Assembly (NCBI GenBank): GCA_001310555.1 | Contig: BAXO01000001.1 | Coordinates: 1 to 64,000 of the forward strand | Length of the DNA: 64,000 nucleotides | Direction of reading: 5' to 3' | Origin: Bacillus sp. JCM 19058 | GTDB taxonomy: Bacteria > Bacillota > Bacilli > Bacillales_H > Bacillaceae_D | In this document: positions 1 to 64,000 of the stretch, in pieces | How the letters are laid out: the number at the start of each line of letters is the position of its first letter | Position numbering within the stretch: position 1 is the stretch's first letter | Notes under the pieces: generated by a model | What the model was told of the DNA's origin: nothing | What the model saw: only the letters and a program-made list of their open reading frames with translations | Database searches by the model: none | Translations under genes and position numbers: made by a program

Positions 1-265
1 TCTATATGTCAATACATATCTATATATTACCTAGTATATACTTACACATAGTGTGTAGGAGGAAGTGCAGAAGAAGTGGTGAGAATCGGAAGGTCAAGAA
101 CTCGAAGACAAAGGAGTGACGGATCATGGCCAAGACCCAATCGTGGAGGCGTCAGACGAGGTTATACTACTGTTCCTGATGGCTGGATGGGGGAGTTAAT
201 TTTCCCATTATCTGCTTGCTTTTGTCTTCAATTTAGTAGATCAATATAAATTAGGCTGTGAGTAT
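1..265. other. Leader region without a supported gene
   Basis: I can support no gene here. An arginine-rich open frame runs on the + strand from a GTG at 79 to a stop at 249, with an AGGAGGA about 14 nt upstream, but it resembles no family I know and may be chance. The stretch could hold the 3' tail of a gene lying left of the window. Confidence 0.4.
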
Positions 266-430
266 ATGGCGATTAAAACAGTAAAGGTATTCGTTTTATG
301 TTTCACAATTTTTTTTGTATTTACTATAGTTGATCATTATATAAAAACCAACGGTCAAATTCCTTTTCGGGGGAGAAAGTTATGTAGCTTACCGAAATAT
401 TTTTTTCCCGAGGTCCATATTATGGACTGA
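266..430 (+). CDS. Possible small single-span membrane protein (54 aa)
   Basis: A 54-codon frame starts at ATG 266. It has a hydrophobic stretch at about residues 7-24 (VFVLCFTIFFVFTIVD) followed by a basic, proline-containing tail, which would suit a small one-pass membrane protein. The ribosome site is weak (AGGCTGTGAG) and the end overlaps the palindrome upstream of tetR, so it may be fortuitous. I do not recognise a family. Confidence 0.22.
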   Translation: MAIKTVKVFVLCFTIFFVFTIVDHYIKTNGQIPFRGRKLCSLPKYFFPEVHIMD

Positions 431-437
431 TCGTTCC
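413..437. promoter_or_regulatory. Candidate TetR operator upstream of tetR
   Basis: Two overlapping elements lie here. GTCCAT-ATT-ATGGAC (413-427) is a perfect 6+3+6 inverted repeat. GGACTGATCGTTCC (424-437) matches 13 of 14 bases of the inverse of the near-palindrome at 1067-1080, which sits before the next gene. A motif shared by the regulator gene and its neighbour is the usual sign of an autoregulated local repressor. Binding itself is inferred. Confidence 0.55.
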
Positions 438-470
438 GAATATGTTATCTTGTTCAAGGGTGATGTTTAT

Positions 471-1049
471 ATGGCACGTACGAAGGAGTTCGAAATGAAA
501 CGAGTTTTGCACGAAGCAATGCTTACTTTTTGGCGTAAAGGCTATGAAGCGACGAGCATCCAAGATTTATTAACTTCGATGCAGTTAAGTCGTTCGAGCT
601 TGTATGAGACATTCGGTGATAAGCAGTCTCTTTATCTTGAAGTAATTAAGTATTATAAGGAGTTAAGGGAAGCCGAAGGACTAAATATATTACAGAACAC
701 AAGTCCGGTCAAAGAAGCGCTCCGGCATTTCTTTGAGTATCAAGTCATGATGGCGTCCACAGATACCTTTCCCGGCGGTTGTTTGTTAACAAATACGGTC
801 GTTTCTACAGATCCGAACGATGAGGGTCTGCAAGAAATTGCTCGCAACGGGATTGATTTGTTTGAAAATGTCTTTTACGAAATTTTGCTCAAAGGCCAAG
901 AATCAGGAGAAATTTCGGCAGATAAAGATATAAAGACGATTGCTCAGCTTCTTAATCATCTGAACCAAGGATTAAATGTTGTCTTGAAAGTAAAAAAAGA
1001 TCAAGCAGCGACAGCAAAAGTCATCAATCACGCCCTTCAACTCGTTTAA
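471..1049 (+). CDS. TetR/AcrR-family transcriptional regulator
   Basis: A DNA-binding repressor of about 192 aa. The N-terminal helix-turn-helix is clear (residues ~27-50, GYEATSIQDLL...LSRSSLYETFGDK), and the C-terminal half is the usual helical ligand domain. I chose ATG 471 because AAGGGTG lies 8 nt upstream and MARTKEFEMKRV is a normal family start; an upstream TTG at 450 lacks a site. It precedes the short-chain dehydrogenase and the two YdcZ-like genes on the same strand. A shared motif before this gene and before the dehydrogenase suggests it represses itself and that operon. Ligand unknown. The gene is intact, unlike most neighbours. Confidence 0.9.
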   Translation: MARTKEFEMKRVLHEAMLTFWRKGYEATSIQDLLTSMQLSRSSLYETFGDKQSLYLEVIKYYKELREAEGLNILQNTSPVKEALRHFFEYQVMMASTDTFPGGCLLTNTVVSTDPNDEGLQEIARNGIDLFENVFYEILLKGQESGEISADKDIKTIAQLLNHLNQGLNVVLKVKKDQAATAKVINHALQLV

Positions 1050-1066
1050 TTTTTTTTGACCATTCT

Positions 1067-1080
1067 GGAACGATCATTCC
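1067..1080. promoter_or_regulatory. Candidate TetR operator upstream of the SDR gene
   Basis: GGAACGATCATTCC is a near-perfect palindrome in the 53-nt gap between tetR and the dehydrogenase. Its reverse complement shares TGATCGTTCC plus a following AAT with the site upstream of tetR. The position, 22 nt before the dehydrogenase start, fits a repressor site. Regulator assignment is inference from proximity and repetition. Confidence 0.5.
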
Positions 1081-1102
1081 TAAAAAGGAAAGGAAGAGAC
1101 AT

Positions 1103-1851
1103 ATGCACATTTCATTAGAAAACAAAGTTGTCATTGTAACTGGGGCAAGTCGTGGAATTGGCTTAGCGACAGTCATTTCTTTCGTCGAGGCAGGGGCAAC
1201 CGTCATCGCATCAACAAGAAATGCTTCTGAGCATTTAAGCGAACTCTCTAAAAGAGCGCCCGTACTACCGGTTATTGCCAACGCTGCCACGGACAAAGGC
1301 GCTCAACAGTTAGTCGAGAGAGCGGCAGCGACGTATGGCAAAGTGGATGTACTCGTTAATAATATTGGCGCAGAAGGTTCAAGTAAAGGCAGCAGCTTTT
1401 TAGAAATTACTGATGAGCAGTGGTCAGAAATGATGGATGTCAACTTTATGAGTGTCGTTCGCGCGACACGAGCAGCATTGCCAGCATTAGTCGAACAAAA
1501 AGGTACGATCGTAAATATATCAAGCATGCTTACAACAGTGCCAAGTACTGCGCTCATCGCTTACAGTGCAGCGAAGGCAGCTGTTACGAACGTTACGAAA
1601 AGTCTCGCCGAGCAATATGGTCCTCAAGGGATCCGTATAAACAGTGTCGCACCAGGGCCAACGCGCACGGCGATGTGGGAAGGTGCCGGTCATGACTTAA
1701 ACGAGATCGCGCAACAAATCGGGGTAACATTAGACCGCTTTGCTGAGCCTAATGAAATTGCTAATCTCGTCGTATTTCTAGCTTCTGAGCATGCGAGATG
1801 ATTACAGGCGCCAACTATATTATCGACGGTGGCTTAGTAAAAAGTATTTAG
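1103..1851 (+). CDS. Short-chain dehydrogenase/reductase (3' frameshift)
   Basis: A classical NAD(P)-dependent SDR oxidoreductase. Visible are the cofactor motif TGASRGIG (residues ~12-19), NNIG in place of NNAG, the catalytic Ser in NISSM and the catalytic YSAAK. AAGGAAGAG precedes ATG 1103. The first frame stops at 1801, but the terminal SDR motif ITGANYIIDGG continues in another frame to a stop at 1849-1851. One base is therefore missing near 1797 and the full protein is about 249 aa. It follows tetR with a candidate operator between, so it is probably the main target. Substrate cannot be told from sequence. Confidence 0.85.
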
Positions 1852-1887
1852 CATATACCTTCATATACAACGATGGGAGTGTTTTTT

Positions 1888-2318
1888 TTGAAAAGATTTT
1901 TCATTTATATCGCAGCTTTTGCAGCAGGTATTTCATTAAGTCTAGAAGCTGCCATCGCTGGAATGTTAGGAGAGAATATTGGCGAAATTGAAAGCAGCTA
2001 TTTTATCTTTATGCTCGGAACTGTCATTCTTGGCTTAACGACGTTGTTTTTCGGTAAGGGAAAGCTATCTTATGCGTTTCAAGCACCGAAATGGACCTGC
2101 TTGGCGGTTCTCTTGGGGTTCTTTACTTGACGATCCTCGTCTTCAGTACACCGTTCATTGGTGTGAGCATTTCAATCGTAGCAGTTATTATCGGACAGTT
2201 AGTGATGAGTGTCATTATCGAGCATTTCGGCTGGCTGAAAAGCAAGCAAGTCCTCATTAATAAAGAAAGGGTATGCGCCATCATTTGTATGGGGATTGCA
2301 CTCATTTTTATTTTTTAA
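1888..2318 (+). CDS. YdcZ-type DMT membrane protein, copy 1 (frameshifted)
   Basis: A small hydrophobic protein (~145 aa, four to five predicted membrane spans) of the DMT/YdcZ family, members of which are often encoded as tandem pairs. The frame breaks near 2093: AAATGG-ACCTG reads through to a stop, whereas one extra G gives the family sequence KWDLLGGSLGVLYL followed by the typical GQLVMSVIIEHFGW. TTG 1888 (MKRFFIYIAAF) with GGGAGTG upstream is a likely start; ATG 1873 is possible. It is followed closely by a paralogue and probably belongs to the tetR-SDR transcript. Transport substrate unknown. Confidence 0.7.
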
Positions 2319-2329
2319 GGGGGAGCGGG

Positions 2330-2803
2330 ATGGAAGTTCTTTTCGTATTGTTGACGTTATTGGGAGGCTCGCATTAAGCGCACAGTCCTCAATCAATGGA
2401 ACATTCAGTAAAAAAGCCGGAACTTTTGAAAGTGCTTTTTTTGACGTTTGCGACCGGGTCGATGTTGTTAACGATCATCGTCGTGTTTTTCGGACAAGGG
2501 AATATTCTCGCTGTCTTTCAAGTACCGAAATGGCAACTTGTTTCTGCTATTTTTGGCGTCGTTTATTTGTTTCTCACCGTCCTCTCGGTTCCGAAAATTG
2601 GTGTAACAGCTACGAACATCTCGGTGATCATCGGCTTATTGTTTGCTAGCATGATCATTGACCATTTCGGTGCATTCGGAAATAAGCAGATCACTTTTGA
2701 TGTCCAGCGTTGGATCGGTGTCTGCTTTATGCTGCTTGCCCTTTATTTTATCTTTAAAAAACAGATGCCGAAAAATAATACTCATCCAAAAAAGACCGTC
2801 TAG
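2330..2803 (+). CDS. YdcZ-type DMT membrane protein, copy 2 (two frameshifts)
   Basis: Paralogue of the preceding gene; the two may form a heteromeric membrane protein. ATG 2330 has AAGGGGGAG just upstream. Two breaks are visible: near 2370 one C is missing (restoring it gives GGLALSAQSSINGTF), and near 2437-2444 a run of seven T should be six (restoring AFLTFATGSM). After that the frame is open to 2803 and shows PKWQLV...IIDHFGAFG, parallel to copy 1. The repaired protein is about 157 aa. Confidence 0.7.
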
Positions 2804-2904
2804 AAAGGAACTCCACTCTTTTCTACACGATTTCTCTCGTTAGGTTCGGTTTTAAACATCGCTCTCTACCTCAAAGCGAACGGAAAAAAATACATTTTTA
2901 TAAG

Positions 2905-3090
2905 GTGAAAGGTAAAGGCGGTGTGTTATTTCAGCTGGGAAATTTATTGATTTTAATTTCTGCTTTACTTTATATAGGCAAATATTTGGTTTCAGGTATA
3001 ATGGTTATTCTATTTCTTGTGTTATTCTGGCAGTATAAGGAGGTGAACTATAGAACTATTATTCTAGTGAACAATGGATGGAGTTGTTAA
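2905..3090 (+). CDS. Hypothetical small membrane protein
   Basis: A frame of about 62 codons from GTG 2905 (or GTG 2923) with two hydrophobic segments (LLILISALLYIGKYL and GIMVILFLVLFW). The stop lies one base before the protease start, so the two could be co-transcribed. No family is recognised and the ribosome site is poor. Confidence 0.3.
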   Translation: MKGKGGVLFQLGNLLILISALLYIGKYLVSGIMVILFLVLFWQYKEVNYRTIILVNNGWSC

Positions 3091-3091
3091 A

Positions 3092-3815
3092 ATGAAATTC
3101 TTTCTACTTATGCTATCGTCATTTGTTTTATTTTCAGATGAGGTCAATCTAGATCAAAGTATCAGTGATAAAGATGATGGTTATGAAGAGGTAGTTGATG
3201 AGTATCATGGAGAGGTAAAAGAACACCCACCAAGATATCCAACTAAAAAGCCGGGAAGCTCTTTAAGTGAGGCAGACAAGCAAAAAGCCCTAGAAAGTAT
3301 CAAAGAAAGAGAAAAAAGAGATCCAAGGGATTATAGACAAGGGACTCGAATCCTTGGAAAGGAAGATAGTCCTCAGCCTAGTATGCAACTACCAGATACT
3401 AGACAGCCTGTGAGCGATACGACTCTCCCGCCATATTCAGCTATTGCACATCTGGAGGTAGAATGGCCTGATGGTACTTATATGGATTGTTCGGGATTGA
3501 TATTAGACGATAACACTGTTGCAACAGCAGGTCATTGCGTATATGATCAAGAACTTGATGACTGGGCAACAAAGGTTTTAGTGTATCCGGGATATAATGG
3601 TATGGGACGTCCCCACCTTTCGTTATGTATGAAAACTCAAATTTGCACTCTGTAACAGGAAGGACCCGGTTTGGATATGGGATTATGATTATGGTGGTAT
3701 CACACTTTCAAATGCAATACCAGTTGAGGAAACTGGTATTTTTATGCCAGAATCTATCAGCAACCCTTTTGACGAGCCAAGAGGGTTCGGGTGTAGTGAA
3801 TTGTCAACTCCTTAA
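3092..3815 (+). pseudogene. Truncated secreted trypsin-like (glutamyl-endopeptidase type) protease
   Basis: ATG 3092 (GGAG 8 nt upstream) begins a signal peptide (MKFFLLMLSSFVLF) and an acidic, proline-rich propeptide. The chymotrypsin-fold domain follows: the catalytic His lies in TAGHCVY and, after two single-base breaks near 3614 and 3680, DYDYGGITLS gives the probable catalytic Asp region. The repaired frame ends at CSELSTP (stop 3813-3815). It lacks the region with the catalytic Ser (GxSGSP) that family members need, so even a corrected gene would be inactive. This appears to be real decay, not only base-calling error. Confidence 0.65.
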
Positions 3816-3907
3816 ATTCCTTCCGCTATCGCTCCAGTCAGACCTTTACCGTTGACGATTGCCACGTTTTTTCCCCTGCAGCAAGTTTCACTTTCGGCCG
3901 AAGGAAA

Positions 3908-3930
3908 ATAAAAAGAGCAGCACATGCTGC
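3908..3930 (-). terminator. Weak intrinsic terminator for the acetyltransferase gene
   Basis: On the minus strand GCAGCA-TG-TGCTGC is followed by TCTTTTTATTTT, about 80 nt after the stop of the acetyltransferase gene. The stem is short and the loop tight, so I rate it modestly. The rest of 3816-4008 shows no gene. Confidence 0.4.
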
Positions 3931-4008
3931 CCTCCCGATCGACCACAATCGCGCCCGACCGTGCTTGCGCTTTACCGCTCCTAACTCCTCAATAACCGCT
4001 CGTTCACT

Positions 4009-4830
4009 TTATAATATTGGCCCTCCAAGGACAGCATCATTGCAACGTTCACAACTAGAATCCCCGCAATGGGTGATAAGCGGATTCTGAGTAATGGCCT
4101 CCTGTGCAATACTTAATAATTTATTCATGGATATAACTCTCCAATTGCTATTTCCAACGGTAAGGTTCTTTTCTAAAGGTGAAAGGAGACTCTCGAAATT
4201 AATAAATCCATCAGAACAGCCACCAACTTCAACCATCATCGGTGTGCCTGATAAATCTGTAGACCACCTCCGAAACAGATTACGCCCAGCCATTTGCTCA
4301 GCTAAGTGCAAAGCCGTCATCCGTTTCAAACCTACGCCCATAAGCACTACTTCACCCTCTAATTCAGCCATTGTACTAAGGGGGGCATAAACATTGTTTG
4401 GTTCCTGCTTTGTAATCAATTGCTCCGCTAAAGAACCAATGGCGGTAAACGAATTTAATGGGTGATTTCCACGCTTTCGATTCCTCATTCTTAAGATCGT
4501 GCTTGGAATAGCTCCCATGTCGTGTTTGTCTATTTCATTGCATTCGGGAGTATAAATGTCAGATGCCTCCCGTTCCTTAGTTACTACCCAACTATAATCT
4601 CCACAACCATTACGCATCGGTCTAAGCTCATTTGGCGGAACCTCTGAATAGCTCCAAGAAAATGTAGGGACCAACATTGTGCACCCTTGCTCCAGAAAAC
4701 ATTGAACAATTCCTTCCGCCCCGCCCTCAACCCATCCGAAGGAACGAAGAGAGGAATGAACACAAATAGGTTTTTGCGAAAGTCCCAAAATATTAATGGC
4801 TTTTGAAATATCCTCTCTAGTGACAGGCAC
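4009..4830 (-). CDS. AAC(3)-family aminoglycoside N-acetyltransferase-like protein
   Basis: A cytosolic acetyl-CoA-dependent enzyme of the Antibiotic_NAT family, which acetylates the 3-amino group of 2-deoxystreptamine aminoglycosides or, in many homologues, unknown amines. Family motifs are present: HSSLRSFGWVEGGA near the N-terminus, MGAIPSTILR and HPLNSFTAIG mid-protein, and a cysteine-rich end (HCGDSSCERC). GTG 4830 is preferred: GGGAGG lies 9 nt upstream, while the TTG at 4839 abuts it. The gene is intact (273 aa) and stands alone. A resistance role is possible but not shown. Confidence 0.85.
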   Translation of the reverse strand: MPVTREDISKAINILGLSQKPICVHSSLRSFGWVEGGAEGIVQCFLEQGCTMLVPTFSWSYSEVPPNELRPMRNGCGDYSWVVTKEREASDIYTPECNEIDKHDMGAIPSTILRMRNRKRGNHPLNSFTAIGSLAEQLITKQEPNNVYAPLSTMAELEGEVVLMGVGLKRMTALHLAEQMAGRNLFRRWSTDLSGTPMMVEVGGCSDGFINFESLLSPLEKNLTVGNSNWRVISMNKLLSIAQEAITQNPLITHCGDSSCERCNDAVLGGPIL

Positions 4831-4839
4831 GTAAATCAA

Positions 4840-5377
4840 CCTCCCAAAACAATAATTAATAGCTATACGAATCCTGTGCTATTTAGCCCAGGGAGCTGCA
4901 AGATCATACTTATGGCAGCACTGTGATCATGTTCATTATAACAGCAAGTAATCAATATAGGTATAATCGTTTTTTCATAAATCCAATGCTTGGACAGCAG
5001 CATCCATGAATTTTTAAAGTACCTTGTTGATGGGTGTTTTTGCCCATCTCCCGAAAAAGGAGAATAAGGAGCACTTCATTGGAAATTCAGGAAGTACTCC
5101 TTTCTCTGTTTCAGAAAACACTTTTTGATTATGCTAATTCATGGATGATTGCTTCCATATCAATAGGCTCTTGTTATTTATTTAACTCGTATCTTCCATT
5201 GAAGTTAATATGTTACGATGCAACTGGAGATATTTCTCCTTGATTCAATGCTTTTTGCACATTGCGCGTAAAAGGCGGAGAGTCAATATAATTAAGAAAA
5301 TATAGACTTCTTCCTCCAGAATGACCGTAAAAGCGCCCATTTGTTTAAGATCGTATTGACAGTAACTGTCTGTTGAG
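4840..5377. other. Gap with a short unidentified open frame
   Basis: No complete gene. On the minus strand a short frame (about 5213-5338) reads GRFYGHSGGRS...NQGEISPVAS and stops; it may be the tail of a lost gene but I cannot name it. The remainder is AT-rich and featureless to me. Confidence 0.35.
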
Positions 5378-5987
5378 CTAATCTTTTGCAGGTTCGTAGG
5401 TTACCAAGAGGGAACCGTCCGTAAGTGTTTTGACGTCCAAGAGATGAAAGTCCTTCCGCTCCTTAAGATTGTCAAACAAATGCTCGCCTACGCTGACCAC
5501 CACCGGGTGCACGAGTATCTGATATTCGTCAATAAGATTTGCGTTTGCAAGTGAACGCACGAGCGTTGGACTACCGAAAATAATAATATCACCGCCGTTA
5601 CCCTTTTTTTAGCTCCTTAATTTGCTCTTCTATATTACTGCCGGTCAATTGTTTTGGAGCTTCAAATTCTCCCCATTTTAGCTCGTCTGGTGAATGGCTG
5701 CCGGTTACAACTAGTTTGTGGGCGTTGTTTATCTTTTCACCTAGGCGTGAACCTACATCGCTGACGTTAATTGGCCAGTCTTTAATATACGGCCACTTTC
5801 TAGAGAGATCTTCGTAGGTTGCGCGGCCAAGCAAAATAGTATCAGCTGTATCGAACCTATTTAATAGATACTCAGAACCCAAGGCGGCGTCAGTTGTCCA
5901 AACCATGTAGTTAGTTTTGTCCTCGCGGGGGTCACCAGTGACAACTCCATTAAAAGTACTGTGAATGAATAAGATGATTTTACGCAT
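5378..5987 (-). CDS. Dihydrofolate reductase-family (RibD C-terminal-like) protein, frameshifted
   Basis: Member of the RibD C-terminal/DHFR-like fold family, NADPH-binding reductases with mostly unknown substrates. The N-terminus shows the typical MRKIILFIHSTFNG, then LLGRATYEDLS and, in the second frame, IIIFGSPTLVRSLANANLIDEYQI with VHPVVVSVGEHLF. ATG 5987 is chosen because AGAGGA lies 8 nt upstream. A run of seven A (5608-5614) stops the first frame; six A restore KKGNGGDIIIFG, so the break is probably a one-base insertion. Repaired length about 203 aa. Confidence 0.8.
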
Positions 5988-6135
5988 ATATTTATCCTCT
6001 TTCATATTGGAATTTTAGATTTCATGTGATAAAATTTCTTCAGTAATAGAGCTCTTGGATTTCATGTCGCGCTGCATTCCCAATGACGTTGCGGCATGTC
6101 CTCCGGGGGTTCTTTTATCTCTTCAGATCATGATA

Positions 6136-6650
6136 TTAAGATTCCTTGGAGCCATACATAGTTCCGATTGCTTTGGCAAGCTTATCGAGTGATTGATTCA
6201 TCAATGATGGAACGCTTCAGCATCTCACCTTGCGTCCAACCATACTCCGTGATCACGAGTTCAGTCTTGTTCCCGTTTGTTTTAAAATCGATAATGTAAT
6301 CAATTTTAAACGGGAAGTCAGGGGGCAAGCCCGCTTCGGCTGGCTCTAAGATGTTTCCATCCTGATCAGATAAGTAATGTGTGAATTCAAGACGCTCATT
6401 CGGTATAATTTTTTTTGTATGTGCCCGTGGAAAAGTTGTCCTGACCTCCTTGGCTTTTTGGTGCCGCATACAAAACAAGTATTTGCCTCCTTCTCGCAGG
6501 TCAATCTTGCAAGAGGGGGAGGTGTAATGTTCGGGCCCCCACCATTTCATCACCAATTCTGGATCTGTCCAAGCCTTCCATACTAACTCAACCGGTAGGT
6601 CAAATACTCGGGTGATGACGAGTTCCTGTTTCTTTGATTCTTGATTCATT
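6136..6650 (-). CDS. SRPBCC/AHSA1-family protein
   Basis: A START-like fold protein (AHSA1 type), commonly co-transcribed with an ArsR regulator; ligand unknown. ATG 6650 follows GGAAGAGG by 7 nt, a good ribosome site. Typical features are RVFDLPVELVWKAWTDPE, MKWWGPEHYTSP and TEYGWTQGEML. The frame as given stops at 6182, but a shift near 6200 gives MNQSLDKLAKAI, the normal family ending, and a stop at 6136-6138. In the given sequence it is fused in frame to the ArsR gene upstream; see that entry. Confidence 0.75.
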
Positions 6651-6991
6651 CGGAATCCTCTTCCTTTCTTTTTTTGTTCCTTCAACTCTTCTTTCAATAC
6701 AGCTTCCATCGTATCAAGGCGTCGATTCCACAATTGTCGCATCATCTCGGTCCAGTCGTTCAGTATTTTTATAGCCTCAGCATTTAACCGATAAATCCGC
6801 TGTTGCGCCTGCTTCTCCACGTGGACCATGTTCGCTTCCCGCAATATTTTAAGATGCTGGGATATCGCTTGAGGGCTGACCTGAAAATGACCGTGGATCT
6901 TGGACGCCGGCAAACTCTTGTGAGCGGCCAACAATTCCAGTATCTTTCGTCGGGTCGGATCAGCCAACGCTGAAAAGATGTCATTGGACAT
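6647..6991 (-). CDS. ArsR-family transcriptional regulator
   Basis: A winged-helix repressor (~114 aa): DIFSALADPTRRKILELL, recognition helix region VSPQAISQHLKILREANMV, then RIYRLNAEA. It lacks the metal-binding Cys motif, as in the ArsR subgroup that sits beside SRPBCC genes. As given it runs directly into the SRPBCC protein. If the seven-A run near 6671-6677 were six, it would end ...KRKEEDSE with TGA overlapping the next ATG as ATGA, the usual coupling. I therefore call two genes. ATG 6991 is chosen by homology; an upstream ATG at 7048 overlaps the promoter -10. Confidence 0.8.
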
Positions 6992-7046
6992 ACTGATAAA
7001 TTTTTGTCCCCCTCTCAATAATTGACATACTATCATGTACAACCTC

Positions 7047-7075
7047 ATTGTAAAGTAAATGGTTTATAAGGTCAA
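7047..7075 (-). promoter_or_regulatory. SigA-type promoter of the arsR-SRPBCC operon
   Basis: On the minus strand TTGACC (7075-7070), 17 bases, then TACAAT (7052-7047). This is a near-consensus vegetative promoter placing the transcript start near 7040, about 50 nt before the ArsR start codon. It argues against translation starting at 7048. Confidence 0.7.
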
Positions 7076-7124
7076 TGCTTAATTAATTGAATACAGTCTG
7101 TGCGTAAGCATCGAAAAAAAAGAA

Positions 7125-7403
7125 GTGGAATGCCTTCTTAAAGAAGCAGACTTTTCGGACATACACACGGAATGTTATCCAAATTCATCAAACCTCCCCA
7201 TTGTAGTATTTGTTCTACCTAGCGAATGCGTATGGCTTAGTACCGCTTTTAATCCGATGGCAAAACAGCGTGTGAAAGGCGCGTTCCATATCCAAAACTT
7301 CAATAGCTACCATAGCCGCTTGAAGAAGTGGATGGACCGCTTTAATGGTGTTGCAACAAAGTATTTGCCTAATTATTTGGCTTGGGTTCGTTACATAATT
7401 TGA
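7125..7403 (+). pseudogene. IS1595-type transposase 3' remnant
   Basis: The last ~50 codons ([19 protein letters not shown]...[13 protein letters not shown]) match my recollection of the C-terminus of IS1595/ISXO2-type transposases, where HIQN(V)NSYHSRLK is characteristic. The upstream part of this frame does not read like the family and the DDE core is absent, so this is a relic. I found no inverted repeats around it. The following ~150 nt to glnK hold no other gene. Confidence 0.55.
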
Positions 7404-7472
7404 CTTATGTCTTAATCGTTAAAAATCTTGCTTTTATGACAATAAAAAGACTGATTTTTTTTGGCGCTTGTG

Positions 7473-7478
7473 TATAAT
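7473..7478 (+). promoter_or_regulatory. Possible -10 box of glnK
   Basis: TATAAT within GTGTATAATATATGG, about 92 nt before the glnK start. No convincing -35 is found at 16-18 nt, so this would be a weak or activator-assisted promoter. Confidence 0.35.
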
Positions 7479-7569
7479 ATATGGACATAGTGTTCTTTCA
7501 GTTGCCGCTCAATCATACAACTCAAATCTTTTTCATTTGCGATTTTTTAAAACGAAATAGGTGAACCGT

Positions 7570-8839
7570 ATGCGTTCAAGGAATTGGATGATTATCGCCT
7601 TTATCAGCGTTGCAACGGCTTTAATGGGTGAGCTTCGCATCGCCCCTTTCGGCTGGGAATTCCGGTTTGGTTTAGGCAGTAGCATGTTCTTTTTTTTGTT
7701 GCTTGTTTTTAAGCAAGTCCCTTCTTTCTTTACAGGGTTCTTTACTGGTGCGGTTGTCATTTTATTCCGGACGTTGACAAGTTCTCAGTTTTTAGCCGGT
7801 CCAGATTCGTTTTTGAAAGTACTCTCACTCCACCTTTCTGCGATGTTTTATTATTGGGTGTTTGGGGCAGGGATCAACCTTTTGCCCAAAAAGCTTGTGC
7901 ATAAACAGATGCTTAGCTTTGGTTTGTTTGTTGTCCTAATAGATGTAGTTTCCAATGTGACGGAATTGTTTGCACGTTCGCTCTTTCAAGACATTACAAG
8001 ACTCCTATGGACAGAGTGGCTAGCATTGCTTGTCGTTACCGTTATTCGTGTCTATTTTGTCATCGGCGTTTATGCCAGCCTTGCCCTACAAAAACAGCAA
8101 GCTGTGTTGCAAGAGCAAAAAAAACGGTATGAGACGCTATTAAATGTCAGGGCGAGCCTTTATGGCGAGGGCTATTATTTAAGTAAGATGGTTGAAACAG
8201 TGGAAAAGATGACAAACAAAGCATTCTTCCTCTATCGCAAGCTAAAACAAGAGCAGTCTGCCTATCACAAGGAAGCGTTAGTAATTTCGCAGGAGATTCA
8301 CGAAATAAAAAAAAGACGCACAGCGTGTCCAAGCAGGGTTAGCCAAATTAAACTACCATGACCACACCTTTCTCCAGTTGGACCTCAAGCAATTAGGCGA
8401 TTTTGCCATCAAAGGAAATGAAAGCTATAGCTTTTTTTTAAACAAACATATTCGTTTTCGTCAAGAAATTACGTCTACGTATTTAACGAATAAACACGTG
8501 GAACTATTAAGTTGCTTAAATAACTTGCTGGCAAATGCCATTGAGTCAATTGACAAAGAAGGCACGATTTTACTTGCCATTTATGAAAAAAATGAGATGA
8601 CTTATTTTGAGGTGACAGACGATGGTGCTGGCTTTATAGAAGAAGACATGCAGCATTTGTGCGAACCGGGTTTTACGACAAAGTATCGCGAAGACGGGAG
8701 CCCCTCGACAGGAATCGGGCTGACTCATGTCCAGCACATTGTCACTGACATAGATGGGTTTCTCCAATTTGAAAGAAGCCATGTTACAAAAGTTTGTCTT
8801 GTCATTCCAACGAAGCGATTGGAGGGAAAACAACAATGA
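7570..8839 (+). CDS. glnK: GlnK-like membrane sensor histidine kinase (frameshifted)
   Basis: Sensor kinase of the GlnK (YcbA) type, which in Bacillus subtilis senses glutamine with GlnL. The first ~180 residues form about six membrane spans (RSRNWMIIAFISVATALMGE...). The H-box follows (SQEIHEIKKDAQRV), then N-box LLANAIESI, G-box VTDDGAGF and GIGLTHV of the ATPase domain. AGGTGA precedes ATG 7570. The run of eight A at 8296-8303 shifts the frame inside the H-box; seven A restore EIHEIKKDAQRVQAGLAKLNYHDH and join both parts (423 aa). The stop overlaps the glnL start as ATGA. Confidence 0.82.
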
Positions 8840-9696
8840 CAACGTTTGCAATTATTGACGACGAACCAAGTTGTCGACGTATGTTAGAGTCCATTATCAA
8901 AAAACACGGACTTGGTGATATTGTTTTAAGTGACGAAGGGAATCTCGCTTCCATTCAAACAATTCTTGTCCGTCAGCCGGACATCGTCTTAATCGATCTG
9001 CTTATGCCTAAAATCGATGGTCTTGAAATGATGGAGCAGTTGAAGACTGCTGGTTACCACGGACGTTTTGTGATGGTTTCGCAAAATGACAATAAAGAGT
9101 TAATGGGTGAAGCCTATCAGCTCGGAGTGGAGTTTTTCATCTATAAACCGATCCATGTGATCGAAGTAGAGTCGGTTTTGTCTCATGTAAAACGCCAGTT
9201 TCAAGGGTCCCTTCCGGAAATGCAACTGAATTTGGCGCATTCGACGCATCCTCATGTTACTCTGCAACGAGAAGCACGACGCACACTTGCAGAGCTAGGC
9301 ATTTCCAATGAAGCCGGCGCCAAAGATTTTATTCACGCTATGGATTATCTGGCCCAGGCAGGGAGCAACTCCCTTTCATTGCGAGCCTTATATAAAAAAA
9401 TGGCCTCAGCCCGCTTTTCCAAATCCCTTGATCAAGAAAAAGAGGCAAAGGCCATTGAACAGCGCATGCGCCGGGCAGTAGCGAAAGCACTGACAAACAT
9501 TGCTTCCCTTGGTCTAACTGATTATGCTCATCCAAAATTCGAATATTATGCGCCGCTTTTCTTTGACTTTCGTGAAGTGAGGCAGCGAATGAAAGAAATC
9601 GAGTTAGACACGGCACATAGTGTGGTACGAATTCATATTAAAAAGTTTTTATTTGCGCTTTTTGATGAAGCAAACGAAAGCAGAAAAGGTGCTTAA
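8836..9696 (+). CDS. glnL: GlnL-like response regulator
   Basis: Response regulator with an N-terminal receiver domain (acidic pair DD near residue 8, phospho-acceptor D54 in VLIDLLMPKIDG, Lys in YKPI) and the C-terminal YcbB-type DNA-binding domain peculiar to GlnL. ATG 8836 is chosen because GGAGGG lies ahead and it overlaps the glnK stop by 4 nt. In B. subtilis GlnL activates glutamine uptake and glutaminase genes; here its likely target is the convergent glutamine-type importer. The last bases (TTAA, 9693-9696) are shared with the stop of glnP on the opposite strand. Confidence 0.88.
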   Translation: MTTFAIIDDEPSCRRMLESIIKKHGLGDIVLSDEGNLASIQTILVRQPDIVLIDLLMPKIDGLEMMEQLKTAGYHGRFVMVSQNDNKELMGEAYQLGVEFFIYKPIHVIEVESVLSHVKRQFQGSLPEMQLNLAHSTHPHVTLQREARRTLAELGISNEAGAKDFIHAMDYLAQAGSNSLSLRALYKKMASARFSKSLDQEKEAKAIEQRMRRAVAKALTNIASLGLTDYAHPKFEYYAPLFFDFREVRQRMKEIELDTAHSVVRIHIKKFLFALFDEANESRKGA

Positions 9697-10347
9697 ACGT
9701 GCTTTGCTTCGAATTTCTTTGCAATTTTAGACAAAGCAAAGTTAACGACAAAGTACATTATGGCGACAAAAAATAAAATAGCAAAGACCGAATTGGAGTT
9801 GTGGGCACTTAAAATCCGTGCGTGGTGCATCACTTCCGGCAATGTAATAATGACCGCAAGCGAAGTATCTTTTAAAAGGGCAATAAATTGAGAAACCGTA
9901 GGCGGCATCATTTTTCGGGCTGCCTGAGGAATCAAAATCGCCCGTAGCGTTTGTGTGTACGTCAATCCAGATGAACGTGCGGCTTCAATTTGTCCTTTTG
10001 GAATCGAATTTAAACCACTGCGAATAATTTCGGAAATCATCGCACCTTCAAACACCGTCAAGGCCACAATCGCTGCTACAAAAGGGCTGACTTGTAACCC
10101 TAGTTCCGGAAGCAAAACAAAATGGGTAAAAAATAAAATCAACAGTAAAGGCAAACAACGGATGATATCAACTGCTGCTCCTAATACTTTCGAAAAAAAC
10201 CGGAATCTTTGCATAGCGGAGAATGCCGATAACAATGCCGACCACATAACTGCAAATAATAGCGATCAATGCTAACAGCAGCGTAACTTGAAATCCTTCC
10301 CATAAATAAAGGAGGTTGGATGACGTATATGCCGATAGAAAGTCCAT
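9693..10347 (-). CDS. glnP: Amino-acid (glutamine-type) ABC permease, GlnP-like (frameshifted)
   Basis: Inner-membrane permease of the polar amino-acid family. The EAA loop is visible as EAARSSGLTYTQTLRAILIPQAARKMMPP. ATG 10347 directly follows the stop of the second permease (TAA-ATG) and has a GGGGG site, so the genes are coupled. The frame breaks near 10193-10199: seven T (minus strand) should be six to read KIPVFSKVLGAAVDIIRCLP. The repaired protein is about 217 aa, normal for the family. Last gene of glnQ-H-M-P. Confidence 0.8.
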
Positions 10348-10985
10348 TTAGGCGCCCCCTTTAGCAAGGCGTTTTTCATAATAGCTAATTCCCCAGCTAA
10401 GCGGAATCGTTAAAAGTAAATAAAATAATGCAACAATGCCATATACGGCATACGGGCTAAACGTCATGCTGTTAATAATATCGCCTTGATACATTAAGTC
10501 AGCCCCTCCCACTACCGCCAGGATCGAAGAGTTTTTTTACCAAATTCAACGTTTGTTTCCGAGCGGAGGAATGACTGTTTTGATCGCTTGCGGCAAAATG
10601 ACGAAGCGTAATGCTTGCGTATAGGTTAAACCCGACGAGCGCGCCGCTTCCGTTTGGCCAGTCGGGATTGCCTGGATCCCTGCTCGTATCGCTTCAGCAA
10701 TAAAGGCGCTCGTATAAATTAATAATCCTAGCGTCCCTGCTTCAAAACCGCCAAGGCGAAACCCTAGCCAAAAAATGAAGACTGTGAGTAACAGCGGGAT
10801 GTTGCGAAAAAAAATTCTACATAAGCGGTGCCTAGCCAATTAAGTACACGGCTCGTGGAAATGCGCATGACTGCAATCAGTGTACCGACGATAAAGCTGC
10901 CTACAAGGGCATAGGTGCTTGCTTTTAACGTCTGCAAAAAGCCAGACAAAAACGCATCCCAATAGTCAATTAAGATTGTAATCAT
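10348..10985 (-). CDS. glnM: Amino-acid (glutamine-type) ABC permease, GlnM-like (multiple frameshifts)
   Basis: Partner permease of the importer, starting at ATG 10985 (ITILIDYWDAFLSGFLQTLKAS). The EAA loop reads EAARSSGLTYTQALRFVILPQAIKTVIPP. Breaks: T8 instead of T6 near 10807-10814 (restoring FFRNIPLLLTVFIFWLG), a missing C near 10558, and seven A for six near 10532-10538 (restoring NLVKNSSILAVVGGADLMYQ). The repaired frame ends KRLAKGGA, with TAA immediately before the glnP ATG. About 212 aa. Confidence 0.75.
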
Positions 10986-11011
10986 CGTTTCGCCCCCTTT
11001 TTAGAAAGAGC

Positions 11012-11033
11012 AAAAGCGCAAGTTTGCGCTTTC
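11012..11033. promoter_or_regulatory. Intercistronic stem-loop between glnH and glnM
   Basis: AAAGCGCAA-GT-TTGCGCTTT lies between the binding-protein gene and the first permease gene. Such hairpins commonly protect the upstream binding-protein mRNA or attenuate read-through so the binding protein is made in excess. Two other importers in this window show the same arrangement. Confidence 0.55.
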
Positions 11034-11045
11034 TCCTAAGCCGTC

Positions 11046-11867
11046 TTATTCTGGAGACTCGCCGATCCATTTTTCATAAATTTCATCATACCGGCCAGAA
11101 GCTTTTAAGCCTGCAAGAATTCCATTGATTTTTTTCTGTGAATTCGTCGTCGCCTTTGCGGATAGCAATCCCGTACGGTTCGTCAGTGAATGTCTCGCCA
11201 ACGACTCATAATCACTATTTTCCTCAGCCATTCCGTATAGAATGGAGTTATCAGTAGTAAGCGCCTCTCCTTGACCAGACTGGAGAGCTAGGAACGCCTC
11301 TTGGTAATTTTCGAGCTCAATCACTTCAGCATCAGGCACTTGTTCTAGCAAGTTTTGGCCCGAAGTCGCTCCCTTAACTGCAAGCACTTTTGTACCAGCT
11401 CCTATATCGTCAATTCCTTGAATGTCACTGCCTTTTTCCACCAATAAAGACTGTCCTGCTTCAAAATACACATCAGAGAAGTTGACTTCCTTTTTCCGTT
11501 CTTCCGTCACTGTCATCGTGGCGATAATGGCATCAATTTGCCCATTATCTAACAGTGGAATCCGTGTTTTAGACGTAACTTCTTTTAGTTCAATTTTGTT
11601 TTCATCGCCAAGCAACTCTTTTGCAATTTCCTTGGCGATATCAATGTCAAATCCTTCTACTTCGCCAGTAGCGGGGTCCTTTAAGCCAAACAGCCTTGTG
11701 TCATATTTGACTCCGACCACAAAATTATCCGCTTCTTCAATTTTTGAAAGCGTGTTTGTTCCATTATCATTATCTGTGCTTCCGTCTACCGTTTCGTCGC
11801 CACTGCCACAGGCAGAGAGAGCCAGTACAGCTGCTCCTGCAAGCAATCCATTCATCCACTTTTTCAT
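11046..11867 (-). CDS. glnH: Glutamine-type ABC substrate-binding lipoprotein
   Basis: Extracellular lipoprotein of the family 3 solute-binding proteins. ATG 11867 follows AAGGGGGA; signal peptide with lipobox LSAC, then VGVKYDTRLFGLKDP, GFDIDIAKEIAKELLG, DAIIATMTVTEERKKEV and FSDVYFEAGQSLLV. The frame looks unbroken, but about 20 residues (11136-11195) are out of frame. A missing G near 11195 and an extra A near 11134 enclose them; the alternative frame reads TFTDEPYGIAIRKGDDEFTEK, the expected ligand-domain sequence. Importer context and GlnK/GlnL next door suggest glutamine. Confidence 0.82.
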   Translation of the reverse strand: MKKWMNGLLAGAAVLALSACGSGDETVDGSTDNDNGTNTLSKIEEADNFVVGVKYDTRLFGLKDPATGEVEGFDIDIAKEIAKELLGDENKIELKEVTSKTRIPLLDNGQIDAIIATMTVTEERKKEVNFSDVYFEAGQSLLVEKGSDIQGIDDIGAGTKVLAVKGATSGQNLLEQVPDAEVIELENYQEAFLALQSGQGEALTTDNSILYGMAEENSDYESLARHSLTNRTGLLSAKATTNSQKKINGILAGLKASGRYDEIYEKWIGESPE

Positions 11868-11911
11868 TACTTGTTCCCCCTTAAAGTATGTGATGACATT
11901 TGACACTTGCC

Positions 11912-12637
11912 TTAATGCAGCAAGCGGCTCAAGAAATGCTGTGACCTTTCTTCTTTCGGAGTTTCAAAGAAATCGACAGGCCTTGCCTCTTCTACAATTT
12001 GACCTTCGTCCATAAAAATAACCCGGTCAGCTACTTCTTTGGCAAATCCCATTTCGTGTGTGACGCATACCATCGTCATCCCTTCCTTTGCTAGCGTTTT
12101 CATAACGTCTAACACTTCGCCTATCATTTCTGGATCAAGCGCCGATGTTGGTTCGTCAAAAAGCATAATTTTCGGCTTCATCGCCAAACCTCTGGCGATC
12201 GCCACTCGTTGTTGTTGACCGCCTGACAGCTGGGAAGGATAAGAGTTTGCTTTTTCAGGTATGCCTACTTTCGTTAAAAATTGCATTGCTGTTTCTTCCG
12301 CTTCTTCTTTAGACACTTTCAGTACTTGGCGTGGGGCTAACGTAATATTGTCCAATACGTTCATATGGGGGTATAAATTAAAATGTTGAAATACCATGCT
12401 AATATCACGGCGTAATTTATTGATACTCACCTTTTTGTCGTGTAAAGCAAAATCATTGACTAGCAGTTTCCCATCAGTGATGGTTTCAAGTCTGTTAATA
12501 CAACGGAGCATTGTTGATTTTCCAGACCCGGATGGTCCAAGTACAACGACCACTTCTCCACGATCAATTGTCGTTGTTATATTTTTCAGAACATGGAAAT
12601 CGCCATAATGTTTATTTACCGACTCAAATGCGATCAT
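11912..12637 (-). CDS. glnQ: Amino-acid ABC transporter ATPase, GlnQ-like
   Basis: Intact 241-aa ATPase. Walker A GPSGSGKS (34-41), signature LSGGQQQR, Walker [13 protein letters not shown], then the H-loop [16 protein letters not shown] precedes ATG 12637. First gene of glnQ-H-M-P; the tandem decamers upstream suggest activation by GlnL. It energises uptake through the two permeases. Confidence 0.92.
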
Positions 12638-12659
12638 TGTTTCCCCCCCTCTCAGTTTT

Positions 12660-12691
12660 GGCCATTCTTGCTTATAGGAATAATAATGGCC
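12660..12691 (-). promoter_or_regulatory. Inverted repeat in the glnQ leader
   Basis: GGCCATT (12660-12666) and AATGGCC (12685-12691) form a 7-bp inverted repeat between the decamer array and the ribosome site. TATTAT inside it (12685-12680) could be the -10. Function unknown. Confidence 0.35.
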
Positions 12692-12694
12692 TGC

Positions 12695-12724
12695 CTATAA
12701 AAACCTACAAAAACTTATAGAAAC
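12695..12724 (-). promoter_or_regulatory. Tandem decamers resembling GlnL boxes upstream of glnQ
   Basis: Three head-to-tail 10-mers read on the minus strand GTTTCTATAA, GTTTTTGTAG and GTTTTTATAG. Within them TTTTGT-AGGT-TTTTAT matches 11 of 12 specified bases of the B. subtilis GlnL target as I recall it (TTTTGT-N4-TTTTGT). The array ends just upstream of where the -35 should be, and no good -35 is present, as expected for an activated promoter. Confidence 0.6.
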
Positions 12725-13054
12725 TTATTTATTCGTACTACGAAACAAATTAAAAATAGATTGAAAATAAAAGAGAATTGGAGAGAGGCTGGTGGACACT
12801 CAAAAAGGAGAAACGACTGGAATGGTCGCTGCTTTGACGTTTATTTGATTTGGGGGCTACTGCCTCTTTTTTTTGGGGGGTTGAACTATATCTCCTCGTC
12901 TGATATTTTAATGTACGATTTTTCTCCTTTCTTTTTATAGTCGCCTTGCTTTTGCTTTCTCGGACCGCCTACAAGTCTGAATTTAAATGGGCGTTTACGG
13001 ACGGACGCACCTTCCTCAATATATTGTCGACTTCGATTTTATTTAGACTTTCCG
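12725..13054. other. Gene-free gap
   Basis: No gene supported. The stretch has runs of T and G (12867-12882) and short open frames without ribosome sites. It separates the glutamine importer promoter from the end of the GntR/LacI regulator gene. Confidence 0.4.
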
Positions 13055-13087
13055 ACTAAAAAAAGATCAGGCTAGCCTGATCTTTTT
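13055..13087 (-). terminator. Bidirectional intrinsic terminator at the end of the GntR/LacI gene
   Basis: GATCAGGC-TAGCCTGATC (13065-13082) is a perfect 18-bp palindrome flanked by A7 and T5, so it can work in both directions. The stop codon of the regulator (TAG, 13074-13072) lies inside the stem. Confidence 0.75.
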
Positions 13088-14202
13088 GCTGTCGATTCAC
13101 CGATTATCAACTGGGTATCGATTTTATTCGTTTGTTCTGGCAGCCCTTCTCCGTCTATTAAGTCGAGAATTGCGTCTACTGCCATTCTTCCCATTTTTTC
13201 CTGCTCTTGATGCAAGTGAGTAAATTTGAAATAACCGAAGCTTAACGCAGGACTGTCGAAGCAAATAATTGAAATATCCTTTGGCACCTTGAGATTTAGC
13301 TGTCCTACTGCCTCTTTGGCAATGAGGGCTATATTATACTCTATGGCAAACAGCGCTGTTATATGAGGATGAGTTGTTAGATGGTCTTTGATCTTTTTTT
13401 ATGTCCATTTCAATATTTTCTTCCCTGAAGGAGTTCGGCAAGGTGCTTGTAATACTGTGCATCAGCATATGCTTGTCCATTTTTACTCCGCTGTCGACAT
13501 GAGCTTGCACGAACCCTTCTATTCTTTCCTCTATCGCAGTCGTATCAATCGGTGGGGGAGTTAAGAGACATATATCTTTATGACCTAAGCTAAATAAGTA
13601 TTCGGTCCCTTTTTTTTGCGGCCTTCAAATTATCTGAGCTAAAGGAGGCAGCCGGAACTCCCTTAAGGTAACGGTCAACTAAGACGACCGGATAGTCGTT
13701 AATGACCAGCTTTAATATTTCCGAGCTGAAATGCTCAGCTTGAGCCGGAAGAATGATCAAGCCATTCACACCTAACAGCAACAATTCTTCAATCGCTTCT
13801 TTTTCTAGTTGAGGCGAACCAAACGTACGCTTTAGTACTATAAAGCCCTTGCCTGATATCGCCTGCTCTATTCCTGATATTAGATCCTTTCCATAGCTAT
13901 CCCCAAAATCGGTAACGATGACACCGATTAACGCGCGTACTGATTCATGCCCCTCTTTGTTTGCCAATATTGAAGCTTGATTTAGTTCATTCCCTTTAAC
14001 AAAGGAGCCCTTGCCGACATAACGAACGACGAGTCCCTCTTCGGTCAGTTTTTCAAGCGAGCGCTTCGGGGTAATACGGCTCACTTGATATTTTTCCGCT
14101 AATTCTTTTTCGGACGGAATCCGTTCTCCTGCTATATAAACACCCCTTTGTATATCTCGCTTTAAGTCTTCGTATATTTTTTTCGTATAATGGCCTGCTC
14201 AT
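13072..14202 (-). CDS. GntR/LacI hybrid regulator, AraR-like (multiple frameshifts)
   Basis: A GntR winged helix (PLYEKIYEDLKRDIQRGVY...IPSEKELAEKYQVSRIT) joined to a LacI-type sugar-binding domain (LIGVIVTDFGDSYGKDLISGIEQ, then VPKDISIICFDSP and GRMAVDAILDLI). This architecture and the repaired length of ~377 aa match AraR. ATG 14202 (MSRPLYEK) is the likely start. Breaks: seven A for six near 14182, and T runs near 13604-13617 and 13396-13402. It stands at the edge of the polysaccharide locus on the same strand, so it may sense a sugar from it, but no operator was identified. Confidence 0.75.
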
Positions 14203-14590
14203 TCATTCACCAGCTTTCGTCACTCATCATTCAAATATTAATATATCATGTTATATAGATGAAGTGAAGGAAAGGGCAAGCTCACTTTTTTTACGAGCAA
14301 TACAATAGCTCCGTTCAGAACGTTCATAGCTTAAGCTAAAATTACAGCTAAAGACAACTCACTCAAAAGGCGGCTCATTAGAGCCTTCAGTTCCTTTTGA
14401 AGCTTTTCAGCTAGTTAGTAGCTATAACTTGAATCAATTGCTGTTAAAGGTTTTACCTGCTCCTCCAGCATCGTCGGGAAGCCAACTTTGTTTCACTTAG
14501 CTGGTTGCTCGGCTCAATCCATTAAACTAGAAAATACTGAGGTTACTCTTAGTTCAAGCTTAGCAGGCAAGCTAATGTCGCAACTAATAG
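14203..14590. other. Gene-free gap with short repeats
   Basis: No gene supported. It contains several imperfect AGCTAGTTAG/AAGCTTAGC-type inverted segments, which could fold in the RNA downstream of the GH94 gene. I saw no clear U-run terminator. Confidence 0.35.
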
Positions 14591-17500
14591 TTATAGGTAG
14601 ATATCAATTACGTTCCCATTCTTCGTTAGATGACTTGCGATGTCAGACTGTAATATTCGAAATCCGCCTTGCCGATAACGATTGTTCACCGCCTCTGTTC
14701 GAACGACTGCACCATTCACTGTGACATGCGGCTCTTTTTGATTGAAGTAGTAAGTATACGTAACCGGATATTCATCAAAAGCAAACTGAAATTTCATTCC
14801 AGATAGTCTCTTCGGTAATACCGGATCGATAATTAGAACATCCGCTTCTGAACGGATTCCTAAGCAATTTGAGATTAATTGATTCATGTAGATCCCCGGA
14901 CCGCTAGAGTATATGCGCCAGCCCCCTTTTACCGGAACAGTGCCAGCCTTTAACTCATCAAACCTCGCTTGTGCGGCGTAGCGCGTATTGAATTTGCCAT
15001 CGGAGCTGCTGAAGTAAGCATTGCTTTGCCTACGCTCGGCGTTAGGTACTACTTCCTGGATACCAATCGGATTAATTTTCGCCAGTCCGCTCCATGCGTC
15101 CTCTTCCTTCCCTAGCTTCGCCATCGCTTCTACAAACCGGATGTGCGCATGGACATATTGTAGTCCTATTTCCCGCCCAAAATTGGCCGCTTGTTCGGCC
15201 CGTTTAAAATGTGTACTCACACCACCAGTATAGTTTGCTGGTCGGTTCATTAATCGAACACCGTCGGGACAATCAAGCTTTTCTTTAATAATTTGATAAT
15301 GAGCCTCCGCCTGTTCAGGTGTAAGCAATTCGCTGATCATACTTCGCGTCATCGGTAATAATCGATAATGAATACCCGTATTCGTATCATCAGTGTGAAG
15401 CATATATTCCACACGATTTGGTTGTTCCATGTAAATAAAACCAGGAACCGTATTAGTCTTTAACATGTAATGCTTGAAATCGGCTTCAATACGACTAGCG
15501 ATTGCGGCCAGCTCGCCAGCTTCATCCTCCTCTACGCCTTTTAACGCTAGAGATAACCCCTTAAACACCTGATAAGTCAAAGCGACCGTCCAGCTACTCA
15601 CCATATACTTTTTTTAATTGTGAATTAGCAGGTTGAAGCGTATCATCCCAATCACCATCACCATAAGCCGATAAATATGTATCATGTAAAAAGTGGCTTT
15701 TTATATATTGAATTTGCTTTTTCACATGCTCATAAATAACGTATGTTTCTTCTGTAACTGGTGATCCGTACGTTTTGTAAATGGTACTTTTTCCTTTAAT
15801 AAAGAATAATCCTTTGTCGCCAGCAAATAATCAGCTAATACTTTCAGTGGCCAGACGATAATGTCTCCATGACTTTCCGCAGCTTTAATAGGATAATAAC
15901 GATCAAACATAAACCATTGTGGCCAATTTCCGTCGTCATCAAATTGGTGACTATACACAATTTTAATAATTTCTTTCACGGTTTCATATTTTTGAGTTGC
16001 CATAAAATACTCAGTAGGTCCCTGACAGACATCACGGGTTCCCCAAGCCGCCCCCGCATATTGTTCAAGACCGTGAGGAGAAGAGAAATGAACAAGCATA
16101 TTGTGTGTATACCACCAAGCCAAACCATTGACTTTCTCTAACTCAGCTGCTTTTTCCCCTTCTCGAGATAATCGAAAGCCGTTCATCACTCCACCGAGAA
16201 ACTTACGGTACTTTTCAATTTCCGTTTTCGCCTCCCCTATGGCGAATGCTTGCTTTTCTCCATGCAGAAGCCCTTGAATCGTTAATGCCCACTCGTTGAC
16301 AGGCTCTATTTCGATAACGACCAACGACGCTGATCCTTGATCCGCTCCGCTTATTAACTGCCGTTCATTTCCTAGTTTGAAATTTGCATTTTCTATGCCG
16401 AAGCGATAAGAAAGGTTTGGATAGGCCTTTGCGCTAGTTGACGTCGAATCAGCAAAAAACAAAACGTCATTTCCCTCTTGTTTAAAATGATAAGGAACCT
16501 CGTGCTCATTGCCATTCATTACGATCTGATTGGTCACAATAAAGCGATAAGCTTTTCCTCGGGCAGAGCTTACATGCAGTTTAAGCTCTGGGGTCTCAAC
16601 CGCTGTATAGTTTGTGACAATGATGATGTCATTAGCTATTTTGTAGTACCAACGACTATAGTTAAAACCAATTTCATAGACAGAAGGCATAGTCAACAGT
16701 CGGTATTCCCCCTCTAGCTCGAGATAAATCCGCTGTCCTGATGTCTTCATGACATTAAGAGCATTTCTTGAATTTGTTAGCAGTTTGTTGAAGGATGTAT
16801 TGCCTACGACAATTTGCGAATTAAAAATACCATACATATAAGAAGTTGATGCCAGAACGTTCTCTTTCATTTCATCATTATTACCTGTCATCAATATATG
16901 TCCGTGCGGACGTTCCACAAGCAGTTCTTTTTCCTTCAAGACAACATGCTCATATGTATCAGTAAAGAAAGAAAGCAGCGTACTTTGATCCCATTCTTCC
17001 TGATGGCGTGCAGGGAAATACTGATTCATTTCCTTTTCTGTTAAGGGCAATGTCTTCAGAGGTTCTCCCATTGGCAACGATTTCTGTACCGGCACAGCCA
17101 TTTGGGCTTGTCCTAGCTTTTTCGAAACGATTCGACCCCATGCCTCTTCAACTAGCTCATTGAATTCTAGCTTCGTCACTGCACTTGAATGGTTCTCGCG
17201 AAATAATCCATAAAAAATAAATTGCGATTCTCCTTCAAGCTTAACCTTTTCCGATTGCAAGCCAGTAAATGCAAATTCGTATTGATAGACTTCATTTGGC
17301 AAACAGGGTTTCATCAATGCCTCTGGTTTGTTTGTTTCTTTATAAGACAAACCGTAGAATTGAAATCCATCTGTTGAGTAAGCGATTGTATTCGTCAATG
17401 CGCCTTGCTGCAAATAAGGATACCCTGTGGATTGCTTTTGATTTTGCCGAGAACAGACGACATAGCCACTATCTTGTTCAAACACGTTATGGTCAAGGTA

Positions 17501-17930
17501 TTGTGAGACGTACGCTTCGTTATTTTGTATGGCTCCTTTATCAGCAAGCCCTACATCTTGCGCATAAATAATATCAGCTTCTACATCGGTTCCGTTCAAA
17601 ATCACATCCCAAAACCAAATACCGTTCTCCCTTAAATAAAAGGTTACCGTATAAAGTACCCCGTGAATTTCACCTTTCCATCTGACGCTCGACTCTGTGT
17701 ACTCAACTACACTGTTTGAATGAACGCCCAGTAGCGGGATGGCATCAATCTCGTTTTTATTATAGAGACGTAAATACAAGTTATTCATCGATCCGTCAAT
17801 CGGGTTTGCGACCCACTGATTAATCATAATTTCTTTATATCTGGCCTCTAAAATATCTCCACTATTTAAAAACGTAAATTGATAATCTCCTGCTTTAATC
17901 TCTATTTTTTTTATTTTGCACAACTGTCAT
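14591..17930 (-). CDS. GH94 phosphorylase, 1,2-beta-oligoglucan phosphorylase-like (frameshifted)
   Basis: A large GH94 inverting phosphorylase that would cleave beta-glucosidic bonds with phosphate to give glucose 1-phosphate. Motifs: GTRDVCQGPTEYF (~628-640) of the catalytic core and YGDGDWDDTLQPAN. The repaired length of ~1111 aa fits sophorooligosaccharide phosphorylases better than cellobiose phosphorylases (~810 aa). ATG 17930 (MTVVQNKK) has GGTGGAG upstream; an A-run at 17904-17911 then shifts frame. Further breaks lie near 15767 and 15610-15616 (A7 for A6). No signal peptide: it acts on sugars brought in by the importer encoded just upstream. Confidence 0.75.
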
Positions 17931-17964
17931 TTCTCCACCCCTTTAGTACACTGTTATATACTGA

Positions 17965-18796
17965 TTACTTTAATCCAGATATTGTGAAACCTTCGATAAT
18001 ATATTTTTGACAAAAAGCAAAAATAATGACGATCGGAACAACCATAAATGCAGCACCGGCCATTTGAAGTCCAAAATTACTCGTATGCTGTCCTTGCAAA
18101 AGGGCTAACCCGACGGACAGCGTATACAGGTTCTGGTCATTCGCAATGATTAACGGCCAGAGAAAACTGTTCCAAGCACCGATAAAGGTCAGAATCGCTT
18201 GCACGGCAAAAATAGGCCCTGCCGTTGGAATAATTAACTTGAAAAATATCCTAAATTCTCCTGCGCCGTCTAACCGGGCAGCCTCAATTAAATCGGTTGG
18301 AATCGTAGACATAAATTGTCTAAACAAAAAAAATACTGAATGCCCCTGCTAACCCCGGCAAAATAATTCCCGCCATCGTATTCGTTAATCCGAATTGATT
18401 AATAATGAGGTATACCGGGATCATCGTCACTTGCGCCGGAATCATCATCGTCGCTAAAACTAAATAAAATATCGGCTCCCTACCTTTAAACTGATATTTT
18501 GCAAATGCGTACCCTGCCATGCCGTTAAAAAGCAAGCCTGCAAACGAAAATAGCACAATAATCAATGTATTTCTTAAGTAGATACTAAAGTTCATGTTCA
18601 AAAACAATTGAACAAAATGGTCCCACGTCGGATTTTTGGGAAATAAAGTAGGCGTTGTCGTAAGAAGCTCATTTGCAGGCTTAAACGCACTGAGCAGCAT
18701 CCATATAAAAGGAATAGATACAACGATCCCCCCAACAATTAACAAAGCAGTAATAAGGCTATACTCGAGCCTTTTCTTGATCACGGCTGACTCCAT
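17965..18796 (-). CDS. Sugar ABC permease, MalG/LacG type (frameshifted)
   Basis: CUT1-family permease (~277 aa), about six membrane spans. ATG 18796 follows GGAGGTG. The EAA loop is in EAARLDGAGEFRIFFKLIIPTAGP. The frame breaks at an A-run near 18322-18329, between AGAFSIFFV and MFRQFMSTIPTDLIEA; one base fewer joins them. It follows the partner permease and precedes the GH94 gene, so its substrate is probably a beta-gluco-oligosaccharide. Confidence 0.82.
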
Positions 18797-18823
18797 TTTT
18801 TTCACCTCCACACGATCGTTCTC

Positions 18824-19725
18824 TCAGTATTCTGCATCAGCTTTTCTAACTTTGAATTGAATGATTGTTGCGATAATGATAATAAAGAAAAGAATAAAGG
18901 ATCCTGCTGCGGCATAGCCTAATTCGCTTAATTGAAAACCATTTCTATAAATGAACAGAGCCATGGACAAAGTACCGTCTAAAGGACCACCATTCGTCAT
19001 AACGAACGGTTCTTCAAAAAAAACTGAATCCACCGATCAATGTCGTGATTGTGACGAAGAAAGTGGCAAAGCTTAAAAGAGGAACTGTTATATAGCGCAA
19101 CGTTTGCCATCTATTGGCGCCATCAATTTTAGCTGCTTCGTAGTATTCTTTCGGAATTCCTTGTAACGCAGCCAAAAATATGATCATGTTTAGCCCTAAT
19201 CCCTTCCATACAGCTAGGATAATTAACGAAAGCTTTGCGATTGTCGGTTGTTCAAGCCACGGAACCGCGCTTAAGTTAACTGTTGACAATAAATAGTTGA
19301 AAAGGCCGTAGTGGGTATTGTATAAAAAGCCCCAAATAACAGCTACAGCAATAATATTAGTAATAGAAGGCATATAATAGACAGCTCGAAAGATCGTATA
19401 AATTTTACTCGTACCGTAATTGAGTAATAACGCAACACTTAATGAGCATATAATGACGAGCGGGACGCCAATCACTACATAAAATAAAGTATTAAACATC
19501 GATATGATAAACACGTCATCGTTAAATAAACTTTGGTAATTGTCTAAACCAACAAAGCTAATGTTAGACCAATCGGCCAGCCCTCTTAAGTTAATGTCTG
19601 TAAAGCTGATTCCAAAAGCAATAAAAATTGGGACAATACTAAACCCCATTAAGATTAAAAATGCAGGAGCTAAAAATATATAAGGATGCCTATTTTTGTA
19701 GACATATTTAAAAAAAATGACTCAA
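18824..19725 (-). CDS. Sugar ABC permease, MalF/LacF type (frameshifted)
   Basis: First CUT1 permease of the importer. TTG 19725 with AGGAGTGA upstream is the likely start; eight T near 19710-19717 should be seven to read LSHFFKYVYKNRHPYIFLAPA. A second break in an A-run near 19019-19026 separates IGGFSFF from FFEEPFVMTNGGPL. EAA loop EAAKIDGANRWQTLRYITVPLL. Repaired length about 300 aa. Confidence 0.8.
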
Positions 19726-19747
19726 AACAATCACTCCTATCTTAAGG

Positions 19748-19794
19748 GGAGTGTAAACAGCGCCCGGTGTGAATCAACCAAATGTTTACACTCC
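19748..19794. promoter_or_regulatory. 12-bp intercistronic stem-loop after the sugar-binding protein gene
   Basis: GGAGTGTAAACA (19748-19759) and TGTTTACACTCC (19783-19794) are perfectly complementary across a 23-nt loop, between the binding-protein stop and the permease start. No U-run follows, so it is more likely an mRNA-stabilising or partial-attenuation element than a full terminator. Confidence 0.65.
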
Positions 19795-19834
19795 GCAATA
19801 AGCCATTCTTATTTTCAATCGGTAAAACTATTAT

Positions 19835-21061
19835 TTAATCAAACATTTCATCAACCTTCACTCTGAATGCCTCTAACTCTTCGTCAAAATCAGCACCACC
19901 GACGACTATTTTTTCTACCATTCTTACTATTTCATTGTGTAGAGAGTCCCACTGAGTAATTTGTGGCGATGCTTTCGTATTTAGCATTTGATCGCCAATA
20001 ACGGTTAATTGTTCTGTAGCTTGAAGCTCTGGCGAATCCCAAGCATCCATTCTAGACGGGAGGGAATTGGCGATTCCGAACCACTCTATTTGGGTATCCA
20101 CATCGTTTAAGAAAGAAATAAATGTTAACGATTCGTCAACTTTGTCAGAGTTATGAAAAATGCTAAGGTTTGCCCCTCCCATCACCGATAGATTATTTTC
20201 CTTTTCAGGGAGCACCGCAACCGACCAATCGCCTTCTATTTCTGGGGCTTGTTCATTTATTTGTCTAATCATCCAAGGTCCGCTCTGGAAAATCGGCTTT
20301 ATTCCCTCTTTAAAAGCTTGAATAATTTCGATTTGACCAGACGAAGAAGCCAATCCTTCTTCAAAGAAACTGACATAAAACTCCAGCGCTTCCGCAAATG
20401 CATCACTTCTTACATCTGGCTTACCATCAACAATGAAGTCATTTCCGTTTTGCCAAGCAAAAATAACTGGAACGATTGCATCGTTCATATCAATATCGTA
20501 TCCGAATACATGATCACCCTGGGCAGTTAGTTTTGTTGCAACGTCCTTTAATTCATCCCAGTTTTGAGGAGCTTGCTCGTAGCCAACCTCAGCCAATAAG
20601 TCAGTACGGTAATAAAGGACTCGAGTTTCTACATACCACGGCACACCTACTCTTTTTCCTTCATATTCTGTAGACTCTACGGCACCATCAAAATAATTGG
20701 AGTTAGCAAAATCGGGATACTCCTCTAAATAAGGAGATAAGTCTAAAAGAATGCCCGCTTCCGCAAATTCCGGTACCCATGTCGTTCCTAGCTGTAAAAC
20801 GTCTGGTCCATTGCCTGAGGCTGTTGCTGTTAGCAATTTCTCATGAGCTTGATCCCAAGGGATCGGTTGAACTTGAACTTTGATGTCTTCGTGTTCCTCT
20901 TCGAATTGATCGACCAATTGATTTAATAGATTACCTTCTTCTCCCATCGCCCAAACTTCGATAGTTGTTTGTCCTTCTTCTTCACTAGAGCAAGCCCCTA
21001 AAATGGAAGCAATGCTAAGCATTGATATAATTGGAATAATCAGTGATCGTTTAATGTTCAT
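19835..21061 (-). CDS. Sugar ABC substrate-binding lipoprotein (family 1)
   Basis: Intact 408-aa extracellular lipoprotein: signal peptide, lipobox LGAC, then TIEVWAMGEEGNLLNQLVDQFEEEH, the usual family 1 start. The body shows NGPDVLQLGTTWVPEFAEAG and GANLSIFHNSDK. It delivers oligosaccharides to the two CUT1 permeases downstream. No ATPase gene is present in this cluster, so a shared MsmX-type ATPase elsewhere is likely (general knowledge of Bacillus CUT1 systems). The gene lies just after lacI and before the hairpin. Confidence 0.88.
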   Translation of the reverse strand: MNIKRSLIIPIISMLSIASILGACSSEEEGQTTIEVWAMGEEGNLLNQLVDQFEEEHEDIKVQVQPIPWDQAHEKLLTATASGNGPDVLQLGTTWVPEFAEAGILLDLSPYLEEYPDFANSNYFDGAVESTEYEGKRVGVPWYVETRVLYYRTDLLAEVGYEQAPQNWDELKDVATKLTAQGDHVFGYDIDMNDAIVPVIFAWQNGNDFIVDGKPDVRSDAFAEALEFYVSFFEEGLASSSGQIEIIQAFKEGIKPIFQSGPWMIRQINEQAPEIEGDWSVAVLPEKENNLSVMGGANLSIFHNSDKVDESLTFISFLNDVDTQIEWFGIANSLPSRMDAWDSPELQATEQLTVIGDQMLNTKASPQITQWDSLHNEIVRMVEKIVVGGADFDEELEAFRVKVDEMFD

Positions 21062-21085
21062 ACCGTTTTCATCCCCTTATTTTTT

Positions 21086-22084
21086 TCATGTCGCACTTCT
21101 ATTCATGACGCTTTGTCTTTGAATCAACTCGGTATAAAGTTTAGAGGCTCGGTTAACTTCTTCTCCGTTTAACATCCGGAAAATCAAATGGGCCGCTAAC
21201 GCTCCTAACTCATACTTCGGTTGTCTAATCGTCGTTAATTGCGGAGTAACAAATTTGCCTTCCAGAATATCATCAAAGCCTATAATTGAGACGTCTTCTG
21301 GTACTCTAATACCTGCCTTTAGCAAGCGTCTATTCCTCCTATCGCCATTTCGTCGTTTCCATAAAAGATGCTGTCGGTTTTTCCTCCTGAGCTAACAGCA
21401 TTGTAGTCGCAAGCTCTCCGCCTTTCTTCGTAAAATCTCCAACGATATTCCATTTAGAAAGATAGTCAATTTGATACGTTTCCAAAGCATCCTTGTAACC
21501 CTCAATTCTCATTTGGCTATTGTAGGATTCTGGTGGGCCGCTAATATGAGCTATTTTTCTGTGTCCATGCTTAATTAAGTATTCAGTAGCCGTAAATCCT
21601 CCGTTGCGATTATTCACTTCAATTTTCACTGTTGAATCATTATTTAAATTTCGATCAAGAAGGACTAACGGATAGTTTTTGCTTGAGACTGACGTAATCA
21701 TCTCATCGGTTACTTTCTGAGCAAATATAATACAGCCGTCTGCCCGTTTTTCTTTTAAATATTTAACCGCTGTCGAGTTCCCTCCCCCGATCGATGTACA
21801 GACAATGAGCCCGTACCCGTTTTTCATAACAATGTCTTGAACACCTTCGGCCAGCGCAGAATAAAACGGACCAGATAAATCATCTAAAATTAAAGCAATT
21901 GTTTGTGTTTTTTTCTCTCTTTAAATCAACAGCGAAACCATTTTTTTTGATAATTGAGCTGCTTTGCTGCTTCAAGCACTCGTTGTTTCGTTTTAGGGCT
22001 TACTTTATCAATCCCGTTTAACACATAAGAAGCAGTCGATATTGCCACATTAGCCAGTTCAGCTACGTCTTTAATTGTTGTCAC
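21086..22084 (-). CDS. LacI-family regulator (multiple frameshifts)
   Basis: Sugar-responsive repressor. The DNA-binding domain reads TTIKDVAELANVAISTASYVLNG, then VSPKTKQRVLEAAKQLNY, and the effector domain includes HGHRKIAHISGPPES and VPEDVSIIGFDDI. GTG 22084 with GGAGTGGA upstream is the start. Breaks: A-runs near 21944 and 21912, and a lost base near 21335, where NDEMAIGGIDACLKAGIRVPED spans two frames. Repaired length ~333 aa. Near-identical palindromes at 22108, 22328 and 24005 are its likely operators, placing lacI itself and the sulfatase under its control. Confidence 0.82.
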
Positions 22085-22107
22085 TAGATCCACTCCAATT
22101 AAATTAT

Positions 22108-22121
22108 TCGAAACGTTTCAC
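22108..22121. promoter_or_regulatory. LacI-type operator copy proximal to lacI
   Basis: TCGAAACGTTTCAC, 24 nt before the lacI start codon. It shares the core GAAACGTTTC with the sites at 22328 and 24005. Together with the 22328 site, 220 bp away, it could support DNA looping. Confidence 0.55.
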
Positions 22122-22327
22122 TTCCAAAATACTATTCTCTTTGTAAAAAATAAGATTATTTTCCCTTAGCATAAAAGCAAGGTTAAAACAAAGAAAATAA
22201 CAGCCCGTAGTAACAACCATCTACGAAAAGGAACTGGTCTTAACTAGTAAGCCAAGCTAAAACTAATCCGCTTCCACGATATGACTATGACGTTTATGTG
22301 CTGTTTTACTGCTAACTCTCGATTTTC

Positions 22328-22374
22328 ATCAAACGTTTCGATTTCATTGTAAACGATTTTTTGACCGTTTTCAA
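22328..22374 (-). promoter_or_regulatory. lacI promoter with overlapping operator
   Basis: On the minus strand TTGAAA (22374-22369), 17 bases, TACAAT (22351-22346), then ATCGAAACGTTTGAT (22342-22328) directly downstream of the -10. The layout repeats that before sulfatase 1. The operator covers the transcript start, so a bound LacI protein would block initiation. The leader to lacI would be about 250 nt, with no gene in it. Confidence 0.7.
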
Positions 22375-22517
22375 TACGCTTTCTAACATACACAATCGTT
22401 GTCAATTATGTCAAGATGTACAAGAAGTATTTTAAAAGATAAATTCAAGCTTTGTTAATGGATTATACTGCATATTTCTGCAAATGATTATTATTTATTA
22501 CTATAATTAGGTCTGTA

Positions 22518-23955
22518 TTAACTATAACTTTGTGCTAGTTTTTCGGCGGCTTTATGACGCCCTTCACTCCTCAGCTTCCTTAAGTACCTTTTTAATTCTC
22601 CTCTAGTATGGAAAGGTCCGCCTTCATGTATAACATGCCACATCGGATCTGTAGAGCTATCAGACTCAAGCATTTGGGTTGATACCCATTCTTCAAGCAG
22701 CTTCATACCTTCTCCAACAATTTCTGGATACTTCTCTGCCACATCGGTCGTTTCATGCGGATCGTTCTTTACATCAAATAACATAATGTCCGAGAAATCC
22801 TTTAATCCATGGTGGTATGAACGAATGAGCATCCATTGTTCAAACCTGACCGCACGCTGACAGCTCCAAGCCGCTTGACTAACGACCACATACGGACGAC
22901 CCGACGACACTCCTTCGGTTAGTACAGGAAGAAAGCTCTCGCCATCCCACTTCTCACGTTGCTCTCCTCCTACAAGCTCTGTGAGCGTAGGCCCTAAATC
23001 AATTTGATAATGAAAATCATCATCTACATGACCCTTCTTTATTTGAGCACCAGCAATAATGCATGGAATTCGACTCGTTATATAATCGGCCGTTTGATGA
23101 TCACCATATATATTTAGCTCACCTTGATTTTCCCCATGATCGGCCGAAATAATGATCATTGTTTCTTCCAAAATCCCTTGTTTTTCTAGAGTATCCATTA
23201 GTAAGCCGACATGATCGTCGACGTGGCGAATGGCTGTATCATAGCCATCGATCCACTTTTTAAAATCCTCTCGACTCCTAATTTCTTCTGGAAGCCCAGG
23301 CCATTGATCGTTGGCTGGTAAATCGCGCGCACTCATCGGCCCGAAGCTTTCTCGCTGTTTAGCAATCATTTCATCTGTCAGCCATTCTGGTGCAGGATCA
23401 TTTTCAAACGGATTACCATAGGAGGCTGGCGTCCGGTAAGGAGTATGCGGATCCCAGAAATTAAGATATAAAACCAGTCTTCTTTTTCGGTACCTTTCCC
23501 ATTGAGCCATTTAATTGCCTCTGTTGAGACATCTTCCGCTGTTTCGCCAGCATGCTTTCCAGTATCATGCATTTCTAAAAACCCTTCTAAAACGTGCCAA
23601 GCGGCATGACGGCCCGGAAAAGGCTAATCATCGCCGTATGCAACCCCTCAAATCGCAAAACGTCAACCCATGCTTGATAAGGAGTATGATGATAATTAAA
23701 CGGGCGATTTGCTCCGATTGGTCTTACATTCGCCTCTAAACCACCATGGTTTATTAACCCTGTATGAATCCCAAATTTCGAACTGAACAAAGCCGTTCGG
23801 GAAGGTGCGCAAGGAGCATCTGAAGCATAAAAATTTGTAAAACGCACACCGCGCTCCGCAATCCGGTCAATATTCGGCGATGTATTCCGATGATAGCCAT
23901 AGCATCCCAAGTGATCTGGTCGTAAGGAATCGATATCAAGATATAGAATTTTCAA
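22518..23955 (-). CDS. Cytoplasmic-type sulfatase 1 (frameshifted)
   Basis: Formylglycine-dependent sulfatase of the alkaline-phosphatase superfamily (~479 aa). The start [30 protein letters not shown] holds metal-binding Asp residues, CAPSR is the formylglycine motif (Cys type), and [12 protein letters not shown] holds further metal ligands. TTG 23955 follows GGAAG. Breaks: a missing C near 23624 (restoring [19 protein letters not shown]) and one near 23485. No signal peptide, so it would act on imported sulfated sugars. It has its own LacI-controlled promoter. Maturase genes are not in the window. Confidence 0.82.
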
Positions 23956-24004
23956 TTTAATCTTCCTTTCTTTTAAAGTTTTCAACATAGCCGACACCAT
24001 CTTT

Positions 24005-24051
24005 ATCGAAACGTTTCGATGAATTATAACTCATTATGTTACCGCTTTCAA
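24005..24051 (-). promoter_or_regulatory. Sulfatase 1 promoter with palindromic LacI operator
   Basis: Minus strand: TTGAAA (24051-24046), 17 bases, TATAAT (24028-24023), two bases, then ATCGAAACGTTTCGAT (24020-24005), a perfect 16-bp palindrome. A strong promoter with an operator over the start site. It is the best-conserved copy of the three related sites. Confidence 0.78.
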
Positions 24052-24116
24052 CTTATTACAGTTTAAGAGCTTTTGCTCACTTTCCACAAATAGTGTATAA
24101 ACTTCATCGGTCATAA

Positions 24117-24147
24117 ACGAGCCTCCGATAGTTTAATGGAGGCTCGT
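24117..24147. terminator. Hairpin terminator after the GH16 gene
   Basis: ACGAGCCTCC and GGAGGCTCGT form a 10-bp stem with an 11-nt loop. CTTTTAT follows on the plus side and TTTATG on the minus side. It lies between the GH16 frame and the sulfatase 1 promoter, separating two transcription units on the same strand. Confidence 0.55.
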
Positions 24148-24276
24148 CTTTTATGAAAGTGGCGCAAACAAATTTTACTCTAAAAAAACGTATTCTTTCC
24201 ATGGGCACTGTAACTGTTGCTAATAGTTTTGTAAAACAATACACTTCCAAAAGGTTAACGTTTGGTTGAAACAATT

Positions 24277-26149
24277 TTAATGAAGCAGAACGTTATACTT
24301 TTCAATTAAAAATGCCGCTTGTTTCTTTGAAAGAGCTTTTCCGCTTTGGGCACGCAACTGGTTAATACCAGCCTTCAACTTGCTTTGTGCGCTTCTGGCG
24401 TTCCCTCGCTCAGCCGCTTCCATCGCTTTTTCTAATCGATTGTTTAAAGCGTTTTCGAGCCGTGGGCCCCCGGGAAGTCGGAGCCAGCTAAATACGATTT
24501 CGTTAATGCTCCGACCACTCCCCAATGAAGCTTTGCCGCAGCTTGATCAACTCCTCCTGGGTGGCGTTCGCATCATTATAAATGGAGGTTGCAGCTTGTA
24601 ATCCCTCTGTTAATACACTCCAGCCGTATCCGTCTGCTTCCAATTGGTTTCCATCATCTAATTGCTTGTTTAAAAGTGTTCGATCGGTTACAGTTGCAGC
24701 TTGTGGATAAAGTTCAATTTGCGCGATATTTCCATATGATCCCTCTGCGCCAAGAAAACGAATATAGCGGTAAGCGGTATCATTTTCTACCGTTGTAATA
24801 TTCCAACCATCTTTTACGGAGTCAAAGGAACTAAGTAGTGTCCAATTTTCACCATCGTTCGAACCGACAAACTGAGCGTCTTCTAGCCGCTCTTGGTAAA
24901 AATTCCTCGTATGGGCACGGATGCGATCAATCACCTGCTCATTTCCTTCGCCAAAGTCGACCTGGAGCCAGGTGTTGTCAGCAGTTTCATAGTCAATGAA
25001 CGACTCGGTATCGTCGTCAAATGCATGAAAGGCCAGTTCATCCGGACTTAATTCGGGATTAAGCAGAGGATTACTTTGATGCGGAGCATGAGAGCCTGTG
25101 ACCATTTCCTCCAATATCTCGAGCTTCTTCATTTGCTCTGTCACGTGAACGAGAGATTGTATTGCATCCGCGATATCATCAGCGATTTGTCTCGCATCGT
25201 AATCTCCCTCCTCTATTTCCCGTTCGATCCGATTCAGCTCCAATTGAAATTCGTAGTAGCTTCCTAACGTATAGTTTTCGGCCGGAAGCTTCCGTGCATC
25301 TGCCAGCAAACTCTCTACATCCGGAGTGCGCTCATAGACACGGACATAGTCGACAATCAACCGGTCGGGGAGATTCGCATTTGCAATGTTTCCTGCCCAT
25401 TGTCCTACTTCTGCAGAGATTTGCATAAACGCAGGCATTTGCGAGACACCGCCAGCAGACGTTCGCCACGTCTCCTCTCCATCTACGTAAAAAATGTACT
25501 CATCTTCGTTCCAATCCAGCCCGAACGTATGAAACCCTTCATAAATCCCCGGGATTTGCGGGAATTCTGCTGCGCTTCCATGATGCTCCTCATAGCCGTC
25601 CCAGTGCAGAGCATGATTGAACACATCGTCCCCTCTCGAAGCAAACGGAGTTTCAAAAATATCAATTTCCGTCCCATCTCTTCCTTCATTGCCAATATCA
25701 TGGACGCCGTCGCTCATCAGCCAAAATGCACTCCAGAATCCTTCTTCTGTCGGTAATTTCGCTCGAATCTCATAATATCCGTATGAGTGCTCGAACTTGT
25801 CTCTCGTGTTAATCGCTCCGGAATAATATTTACCGTCCCTTTCGCTAATTTGAATGATCAAGTGACCTTCGCCATCGACAAAAGCCTCATCGTCTGCCCA
25901 ATAGCCGTCTTTTCGTGGGTAGACTCCAGAGTCATCCCAATAAGGGGAATGCCCCCATTTTTCATAATCAATTTGCTCTCCTTCGAATTGATCTTCGAAT
26001 ATGAGCGTGTAACCTTCCTTTTCAGCATCGGCTCCTTCATTTGCTTGCGAAGGGCTAACCGCATAAACCGACCCTCCCCCGACCGTTAGCATACTAGCTA
26101 ACGCACCGATTGTCAGTGGCCTCCTCCAATTCCTTTGCGAAGTTGTCAT
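24277..26149 (-). CDS. Secreted GH16 glycoside hydrolase with discoidin and C-terminal FIMAH-like domain
   Basis: ATG 26149 has GGGGAGGA upstream. A signal peptide precedes a GH16 catalytic domain (YTLIFEDQFEG...DYVRVYER) with the nucleophile/acid motif EIDIFE at ~161-166. A linker with a helical segment and an F5/8 type C-like (CBM32) domain follow (TWLQVDFGEG...YRYIRFLG). The frame stops at 24503, but an overlapping frame continues to 24277 with NRLEKAMEAAERGNARSAQSKLKAGI-like sequence, resembling a FIMAH domain, so one base shift near 24515 is likely. Between two sulfatase genes, it probably depolymerises a sulfated or related polysaccharide outside the cell. Exact substrate unknown. Confidence 0.75.
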
Positions 26150-26261
26150 CGTTTTCCTCCCCATATTATTTGTTTATTTCAAAATAGGGGTATTTCCAGC
26201 TGTTTTTATTAGCCGGAAAAACCCTAATCGAAATTCCATATAACTATTGAAGTCTATGACA

Positions 26262-27724
26262 CTATTTAAATTCACTAGGATGACGGCGCTTAAGCTCCGC
26301 CACGGCATGACCGCGACCTGTTCGTTTTAAATGTTCAATATAATGCGGTAGGTTTCCTTTCGGATGGAACGGTCCTCCCTCACGCATGACCGTCCATAAT
26401 GGGTCAACGTCTGAGTTACTTGTCGCCATCATTTCATCATGCCATTCGCTGAGCAGATACACCGCTTCCTTACAAACATCTCGATGCTCAGCCACTACAT
26501 TGTACTGTTCGTATGGATCTTCCTTGACGTTAAAAAGCATTTCTTTATCGAATAAGTGATACCCGTCATGGTACGTGCGGATGTAGAACCAATCGTCAAA
26601 CCTAACGCTGCGCTGACAAACATGAGCGCATTGAGATACGACCAAGTAATCGCGCCCGGTTCCCGCCTCTCCTTTTAAGGCTGCTGCATAGCTTTGGCCG
26701 TCCCAACTGTTTTTCGGCTTTTGTTCTAGCAGCTCAGCTAACGTCGGATTAAGATCGAGATGGTAATGGAGTTCATCATTTACATGGTCGGGCCGACTAA
26801 CACCAGGCCAACGGATAATCATCGGTATTCGGCACGTGATCTGATCGGCTGTTCCGTGCTCACCATAAATGCCTAATTCCCCCATGTTCTCACCATGATC
26901 GCCGGTAATAATAATCACAAGGTCGTCCATAACTCCTTGTTCCTCTAACGTCTTAACAATTTGGCCGATATTTTCATCCATCCAGCGTACGCCGCTGTCG
27001 TAGCCGTCTACCATTTTGCGCAAGTCCGCCATATCGTTAAGCTCACCTAGAAACTTCGGGTATTCCGGTCGTGTTTGGTTATCATACATGTTCAATTCAA
27101 GTGCACCGTGCGGTCCGACATTCTTTTTATGCTCTTCGAACACTTCTTCGGTTAGCCACTCCGGAAGCGGATCGTTGGTGAACGGATTTTCAAAGCGATC
27201 CGGCGTACGGTATGGTGTATGAGGGTCCCAGAAGTTTACATACAAAAACCAGTTATCGTCTTTGGCATTCTCTTCAATCCACTTCACCACGTGAGGGGTC
27301 ACGTCCTCTGCCGATTCGTTTCCGTTTTGACCCGTATTGTAAATTTCACGAAAGCCAGCATAGAAGTTCCACGTCCCATGTCTTTGTGCAAATGGCTAAT
27401 GAGTACAGGCTTTATCCCTGCTTGATTTAAGAAGGCAGGTAAGCTCTCCCTTGCAAGTCGATCGCTAAAGCCTCGCTCCGTTCCGTCATGTCGCACGTCC
27501 CCGGCAGTACCGCCGTGCCCAACTAATCCATTATGGATTCCGAACTGGCCGGACATTAATGCCGAACGAGATGGGGCACACGGCGCATCCGAAGTGTAAT
27601 AATTCGTAAAGCGTACCCCTTCCTTGGCAATCCGATCGATGTTTGGCGAGGTGTTGCGATGATAACCGTAACAGCCTAAATGATCGGGTCGCATCGAATC
27701 CAAATCCAGTAATAAAAACTTCAT
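26262..27724 (-). CDS. Cytoplasmic-type sulfatase 2 (frameshifted)
   Basis: Paralogue of sulfatase 1 (~487 aa): [31 protein letters not shown], formylglycine motif CAPSR, IITGDHGENMGELGIYGEHG, and the shared tail EGGPFHPKGNL. ATG 27724 follows GGAGG. A missing C near 27398 breaks the frame; repair gives SPFAQRHGTWNFYAGFREIY. No signal peptide. It follows the LplC-type permease gene by ~160 nt and precedes the GH16 gene. Divergence from sulfatase 1 suggests a different sulfate position. Confidence 0.82.
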
Positions 27725-27886
27725 TATGAAATCCTCCAATCTATTTATAAAAAAAATTATGATTCCTACCGCATCAACATCGGGGCGTTCCGGGGCTGTT
27801 CAACCGCTATTGCTTCGCCCAGACGCCTCGCGATGACATATCAACTTAACGACTAGATCGATTGTGCGGCTGTAGAATAGCGCGGC

Positions 27887-28772
27887 TCATTCTTTTATCG
27901 ATCCGATTAACACACCTTTAACAAAAAAACCTTTGGACAAATGGATACACGATTAGTAACGGCAAGGCAGAGACGATGATGACAGCATATTTCACTTGAG
28001 CTGCGATTCGAACCTGATTCTCAAATGAACCAGCGCCACCTGCCCCTTCCATATTGGTTTCTTGCAAAATTAAGATAGCTCTAAGTATCATTTGCAACGG
28101 AAATAATTTTTCGTCCGATATATAGATAAGCGCCTGAAAATACTGATTCCAAAGCGCCACCGTATGGAAAAGCGCCATTACGGCGATAATTGGCAACGAT
28201 AACGGCAAAACAATTTTGAAAAACATGTAAACGTCTGACGCACCATCAATTCTCGCAGCTTCAACTAGCTGATCCGGTATTGTCGATTCAAAGAAAGAAC
28301 GCGCGACAAGGATGGACCATGCTCCAATAACGCCTGGTACAATCATTGCCCAGATCGTGTCCGTCATGCCTAAAGACTGAACTAACAAATAAGTAGGGAC
28401 TAACCCACCGTTAAAGAGCATCGTAAATAAAATAAACCAAAGAAAGAAAATTTTCCCCTTAACTTCCTTCCTCGATAGCGCATAAGAAGCCGGCAACAAT
28501 AACACTAAATGCAACGTCGTACCTAAAATGGCATAGACAATCGTATTACGGTATCCAACCCATATCGCCTCATTGTTAAAAACCATTCGGAAGCCATCGA
28601 AAGATACATCGACTGGCCAAAGCCACATTTTCCCGGTACTAACCGCAGTCGGATCACTGATTGAAGCACTGATAACAAAAATTAAGGGGTATATGCAGAG
28701 CAACACAACAATCATAATCAGTAGCTTATTTACGATATCGAACACTTTATCTGATCTACTTACATTTTTCAT
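27887..28772 (-). CDS. Polysaccharide-type ABC permease, LplC/YtcP-like (3' frameshift)
   Basis: CUT1-type permease of the LplC branch (~295 aa, six spans). ATG 28772 follows AAGGGGGAGC. EAA loop EAARIDGASDVYMFFKIVLPLSLP. The frame stops early at QRFFC because of a seven-T run (minus strand); six T restore QRFFVKGVLIGSIKE, the standard family end, with TGA at 27889-27887. Works with the LplB-type permease and the binding protein upstream; substrate is probably an oligosaccharide released by the GH16 enzyme. Confidence 0.84.
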
Positions 28773-28783
28773 ATTGCTCCCCC

Positions 28784-29736
28784 TTACCATAAACTGTTAT
28801 TACTTATTTTGCGTGCAAACCAATTCGCCGTAATAAGTAACGTGATGTTGATCAAGGCTTCAAACAAACCAACAGCAGCCGCATAGCTATATTGGCCTTC
28901 CAAAACCCCGGATTTATAAACAAACGTTTGAATAACTTCAGATTTACTTAAGTTTAAAGAGTTTTGCATTAATAAAACTTTTTCAAATCCAATTTGCATA
29001 AAATTTCCAATATTCAATATAAAAAGCACAACGATGGTCGGCAAAATACACGGAATATTAATATGAAAAATTCGCTGCAACCTTGAAGCCCCATCAACCG
29101 TTGCCGCTTCATGCAGCTCTGGGTTGACACCTGCTAAAGCTGCTAAATAAATAATCGCTCCCCAGCCTAAGCTTTGCCACTGACCGGACCATACAAAGAT
29201 ATGACGAAACCAGCTCGATTCCGTAATAAAATTAATTGGAGAACCGCCGAGTGAAACAATTGCATGATTCACGATACCGGTAATCGGATCTAAAAAGCAA
29301 TCAACATGCCGACAATGACAACAACTGAAATAAAATGCGGTGCATATGTAAGCGTCTGTGACCATTTTTTAAAAGCACCATTTTTAATTCGTTAAGAGAA
29401 AGGGCAAAAATAATTGGTAGCGGAAACAAAATCAGCTGATATAGGCTCAGCAGCAACGTATTTTCTAGAATCCTCCAAAAATAATATGAGTTAAAAAAAA
29501 CGTTCAAAATGCTGAAATCCTACCCACGGACTGCCTCCTATCCCTAAGTTGGCAAAATAATCTTTAAACGCGATTTGCACTCCGTACATAGGAATATAAT
29601 TAAAAATAAAAAAGTAGATAAGAACCGGTAATAGGAACATATACAGCTGCCAATATTTTGTGATGTTTTTCTTCGCGTCTCTTAACCTAGAATAAGGTTG
29701 AGCCGATATCCTCACTTCGTTCTTTTTCACTTCCAT
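28784..29736 (-). CDS. Polysaccharide-type ABC permease, LplB/YteP-like (multiple frameshifts)
   Basis: Partner permease. ATG 29736 (MEVKKNEVRIS) follows AGGAGTG. Segments in three frames read NITKYWQLYMFLLPVLIYFFIFNYIPMYG, YYFWRILENTLLLSLYQLILF and GWGAIIYLAALAGVNPELHEAATVDGASRLQRIFHINIPCI (EAA loop). Breaks lie near 29491-29500 (A-run) and about 29300-29390. Repaired length ~317 aa. Confidence 0.78.
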
Positions 29737-29768
29737 CGAACGCACTCCTTTTATCGCATCAAGCGGCT

Positions 29769-29804
29769 CACTAGACGAGAAGGAAAACCCCTTCTCGTCT
29801 AGTG
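29769..29804. promoter_or_regulatory. 15-bp intercistronic stem-loop after the Lpl-type binding protein gene
   Basis: CACTAGACGAGAAGG and CCTTCTCGTCTAGTG pair perfectly across a 6-nt loop, 13 nt after the binding-protein stop and before the LplB-type permease. No U-run follows on the minus strand. A third binding-protein/permease junction with a strong hairpin. Confidence 0.65.
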
Positions 29805-29816
29805 GCTCCCTTTCAT

Positions 29817-31428
29817 TTAGTCAGTGACATTCAAGTATCTTTCATAGGCGTCTTCCTGAATACTCATATACTCTTCCAGCCCCATGTTCTCTATCGTGTC
29901 CACATAATCATCCCACTCAGAAAAAGAAAATCTTCCGATAATAAACTGATCGCGCATTTCTTCGACGTACGTTTCAATATCCGTACGAAGAGCGGATAAT
30001 CTCTGGTTTTCTTCAAGAGTATATGTGAAGTCAGACCATGTTGTTTCAGGAAGATAAGGTGCGATTCTTTCCGCCCCGTCTAAAGTCAATGGTAGTGTTT
30101 CTGCTCCTAAGAAATAGTCCTCTAACGTTAGCCCTGGCGGATTGACCCCTTGCCACGTCACGTGTTTCGTTACTTCTTCCTGCAATTCGGCGGTTGGCAG
30201 CTCTTCTAAAGCCTCCGCCTGCTTATACCGACCATCGTCTCCTTCTTCATACGTAACGCCTTCGATACCGAGATACATTAATTTTGTTCCTTCATCTGTA
30301 TAAAAATGGTCGATCCATCTCATTGTTGCTTCAGGGTGTTCATTCTCGCTCGTAATCGCAAATTCTCCCAAACCGGACACAATCGGTAAAACCGACGTGA
30401 ACGCCTGATCACCGTGCGGGCCGACTAATGCACTTGCTGAATCATACGTCCCTTCGAATTCTTCGGCAGCCCAAAAAACGGTGCTACCGTATCGCTCAGA
30501 CGAGCGATTCGCCAAATACTGCGCATGCTCAATTGAAAAAATATTTTGCTCGATCAATTCTTCATCGTATAATTTGTGCAAATACTCCAACATTTCTTTA
30601 TAGCCATCAGCCGTCGGAATGAAACGAAGATTCCCGTCCTCAGCAATATCGAACATTCCATCTCCTCGATTGTTAATGCCAAATGCCCCTTGCAACCACT
30701 GGATTAAATGATTAATTTGCGTACCTCCGTACGGAATTTCATCATTTTGACCCGTTCCACTGACATCCTCTTCCTTGACGCCTTTCAAGTATTCGTAAAA
30801 CTCATCAGTCGTTTCAGGCATGTCCATATCTAGAGCCTCGAGCCAGTCCGTGTTAATCCAAGGCATCGCGCCGACACGGAGCGATGTAAAGTCTTCGGCT
30901 GCGATATTTGGCAGAGAGTAAATATTGCCATCCGGAAATGTAATCGCCCTTTCGATTTCAGGGTTGTCTTCCATCAACTTTTTAAAATTAGGTGCATACT
31001 TATCGATTAAATCGTTCAGCGGAACAAAAATACCCTGTTCACCGTATCGAAGTAAATCGTTCGCAGGTACTGCAGAAGCAAAAAAAGACATCTGGAAGAT
31101 CTCCACCGGCCAGCGCGAGATTCCTTCTTTCCTGGATCGCTTCCGGTGAAATTTGATTCCAATTGACATCAATATTCGTCATTTCAGCATACTCATTCCA
31201 AACCGTAACATTATTCCAGTCATGCTGCGAGGTCGCATGAGAGACCCCAACAAAGAAGTCAAGTGTAATTGGTTCCTTGACGATTGGCATTCCTGTTTCA
31301 TTCACATTAGAATCAACTGTTGACTCCCCAGCATCCGAACTTGCTCCACTGTCATTGGAAGCGCAACCAACGACAAGCAGCAAAACTATTGACAGCATCA
31401 CAACGATCACTTGCCTTCTAACGTACAT
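29817..31428 (-). CDS. Lpl-type extracellular oligosaccharide-binding lipoprotein (frameshifted)
   Basis: Large (~535 aa) family 1 binding lipoprotein of the LplA type. ATG 31428 follows AAGGGGGAG; lipobox VVGC. Body: SGTGQNDEIPYG is the calcium-loop-like motif typical of this branch, and GVNPPGLTLEDYF lies later. An A7 run near 31080-31086 breaks the frame after LPDVFF; one base fewer joins it to FASAVPANDLLRYGEQGIFVPLNDLIDKYAPN. Head of the LplABC-sulfatase-GH16 run. No local ATPase gene. Confidence 0.83.
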
Positions 31429-31605
31429 CCCGAACTCCCCCTTTAACCCTTTCGTAATCAATCCCCAACTTTGGGGGCGCTTACATCGATAGCGTTCATA
31501 CCTTATTTCAATGGCAAATGGCCCATTCAAGTAAGGCTGAGACTACTCCCCCTGTTGTTTATTTACTGTTGCATTTTAAATAATAGATGAACTCACCAGT
31601 TTAAT

Positions 31606-31636
31606 CATGTACATTACTACAATTCGATGTACAATA
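31606..31636. repeat. Direct repeat, left copy, flanking the methyltransferase
   Basis: CATGTACATTACT-A-CAATTCG-ATGTACAATA; the right copy at 32760-32790 differs at one base. Similarity extends imperfectly to ~70 bp in total. Inside the repeat TGTACAT and ATGTACA are inverted. The remainder of 31429-31925 holds no other supported gene. Confidence 0.6.
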
Positions 31637-31925
31637 TATTTAATGAATTTTATTGGGGCAGGTTAGTGACATAGAGTTGTTTAAATTTTTACAATTCTTT
31701 CTTCGTATTTTATAATGAAAGTAATCTTTCAAATGAGGTGAGTGGAGTGTCTTTTCATATTGTTCGAAGTACTTAGTTTGCGGGCTGGAAAAAAAACGCG
31801 TACCAGCTAAAAAGGGAGAAGTATGCCCTTTTTCGGAAACTAAAACTTGGAACATTATAGATTAGTCATTGATTGATAGCCGAACCACTGTTTGGCTTTT
31901 AAATTTGAAGGGTAGGTTCGAATAA

Positions 31926-32668
31926 ATGAATGAATTAGAATTTTATGATAAGGTTGGAAAAATAAACGGCTGGGACTTTAGCAAATTAAACGTTACAATT
32001 GAAGGGGTTAAGTGGGATTTTTACGAAGAAGTAACGAAAAGATGTAAAAGTTCAGATATTCTTTTGGACGTTGGCACAGGCGGAGGAGAAAATGTATTAA
32101 GAATAGCTTCTTCATTGCTTTTTCTGATTGGAATTGATTTATCAAGTGGAATGATGGAAACGGCTCAATCCAATTTTAAAAAGTCAGAAGTGTCAAACGT
32201 TCGGTTTTCTCAAATGTCTTCTGATAATTTACAATTCCCCACTGATTTTTTTTGATGTCATTTCAAGCTGCCACGCGCCGTTTGTTTCAACTGAAATAGC
32301 CAAGGTATTAAAAAACGGTGGGTTTTTTTTAAACTCAGCAAGTAAGTGAAGCTGACAAATTAAATTTAAAGACAGCTTATGAGCGGGGACAAAGTTTTGG
32401 AGAAGTCGATGGGGCTTTAAAAGAAAGATATATAATGGAACTGAAAGCAGCTGGTTTTACTGAAGTTCAATCTTTTGAATACGATGCTAATGAATACTAT
32501 AAAAGACCAGAGGATTTGATATTCTTACTTAAACATACACCAATCATTCCTGATTTTGGTCAGATAGAAAACGATTTGGTTATTTTGAGCGATTTCATTG
32601 AAAATAATCGAACCGAAAAAGGAATCCGTACAAATTCCAAAAGGTTTCTGTTAATAGCCAGCAAATAA
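31926..32668 (+). CDS. Class I SAM-dependent methyltransferase (two frameshifts)
   Basis: A small-molecule-type methyltransferase (~247 aa). Motif I is LLDVGTGGGEN, followed by LIGIDLSSGMMETAQ and, in the second frame, FDVISSCHAPFVS and VLKNGGFFLTQQV; the last part ends RTNSKRFLLIASK. Breaks are in T-runs near 32248-32255 and 32322-32330. It stands alone on the plus strand between two copies of a direct repeat, with a terminator after it, which suggests a mobile or recently gained cassette. Substrate unknown. Confidence 0.75.
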
Positions 32669-32690
32669 ATTTAAAATAGATAAATTAATT

Positions 32691-32722
32691 AAAAAGGTCC
32701 GTCTATTGACGACCTTTTTTTT
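32691..32722 (+). terminator. Intrinsic terminator of the methyltransferase gene
   Basis: AAAAAGGTC and GACCTTTTT form a 9-bp stem across an 11-nt loop, followed by more T. It begins 23 nt after the stop codon. Confidence 0.75.
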
Positions 32723-32759
32723 AGTGCGAGTGCACAGAAAATGGACTTCCTAGTTTTAA

Positions 32760-32790
32760 CATGTACATTACTGCAATTCGATGTACAATA
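32760..32790. repeat. Direct repeat, right copy, flanking the methyltransferase
   Basis: Second copy of the element at 31606-31636, with G for A in the middle. It is followed by AATGAATTTA and a purine-rich stretch, as is the left copy with small indels. Confidence 0.6.
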
Positions 32791-32799
32791 AATGAATTT

Positions 32800-33370
32800 A
32801 CGTTAAGGGGGATAGGATGTTCTCATTCAACTCTGTCAACTTTGATCACTCGATTGCGAATTGGCCACGCCGTCCGAAAGGAGAACGAAAGTCTTAATGA
32901 ACGTATGAACAATAAATTCGAGGTTAGTTCTTTTTAATTAAAGTAGCGGCAATGGCGAGGTTAGGTTATTACTCTTCCAACTAGTTATTGCAAACAAATA
33001 TTGTATTAGTCTAAAGTTTTTGTCGACAAAGTCCCATAAAACTTGACAGTCGGCAAGCCTTTTTGCATGATATGACGCATTAGCTCCACTCTCGGGGTGG
33101 GGGACACGCTTTCCGCAGGCGGGCGTGGAACTAACCGGCTACGCCAGTGGATTTCCACCTGCCCTTCTCCCTGCAGGAGTCGGTCCTCCCATCCCGTTCG
33201 CTCAAATAGTGCGGAAAAGGGCTTTGACACCTATCAAAGCCAATTCCAAGAAAAGAAAGCAGGGTAAAAAGGCCATTCCCTCCGAAACGGAAGATTATCA
33301 AAGTCTACACGACGAAGAAGTTAATCTAGCTTAAACCTGAGAGGGTTATATACTACTTATCCAATTTTCA
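32800..33370. other. Gene-free gap with a GC-rich structured segment
   Basis: No gene supported. 33085-33200 is far more GC-rich than its surroundings and contains GTGGAAC...TTTCCAC and CTGCAGGAG-type inverted pieces. It resembles a short repeat seen dispersed in some Bacillus genomes (CGCTTTCCGC-GGCGGGCG), from memory only. A lysine-rich open frame at 33125-33334 has no ribosome site and is probably fortuitous. Confidence 0.4.
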
Positions 33371-33407
33371 AAAATGGCTTTGAGGAATTGTACCTCAAAG
33401 CCATTTT
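33371..33407. terminator. Bidirectional terminator after the metallophosphoesterase gene
   Basis: AAAATGGCTTTGAGG and CCTCAAAGCCATTTT form a perfect 15-bp stem with a 7-nt loop; A and T runs at the ends let it act in both directions. It lies ~105 nt beyond the last gene of the phosphonate-type operon. Confidence 0.78.
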
Positions 33408-33511
33408 GTCTGCGATCTGAGCCTTATAAGAGCGCACGCTTTCCTCGTGACACCCGGTCATTGCTCGTAACTCTTTGCCCATTTTATTTAATTGATTCTA
33501 AATTTAATGCG

Positions 33512-34447
33512 TCATGTGCGTCTAAATGACAAATCATACCCGGTTGCCGATTCAAATCGTTCTCTCAACGGGTTAAACACTTTTAATGTTATGCTCCCGT
33601 CTGCCGTATCATAGGAGACGATCCGAAAACGTCCACATCCCCCAAATGCCTCAGCCTGCCAGTTTTGAAAACATTGAATGACCTTGTTTCCATGCATGCC
33701 TCGGTCAACGCGATGACTTACATTGACGGGGGTATGGTGACCGGAAAATACAGCAACCAAATTGGGATAATGCTTCAAATGCTTTTGCCACATATCTTCG
33801 CCGTCGTTGCATCCTGCCACAGCCGAATACTTCTCTTTCGGATTGGCATCGTCCCCCTGTTTGACTCGTTCGCCGTACATATACATGTAGCTGTGCGTGA
33901 TGAGAAATACTTGGTGATCAGGATGTTGAAGATTAACTTCATCAGCCCATGCCATGACTTCATCTCGCGGTGCAAATTCAAGAATTAGGAACAAAAACGG
34001 CGTTCCTCCCCATTCAAACCGTGCATACATGTTCTCCGCCTTGCCTACTTCGTACACACCGCCGAACCACGGCTTACCGCGAAACCGATGCACGCCAAAA
34101 TACCGGTTGAACATAGACAACTCCCTCACTTTGTCTGGATGAACCAGTCCGCGTTTAGAAGTAATTGGGTCGTCGTAATCATGATTACCTGCTGCAATCA
34201 GCAGTGGTAACCCTGCCTCTTCAATAAGCTTCAACGCTTGGCGGGCTTTCCGATATTCCGCTTCATGCTTTGCCCCTTGATCGACGACATCTCCGACATG
34301 AATCACTGCTTTTACTCCCATCTCTTCTGCGTGATTCGTAATCCAATGTGCCATCACCTTCAAGACATCTTGATGGTTTTTGGCAAGTATTTGTGTATCT
34401 GGAATAACAATAAAGGAAATATTTTGTGATACAGAATGGTCGATCAT
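33512..34447 (-). CDS. Calcineurin-like metallophosphoesterase
   Basis: Intact 311-aa cytoplasmic enzyme (no signal peptide). The binuclear-metal motifs are in order: DTQ (17-19), GDVVDQG (52-58), GNHD (87-90), a THS mid-protein and GHHTPVN near residue 240. Such enzymes cleave phosphate mono- or diesters; the substrate is not evident. ATG 34447 overlaps the ATPase stop by 4 nt (ATGA), so it is translationally coupled to the importer. I infer it hydrolyses an imported phospho- or phosphonoester. Confidence 0.87.
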   Translation of the reverse strand: MIDHSVSQNISFIVIPDTQILAKNHQDVLKVMAHWITNHAEEMGVKAVIHVGDVVDQGAKHEAEYRKARQALKLIEEAGLPLLIAAGNHDYDDPITSKRGLVHPDKVRELSMFNRYFGVHRFRGKPWFGGVYEVGKAENMYARFEWGGTPFLFLILEFAPRDEVMAWADEVNLQHPDHQVFLITHSYMYMYGERVKQGDDANPKEKYSAVAGCNDGEDMWQKHLKHYPNLVAVFSGHHTPVNVSHRVDRGMHGNKVIQCFQNWQAEAFGGCGRFRIVSYDTADGSITLKVFNPLRERFESATGYDLSFRRT

Positions 34448-35433
34448 GTCACATTAGTCTCCTCTTTTGCAAATATACAAGCAGCTTGATGACCCGGTGC
34501 GATGGTCATCAATGGCGGTACATCTACTTCGCATGCATTGACAGCAAACGGGCATCTCGTTCTGAAAACACAGCCGGAAGGTGGATTGATAGGGCTCGGA
34601 ATATCTCCTTTTATCGGATTTATATCCCTAATATTATCAGGGTCAGGTTCCGGAATGGCATTTAACAACGCTTTCGTATAAGGATGCGCAGGAGATTGGA
34701 ACACTTGCTCAACCGTACCGACCTCCATCAGCTTGCCAAAATACATGACCGCTACTCTGTCTGAGAAATACTGAACCACTGACAAATCGTGCGAAATCAT
34801 CAGAATGGTCAAACCGAGCTGCTGCCTTAAGTCGGACAACACATTCAATATTTGGGCCTGAACGGACACATCAAGTGCGGAAACCGCCTCATCGGCTACT
34901 AGAAACTTAGGCTTAACGGCAAGCGCCCTGGCGATGGAACCCGCTGTCGCTGGCCTCCAGACAGTTGATGAGGAAAACGATCAAGGACACCCCTGGGCAA
35001 CTGAACGTGTTCCAGTACCTCGCGAACAACTTTATTGCGCTCCTGACGTGAACCGATCCGGTTGACATAAAGCGGCTCACCAATGATATCCTTTAGCCGC
35101 ATCCTTGGATTCAAAGAACTGTTGGGATCCTGAAACACCATTTGCATTTGTCTGCGTAGCGGGCGCATTTCCTTCGGTTTTTTATACGTGATGTCCTGTT
35201 GTTCAAAAAAATATCTGTCCGTCAGAAGGATTGTTTAGCCGAAGCAGCGACCTGCCAAACGTACTCTTCCCCGATCCCGATTCTCCGACAAGCCCAAGTA
35301 CTTCCTGGTGGCGGATCTCTAGGGAAACATCGTCTACGGCCCGTACAAGCGAAGCCTTTCCAGGCCCCATACGAAAGTGTATTTTCAGGTTCCTAGCGCC
35401 TGCAAGGACGTTTCGCTCCGTCTCATTCTTCAT
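34444..35433 (-). CDS. Dipeptide/oligopeptide-type ABC ATPase, DppF/OppF-like (multiple frameshifts)
   Basis: ATPase with Walker [11 protein letters not shown], then [19 protein letters not shown], signature [10 protein letters not shown], and the C-terminal [11 protein letters not shown]ys motif of this family. Breaks near 35203-35210 (A-run) and about 34940 (QRV-AIARAL reading out of frame as PSPGRLP); repair joins all parts to ~329 aa. ATG 35433 follows GGAGGTG and overlaps the upstream ATPase end by 11 nt. Confidence 0.8.
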
Positions 35434-36436
35434 GTTTCACCTCCTCCAAAAAGCAGCGGACCGTATGTCCGTTGTCTCCTTTCCATTCGGGCGGTACCGA
35501 CGATCGACATATCGTCATGGCACTTGGACACCTAGTATGAAACGCACATCCCCCGATGCGCTCGGTTGGACTCGGAACCGCACCTGGAATAGAGGCAAGC
35601 CTGTATCCATCCCGGGCGCGACGACCTTTTTGTGGCAGCGAATCCAACAGCATTTTAGTATACGGATGCTTAGGTGAGCGAAACAATGGACCTACAGGCG
35701 CACTCTCAACAATAACGCCCCGATACATCACCGCCACACGATCGGCAAACTGTGCGACAATGCCCAGATTATGCGTAATAAACAGGAGCGATTTATCATC
35801 GTTTTCCTTGATTTTCTTCAGCAAATACAGGATCTGATTTTGGATGGTGACGTCCAATGCCGTCGTAGGTTCGTCAGCGATAAGCAGCCTCGGATCACAA
35901 CATATGCTCATAGCGATCATCACCCTCTGCTTTTGCCCACCTGATAGCTCGAATGGATAGGCTCTTAATCTTTTTCTTGGCTCCGGTATACCCACCTTCT
36001 CAAATAGTGTTTCCGTTTCGACTCGCGCCTCCTTTTTAGACAATTGTCGGTGTCTGACAAACATCTCGGCAACCTGCTCACCGACTGTCAATAGGGGATT
36101 CAAGGCGCTCATCGGTTCCTGAAAGATCATCGCCAGCATCTTCCCTCTCAGATCGTTGTATTTCTCCTCACTCAGTCCAACCAGTTCCTGGGGACTGCCC
36201 GCTCCCGTGTTCAATAAAATACTGCCTTTTACAAAAGCATTCGGCGTGTCAGGACCTGCCCCCAACAGTCCCATGATGGAAAGAGCTGTCATCGATTTTC
36301 CACACCCCGATTCTCCTACAATAGCCAGTGTCTCTCCTTTTTGCACTTGTAGATTGATCCCATTGACCACATGCACTTTGTCTTCCTGTTTCTGAAACCC
36401 GATATACAAATCTTGAATCGTTAACAACGGTTGCAT
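35423..36436 (-). CDS. Dipeptide/oligopeptide-type ABC ATPase, DppD/OppD-like
   Basis: Intact ATPase (~337 aa): Walker [30 protein letters not shown], signature [10 protein letters not shown], Walker [13 protein letters not shown], and the C-terminal [13 protein letters not shown] domain that often holds an iron-sulfur cluster in this family. ATG 36436 ([10 protein letters not shown]) is preferred over TTG 36445 given the GGGGG site. The importer need not carry peptides; this family also takes up nickel, opines and other small polar molecules. Confidence 0.88.
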
Positions 36437-36452
36437 TGGACCCAATCCCCCG

Positions 36453-37294
36453 CTAATGTTTTGAAATTTCCATCACTTTGCTAAGCCAGTCCCCGATAGT
36501 CTGAATGATCAAAGCCTTGGCTAAGATAACCAATGACGGGATGATGGAAATCCACCATTGATTAATCAAATAATTCCTTCCTTCCCCAACCATTTTGCCT
36601 AGGCTGGACGTCGGCGGTTGAATCCCGATGCCAAGAAACGACAAGGAAGACTCCAACGTCAGAATAGCCGGAAAGTATAAGGTCAACATGACTAGTATCG
36701 TCGGTACAGTATTTGGAAAAATGTGTCTTGTGATCACATACCAGCTTGAAGCACCCGACGCCAGTGCCGCTTCTACATATTGTTTTTCCCGCAGGGAAAG
36801 CACGAGACCTCGGGTGATCCTGGCATAATTTTCCCAATAGGCCAAACCGAGTAACACGATAAACACAGGGATGTCCGTTCCGAACAGGACGAGGCCCATC
36901 AATAGCATCAACGTGTAGGGAACCGCAAACTGAAAATCGACCACGGACATGATGACCTTATCGGCAATCCCCCCATGTAGCCGCTGATCAATCCGGCAAG
37001 CACGCCCACAACACATCCAACCAATATCCCTAGAGATGAAATGGTCAGACTGATTTTCGTTCCGTACATGACCCGGCTCAACAAATCTCGACCCAACTGA
37101 TCTGTCCCTAGCGGATGATGCCAGCTGCCGTTTAAAAAAACCGGCGGCTGATTGACGTTCGTCAGCTCCGTAGTATTGGGCGGATAGGGCATAATCCAGT
37201 CGGCAAATATCGCCACGAAGACAAACAGGAAGAGATAGCCTAGACACATTTTGATATGCCACGGGGCTCCGACCAATTTTTCGATGAAATTCAT
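36453..37294 (-). CDS. Dipeptide-type ABC permease, DppC-like (frameshifted)
   Basis: Permease with about six spans. ATG 37294 overlaps the DppB stop (ATGA). N-terminal frame: NFIEKLVGAPWHIKMCLGY, PLGTDQLGRDLLSRVMYG. A run of six G near 36970-36975 should be seven, giving GYMGGIADKVIMSVVDFQFAVP and continuing to the EAA loop EAALASGASSWYVITRHIFPN. Repaired length ~281 aa. Confidence 0.82.
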
Positions 37295-38222
37295 AGGCCT
37301 CCCCCTTTGCGAATTCTCGGATCAATCACCCCATACAGAAGATCCACGCATAAATTGATGATAATGACGACGGCCGAGAAACTGACGACACCGAATTGAA
37401 TCAAGGGAAAGTCCTTGTTCATGACGGATTCAATCAAACGCCTACCCACGCCGGGCCAGGAAAAAACCACCTCGATAAAAAGGGCGCCGCTGACGATGTC
37501 CATCATCAGCATGCCGATCACCGTCACTAGTGGGATTAAGGTATTTTTGAAGGCATGCTTCAAGATGATCAACCTTTGTCCAAGTCCTTTTGCTCTAGCC
37601 GTCCGGATGTAATCCTGAGCCAACACTTCCTGAAAGCTGTTGTAAACGAAACGGACAATCGACGCAATGGGGCGAACCGAAATGGCAATGATCGGCATGA
37701 TATAGCTAGCGGGAGAACCATCCCCATGCTCGGCAACCATTTCATGTGATAGCTGAAAATTAGGATGAGCATAATCGCAATAATAAAACCCGGGATGGAG
37801 TAGCCGATGCAGACGAGAAACATCAATCCCTTGGAAAACCGGCTGTTCGGCTTCAGAGTGGACAATATCCCAATAGTGATACCTGCTACAATACTGAGCA
37901 CAAAGGCGAAAACACCTAGCTTCAACGTTTCGACGGCAGCTTCCGCATAGATTTCAGTGACGAGTCGGTTTTCCAGTATGCTGAAGCCAAAATCGCCCTG
38001 GAGAACGTTATGCAAGTAGGCCATCAATTGAGTGTGCACCGGCTCATCGAGTCCATACATTTCTAAGTACATTTGATGTTCCTCAACCGTCAAACCTTCC
38101 GGAAACATGACGTTGATCGGGTCGCCCGTGAGGCGTGCGCCTATAAATACAAATAACAATACGGCGAAAATCGTCAGGAACGCTTTGATCGTTCTTTGAA
38201 AAACAAACTTGTACAATTCCAT
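37291..38222 (-). CDS. Dipeptide-type ABC permease, DppB-like (frameshifted)
   Basis: First permease. ATG 38222 follows GGAAG. Typical content: FLTIFAVLLFVFIGARLTGDP, VVFSWPGVGRRLIESVMNKDFPLIQ. The EAA-type loop (YIRTARAKGLGQRLIILKHAFKN) is in the second frame. The break is near 37710-37730, where KWLPSMG joins HGDGSPASYIMPIIAIS. Repaired length ~311 aa. Confidence 0.82.
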
Positions 38223-38276
38223 CACTGCTTCCCGGTAAGTTGATGTCGTTCAAACGAAAGTTCCGATTGCGACGCA

Positions 38277-39886
38277 TTAATCAAAGCTGATTTCGCCGGC
38301 TCTCAAGGCGATGGTGTAGGCACGGTAATTCTTCGGCACCGAATAGTTGATGTGATCTCTAACTGCAATGTATTCGTGCGGTACATACAGATGGCTGAAA
38401 CCCGCTTCTTCCTTGGCGATTTTGTTCAAATTCCTTATTGCCTCTTTGCGCTCCTCGACGTCCGTTGAGAATCGGGCCGTCTCAAAATGGGTAAACCAAT
38501 CCGGGCTTTGCGGCTGCCATATATCCCTTGTACTAACCCAAATCTCCTCGCCCCATGAGCCATCGATCAATGCCATCGGATCCGGGTAATAAAGAGGGTT
38601 AGACCAGGTGCGCACCATCATTTCGGGATCGGGCGTATCGTTCACATCCGGAACATTGCGCAATTCCGCATTGACCCCGATGTTAGCCACATTTCGACAA
38701 TGGCCTGCAGAGCTAAATCCATGTTTACATAATATTCCGCACGGTTTAATATTTCGATCGTTGTCCCGTCGTATCCTGATTCTTCAACCAATTCTCGAGC
38801 TCTCGGGATCGTATTCAACCGTTTGAACATCCGACAGATACATGTCGCCGTAATCTGGAAACTGAAAAGATGTCGGGACCTTGCCTTTTCCGCCCCAAAT
38901 AGCCTGGTTCAATCCTTCTCGATCGATAGCCATGTCCAGCCCCTGACGCAATTTCTGGTGACTGCCCATGAATTCGTTGCCCATGTTGTAGACCAGCGTA
39001 TGGTAGATCGGATACGCAGTGTCAATTAGTTCAACACCCCGGCTGCTATCCAGACTCGCTTCCTGATCGGTCGGGATACCGACGGCGATATCGATTTCTT
39101 CATTGGCGATGGCAGTCACTCTGGAGGCTATTTCAGGCATATAAGTAAAGGTAATCTGTTGAACAGGTGCAGGATCTCCCAGTGATCATCGAACCTTTCC
39201 AGCACGGCCCTCTCCCCTGGTGTGAAATCAACTACTTTGTACGGACCTGTACCAACCGGCATATGATTCGCCTCATCTTCACCCACTTCTTCAATGTAAG
39301 CCTTGGATGTGATCGCACCACTGAGATCAGAAAGGAAAATTTCAACTAACGGATCGGGTCGCTTCAAATGTATACGAACGGTGTAACTGTCGACGATTTC
39401 GACTTCTTCAAAATTGTTGAAATATCGGCCGTACGCATTGTTGAATCTAGGATCTTCAGCTTCAAAAATACGGTTCAGTGAGAAGGCCACATCCTCAGCT
39501 TCCATGATGTTCCCGTTATGAAACCTGACTCCTTCACGCAATTGAAACTCCCAAACGGTCGATTCGACGTTTTCCCAGCTTTCGGCAAGCCCGGGAATGA
39601 ACGACAATTCTTCCGAAAACGGATCACGCATAATCAACGTGTCATAGATGCTGTATTGCCACTGTGCATCCGCATTTGAAGTTCTTGTCGCTTCAAGTCC
39701 CTCGGTAAAGGCGTTGGTACCGATCCGCAGATGCTCCACTACTTCTGATTCTTTCGTATCAGCTGATTCCTCATCGTTCTTATCCGGCGCATTCCTTTCG
39801 GTTGCTTCCTGCGTACACGCTGCAAGCAAAATGACAAATACACTAACGAAAAACATGAACTCTATTGTTTTTTTGATTATTCCCAT
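38277..39886 (-). CDS. Family 5 (Dpp/Opp-type) substrate-binding lipoprotein (multiple frameshifts)
   Basis: Extracellular lipoprotein (~536 aa): lipobox LLAAC, then FIPGLAESWENVESTVWEFQLREGVRFHNG and VGTGPYKVVDFTPGE, all family 5 hallmarks. The C-terminal half reads TWSNPLYYPDP and PHEYIAVRDHINY. Breaks near 39180 (a missing G, restoring HWEDPAPVQQITF), 38810 and 38690. ATG 39886 follows GGGGGAG. Placed between a PLD-like gene and permeases; the ligand may be a phosphonate or phosphate ester and not a peptide. Confidence 0.82.
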
Positions 39887-39928
39887 TTTGTTGACTCCCC
39901 CTTCCTCAAAACCATTTCGCTTTTATGA

Positions 39929-41332
39929 TCAATTTTGGTATTCATAGTTATAAATATCTTTGTACACATCGTACACTGGATGATCCAACGTATATTCTTT
40001 GATGACCACACTTGCATTCGCTTTTGAAGCGTATTCGTCAAGCTTTAAGTTTGTCGACCCGGTTATGGTGTAATACTCCCTGATGCCACTGAAAGCAAAC
40101 AGAAAATCTTTAGCGTGTGTGGCTGTAGGATATCTGATAATTCCGATATTATTGAATGTATCGGTGGGAAACACGTGGTCATAGGAGTTTGTACGAACCA
40201 CCCACCGGAAATGCTTCAGTCCAGGATCGGAAGAATGGTAAATATCGTACATCTCATTATAGAGCTTTTGACCGAAATTATCGGTCTTCATATGGTAGAC
40301 ATTAGCCTTAAAATAACGGTTGCCAGGAACTTCAGCCATTTTGTCCACGTATTTTGCGATCGGGTTAAACTCCGTATCCCACGCGTTTCCGTTCATCGGA
40401 TCTCTATCGCCCGTTTCAGGAATATACGTGTAGTTCTTCGGGCTCGACCGGAATAGGCGTAAAATAGCTGCTGAAATGCTGATCGTCATAGTTGAGAGTG
40501 CCATTGGCATGCTCTTGTCGAACAGCTTCATGAAAGGCCGTTTGATCATCGGCATGGTCGTATATCAAGTCAAAATATTTGTCAAAGGAAGCCTTCAATT
40601 CCGGATGGAAATTGATTAATATGCCAGATTGCACCCAGTCTTTGCCTGCGGGAACGCCATGTTCATTGTGATCATCCACATTTGAAGTGCCCACATATAC
40701 CGTATCTGCGTATAGGGAGCCCGTATCCCCCGCATAATGGCTGACCGTCATAAACTTAGCGTGCATTTGTTGAAAGGCATCGTCACCCCAGCTTACCTTT
40801 TTCATCCTGAGATAGTCTTCAACTTTTTTTTGAGGGATCCGTGACAGTAGGTTCGTTCATGAAGCTGTCAATATAACCGTAAATGTCCTGGCTGCTCGTA
40901 TTTTCCTTATGGTAGACAAAGTCGACATAAACCTCATTTAAGGCTGCCTTCACAATTAAATCCACTAAATTTTCCGTATGACTTCCCCCAAAATTATGCC
41001 CTCTCACATACGCGTAGGTTGTGGAGTCATTCGGGTTGATACCGATAAAAGCCTGGTCACCGATTTTGTAGATGGCAAATTTGATGTGGACATCCGTTTC
41101 TGGATGATCGCTTTTGTATTGAATCGCTCTTTGAATCAAATCACCGTACTTAAAAATCGCATGATTTTTTGAATCTCCCACATCACGGTCATATATCTTC
41201 ACCCTGACGTTTTTATCATCGTATTGAAACTGGAACGACGGGGAAACGCTCGCATAAACCAAATTAGTCGATCCCATGTTTAACAATCCAATACACAATA
41301 ACGCCAACACGACATGCTTGACTTTTTTTCAT
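39929..41332 (-). CDS. Secreted phospholipase D-like protein with variant HKD motifs (frameshifted)
   Basis: PLD-superfamily protein (~468 aa) that would cleave phosphodiesters or related esters outside the cell. ATG 41332 follows GGGAGAG; six A instead of seven restore the signal peptide MKKVKHVVLALLCIGLL with cleavage near VYA-SV. Two half-sites are seen: QMHAKFMTVS...VGTSNVD and THAKDFLFAF...ITGSTNL. Each has HxK and the downstream GT/GSxN, but Ser or Ala stands where HKD enzymes have Asp. Other breaks near 40813 and 40440-40460. It sits between the importer and the alcohol dehydrogenase gene in one operon. Confidence 0.75.
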
Positions 41333-41513
41333 GATTCTCTCCCACCCTTTTGTTACGCATTTCGTTCGTCATGGTTTTCCAGTGTGATTCAGATGCACTT
41401 CCTGCAAATTTTTTTTCGATTAAATCGAGATGTTCCGTGTTCCTGGCTAATCTTAATTGAGATCGAAGCATTCTTGTAAAGCAATAGACTAGTCCCATTC
41501 GATTAACGCTAGA

Positions 41514-42656
41514 TCAAAGTAAGGCCCTTAACATGTTTTCAATCTGTGACGGCGAAAGCTTAACCGGATTGTTGTCCATTCTCCCATGTGTGCTGGCTTG
41601 ATAAGCGATCTCCTGTATATGAGACGGAGTAATCCCAAAAGCTTGCAGTCGATCCGGGATGCCATAATCTTGATAGATTCTCTTCATGACCTGAGCTACC
41701 TCTTCCGCGCATTCGACTCCGAAAGCGGCAAACAATTGTTCAGAATCTAAAAGTGATCTTTGATTGATTTTCAACACGGAGCTTAACGTGAAGCTGGCTG
41801 CTATTCCATGGGTGATGCCATGTCCTAACGTCAAAGGATAGGAAATGGCGTGACAGGCGGTTGTCTCCGTATTACTGAAAGCCAATCCTGCATACAAGCT
41901 GGCCAGTGACAACTGTCGCCGGAATTCTCGGTTGCTTGGCTCTTCCTTCAACCGAGGGAGAACCGTGCAAATGAATCGGATCGCCTGTAAGGCGTACATT
42001 CGGGTGAGCGGGTTCGTTTTTACCGACCAATACGCTTCCGTCGCATGGCACAGCGCATCCAGGGCGGTGCTGACACTCAAACGCGTCGGCATCGTATAGG
42101 TCAATTCTGGTAAAATAACGGCCGCGTCCGCATACAGGCGTGGGTCGGACAGAGAATATTTCTCCCCTTTTTCTTGATCCCATACCGTAGCCCAGCACGT
42201 CACTTCCGAACCTGTGCCAGATGTCGTAGGGATGCCGATCCACGGCGTTATTTGTCGCTCGCGGCGATAATCGGCTTCCATAATGGCTGCCCTTACATCT
42301 GCCACAGTTTCCATGAACATTGATCCCAAGGCGGCCAGTGCTTTGGCCATGTCCATGACACTTCCTCCTCCAACGGCAACAATCAACTCGTAATCAACAT
42401 TATGCAGCTCTTTTTTTTGAGCCGCAAAACGTCCATCAGATCAGGATTGGAAAGCTGAACCTCTTTCACTATGATGTTTTTTTTCTTGAAATAATTTCAT
42501 GAGAGGGCTCAAGTCATCGCTTCTTTCTACCTGCTCGCCTCGAGTCAGGACCAAGATACGCCTCACTTGCCTGTATGCTTCCTCCATAGAAAAGTCAAAT
42601 TGCTCCACGCCTTCTTTTCCGACAAATATTCTAACTGGATTATAAAACACACTCAT
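41514..42656 (-). CDS. Iron-containing alcohol dehydrogenase, PhpC/phosphonoacetaldehyde reductase-like (frameshifted)
   Basis: Group III metal-dependent dehydrogenase (~380 aa). NAD site VGGGSVMDMAKA; PTTSGTGSEVTCWATVWD with EKYSLSDPRLYADAA resembles the branch that interconverts phosphonoacetaldehyde and 2-hydroxyethylphosphonate. Metal ligands: the Asp/His in ALDALCHATEAYWS, the His in TTACHAISYP and in ITHGIA. Breaks in T-runs near 42409-42420 and 42475-42484 separate the first 60 residues. GAGAGGATGG precedes ATG 42656. It lies 12 nt after phnX, so the pair probably works as alcohol to aldehyde to acetaldehyde plus phosphate. Confidence 0.78.
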
Positions 42657-42668
42657 GCAACCATCCTC

Positions 42669-43457
42669 TCACACTCTGCTCTGTATCAAGTCAATCGCTT
42701 CTGGAAGCTGAGCGATAGAGGAAAGCACAAAATCCGCTCCCGCCTCTTCAAACCTTTTGCGAACTTCATCCATGCGCCCCTGAAGCTCGGTTGCATCGAG
42801 GCCATCAACTTCCTGCTTCGTCAACCCCAATTCGCTACTTCCTTTGATCACTGCTATGCTCCACACGCCCGCATTCTTGCCTTCCCGCACATCGGCCACG
42901 GTGTCCCCGACCTTGACCGCCGCCTGAGGCGGATAGACTTCAAGCTCGGTTAGGTTGCGAAAAATCATATCCGGAGCGGGGCGTCCGACCTTCACTTCAT
43001 CCGCACTAACCACAAAGTCGGGCTCATACCCTTTGGATTTGGCTTTCGGATGCACAACTCGCATCATTTTCCGCGTGTATCCTGTCGTAGAACCGACCTT
43101 GAGGCCGTTCTCTCTCAATAGTCCGACGGTATCAACCACACCCGGCAAGGGATCGGTGTAATGGGGCAAAGCATCCATCAGGTGCAGTTCGAATCGTTCG
43201 TACAGGCGCTCCACATCGTGCACTTTCGGTTCTGTAGAAAATTGGGTGACCCATACCTGTTTAACACGATCCATGTCAAGAATGGCCTGAATATGGTCGC
43301 GCTTCAGCAATCCCATCGGTCCACGTGCTTCTTTCACCGTGATGGATATGCCAGATTCTTCGAACGTTTGGATAAATGCATGCATCGGCGCGAAACATCC
43401 ATAATCGACCACCGTTCCTGCCCAATCAAAGATGACAGCTCGTACGCGGTTTATCAT
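42669..43457 (-). CDS. phnX: Phosphonoacetaldehyde hydrolase
   Basis: Intact 262-aa HAD-family phosphonatase that splits the C-P bond of phosphonoacetaldehyde to acetaldehyde and phosphate. Nucleophile D11 and partner in FDWAGT (10-15), followed by the phosphonatase-specific DYGCFAP. The Schiff-base Lys is K52 in GPMGLLKRDH (K53 in Bacillus cereus). STTGYT, VSADEVKVGRPAPDMI and VGDTVADV complete the HAD motifs. AGGAGGGGG precedes ATG 43457. First gene of the operon. The usual partner, the transaminase PhnW, is absent. Confidence 0.93.
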   Translation of the reverse strand: MINRVRAVIFDWAGTVVDYGCFAPMHAFIQTFEESGISITVKEARGPMGLLKRDHIQAILDMDRVKQVWVTQFSTEPKVHDVERLYERFELHLMDALPHYTDPLPGVVDTVGLLRENGLKVGSTTGYTRKMMRVVHPKAKSKGYEPDFVVSADEVKVGRPAPDMIFRNLTELEVYPPQAAVKVGDTVADVREGKNAGVWSIAVIKGSSELGLTKQEVDGLDATELQGRMDEVRKRFEEAGADFVLSSIAQLPEAIDLIQSRV

Positions 43458-43533
43458 ACTCGTCCCCCTCCTGAAGTATACTTGTTCCTTTCAACTACAA
43501 TTTTAAAGCAGACTTGCGTCTTAATCCAATAAA

Positions 43534-43547
43534 TTTTGCATTAATTT
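43534..43547. promoter_or_regulatory. Candidate DeoR operator upstream of phnX
   Basis: TTTTGCATTAATTT, about 77 nt before the phnX start. TTTGCATTA-A-TTT recurs as TTTGCATTA-T-TTT upstream of deoR (44447-44459), 12 of 13 bases alike. Sharing between the regulator gene and the adjacent operon suggests an operator. Confidence 0.5.
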
Positions 43548-43605
43548 ACATAAACTTAATATTTTTTTTGCTGTTTTTTTTGCTTCTTTGATGTTCTTTC
43601 CCCAT

Positions 43606-43634
43606 AAAAAAAAGCAACATATCGGTTGCTTCTC
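43606..43634 (-). terminator. Intrinsic terminator of deoR
   Basis: Minus strand: AGCAAC-CGATAT-GTTGCT followed by TTTTTTT, starting ~17 nt after the deoR stop. It separates deoR from the phnX operon, which therefore needs its own promoter. Confidence 0.75.
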
Positions 43635-43648
43635 CAAAAGGTAAATGG

Positions 43649-44413
43649 CTAATGATTGATGATGGTCACTTTATGGTTTTCATATGCTTCAAGCAATTGT
43701 TCATCTATCTGGCTATCCGTCACAATGGCATGAATCTGGTCTAAACCGCAAATGTTCAGATACGACATCGTTTCAAATTTGCTTGAATCCGCGACGACCA
43801 CCGCCTTTTCGGCGCTGCGGATCATGGCATTGATGACTTCGGATTCCCCCTGCCGAAAATCTGTCAAGCCCTTCTCTAATGATATGGCATTTATGCTGAT
43901 AAAGGCCGTATCAATATTAAATTTAGCAATCTGCTCTTCAATGGAAAGGCCGTACAACGAGAACTCCTCATGATTCAACGTGCCACCGGGGACAATCACT
44001 GTAAATCCGGGCTTGTGTGTGAAGAGGTCCGCCACTTTCAAAGAATTGGTGATGACTGTCAGACGCTCAAATTGGGTCGTCAAGTATTTGGCCAACTCGA
44101 TATTTGTCGTCCCTGCATTTAAGGAAATCGCCTGATGTTCCTTGACGAGACGGACAGCAAAGCTCGACAGCTCGCGCTTACGTTCAATGAATTTCATTTT
44201 TCGTTTTATAAATGCCTGGTTTGTCGCCACATCACGCTCAGATACAGCCCCTCCGTGTACCTTCTGCAGCTTGTTGAGACTTTCCAAATATTGCAAATCC
44301 CTGCGAACCGTATCGATCGAAACGTTCAATAATGATTTGAGTTCCGCCACGGTTACATGATCTTTAACTTCCAACTCCTTGAGAATTAGCTTGTATCGCT
44401 CGGCAGCAATCAT
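43649..44413 (-). CDS. DeoR-family transcriptional regulator
   Basis: Intact 254-aa repressor: N-terminal helix-turn-helix (VTVAELKSLLNVSIDTVRRDLQYLESLNKLQKVHGGA) and a C-terminal sensor domain (SLNAGTTNIELAKYL, DTAFISINAIS, VVVADSSKF). DeoR proteins usually sense phosphorylated intermediates. It lies upstream of the phnX operon on the same strand and shares a motif with its leader. Effector could be a phosphonate or phosphoester intermediate; this is inference. Confidence 0.9.
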   Translation of the reverse strand: MIAAERYKLILKELEVKDHVTVAELKSLLNVSIDTVRRDLQYLESLNKLQKVHGGAVSERDVATNQAFIKRKMKFIERKRELSSFAVRLVKEHQAISLNAGTTNIELAKYLTTQFERLTVITNSLKVADLFTHKPGFTVIVPGGTLNHEEFSLYGLSIEEQIAKFNIDTAFISINAISLEKGLTDFRQGESEVINAMIRSAEKAVVVADSSKFETMSYLNICGLDQIHAIVTDSQIDEQLLEAYENHKVTIINH

Positions 44414-44446
44414 GTAACAACCATCCTCCGTTCATTTTTGCCTTTA

Positions 44447-44459
44447 TTTGCATTATTTT
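44447..44459. promoter_or_regulatory. Candidate DeoR operator upstream of deoR
   Basis: TTTGCATTATTTT, 34 nt before the deoR start, matching the site upstream of phnX. Suggests autoregulation. Confidence 0.5.
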
Positions 44460-44636
44460 GCTGCATATTGAATCTATCATATCAAATTGTCCGTTGCAAC
44501 GTAAAGTGAAGTTGATTTAATTAGTCGTCGAACGATTAAATTATGATGTCCGCACAATCATGGCGACATATACCAGAACCGATCCTTTGCCTATCAAATC
44601 CGTGATTGAATTTGTCAAACCTTGCAGTGCATCCAT

Positions 44637-44670
44637 AAAAAAAGGCTATCCTTTAAAGATCGTCGATAGC
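44637..44670 (-). terminator. Minus-strand hairpin terminator in the gap upstream of deoR
   Basis: Minus strand: GCTATC, 14-nt loop, GATAGC, then CTTTTTTT. It could end transcripts coming from the toxin or malate synthase side. The rest of 44460-44796 shows no gene. Confidence 0.6.
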
Positions 44671-44796
44671 TAAGCGAATAGTCACTTGTATCAATACCAA
44701 ACTTTTCGCCACGTGGCACAGGCCTTCTTTAATGCTTATGATACAGCATATGTTGTGCAAAAAGGGTATACTGATTAGAAGTGAATATACTAAAAA

Positions 44797-44826
44797 AGAC
44801 TGAAGGTGTCGGAATACCTTCAGTCT
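44797..44826 (-). terminator. Strong terminator downstream of the small toxin gene
   Basis: Minus strand: AGACTGAAGGT, 8-nt loop, ACCTTCAGTCT, followed by TTTTT. An 11-bp perfect stem, about 80 nt beyond the toxin stop codon; this spacing fits a short toxin mRNA. Confidence 0.7.
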
Positions 44827-44870
44827 ATACAATAGCTTAGTTCCCTACAAGAGGGCATGCAGCAGACAGA

Positions 44871-44910
44871 AATAATCCACCTGAGCCGTTGAAATCAAGG
44901 GTGGATTATT
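44871..44910. ncRNA. Hairpin at the toxin 3' end, possible antitoxin RNA pairing region
   Basis: AATAATCCACC (44871-44881) and GGTGGATTATT (44900-44910) form an 11-bp stem overlapping the toxin stop codon. In TxpA/RatA-type systems the antisense RNA overlaps the 3' part of the toxin mRNA, which this hairpin could belong to. No clear plus-strand promoter for such an RNA was found, so this is tentative. Confidence 0.35.
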
Positions 44911-44992
44911 ATTTGTGGTTAAATGACAGTAGCGCTATAACAAACACACCAAACGCTATCATTAGCGAAACAGCTTCATAAGCACTCATCAT
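44909..44992 (-). CDS. Putative holin-like toxin of a type I toxin-antitoxin system (27 aa)
   Basis: A 27-codon gene: MMSAYEAVSLMIAFG, then VFVIALLSFNHK. It has one membrane helix with a short charged tail, the pattern of the small holin-like toxins common in Bacilli (start MxxYEAxxLMIAF, end ALLSFN). AGGGGGTGG lies 6 nt before ATG 44992, an unusually strong site as expected for these genes. It overlaps a hairpin at its stop and is followed by a terminator. Such peptides depolarise the membrane unless silenced by an antisense RNA. Confidence 0.72.
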   Translation of the reverse strand: MMSAYEAVSLMIAFGVFVIALLSFNHK

Positions 44993-45138
44993 AGCACCAC
45001 CCCCTATGGGAAGTTTATGTACTTTTACTTCAATACGAAGTTTCCCTTTACTATACTTATGAAGCTCTGACGTTCTGTTAGAGTTTTCATCCCACCAACC
45101 TCCTTAAATTCGTAAGTTAAACGACTTATTGTCATCAC

Positions 45139-47320
45139 TTAAGCATCCTGAGATTGCTTTTCCTTTAACACTTGGCGGTATCGATGCAAAATAGGTTCAG
45201 TGTAACCATTTGGTTGTTTACAACCTAAGAATATTAAGTCGCAAGCCGCACGGAAGGCGACGGAATTCTCTAAATCCTTTGATAATGCAATGTAGCCTGA
45301 ATCCATTGCGTTTTGTTCATCTACCACTTTAGCCATTCTTTTTAAAGATGACACCACTTCTTCTTTTGTACAAATTCCATGTCGAATCCAATTAGCCAGA
45401 TGTTGGCTAGAAATCCTCAATGTGGCTCGATCTTCCATCAAACTTTCATGATTAATGTCTGGAACCTTAGAACAACCGATTCCTTGATTGATCCATCGAA
45501 CAACATATCCTAGAATGCCTTGCACATTGTTATCTAACTCTCGCCTAACCTCTTCCCTACTCCAATTTGGGGCACTTACTATCGGAATTTCTAACATATC
45601 ATCCCTTAAGTTTATTTTCTGTTTACCCATTTCCTTTTGCACCTTTATTACATCAATTTGGTGGTAATGAAGGGCATGCAAAGTAGCAGCAGTAGGAGAG
45701 GGCACCCAAGCTGTATTAGCCCCTGCTCTCAATTGACTACCCTTTTCCTTTAGCATGTCTTCCATCAAGTCTGGTTTTGCCCACATACCTTTACCAATTT
45801 GAGCTCGTCCTTGGAATCCTGCTATAAGTCCTGTATTAACATTCGATCGTTCATAGCTTTGTAACCATAACGCAGACTTCATGTCCTCCTTACGAATCAT
45901 TGGACCCGCTTCCATAGATGTATGAATTTCATCCCCTGTCCTATCCAAGAAACCAGTATTTATAAACACAATTCGGTCCTTCACTTCACGGATACACGCC
46001 TTCAAATTTAAGGAAGTTCTGCGTTCTTCATCCATAACCCCAATTTTCAACGTATGTCTTTTAAGCTCTAGCATATCCTCTACTCTATTAAACAGCTTGT
46101 TTGCAAACGCTACTTCCTTAGAACCATGCATTTTTGGTTTTACTATATAAATCGAACCTTTTTTTTGAATTTTGATACGTACCATTACCTAATAAATCAT
46201 GTTTAGCAATCAGGCTCGTAATAACACAATCCAAAATACCCTCAGGTATTTCGTTTCCTTTACTGTCTAATACAGCAGGATTTGTCATTAGATGACCGAC
46301 ATTACGAATAAGCATGAGCACGCGCCCTGGCAAGATCGTCCCTTCACCTATGCTCGATTTGTAGATCCGATCAGAATTCACCTTTCTCTCTATCACTTTA
46401 TTGCCTTTTGTAAAGGTCGCTGAAAGAGTTCCTTTTATTAACCCTAACCAATTTCGGTAGACCATTACTTTATCATCTGCATCTATGGCAGCAACTGAGT
46501 CTTCACAATCCATAATAGTTGTTAGAGCTGACTCCATTAGAATATCTTTTACACCAGCCGGATCAATTGTCCCAATTGGGTGATCTCGATCAATCTGAAC
46601 CTCAATATGCAAATTATTATTTTTAAGTAATATGGCTGATGGTTCTCCCGCTAATCCTTGGTATCCTATAAACTTAGAAAGTTCCTTTAGCTCTGTCTTT
46701 TCTCCATTATTTAAGGTAACTACTAGTTGCCCCCCTTCTATTGAATACATATTAGCTTTCTGGTGAGATTTTGTTTTTAATGGCGCCACCTGATCAAGAA
46801 ATTCCTTTCCGTACTGAATAACTCTCTCTCCTCGAATAGGATTATATTTTACTTGGTGCTCAGCTCCATCTCTCTCACTGATCGCATCACTACCATAGAG
46901 AGCATCGTATAAGCTACCCCATCTTGCATTTGCAGCATTGATTGCATAGCGAGCATTGTTAACTGGCACTACCAATTGCGGCCCCGCTTGTAACGTTATT
47001 TCATTATCAACGTTTTCGGTTGTAATTTGGTACTCATCTACCTTTTCCTCTAAGTAACCAATCTCATGCAAAAATGCTTGATACTTATCGAAGACAATAT
47101 CTTGATTATTTTCCTTTAGCCATTGATCAATTTTTTTCTGGAGCTCATCTCGTTCCGATAATAATACGTGATTTTCATGTACTAAGTCTCGGACGATATC
47201 GTTTAAATCGCTCCAAAATTTTTCTCTATTTAGCTGACTGCCGGGAAGAACCTCTTGATTAATAAATTCGTATAATACTGGTGCCACTTGAATACTGTCT
47301 ACTTTTATATATTCCATCAT
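45139..47320 (-). CDS. glcB: Malate synthase G (frameshifted)
   Basis: Condenses glyoxylate and acetyl-CoA to malate in the cytosol. The repaired length of ~727 aa is that of the G isoform. Motifs include [38 protein letters not shown] and [14 protein letters not shown], then [17 protein letters not shown] and [29 protein letters not shown] precedes ATG 47320. One break: an extra T in the run near 46157-46163 at [17 protein letters not shown]. No isocitrate lyase is nearby, so glyoxylate may come from glycolate or elsewhere. Confidence 0.88.
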
Positions 47321-47430
47321 AATTCTACCTCCGTTTTTTATTTTTTCTTTTAATGACTTGTTTGCAACCCTTTACCAACTCTCGATTGCTAATACGCTTA
47401 CCACACCACTCGTCTGTCTGTTTTTCAAGG

Positions 47431-47577
47431 TTACGCCTTATTTACTCCCGCAATATCAGCTGTTTGTAATGTAGTAAGCTGCTTCTTAATTTCTATTAAA
47501 GTTTCGTCAGCTAGTTTATTTGATATGGTAATCAGAGCTGAAGGTGAAATAGGTCCATGTTCTACTTGCCACTGCTT
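47431..47577 (-). pseudogene. Unidentified gene fragment
   Basis: A minus-strand frame of ~48 codons (KQWQVEHGPISPSALITISNK...TADIAGVNKA) with coding-like composition but no start codon or ribosome site. It may be the tail of a lost gene between the permease and malate synthase genes. I do not recognise it. The rest of 47321-47602 shows nothing. Confidence 0.3.
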
Positions 47578-47602
47578 TCTTCCCTATCCTTTCTCTTATG
47601 GG

Positions 47603-48484
47603 TTATTCCTTCACAGAACCTAATACAATGCCTTTTACAAAGTAACGCTGTAAAAATGGATAAACAAGTAAAATCGGTAAGGCACCGATAAATATTTGAG
47701 CTGAACGAACAGTACGTTCAGATAATTGCGCTAATGCCTCTGGATCAACACCTAGCTGAGTGAGATCTTGTTGGACAATAACAGTTTGCAAAAATGTTGC
47801 TAATGGATAATTTGCTGTATTTGTCAGATAAATCATTCCATCGAACCATGAGTTCCAATGAAATACCATTGTGAACAGAGCAATTGTAGCAATAGCAGGC
47901 ATTGCGACTGGTAAATATACGCTCACCAAAATTCGAAAATGACCGGCTCCATCTATATACGCAGCTTCTGCAAGCGATTTTGGTATGCTCACTCTGAAGA
48001 AATTCAATAGTAAAATCAAATTGAAAGCATTTATAGCTGGCGGGAGAATCAATGACCATATCGAATTGATTAGCCTAGATTCTGTACTAAGATGTACGTT
48101 GGAATTAGTCCTGCATTTAAGAGCATTGTGACTACAAAAAAACCAAGTATAAAAGGTTCTTCCTTTAAATTCATTTTCCTCTTTTGATAAAGCATAAGCT
48201 GCTACTGTCATTAAAGACATTGAAACTATCGTCCCTATAATCGTTCGTTTCACCCCGTTATAAAAAGAGCGGAGAAAATTATCATTACCTAACGTTTCCA
48301 TATAGGCATCTATTGTAAAATTGACCGGCCATAGACCAACAATATTGGCACTTGCAGCTGCAGGACTACTAAAAGATACAGCAAGAATATGAATCAATGG
48401 CGCTAGACATAATAAACCTAATAATAGGAGAAATATATTATTGACTGCAAGAAATATTTTATATGTTAACGAACGATGGTGCAT
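47603..48484 (-). CDS. Lpl-type ABC permease, LplC/YtcP-like (internal double frameshift)
   Basis: CUT1 permease (293 aa, about six spans), EAA loop EAAYIDGAGHFRILVSVYLPVAMP and the normal end QRYFVKGIVLGSVKE. Length is right, but residues ~115-130 (FFCSHNALKCRTNSNVHL) do not fit the family. A neighbouring frame gives the usual hydrophobic VVTMLLNAGLIPTYIL-like sequence, so two compensating indels near 48075-48140 are likely. Last gene of the operon. Confidence 0.83.
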   Translation of the reverse strand: MHHRSLTYKIFLAVNNIFLLLLGLLCLAPLIHILAVSFSSPAAASANIVGLWPVNFTIDAYMETLGNDNFLRSFYNGVKRTIIGTIVSMSLMTVAAYALSKEENEFKGRTFYTWFFCSHNALKCRTNSNVHLSTESRLINSIWSLILPPAINAFNLILLLNFFRVSIPKSLAEAAYIDGAGHFRILVSVYLPVAMPAIATIALFTMVFHWNSWFDGMIYLTNTANYPLATFLQTVIVQQDLTQLGVDPEALAQLSERTVRSAQIFIGALPILLVYPFLQRYFVKGIVLGSVKE

Positions 48485-48498
48485 GAGGGCACCTCCTT

Positions 48499-49446
48499 TT
48501 AAAAAATTCGATAATTTGCATATTTATACGCCAATCGATACGCTAAAACAATTAATACAAAGCTGATCACTGACTTGAACATACCAACTGCTGTAGCAAA
48601 GCTATAATCTCCACTGATTAATCCAACTCTATAAACGTAAGTATCAATGATATCTCCTTTTTCATAAACGAGGGGATTATATAAGTTAAAAATTTGATCA
48701 AAACCAGCATTCAAAATATTCCCTAATGATAACGTTCCTACAACTACGGTAATTGGGATTAGTGCAGGTAGTGTAATAAAGAGCACTTGTTTAAAACGGT
48801 TCGCACCATCGATCAATGCTGCTTCATAAAGATCTGGATTAATTCCAGATAGTGCTGCCAAGAAAATAATGGCTGAAAAACCAAAATCCTTCCACACATC
48901 GCTGACAACGACAGTAAACCTAAACCAATCACCATCCCCTAAAAAGAAGATTGGCTGAATACCAATGGATCCAATAACCCGATTAATAAGTCCCCCGTCT
49001 ACAGATAACATATCTAATAAAATGCCTCCCAAGATAACCCAGGAAAGAAAGTGCGGTAAATAAACAAACGTCTGAATCGAACGTTTCAAGAACATCGCTC
49101 TTACCTCATTTAATAAAAGAGCGAATAATAAAGGAACAATTAATTGAAAAATAATTTTTAAAGAAGCAATGAAAAATGTATTCCAAATCACTTGTCTAGA
49201 TTGTGGAAACTCAATTATTTTCCTAAATTGCTCTAAACCAACCCATGGAGAATCTGTAAATCCAAGCCATGGCTTAAACTCTTGAAACGCCATCACTAAA
49301 CCGGGTAATGGTCCGTATTGAAAGATTAAGGCAACTACAAATGCTGGCAATACCATTAAATGAAGCGGCCAATTTTGTTTCAATTTAAATTGATTCTTGC
49401 GTATTTTTACTTTACGGTTTTTTTTTAAAGAACTGGAGATTTGCAT
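48499..49446 (-). CDS. Lpl-type ABC permease, LplB/YteP-like
   Basis: Intact 315-aa permease: LHLMVLPAFVVALIFQYGPLPGLVMAFQEFKPW at the start, FVYLPHFLSWVILGGIL, and EAA loop EAALIDGANRFKQVLFITLPALIP. Works with the LplC-type partner 14 nt downstream and the binding protein at the head of the operon. Substrate presumably the oligosaccharide handled by the two GHL6-like enzymes. Confidence 0.9.
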   Translation of the reverse strand: MQISSSLKKNRKVKIRKNQFKLKQNWPLHLMVLPAFVVALIFQYGPLPGLVMAFQEFKPWLGFTDSPWVGLEQFRKIIEFPQSRQVIWNTFFIASLKIIFQLIVPLLFALLLNEVRAMFLKRSIQTFVYLPHFLSWVILGGILLDMLSVDGGLINRVIGSIGIQPIFFLGDGDWFRFTVVVSDVWKDFGFSAIIFLAALSGINPDLYEAALIDGANRFKQVLFITLPALIPITVVVGTLSLGNILNAGFDQIFNLYNPLVYEKGDIIDTYVYRVGLISGDYSFATAVGMFKSVISFVLIVLAYRLAYKYANYRIF

Positions 49447-49557
49447 ACCCCTACCACCCTTCGCATTAAAGATTACAGAAGAAGCCCTATGATACTATCA
49501 ATACGTCATACAAGCCCAATCGTGGTACTGCAATGTCTATTCCTCTTTCATTTTGAG

Positions 49558-51550
49558 TTATTGAATAATCTTTTTGTTCCTTAAGTGAGTAAGCTCGGGA
49601 CACTTTTTTTTATTAATTTCAATATTTATGTTGCTAAGGTGAATAATTTCTGAATAAGGCTTCCCCTGCTGTCCTGTTGCATTCAAAAGATGAATGAGAT
49701 AACCGCCAGATTCCCTTTTTGCTACAGTTATTTCCACTGTACTTGGCGCATTGGTTGAAAGTACTCGTGTCGGAAGTACTTGTTCAATTAAGTTAAGCAG
49801 CAAATACTTATATTCATTTATTCCATATTGGTTGTACATCCGATCGATACACCAAGGCAGATAAGTTGTTGTCCCTTCTCCATAGTCATGTTTAATCATT
49901 CCAGGTTCAATATTCTCCTGTGTCCAGTACGCGTATTCCGGAGTTGTATTTTTAATAGCAGGAATCATTGTTAAATCAGTAATCATGCCTTTAACCTGCT
50001 TTCTTATAGCTCCGTTAAAATAAACGACCCCAATAGCATAACAAGATCGATCTCATTAAAATATGGAAATAACTTTTTATTATGAATTTTCAAATAAGAA
50101 CCTTCTGTCGCCTCCCTTGCTTTAAGCTTCCTATTTAAGCACTTTAAACTATTTTCGCTTAATTGGAACCCGCCCTCATCATAGAAACCAGTTTCATAGG
50201 TTGCAATAATATGTCCACCTTTACTTACATAGTTATCAATCTTTTCCGCTGCATCTTTACTAATAATTGCTGTATTAGGTAAAATAATGCATTTAAATGT
50301 ATCTAAATCAACCGTATTTAACGCTTTTTCATGTAAAACTGTGAACTGTAAATGACTTTCAACCAAGCATTCGTATACACCACGGTAATGCTTTTGCCAA
50401 TTGGAAGCTTCATCCGCTCCATAATAATCTGCTGTTTGCTGAGAGTAAACAATGGCCAATTCTTCTATTGGCTTACTGTGTTGATATTCCTTTTCATTTT
50501 CTTCAAGAAATCTAAGTATTTCTTTTATCATCGGCAATGATTTTCGATCATCTTGTTTAAATGTTCCACTTAAAGCAATAGACGGAGAACCACCATTAGC
50601 AGCAATTTGCATTAAATCATAACCAATTTGGAGTGGAGGTTGCGCTGATCTTCTACTAAAAATACTGTACGAGTAATTCAAAATAATCATTGTTTGATTG
50701 AAATGATTCCCAATCTTCACTTCTTCTCCCGCCCAATATGTCCACCTTGGAAAAGGCCGATCAAAGAAATTAAATGCCTCACTTGTTATACAACCTGTAC
50801 CTTCAGCAATTAACGATGTTTCCCAGCCGCTATCTCTAATACCCTTGTATCCATCACTTGTAATATTTGTATCTACTGTTAGAATTGTACCAGGCGAAAT
50901 ATCTTCAATAAAATTGCTTAGCCTCTTTGTATAATCAGCATGTGTTACATATCTGAAATTCACAAACGCTCTCCACTCTGGTTCTGACCAATCCTCTAGC
51001 TCTGGTAAATCATATCCTGTCACCTTCTTAAACAGATGACGACAACGAGTACAATGACAAATAAAGTAATTATAAGCATTGAAAAATATGCCATCGATCT
51101 CATATTTTTCCAATAGCTCTTTAATAACCTTAAAAGAATTTTCCTCCCAATATGGTCCAGTTGGACAGGTCATCAGCATTTCCCAATGTTTTTTTTCACA
51201 TTTCCATTAATATCTTTTCGAAACCAATCTGGATGCTGTTCTAAGACATGTTGAAAACTCTTACTAATATCCATTCTCACTAAAACTTTGATTCCCTTAG
51301 AATGTGCTGTTTCAATAAAATCGTGAAGTATATCTCCTTCCATAAAATCATTGACTTGTTGATAGGGATTATCTGTAGGATACCAGGCAATAATGCCTCC
51401 TCCATTTACAATCATGGCATTTGCACCATAATTTTGAACCTCTTCCACAATATCTTTTACATTTATTGTAACTGCATCAATTTTCCTTAGATTTGGTTGA
51501 ATAAGTCGAAACGGCTTTTTCCAGAACGATTTGTCTTTTTTATATGTCAT
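49558..51550 (-). CDS. GHL6-like putative glycoside hydrolase A (frameshifted)
   Basis: Large (~664 aa) TIM-barrel protein resembling hypothetical glycosyl hydrolase family GHL6 with a beta-galactosidase trimerisation-like domain. Visible: NAMIVNGGGIIAWYPTDNPYQ, GIKVLVRMDISKSF, HPDWFRKDINGN, YEIDGIFFNAYNYFICHCTRCRHLF with a CxCxxC motif, and later GGHIIATYETGFYDEGG. ATG 51550 (MTYKKDK) follows GGAGTGATGG. Breaks near 51185 (T-run) and 49990-50030. No signal peptide, so it acts inside on imported sugars. No activity is established for the family to my knowledge. Confidence 0.68.
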
Positions 51551-51584
51551 TGCCATCACTCCATTTTGCATAGATACAAAATTC

Positions 51585-53300
51585 TTATTCTCTGTCTATG
51601 GGTATACAGAGTCTTATTCTTGTTCCTCCACCTGGTTTCGCTCGAACAGTGAGCTTTGCTTTTTCCCCAAAGTAATAGATTAATCGCTGATAGACATTAT
51701 TTATTCCATATCCATTTTTATTTGATGATTGCTGGGTAAACGTTGCTTTTATTTTCTCGATAACATTATCAGGAATACCGACTCCATCGTCTTCAATATT
51801 CAATATGATAAACTGTTGCTCAGCTTTCCCTGTTATGTGTAAGTGACCTTTACTATCTTTAGGCTCAAGTCCATGAACTATCGCATTCTCTACTAAAGGT
51901 TGAACCAATAGTTTAGGAATTTCCACGTCTTTTATTTCATCAGGAATGCGAATTTGATAAGAAAATCGTTCCATCCGAAAAACGTGAATATTGATATACT
52001 TATTAACCAATTCCATTTCTTCCTGTAAAGATACAAGTTTAATATCTGATTCCGTTATATAGCGGTAATAATCGCCCAAAAGTAATGCCATTTCCTCTAC
52101 TGATTTTTTTTGGTCTAAACTAGCCATATTTTTAATTAAAAATAAACAATTATACAAAAAATGAGGATTTATCTGAGATTGTAAGTACTTTAATTTGGCT
52201 TCATTAGACAGATTCTGTTCTTTAAACACTCTTTCAATTAAATATTGAATTTGATATGTCATATCATTAAACCCATTAAACAGGTACTGAAATTCATTAT
52301 TCTTTTTACTATTAAGCCTCACTGAGTACTCTCCGGATTTCACCCTTTGCATGCCATCTAATAAATAATTAATAGGCTTCTGTAAATTTCGATAAAATAG
52401 TAACGAAACAACAAGACACAAAACTAATAAAATACCAATAGATCCATAAAATAAATTTTTCATTCTTGTAACTGGACTCAATACCTCATTTACCGGTATA
52501 TAATCAAACAAAATCCAATCAAACACAGTCGAGCGAACATACATCACTAAATATTCTTCTCCTTCGATAGAAAGAGTATAGTCCCCATTATCAGATAGTT
52601 TATTCGGAACCAATTCCTGAATAATTAACGAAAGGATAGATTCATTAGTTTCCCGATTGGTAATAAGTGGACTTTGTTTTTGATAAATGAACGGGTCACC
52701 AATTACATTTTCTTTTAGAGCATCTAATAAATTTACAATATTGGAAATGTGAATTCTTCCTTCAATAACAAAATCTAGTTCAGTCTCTTGTAAGTCGTAG
52801 TTATTTGGCATAACTACATATTTACTAAGGTACGGATCCAAGTCCTCAGTTTGTTCATACTGCCACATAGGAGATATCGAAAATTCAAAGGTACCGTCTT
52901 CATCTTTTGAAATTGTACTAGTCCCTAACGCTTCTTGACCATTTAAAGAATAAACGATTATATCGTTATTCCAATTAACTAATAACTTTTGAAGGTTAAG
53001 CTTTTCGTTTACCCTATTTTTAATTTCTATTGCTTCATAGGTTGTATACATATCAAGGTGTCTAAACTTAATCATGTCTGGATCAGCACTTAATCCCCAA
53101 AGTGCAATGTTAAATTCATTCGCTTGATTATCAATTGTTTCCATTGTATTGACTAATCGATTCATATTACGGGCTTTTAAATCATCTTGAATTACTGTAA
53201 TGTTGGAATAATAAGTAAAGCTGTACAACATAACTATAATAACTAATAGAAGAGATACTAATAGATTAACCTTGGTAAACATTGTAATTTTACTTTTCAT
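51585..53300 (-). CDS. YesM-type sensor histidine kinase
   Basis: Intact 571-aa membrane kinase. An N-terminal span, a large extracellular sensor region and a second span (LFYGSIGILLVLCLVVSLLFY) are followed by HAMP (LQKPINYLLDGMQRVKSGEYSVRL). Then come the phospho-accepting QINPHFLYN and the ATPase motifs PLVENAIVHGLEP, IEDDGVGIP and GYGINNVYQRL. AAAGGTGATA precedes ATG 53300. It lies between the two GHL6-like genes and should signal to the YesN-type regulator at 57373-59027, a common pairing with Lpl-type importers. Confidence 0.9.
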   Translation of the reverse strand: MKSKITMFTKVNLLVSLLLVIIVMLYSFTYYSNITVIQDDLKARNMNRLVNTMETIDNQANEFNIALWGLSADPDMIKFRHLDMYTTYEAIEIKNRVNEKLNLQKLLVNWNNDIIVYSLNGQEALGTSTISKDEDGTFEFSISPMWQYEQTEDLDPYLSKYVVMPNNYDLQETELDFVIEGRIHISNIVNLLDALKENVIGDPFIYQKQSPLITNRETNESILSLIIQELVPNKLSDNGDYTLSIEGEEYLVMYVRSTVFDWILFDYIPVNEVLSPVTRMKNLFYGSIGILLVLCLVVSLLFYRNLQKPINYLLDGMQRVKSGEYSVRLNSKKNNEFQYLFNGFNDMTYQIQYLIERVFKEQNLSNEAKLKYLQSQINPHFLYNCLFLIKNMASLDQKKSVEEMALLLGDYYRYITESDIKLVSLQEEMELVNKYINIHVFRMERFSYQIRIPDEIKDVEIPKLLVQPLVENAIVHGLEPKDSKGHLHITGKAEQQFIILNIEDDGVGIPDNVIEKIKATFTQQSSNKNGYGINNVYQRLIYYFGEKAKLTVRAKPGGGTRIRLCIPIDRE

Positions 53301-53344
53301 CCGGTTATCACCTTTAGCTAATAATTGTATCTCTACTATATTAG

Positions 53345-55478
53345 TTATATTGTTTTAAACCAAATAGCTATATGTTCATTAATAGTCGAAACTGTAAAGG
53401 ATACTTTTATTTGACCTTCCCCTACTTTTTCGGATCTATATTCGAGTTCTTGTCCACCATAACTATTTATTACTGTAATATCTTTCAATGTCGCAGCGTC
53501 AAGCGTGACTTCAAGATTAATATTATGCAAAGATACTATCTCACTAACTGGTCGAGTTGGCGCGGCAGTTACATTGATTCCATGTAATAAATACCCTTTG
53601 TCTCGAACGTGATTTAACATCAAGTGTAAGCTTTCAGGCCCGCTAGAAACTACTCTTCTTTCACTTATTAACGCAGCCAATCCGTTTTTCAACACATGAC
53701 TAAAATCACTATGCCCATGTACCATACGTTTCGATCCACCTCATTAGGAAAATAAACGACTTTTCCTTTTTCAAAAGAATGAACAATCATACTTGGATAC
53801 GGTGTTTTCAAACTATTCAGCCATGAACGTTCCGGTGGTTGGGGAAAAATTTGTGGAACGTATGCGAATGGTTCATCTACGTCACCACTGTTAATCGCCC
53901 GCACAAGTAGGTTCTTCCCCCAATTAGCTATCAATGAAGTATCTTCGAAGCCATTTGTCAATGAACTAGATTGATTCACATATTGATAACCGTAATACGA
54001 ACCACTCTTCTTAATGCCAGTATATGAGCAACCAAATACATCACTTAAGCCTAGATCTGAGCGTGCTTCTCCTTTTTCGTTATATAAGGAGGTTTCAAAA
54101 GTAGCCAGTAACTTTCCTCCTTCTCTTACAAACCCTCGGATTACTTCCATTTGGCTATCTGATAAGCATGCAACATTTGGTAAAATCAGTACTTTGACTT
54201 TCTTTAATGATTCTTCCGATAATTGATTATCGAGGATAAAAGAATACTGAATATTTTCTTTAATTAATACTTGCTCTATCCCAATGAGATGAGTGACATA
54301 ATTATCTTTTTGACGATTATCATTTCCAAATACATTATTTGTACCCCTAGAATATAGAATACTAACATCGTTACGGGCTCTTGGTTTGCTAGGAGGTCTT
54401 CATGCTTCTCCATATAAGCGTATATATCTTTCACAAGCCAAGCATTTCTTCGATCATAAGTCGCATTTGGGTGCTGCCCATTAAAGATTGTATTCCATAG
54501 GGATCCACCTGCGCTGATTGATTGCCATAACCAGATTCTTGTTTCTTGTGGCTCCGAGGAAACATAGCGTAGTTGATTATTTGTTCCCAAGTGGCCAAAA
54601 AGCATTACCGGTGTCTTCGTAGGCTCTAGGCTTTTCAAAAACTTGATTAAAGTAGAAGGTGCATTTAAAGGTTCATGATTGGCTGTAAACAAAGGAGTCA
54701 CTAGGAAATCAAAATCATCTTTAATATCAAATAAATCCTGACTTCTCATTTTGTAATGGTCATAAAATAAACCAAAGATTTCAGCACTATATACCTTATC
54801 TTCCCCATATTCTTTAACTAATGTTTGACAAGCTTGAAGATGCTCCTTTACAGCCTTCGCTTTCCACACACGATACTCATCAAAATGACTGTCTAAAAAA
54901 TTGTCTCCTCTTGGTAGTTCTTTGCCAAGATCTGTTTGATATCTTTCTCGACATCTTTTACAATAACAAATACCGTCTTGTGAATATGCATTTTCCCAAA
55001 TCCCATCCACATCATATGTTTTTAATAAAAAGGCCATATATTGTTTTGCATGTTCGTTTCGATAATAGCTGCGGTAACAAGGTGCATAAACAGGGTAGGG
55101 ATTATGATGAGATGCCCCCCAAAAGATAGGGTCACCTTTCTCGTCAACAGCAAACAAATCAGGATATAATTCATAGATCCGTTTATCGACACCTCTAAAA
55201 TCCACTCTAACTATGACTTTAATACCCGCGTTATGGCATGCCTCCGTAATTTCATGGAGTATGTCTTTTTTTTGCATAAATGGATTAGGATTCGCACTGA
55301 AGAAATTGTGCTGAAAGAAATCAACAATTCCTCCTCCATTAATCACTAAGCAATTTGCATGAATTTCTTTCATATATGCGACTACACTATTAGCATCATA
55401 ATCAACGATATCCGGTTCACGTAGAACAGTTTGTAGAATCCTTAGCTGTTTTTCGTACCATTTTTTTGCCAAAATCAT
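53345..55478 (-). CDS. GHL6-like putative glycoside hydrolase B (frameshifted)
   Basis: Paralogue of the other GHL6-like protein (~711 aa): NCLVINGGGIVDFF, GIKVIVRVDFRGVDK, LYPDLFAVDEKGDP, YDVDGIWENAYSQDGICYCKRCRERY (the same CxCxxC), GGKLLATFETSLYNEKGEARSD and a short beta domain at the end. Breaks near 54290 and 53715. ATG 55478 or TTG 55472 (MAKKWYEK), the latter with AGGTGA at better spacing. Two divergent copies in one operon suggest two related linkages or a heteromer. Confidence 0.68.
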
Positions 55479-55513
55479 TCACCTGCTTTATTACAAAGTG
55501 TAGTTAAAAGCGT

Positions 55514-57193
55514 TTAATTGCTCACTGTTTCATACCATTCATTAACCTCTGTTGTTATATCCGCACCACCTGATGATTCCCAATTCTCAACCAAGGAATC
55601 AAATTCGTCTATAGGCAGTTCACCATAGATAATTCGCGTGAACGCTTCCAACTCCTGAGTATTTAAATAATCGCCACGCGATACCATTGTTGGAGTAGGC
55701 GCACCAACAAATTGATCAATCATAGATATATCTCTTGATTCCAAGTTAACGGATGCTCCTTGTAGTCGCTGTTCGTCCGCAATTAAACTTGAACGTAATT
55801 CAAACGGATTCGCTGGCTCTGCTCCTGTTGCAAGATGACCATAAGCCTCCATTAACGATGATGGAACTCTTGCTCCCTCAAAAGTTAATGTGTATTTTTG
55901 AGGAGTCACTCGTCCATCAGGAATATTTTCAGTTGTAGGATTGCCATCCTCATCCAAGACGTAATCATAGCCTTCGGCAAATAGATACTCAAATTCACTT
56001 CCCTCTTCTGGGAATGCAAAATGATCAAATAAGTAATTTTGATAAAGGAAAAATGCTTCTGGATGTTCAATATCTTTATTAATTAATACCGCACCACTAA
56101 AATTTAGTGTTCCTTTTCTTCCTATCTGCCCATCCGGTCCTGCCGGAACTCGATAAGCTTTAAACTGAGCGCCTGGATCGTTTTCATACACATCAGATAA
56201 CGGAAACCTGTCCATCCAATATGGACCTGCAATGATACCAGCTCTTCCTGAAGTAAATAGTTCGACCGCTCTCATTTCATCATGTAAGCCAGCTTCTTGA
56301 TGAATGTATCCTTTCTCCATCCAAGAATTTAGCTTCGCTAATGCATTCTTCGCTCCAGGATGAACCGATCCATATTGAAGAGTTCCATCTTCGGCCACAT
56401 TCCATTGTTCTGGAATCGTTCCAAATGCTCCGAAAATCCAACTTGCGTTAGCCATATTATAATTAAATGACTCATTAAAACCTACAGCTAATCCATACGT
56501 ATCATCTTGCCCAGTACCATTCGGATCCTCATTTACAAACGCTTCCATAATACTTTCTATGTCTTCAAGAGTTTCAGGGGCATCTAGCCCTAGATTTTCC
56601 ATCCAATCTTCACGTATATATAAAATTGTGTCGTTATTCCAAGAATAATCAGGAATTGGAATGGCATATGCTCCATCTTCACGAGCGAAAGGATACCACA
56701 TGGTTGGATCTTCCTCTATTGCTGCCTTATACGCATCGGAAGCATATGATTCAAATAATTCATCCACTCTCATGAATCTGCCTGAATCAATCAAATCATT
56801 TGCTAATGTTATATCTCTTACTGGTACAATATCAGCGATCGGCTCATTGGCAGAAAGGGCTAGCCTTAACCTTGTATCAAATGCATTGTTTTGCGTAGTA
56901 GTTGTCCATAAATAGTCTAAGTTAATTCCTAGTCTTTCTTTTGCCCACTTAGTATGGACATTCTCTTCAATTGTCTCCTCCCATTTAAATTCAACAGAAG
57001 GATCAAGACCTCTTACTGTTGTAAGTGTAATCTCTTCTTCATATTTGCCTACTTCCAATACTTCTGGGTTTCCGGGAGCTCCTTCACTTTCAGGATCTAA
57101 GGAATCTTCACTTTGATTTGTGTCAGTCGAGCAACCGATAACAAATAAGATGGGCATTCCTCCCAAAATAAAGCGCAACCAAAATTTCCCCAT
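55514..57193 (-). CDS. Lpl-type oligosaccharide-binding lipoprotein
   Basis: Intact 559-aa extracellular lipoprotein: lipobox VIGC, acidic linker, RGLDPSVEFKWEETIEENVHTKWAKERLGI, and NGTGQDDTYGLAVGFN, the calcium-loop-like motif seen also in the other Lpl-type protein. AGGAATAG precedes ATG 57193. First gene of the operon; a cre-like site lies ~100 nt upstream. Serves the two permeases at 47.6-49.4 kb. Confidence 0.9.
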   Translation of the reverse strand: MGKFWLRFILGGMPILFVIGCSTDTNQSEDSLDPESEGAPGNPEVLEVGKYEEEITLTTVRGLDPSVEFKWEETIEENVHTKWAKERLGINLDYLWTTTTQNNAFDTRLRLALSANEPIADIVPVRDITLANDLIDSGRFMRVDELFESYASDAYKAAIEEDPTMWYPFAREDGAYAIPIPDYSWNNDTILYIREDWMENLGLDAPETLEDIESIMEAFVNEDPNGTGQDDTYGLAVGFNESFNYNMANASWIFGAFGTIPEQWNVAEDGTLQYGSVHPGAKNALAKLNSWMEKGYIHQEAGLHDEMRAVELFTSGRAGIIAGPYWMDRFPLSDVYENDPGAQFKAYRVPAGPDGQIGRKGTLNFSGAVLINKDIEHPEAFFLYQNYLFDHFAFPEEGSEFEYLFAEGYDYVLDEDGNPTTENIPDGRVTPQKYTLTFEGARVPSSLMEAYGHLATGAEPANPFELRSSLIADEQRLQGASVNLESRDISMIDQFVGAPTPTMVSRGDYLNTQELEAFTRIIYGELPIDEFDSLVENWESSGGADITTEVNEWYETVSN

Positions 57194-57290
57194 TCTACTA
57201 TTCCTCCCCTTAAGAATTTAGTCTTCCCTTGAAAATATAACAGGAGCAATTGTTATTGAATATAATAAAATCTAAAGAATGATACCACTT

Positions 57291-57304
57291 TGTAAACGCT
57301 TTTA
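57291..57304. promoter_or_regulatory. cre-like catabolite repression site
   Basis: TGTAAACGCTTTTA matches 13 of 14 positions of the Bacillus CcpA site consensus (TGWAANCGNTNWCA). It is ~98 nt upstream of the binding-protein gene, in a plausible promoter region. CcpA control of this sugar operon would be expected. Confidence 0.55.
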
Positions 57305-57354
57305 TCTTGAAGAATGCTTTCAATTAACCTTCTCACAGACTAATTCAATACGTA

Positions 57355-57386
57355 TAAAACGCCCCATAAGTGTTACGGAGCGCTTT
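57355..57386 (-). terminator. Terminator after the YesN-type regulator
   Basis: Minus strand: AGCGCTCC, loop of ~12 nt, GGGGCGTT, then TTATACG. The stem starts within the last codons of the regulator gene and separates it from the importer operon. Confidence 0.55.
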
Positions 57387-59027
57387 GCTTTTTGGATTTA
57401 GAATAATTAGTGTTTGGTGTTTCTTCATTTCTATATTCCTGTGGTGTCACAGTAAAATACTTTTTAAAGACTCGAATAAAGTAAGATGTATTTTGAAAAC
57501 CAATATTTTCTGCTATTTCATAGATTTTTTTTCGAGTATGAGTTAATAGGAAAGCTGCTTTGTTCATCCGTAACCGATGAATATAATCACTTAATGCATC
57601 TCCTGTTTCTAACTTATAAATTTTTGATAAGTAGACTGGATGTAAGTGAACATGCTGAGATATGGCTGTCAATGAAATATCTTGATTCAAATGGCTTGCA
57701 ATATAATGTTGGACATCCCTTACTATATTTGAACGATTATCTAGTGTATCCTTATCTTCATTTTTGAACAACTCGACAATGGAAAGAGACCATGCCTCTA
57801 GACTTTTAATTGAATCAAAATAATACCTTCTCGTAATCTTGTAAATCTCATCACCTATTATATCTCTAAGCAATTTTCCATTTTTATGAGCAATGTAAAT
57901 AAATGAATTAGATATCATATGAAACACTTCCAACGTATGCTCATTACTTCTTGATTCTTCTGCTAATTCTTTAAAAGCATTCTTAATCTTCTTGGTTGCG
58001 CCCCCCCATTGACCAGACTCTAATAAATGAATCAATTGAGGTGGCTTATATAAATCAATTAACGGCTTCACCTGTTCATTATTGTTCAATTGTTTAATCT
58101 CATTAAATGTGATTCGTTTTTTTTCTCTTTTTCATTCTTAGCTGATCTACTCGATTGATATACTGGAATTATCTCTTCTGGAAAAAGACCCGTTCCATAG
58201 GTAATCTCAAAAATATCGCCAGTTAATATTCTATTTATGCCATTTGAAAATTGAATTGCTTTTCGCCTTATTGTCTTCTGAAGTCCTTCCTCCGATTGAT
58301 TGCCTTCATTTATGGAGTCCCTTTTTTTGTAACAAAACAATAATATGACCTAGAATTTCTTGACAGACCCACACATGAAACCCATTTCCAAAAATCCCCA
58401 TGCATTTGGCTTCAATACTGTTTTTAGGTGTCTGAGTTGAAATATATCTATATGATACAAGCTTTCCTCGAAACGGAACATCAATAAATAAAATAAATCA
58501 CCAGATATCAGTTCCAAATCAAGCAACTTTAACCTTTCTATCATCTCGTTATCTGTATATTTCTTCCCAAGCAGTAACTCTTGTAAAAAAAACGCTGCGG
58601 AGCATAAATTTGTTTTCATCGATCATGTTCTCCACATCCATATATTTATGAATAAGCTTTAGCTCATTAATTGCGTCACAAACAGTCGTTATGAGTTCTT
58701 CGTCCCTAATGGGTTTTAATAAGTAATGAAACGTTTTATTTTTGATCGCTTCTTGCGCATAGGTAAATTCGGCATGGCTGATAATAGAATACACTTAATA
58801 TTTTCCGAATAATGGCGAATCTTTTTAATCAATTCAACTCCGCTCATTCCCGGCATTTTGATATCGCTTACCACAATATCGATCTGATTACTCCTTATCA
58901 AATCAAACGCTTCTTGGCCAGAGTAGGCTTTAAAGACTTGGATAATCTCTAATTCCCCTGATAAAAGTGTCTTTTTAATTGCTTCTACTGTCAACTTTTC
59001 ATCATCAACAATTAATAGATTATACAT
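57373..59027 (-). CDS. YesN-type response regulator with AraC domain (multiple frameshifts)
   Basis: Partner of the YesM-type kinase (~551 aa). The receiver domain shows DDE (8-10), phospho-acceptor D55 in VVSDIKMPGMSG and LLKPIRDEEL. A middle linker and a C-terminal AraC helix-turn-helix pair follow (DISLTAISQHVHLHPVYLSKIYK and IYEIAENIGFQNTSYFIRVFKKYFTVTPQEYR). AAGGAGGAG precedes ATG 59027. Breaks near 58770, 58585, 58345 and 58110, most at A/T runs. Probably activates the operon starting at 57193. Confidence 0.82.
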
Positions 59028-59849
59028 CGGCTCCTCCTTTTTTATTGTTAAATGTCTTTTGTTAAATAAGATAAGCTTAGCACTGCCAGCATCAAAACCT
59101 TCTAGTGAAAGGATGTACGGGTTCCCATTGTACCAGATAAAACTAAAATCTTGTTTAATTTGAGCGAATACAAAGGGTCGTAATCACTCTTCATTTCCTT
59201 ATGTTCTCCTGCAATTCCTTCCTAGTCTTGCCTAGGGGACAATAGGGTTGACAAGCATATTTCTTATCTTCCTTGCAACCACCCTTGTGTGCACTGCTAA
59301 AAAAAGTTGCTATCTCTGACCTAGAAGGGGATAAGACAGTTGTGATTGAAAGTGCATGTTCAAATAATTAACCGTTCTCGAGCTCTTTTGAGAGAAAGAA
59401 GTTTGAATGCTAATTGTAGCTTGTGATATAGTTTAGCAGGAGAAGTCTGCTTAACACAAAGCCACTTACATAGTTGAACTTCATTACTTTAATTTGTACT
59501 TTTATTACTATTTCGACATTAATGGGCGAAGATGCATGTTTACTTGATACGACATGAGGATAAGACGATTACTGTCTATCATTAATATAAAGGGAAAAGT
59601 AGTATAATTTATGCTATTTCATTAAACAAACGTTTGATTACTTAGAAAAGAAAAACTGGTCTCATGTTGAAAATAGTGGGTTTACTACCGAAGAACAGAA
59701 GAGGGGATTTTCAAAAATATTGACATAAAGTCATCTTCATAGAATTGTTAGATCATTTCTTGCAGACCAAAAATCAGGATTACTAATTTAACGACGATTT
59801 CACACTGTCTAGTGTGCCTCTATGTATATCATGCCAGTATCTTTTCGGA
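59028..59849. other. Gene-free gap upstream of the YesN-type regulator
   Basis: No gene supported on either strand. AAACAAACGTTTGATT (59624-59639) is a palindrome-like element whose core differs from the LacI-type sites at 22-24 kb; it may be an unrelated repressor site. GAGCTCTTTTGAGAG and similar short inverted pieces occur but without T-runs. Confidence 0.4.
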
Positions 59850-60225
59850 ACACTGCTAAACCCTCGGGAGTCTTTTCCAATGAAACAACAAGAGGCGACA
59901 AGAGGGTACAAACGCGGTCACCGAGCCATGTTTACGACAATTCGACCTTGCGCTTAAGCATGCCGGTAGAAAATGATAGACAGGTCGACAAGCGCAGCAG
60001 TGTTCAACATAACCTTCCTGATTGCGCTTCGAATCCATATCCTCAAAGCGGCCGCGCGTGCCAAAGCCTGCGTTTTTGATGAGAATGTTGACCGTCAAGC
60101 CGAGTCCGGCGATGGTTCCGGCCAGATGACGCGGTGTTCTCGCTCTGGACAAATCGCCTGGAAAAGCATACGCCTCTTGAAAACTCAGCCTTCGGCGAAG
60201 CGACCGAGTTTGTTTTAATCCAACA
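59850..60225 (-). pseudogene. Short-chain dehydrogenase relic
   Basis: In scattered frames the minus strand reads LTVNILI-NNAGFGTRGRFEDMD, then YHFLPACL and a VNMARSVTAFVPS-like piece: the middle of a short-chain dehydrogenase. The glycine-rich start and the YxxxK end are missing and several shifts occur in under 400 nt, so it is a decayed fragment. Confidence 0.5.
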
Positions 60226-60394
60226 AGCTCCTGGGTGGGACATTGCTCTTATAATAGCTTTGTAAGAAAATCGGACCAGATAACTTCCGCTGTTGGTAGT
60301 ATGCTACGAATAGCACCGCCAGGAGTCTTTGTTAAATAAGTTCATCACTAGCTCAGAAGACGTTTTTAAAGGTTCTTATGACGCTTTGGTTTCT

Positions 60395-62655
60395 TCAGTC
60401 ATTATCCATCGTTCTGATGCCAATTTCTTTAAGATATACACTGCCTACCGGTGTTTGATCAAATACAAAGCTAATTTCATTTATTTCCGCCGGTTCAAAA
60501 ACTGGATTATTTTTTTGCAAATCACTCATGGCAACCGAATAGTTTTGAAATATCGGTTCCTTCGTTGGACTGAAAGAAGTGAACGGAAATTTGAGGATGT
60601 TTCCCTCCAGCATCGGTAGCAAATACAACTCGCTGCTTAGCAGCAGGACTGCTTCATTGTCTTGTCGATCCTTAACCGCAATCGTCAAATCAATCAATGC
60701 TTCCCCTTCACCCATAGTGGCATCAAGTCTGCTGTCCGCAAGTGAAAAAACGATATCGCTATTTTCTCCTGCTTCTATTTCGGCATCCTCCAAATGAACG
60801 GTAAACCGCGCAACTTCCCCTGTGGATGAGTCCCATCCGAGCTGAACTGCACTGTACAAATCAGGAGAAAATTTCATGTTCACCCTTTCCTCCGACCACA
60901 GCGTTAAATTCTCTCCGACAAGCTTTCCGCCAGGTAAAGTAGTCGTACCCGGGTCTGCATCTTCTTCAAAGTTTCCGATTAAAGTGGTATTAGAATCCCA
61001 ATAATTAGAAATATACATCGTATCAGGAAGCCAATCGCGAGCATAGCCAAGATCCTGAAACACATCACGAAGTTCATGATCTTTTTTAAGTGTCGCGTCC
61101 AAAAATGAGGAAATCAGCACCTTCGCAGCTTCCAGCTGATCTTCCTCTGGTATGAGCTGGGCAATATTGAACACGTTATTGCTCAAGCCGATGCTGTCAC
61201 GCCTTCCCCATTCAGTGTTGAATTGTCCATGATTGGCTCCGTAAATATATACCGAAGACTTGAAATAATCAGTGTCCCCCGTAAAATCAATTCGATGAAA
61301 TTGGCTTGCCGTTCTGAATGAGCTCACGTCCATATCATGAGCACCATGCAGGGCGAGATAGTTAACATCCTCCAAAATCAATGACTGCCCGGCAGGCTTG
61401 TACAATCCATCCGTGCCCGCTATCGCTATTAATGAGCGGATATCGTAGCCGTAATCAAATTTTATGGTGGCATCCTCCGGATAAGCTGACATTTTGTTAA
61501 AAGCAGCCGCAGAGGTAATCCCTTCAGCACCGCGAGAATGACCGATTAAGGCGATCCGACTCATATCGACTTTTCGAAAAAGGGGTGTTCTTGTGTTTCG
61601 CTCCACTCTTCCCAAAGCTTCAAATGTTCGAGCATTAGCCATCCCCTTGCCGGATTTTCATTCTCCAGCGAGTTGAAAATGAGCAAATCATCATAAGGAG
61701 AAGCATTGAGAAAATTTTGGTCGATAGATACAAAGATATACCCTTTGCTGGCAAACAGCGTTCCCAAATATTCATAACCCCAGTCGGAATACTCCGTAGC
61801 AATATGATTGCCATGAACAGCAATCACCAAGGGAAACGTTCCTTCCCCATCCGGATACCAGACGAGGCCGTTCAGCGGCATCTGTTCGGGTCCGAAACCA
61901 AATGTTTTCTCCCTGCTTTTGGACCAATTGTCTACAAAAGCTGAACCATTCACCGATTCCGTCAAAAGCGAGTCTAATCGGTTAAAATCGTCACGATAAT
62001 TGTTTTCACTGCCATATGTCACGAAGCGGACCTCGTATTCACCCCGTTGTGCTGGATTGTCCATTGAAGCTGCATAGCGGTCGTCAGCTTTCATCGTTTG
62101 CAGTCGGTACGGCAAGGGAAGATCGGGATTGCCGCTGTGAAGCAGCCAATGTCCTCCTGTACCTAAAAAAAGTATTGTCAAACTTCCCAAGCATACCAAA
62201 GCGATCTTTGACTTTAATTTGTCCCCTGCGTATTGCCTTGTACTCCATCCATACAACAGTGCTCCCAGGATAGTGAGTGCAATAATCGTGCACAAAGCAA
62301 GGACCAATCCTATTTCTAATGTATTGATAAAGCAGATGACTAGTAAGATCAAAGAAGCCAGAGCGGTCCAGACGTAACGAGTGGGAAGGCGTTTGATAAG
62401 ATGGAATATGCCAGCTAAAAACCCTGTAATCAGGACAACAGCTATAATGGAAACCATCGTTCCAGTCAAGGTATCCCATAATCCGCGAGAACCTATCCAG
62501 TTAAAACTGTTGATCAAATATATCAATCCAACAGCTGCAAATAGTGCGAGGATGGCTCCTTTCCATCGGAATGTTAAAGTGGTAGGTATGCGCGGCCACC
62601 TTCTTTTCTTTCTCAATCTTTCATTTTGGGGTTCTATCCGTTCTGTTCGAGCCAT
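60395..62655 (-). CDS. Membrane-anchored alpha/beta hydrolase (frameshifted)
   Basis: A large (~753 aa) protein with four to five N-terminal membrane spans (residues ~28-175) and an extracytoplasmic alpha/beta-hydrolase domain: FPLVIAVHGNH, nucleophile GHSRG, VNYLALHGAHDMDVS and YIYGANHGQFN. A C-terminal beta-rich region follows. A missing G near 61577 breaks the frame: HPFFEK continues as VDMSRIALIGHSRG. Start ATG 62655 with AGAGG. Probably an esterase or lipase acting outside the cell; substrate unknown. Confidence 0.75.
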
Positions 62656-62737
62656 CTATTTTAGCCTCTTTCTCTTATTTTAGTTTGACTGTACGTTGTA
62701 TATTGAACGCTATGTTCGATTTTGAAATCGTTTCAGT

Positions 62738-62772
62738 AAAAAGTTCACCGCTTTCTGTAAAAGGCGGTGAAC
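62738..62772 (-). terminator. Intrinsic terminator of the SurA-N-like lipoprotein gene
   Basis: Minus strand: GTTCACCGC, 12-nt loop, GCGGTGAAC, then TTTTT. It lies ~20 nt after the stop codon and separates this gene from the hydrolase gene. Confidence 0.8.
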
Positions 62773-62792
62773 GTCTTATCTTTTTTTTCAAA

Positions 62793-63584
62793 TTATTCAA
62801 GATAACTTTGTATTTTCGCATTCTTCCTGTAGCTTGAAATGAGTTCATTTTGGGTTTCTTCTTGCCGCTCATACTCCATAATTCGCTTGATATCTTCTTT
62901 AATGTCTTCGTAAGGCAGCAATTCCCTATCCTCTAGCATTTCGTCATATCTTTCTCGAACTTCCTGCTCGGCAACCTCTTCTGTATGCTCATCGAGCTGC
63001 TGCTGCAGTTTCACCCCGTTTATCCCAATTTCTCTAACTTCAGAATCGGCTCTTTCGAATACGCCATCTCCTAGAACTTCAGCTAAATCAGAAATATATG
63101 CTTCAATTTCTTCCTCCGTAGGATTGTAATCATAGTCATTAAGCGCCTCTTCAAAAAGAAGGTTACCAATATGAGCATTGAAAGCTTGCTGATAAGCTTC
63201 TGCCAGTTCGGCTTGAGTCAACGTTTGCGATACGTTCCCCTGATATATTTCCTGAAGCAGACTCCTATCCAGCTCTTCCTTTGAAATATCTCTGTTGTTT
63301 AGGGTTCCCACGACATCAGGTAAATCCAGTTTGTCTCCATCAGTAATTGTAATAAAATTTAGTATTTCGATAGGCTCAACATCTGCATTTTCATTGGAGT
63401 TGCCGTCTGTGCTTTCATTTTTGCTGCTATCGATAGCTTCATCCTGCTCTTCATTTTCCATGTTTTGATTTGTATGAACAGGAGACACATCAGCATTATT
63501 TGATTCAAGGTTATCATCATTACTGCATGCAGTCAGGAAAAGAAATAACACAGCTGAAAGTAATGCCAATTTTCTAAAATTCAT
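62793..63584 (-). CDS. SurA-N-like lipoprotein chaperone
   Basis: Intact 263-aa lipoprotein: signal with lipobox LTAC, a long acidic Ser/Asn/Glu-rich linker (~20-75), then a helical domain. That domain reads VVGTLNNRDISKEELDRSLLQEIYQ and TEEEIEAYISDLAEVLGD, as in SurA/PrsA N-terminal chaperone domains. The PPIase domain of PrsA is absent. Probably assists folding outside the membrane. Upstream neighbour is another lipoprotein. Confidence 0.72.
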   Translation of the reverse strand: MNFRKLALLSAVLFLFLTACSNDDNLESNNADVSPVHTNQNMENEEQDEAIDSSKNESTDGNSNENADVEPIEILNFITITDGDKLDLPDVVGTLNNRDISKEELDRSLLQEIYQGNVSQTLTQAELAEAYQQAFNAHIGNLLFEEALNDYDYNPTEEEIEAYISDLAEVLGDGVFERADSEVREIGINGVKLQQQLDEHTEEVAEQEVRERYDEMLEDRELLPYEDIKEDIKRIMEYERQEETQNELISSYRKNAKIQSYLE

Positions 63585-63647
63585 ACGATTAAAAACTCCT
63601 AATTCCTTTGATTTTTAAAAACAACATCTATTTTTTTAATCGTTCCA

Positions 63648-64000
63648 TCACTCGGCTTTTCCAGTAAGCTGAGTCGGCTTTCCATTGCGGAGAACCTCTA
63701 CATCAAGAGGAACATAAACCTCGTATCGGGCATCACAATTAGCTAAACCAAAACAGCTGGCTTTTAGATTCAAAGTATTTTCCTCCAAGCTCCAATCGGT
63801 GTCAGCCGATCCACTTTTAACGTGCAGCTTTCTTACTACTTTCACATTCTCACGTTCTTCAGCAAAAAGATCAGTTGGAATACTATTCTGGATAACGTTC
63901 AAGCTCTTGCCATCAAATTCAAATTCTTTTTCTTCAGGTTCAGCCTCCAAATACGATGCACATGACGCTAAAATCATTAAAACAATAAGAAAAAAAACAG
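63648..64000 (-). CDS. Lipoprotein, partial (5' end beyond the window)
   Basis: The frame enters from the right edge and ends at 63648. CFFLIVLMILASCASYL is the end of a lipoprotein signal (lipobox LASC). The body, with VKVVRKLHVKSGSADTDWSLEENTLNLKASCFGLANCDARYEVYVP, looks like the beta-strand repeats of DUF4097-type adhesin domains and ends abruptly, so it may be truncated. Function unknown. Confidence 0.5.
   Translation of the reverse strand, partial: VFFLIVLMILASCASYLEAEPEEKEFEFDGKSLNVIQNSIPTDLFAEERENVKVVRKLHVKSGSADTDWSLEENTLNLKASCFGLANCDARYEVYVPLDVEVLRNGKPTQLTGKAE

Follow-up and report, generated by a model that had tools for sequence, protein, structure and literature searches.

The locus raises the question of how phosphonoacetaldehyde, which PhnX cleaves to acetaldehyde and phosphate, would be supplied in an operon where phnX is accompanied by an iron alcohol dehydrogenase (ADH). 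The window analyzed here is a whole stretch of 64,000 nucleotides from Bacillus sp. JCM 19058 (assembly GCA_001310555.1, contig BAXO01000001.1, positions 1-64,000, forward strand).

Gene content of the locus

A sequence-only reading of this DNA had described a gene set running on one strand from deoR to a cytoplasmic metallophosphoesterase (MPE). All of its members were found, in that order, on the minus strand:

43649-44413, minus strand, deoR-family regulator, intact (PF00455, 155.5 bits; HTH_DeoR)
42669-43457, minus strand, phnX, phosphonoacetaldehyde hydrolase, intact (TIGR01422, 353.3 bits)
about 41514-42656, minus strand, iron ADH of a phosphonate-linked clade (PF00465/PF25137), frame broken near the N-terminus
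about 39929-41322, minus strand, secreted PLD-like protein with two HxK motifs, split by frameshifts into three pieces
about 38280-39886, minus strand, binding protein, SBP_bac_5 (PF00496, 126.3 bits), frameshifted
37291-38222, minus strand, Opp/Dpp-type permease B, frameshifted
36453-37294, minus strand, Opp/Dpp-type permease C, frameshifted
35423-36436, minus strand, OppD-type ATPase D, intact (PF00005, PF08352)
34444-35433, minus strand, OppF-type ATPase F, frameshifted (PF08352 on the C-terminal piece)
33512-34447, minus strand, cytoplasmic MPE, intact (PF00149, 38.9 bits)

The PhnX score exceeded the family cut-off of 220 and covered model positions 1-251. Of the ATGA overlaps reported earlier, those between permeases B and C and between ATPase F and the MPE are exact, but ATPases D and F overlap by 11 bases instead. 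Two PhnW queries gave no match within the 64-kb window, in agreement with the earlier statement that PhnW is missing, and no PhnD match was obtained there either. PhnW may be encoded elsewhere in the genome of this organism, because its nearest named kin, the 11 Paenibacillus genomes examined, carry PhnW without exception, mostly in a separate phnW-phnX pair. Counts of promoters and terminators in the window were near the shuffled mean.

Classification of the iron alcohol dehydrogenase

Among the NCBIfam models scanned, the best for the iron ADH was TIGR03405 (PsrA / Phn_Fe-ADH equivalog), at scores below its cut-off of 423.7 both for the window piece (253.5) and for three full-length relatives (264, 304, and 242). 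The window ADH shares 62% identity with a protein from Paenibacillus that bears the name phosphonoacetaldehyde reductase, an NCBI name that many of its relatives also carry. In the ADH tree, whose outgroup branches are long, a phosphonate-linked clade of 85 rows was separated from 15 paralogues with an SH-aLRT support of 99, and contained PepM/Ppd-linked (biosynthetic) enzymes as well as a phnX-linked subclade (support 99), in which the window sequence was placed within the Paenibacillus/Evansella part (support 97). The enzyme had been called PhpC-like, and its position in this clade, away from plain Fe-ADHs, is consistent with that call. Residues D199, H203, H268, and H282 (P0006 numbering), which we take to be the metal-binding Asp and three His of Fe-ADHs, were invariant in a 20-row alignment including the window. 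Our best reading, drawn from sequence data, is that the window ADH is a candidate 2-hydroxyethylphosphonate (HEP) dehydrogenase.

Association of the dehydrogenase with phnX in other genomes

Neighbors were counted within 10 kb of the ADH in a comparison set of 80 related ADH loci. phnX was present in 76 of them, so that the dehydrogenase is conserved near phnX; a deoR relative lay close to phnX-ADH in many of the related loci, and phnW was near the ADH in 15 of the 80. PhnD was found in 64, the usual importer being PhnCDE, and the setting is therefore one of uptake rather than synthesis. Carriers of phnX-ADH belong to Bacilli, Clostridia, Synergistaceae, Fibrobacter, Lentisphaeraceae, and others, and uniqueness of the operon to the window was rejected, phnX-ADH without phnW being widespread. 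The claim that the locus is distinct from the classic route agrees with the lack of a PhnW match in the window, but a phnX-ADH operon without PhnW is itself common and usually served by PhnCDE; the window is a rarer variant of it, with an Opp-type importer, an MPE, and a secreted PLD-like protein.

Genome content was surveyed in 34 ADH-bearing genomes, out of 35 loci selected from the 80, using family cut-offs for PhnW. PhnW scored above its cut-off in half of them (17/34) and not in the other 17; PepM was found in one and was absent from 33. In 12 of the 17 PhnW-bearing genomes PhnW lies less than 100 bases from a PhnX, and in every one of these 12 the ADH adjoins a different PhnX copy, so that the ADH-adjacent phnX serves a separate purpose. 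In one genome (G031) phnX was seen by tblastn in locus L070, but TIGR01422 had no match there at E 1e-40, which makes this genome a weak example.

These counts bear on the possibility that the ADH reduces, or otherwise detoxifies, the acetaldehyde made by PhnX, with phosphonoacetaldehyde coming from PhnW or another feeder encoded elsewhere. The structure relatives show that Fe-ADHs include many other alcohol dehydrogenases, half of the ADH genomes do carry PhnW, and phnW, phnX, and ADH stand together in Bacillaceae-type loci. We nevertheless regard this explanation as unlikely: among the enzymes searched, PhnW did not pass its cut-off in 17 of the 34 genomes and PepM was absent from 33; the ADH has its own phnX in the 12 genomes whose phnW-phnX pair lies apart from it; and it groups with PepM/Ppd-linked enzymes, the expected substrate of which is phosphonoacetaldehyde.

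Importer, phosphoesterase, and PLD-like protein

The Opp/Dpp-type content of an SBP_bac_5 protein, two permeases, and two oligo_HPY ATPases was found in the window. The importer, earlier called complete, is so in gene content and not in open frames, because four of its five genes are out of frame. Over 185 residues, the window binding protein shares 53% identity with its phnX-linked counterpart in locus L026, and the Opp importer stands beside phnX on three separate ADH branches, represented by the window, L026, and L029. Close relatives of the importer accompany phnX in both Lachnospiraceae and Synergistales. The binding protein is rare and occurred in 1 of 299 genomes from the family of L026 (at most the four best candidates per genome scored) and in 5 of 180 from the order of L029 (at most eight). 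Three close binding proteins among these five all have phnX on their contig, and the two distant ones lie in OppBC-(phosphatase-type protein)-OppA-ATPase operons; no phosphonate genes were present on the stretches read around distant importer kin.

The MPE scored 38.9 against the PF00149 cut-off of 21.5, and D17, G52-D53, G87-N88-H89-D90, H185, and G236-H237 were invariant in 33 rows. Its model lies near purple acid phosphatase, Lmo2642, and the glycerophosphodiesterase GpdQ, and it is 51% identical to the MPE that ends the phnX-ADH operon of locus L012, from Evansella halocellulosilytica, in which ADH and phnX span 9199-11140 and the MPE 14712-15635. Within the family of L012 an MPE was found in one of 35 genomes, where it adjoins phnX. 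In another family, relatives (47-52%) occurred in 8 of 104 genomes, on stretches read without phnX or ADH, and the MPE was accordingly rejected as a general phnX-ADH marker. At a threshold of E 1e-90, an MPE turned up in only 2 of the 34 ADH genomes, and that of P. oceani lies on a different contig. Phosphoesterases of different folds recur, namely the MPE in L012, a CehA/McbA type in L029 and L132, and another MPE in L010. By raw count, a phosphoesterase near the ADH is the exception, at 17 of the 80 loci, and seven of these 17 supplied the query sequences. The data do not show that a non-PhnD importer always comes with a phosphoesterase, this pairing being seen in three of the six Opp- or CUT1-only loci, all three being query sources and some loci ending at a contig edge.

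The window pieces of the PLD-like protein were below the Pfam cut-off (PLDc_2, 15.4 against 27 for the middle piece; no match for the other two). Two HxK motifs are present in relatives of up to 67% identity, H188/K190 and H404/K406 being invariant across 30 relatives, and the model of relative P0190 (pLDDT 92.9) gave phospholipase D 7e0m as its first Foldseek match (E 2.7e-13). The PLD-like assignment therefore holds through the motifs and fold of the relatives, the window pieces themselves falling short of the cut-off. Further relatives are found in Pedobacter and others. A search of 392 genomes from the order of L001, run without a positive control, returned none at E 1e-100, a result of little weight. 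Co-occurrence of ADH, MPE, and PLD relatives was judged from contig size, equal sizes being taken as the same contig, among the best 120 of 4482 ADH matches, 40 of 68 MPE matches, and 25 of 76 PLD matches. By this equal-size criterion and among the matches listed, all three share three contigs, ADH and MPE two more, ADH and PLD one, and MPE and PLD one. The locus tags of PLD P0194 and ADH P0016 are BK133_28015 and BK133_28010.

The PLD-like protein, Opp importer, and MPE might instead serve glycerophosphodiesters or other phosphate esters and share with phnX-ADH only control by phosphorus starvation, free HEP then reaching phnX-ADH through another importer. The phosphatase-type protein beside distant importer kin, on stretches read without phosphonate genes, and the MPE kin that lack a nearby phnX would fit such a role. 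Against it are the single gene order with ATGA overlaps, the lack of a PhnD match in the window, the tie of close importer kin to phnX in Lachnospiraceae and Synergistales, and the repeated presence of PLD, ADH, and MPE on shared contigs (equal-size criterion), and we hold it to be improbable, to the same degree as an acetaldehyde-reducing ADH.

Proposed pathway

We lean slightly toward the view that the operon scavenges phosphorus from HEP imported at least partly as a monoester. Outside the cell, a secreted PLD-like enzyme would detach a phosphonate ester from some lipid or polymer, which is the weakest step; the Opp-type importer would then take up a small HEP ester, perhaps the glyceryl ester, as its association with phnX suggests, and the cytoplasmic MPE would release HEP from it. 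The iron ADH, to judge from genome content, would oxidize HEP to phosphonoacetaldehyde with NAD(P)+, and PhnX, by its family membership, would cleave this to acetaldehyde and phosphate and so draw the oxidation forward. The DeoR-type protein presumably controls the gene set, and PhnW would be dispensable.

Oxidation by the ADH followed by cleavage by PhnX is, taken by itself, likely. The whole route including ester import is less so; ester import is supported by gene association, and both the PLD step and the exact identity of the ester are guesses. It is tentatively suggested, at less than even chances, that the operon is a full system for polymer- or lipid-bound HEP in which the PLD-like enzyme trims the ester, followed by Opp import, hydrolysis by the GpdQ-like MPE, and ADH plus PhnX, without ethylene or PhnW, the same importer having been recruited to phnX-ADH operons on three or more occasions, together with phosphoesterases of different kinds (the window MPE and the CehA/McbA type of Synergistales).

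The direction from HEP to phosphonoacetaldehyde is proposed because some genomes have phnX and ADH and neither PhnW nor PepM; the same genomes support the earlier suggestion that the dehydrogenase may oxidize HEP for PhnX. Reduction of phosphonoacetaldehyde to HEP, as in a phpC-like salvage, is even less probable than the two alternatives above, as genomes without PhnW and PepM have no source known to us from which the phosphonoacetaldehyde for such a reduction would come, and the closeness to PhnX and importers indicates breakdown. It finds support in the NCBI name of many relatives and in the proposal, made in PMC9381506, that phpC in AEP operons may convert AEP to HEP together with phnW.

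If oxidation of HEP is correct, a hydrolytic HEP route would extend over several phyla and account for part of HEP turnover without gas, many "phosphonoacetaldehyde reductase" genes beside phnX would act as HEP dehydrogenases, and surveys requiring phnW would miss the route. The importer and phosphoesterase variants hint at phosphonate-ester uptake, and the operon would bear on bacterial phosphorus recycling from natural phosphonates.

Condition of the reading frames

Only deoR, phnX, ATPase D, and the MPE have intact frames; the other six of the ten genes (ADH, PLD-like protein, binding protein, permeases B and C, and ATPase F) are in two or more, the ADH frame being open from about residue 90 on. 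The neighboring malate synthase gene is also split, into overlapping frames at 45139-46185 and 46118-47320. Because this gene is equally broken, assembly error fits better than decay, and the frameshifts in both are probably sequence errors. An operon in decay, with true mutations in six of ten genes, is very improbable given the broken unrelated neighbor and the pieces of the ADH, PLD, binding protein, and permeases that still align with relatives at 37-77%.

Comparison with known systems

The PhnW-PhnX route for 2-aminoethylphosphonate resembles the window operon in PhnX cleavage and in an operon with importer and regulator. It differs in that the window has no PhnW match and the iron ADH is proposed to supply phosphonoacetaldehyde from HEP; the two sets coexist at separate places in 12 of the 34 genomes. 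PhpC/FomC-type biosynthetic reductases act on the same metabolite pair as proposed for the window ADH, which shares a clade with PepM/Ppd-linked ADHs in a tree built without characterized PhpC or FomC sequences. Unlike them, the window ADH is proposed to run in the oxidizing direction because it lies beside PhnX and importers.

According to PMC12366243 and PMC10590968, PbfA, PbfB-D, and PbfF are accessory feeders that funnel other phosphonates to phosphonoacetaldehyde and PhnX, their clusters having been found primarily via phnW together with phnX or phnYA; they belong to other enzyme families than the window ADH and use other substrates. It is also reported there that no phosphate was released when HEP was assayed with PbfF and PhnX. 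Save for this negative test, a literature search outside subscription papers and preprints returned no HEP dehydrogenase in phosphonate catabolism.

A cytoplasmic phosphodiesterase acting on a small imported glycerophosphodiester is the principle of Ugp/GpdQ-type systems. Import followed by hydrolysis is common to these and to the present proposal, and the window MPE model resembles GpdQ, whereas the window has an Opp-family importer and a phosphonate as the proposed product.

HEP and polysaccharide esters belong to natural phosphonate pools, and the breakdown route given there is C-P lyase (PMC9381506, PMC5649143), which converts HEP to ethylene; the release of HEP from polysaccharide esters is there postulated for alkaline-phosphatase-like enzymes (PMC5649143). 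The C-P lyase route shares with the window operon both the phosphonate and the need for ester release, but it yields ethylene, whereas the window operon would be expected to yield acetaldehyde and phosphate.

Operon and surrounding sequence

The genes that the sequence-only reading had claimed on one strand (deoR, phnX, dehydrogenase, PLD-like protein, importer and metallophosphoesterase) were all found.

44413 to 33512, minus strand: deoR, phnX, iron-containing alcohol dehydrogenase (ADH), secreted phospholipase D (PLD)-like protein, then importer genes and metallophosphoesterase (MPE)
within 44413 to 33512, minus strand: importer genes, comprising an Opp-type binding protein, two permeases and two ATPases

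PhnX was clearly identified by its family profile in the window (353.3 bits; cut-off, 220). The claim of a complete Dpp/Opp-type importer held for gene content but not for intact frames, the reading frame being broken in six operon genes. Because the adjoining malate synthase gene was likewise out of frame, the window sequence is probably error-rich; fragments of the frameshifted operon genes could still be aligned to relatives. The contig carrying the window comprises 121,063 bases. Malate synthase G (45139-47320) appeared as two overlapping frames, and many frameshifts seem to occur in the window. Within a stretch of about 2 kb below the operon (31500-33500), the plus strand contained a broken methyltransferase-like frame, and similar short peptides encoded at two places on this strand suggest a repeat. 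Further genes of the window were as follows.

22518-23510, 24503-26164, 26262-27302 and 14591-17923: genes for two sulfatases, for a GH16 glycoside hydrolase carrying an F5/8 domain, and for a glycoside phosphorylase that is split and has SOGP domains

Transporter-like genes lie close to these genes, and the region looks like one for polysaccharide use.

Dehydrogenase phylogeny and neighbourhood

Genome contigs were scanned with a 20-sequence alignment for ADH relatives; 329 were found and the best 80 kept. The best NCBIfam family of the ADH was TIGR03405, yet its score and those of three full-length relatives fell below the cut-off; many relatives are named phosphonoacetaldehyde reductase by NCBI. 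All these ADHs formed one clade apart from 15 paralogues (support, 99; SH-aLRT alone throughout, with long outgroup branches), which separates the window ADH from plain alcohol dehydrogenases, as had been proposed. Without loci L027, L028, L030 and L064, the remaining 81 rows formed a subclade (support, 99), five of them metagenome proteins included by protein sequence alone. The window ADH grouped with those of Paenibacillus and Evansella (support, 97).

The proposed conservation of the ADH-phnX neighbourhood was borne out at 76 of the best 80 of 329 loci, where phnX lay within 10 kb; at the other four (L027, L028, L030 and L064), no phnX was found within this distance. L030 carried PepM and Ppd, L064 Ppd and a piece of PepM, and L028 Ppd; the L027 sequence stops directly after the ADH, and L027 shares neighbours with L030, with which it pairs on the tree. 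The Evansella halocellulosilytica genome, a single 5.5-Mb scaffold, showed the order deoR-phnX-ADH-PhnD-PhnC-PhnE-PhnE-MPE, and no PhnW above cut-off was found in it.

At L008 (10017-12971) and L023 (near 14016), a deoR relative and a metallophosphoesterase match come after a phnX-ADH-PhnCDE cluster; the L008 match falls within a large protein bearing LamG, cohesin and dockerin domains. Clusters of phnX and ADH with importer genes classed as sugar-type by sequence clustering were seen in L006 (556-14701), L010 (8263-15617) and L032 (8182-17530), with a different metallophosphoesterase in L006 and L010, and a PHP-domain protein, phnW and a binding protein nearest UgpB (below cut-off) in L032.

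Importer variant

The usual importer at ADH loci is PhnCDE, with PhnD within 10 kb at 64 of the best 80 of 329 loci; the window operon has an Opp-type importer in its place. Its binding protein was 53% identical over 185 residues to that of a Lachnospiraceae locus (L026) and 45% over 197 residues to that of a Synergistaceae locus (L029), both genes adjoining an ADH with phnX nearby; the three loci occupy separate branches of the ADH tree. Such binding proteins are rare: when scoring was confined to the few top candidates of each genome, relatives were found in 1 of 299 genomes of L026's family (at E 1e-90) and in 5 of 180 genomes of L029's order. Two of these five, L029 and L132, share the gene set ADH-OppABC-ATPases-CehA/McbA-phnX; in L133, whose contig starts within the binding protein, Opp genes occur with phnX. 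L134 and L135, with relatives at 36-37% identity, have operons of OppBC, a HAD-IIA phosphatase-domain protein, OppA and two ATPases.

L134, 603-8008: Opp importer operon with HAD-IIA phosphatase protein
L135, 4466-11810: Opp importer operon with HAD-IIA phosphatase protein

No phosphonate-gene match, to phnX or ADH, was obtained on the 13-14 kb read in either. The L134 protein has an additional Metallophos domain (33.5 bits); for that of L135, Pfam gives the HAD part alone, the phosphoesterase part being a 26% tblastn match. Both are candidate phosphoester uptake operons. From the phosphoesterase genes in the Opp operons of L029, L132, L134 and L135, it follows that this importer family accompanies phosphoesterases both within and beyond phosphonate operons.

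Direction of the reaction

Among 34 genomes with the ADH, PhnW scored above cut-off in 17 and PepM was present in one. PhnW lay within 100 bases of a PhnX in 12 of the 17, and in all 12 the ADH adjoined another PhnX copy; the ADH-linked phnX is therefore mostly not the partner of PhnW. PhnW was present in 11/11 Paenibacillus genomes examined, and the organism of the window may have it too. In genomes without PepM, phosphonoacetaldehyde must derive from an imported compound. Oxidation of 2-hydroxyethylphosphonate (HEP) by the ADH would be its simplest source there, with PbfA- or PbfB-D-like feeders elsewhere in these genomes a possible alternative.

Published work describes HEP esters on polysaccharides, broken down by C-P lyase with release of ethylene (PMC5649143). 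PMC9381506 places HEP in marine organic matter and suggests that phpC of AEP operons makes HEP. PMC12366243 reports PbfF, as HEP dehydrogenase, tested with PhnX, and no phosphate release; PMC10590968 and PMC6697681 give context for feeder enzymes and CMP-activated HEP. No publication describing a HEP route through ADH and PhnX emerged from the literature search.

The best reading, which we consider probable, is that ADH and PhnX break down HEP. That the whole operon serves HEP breakdown including ester import is favoured only slightly, with catalysis, substrate and the PLD step putative. The operon is a variant within the already known hydrolytic phosphonate pathway.
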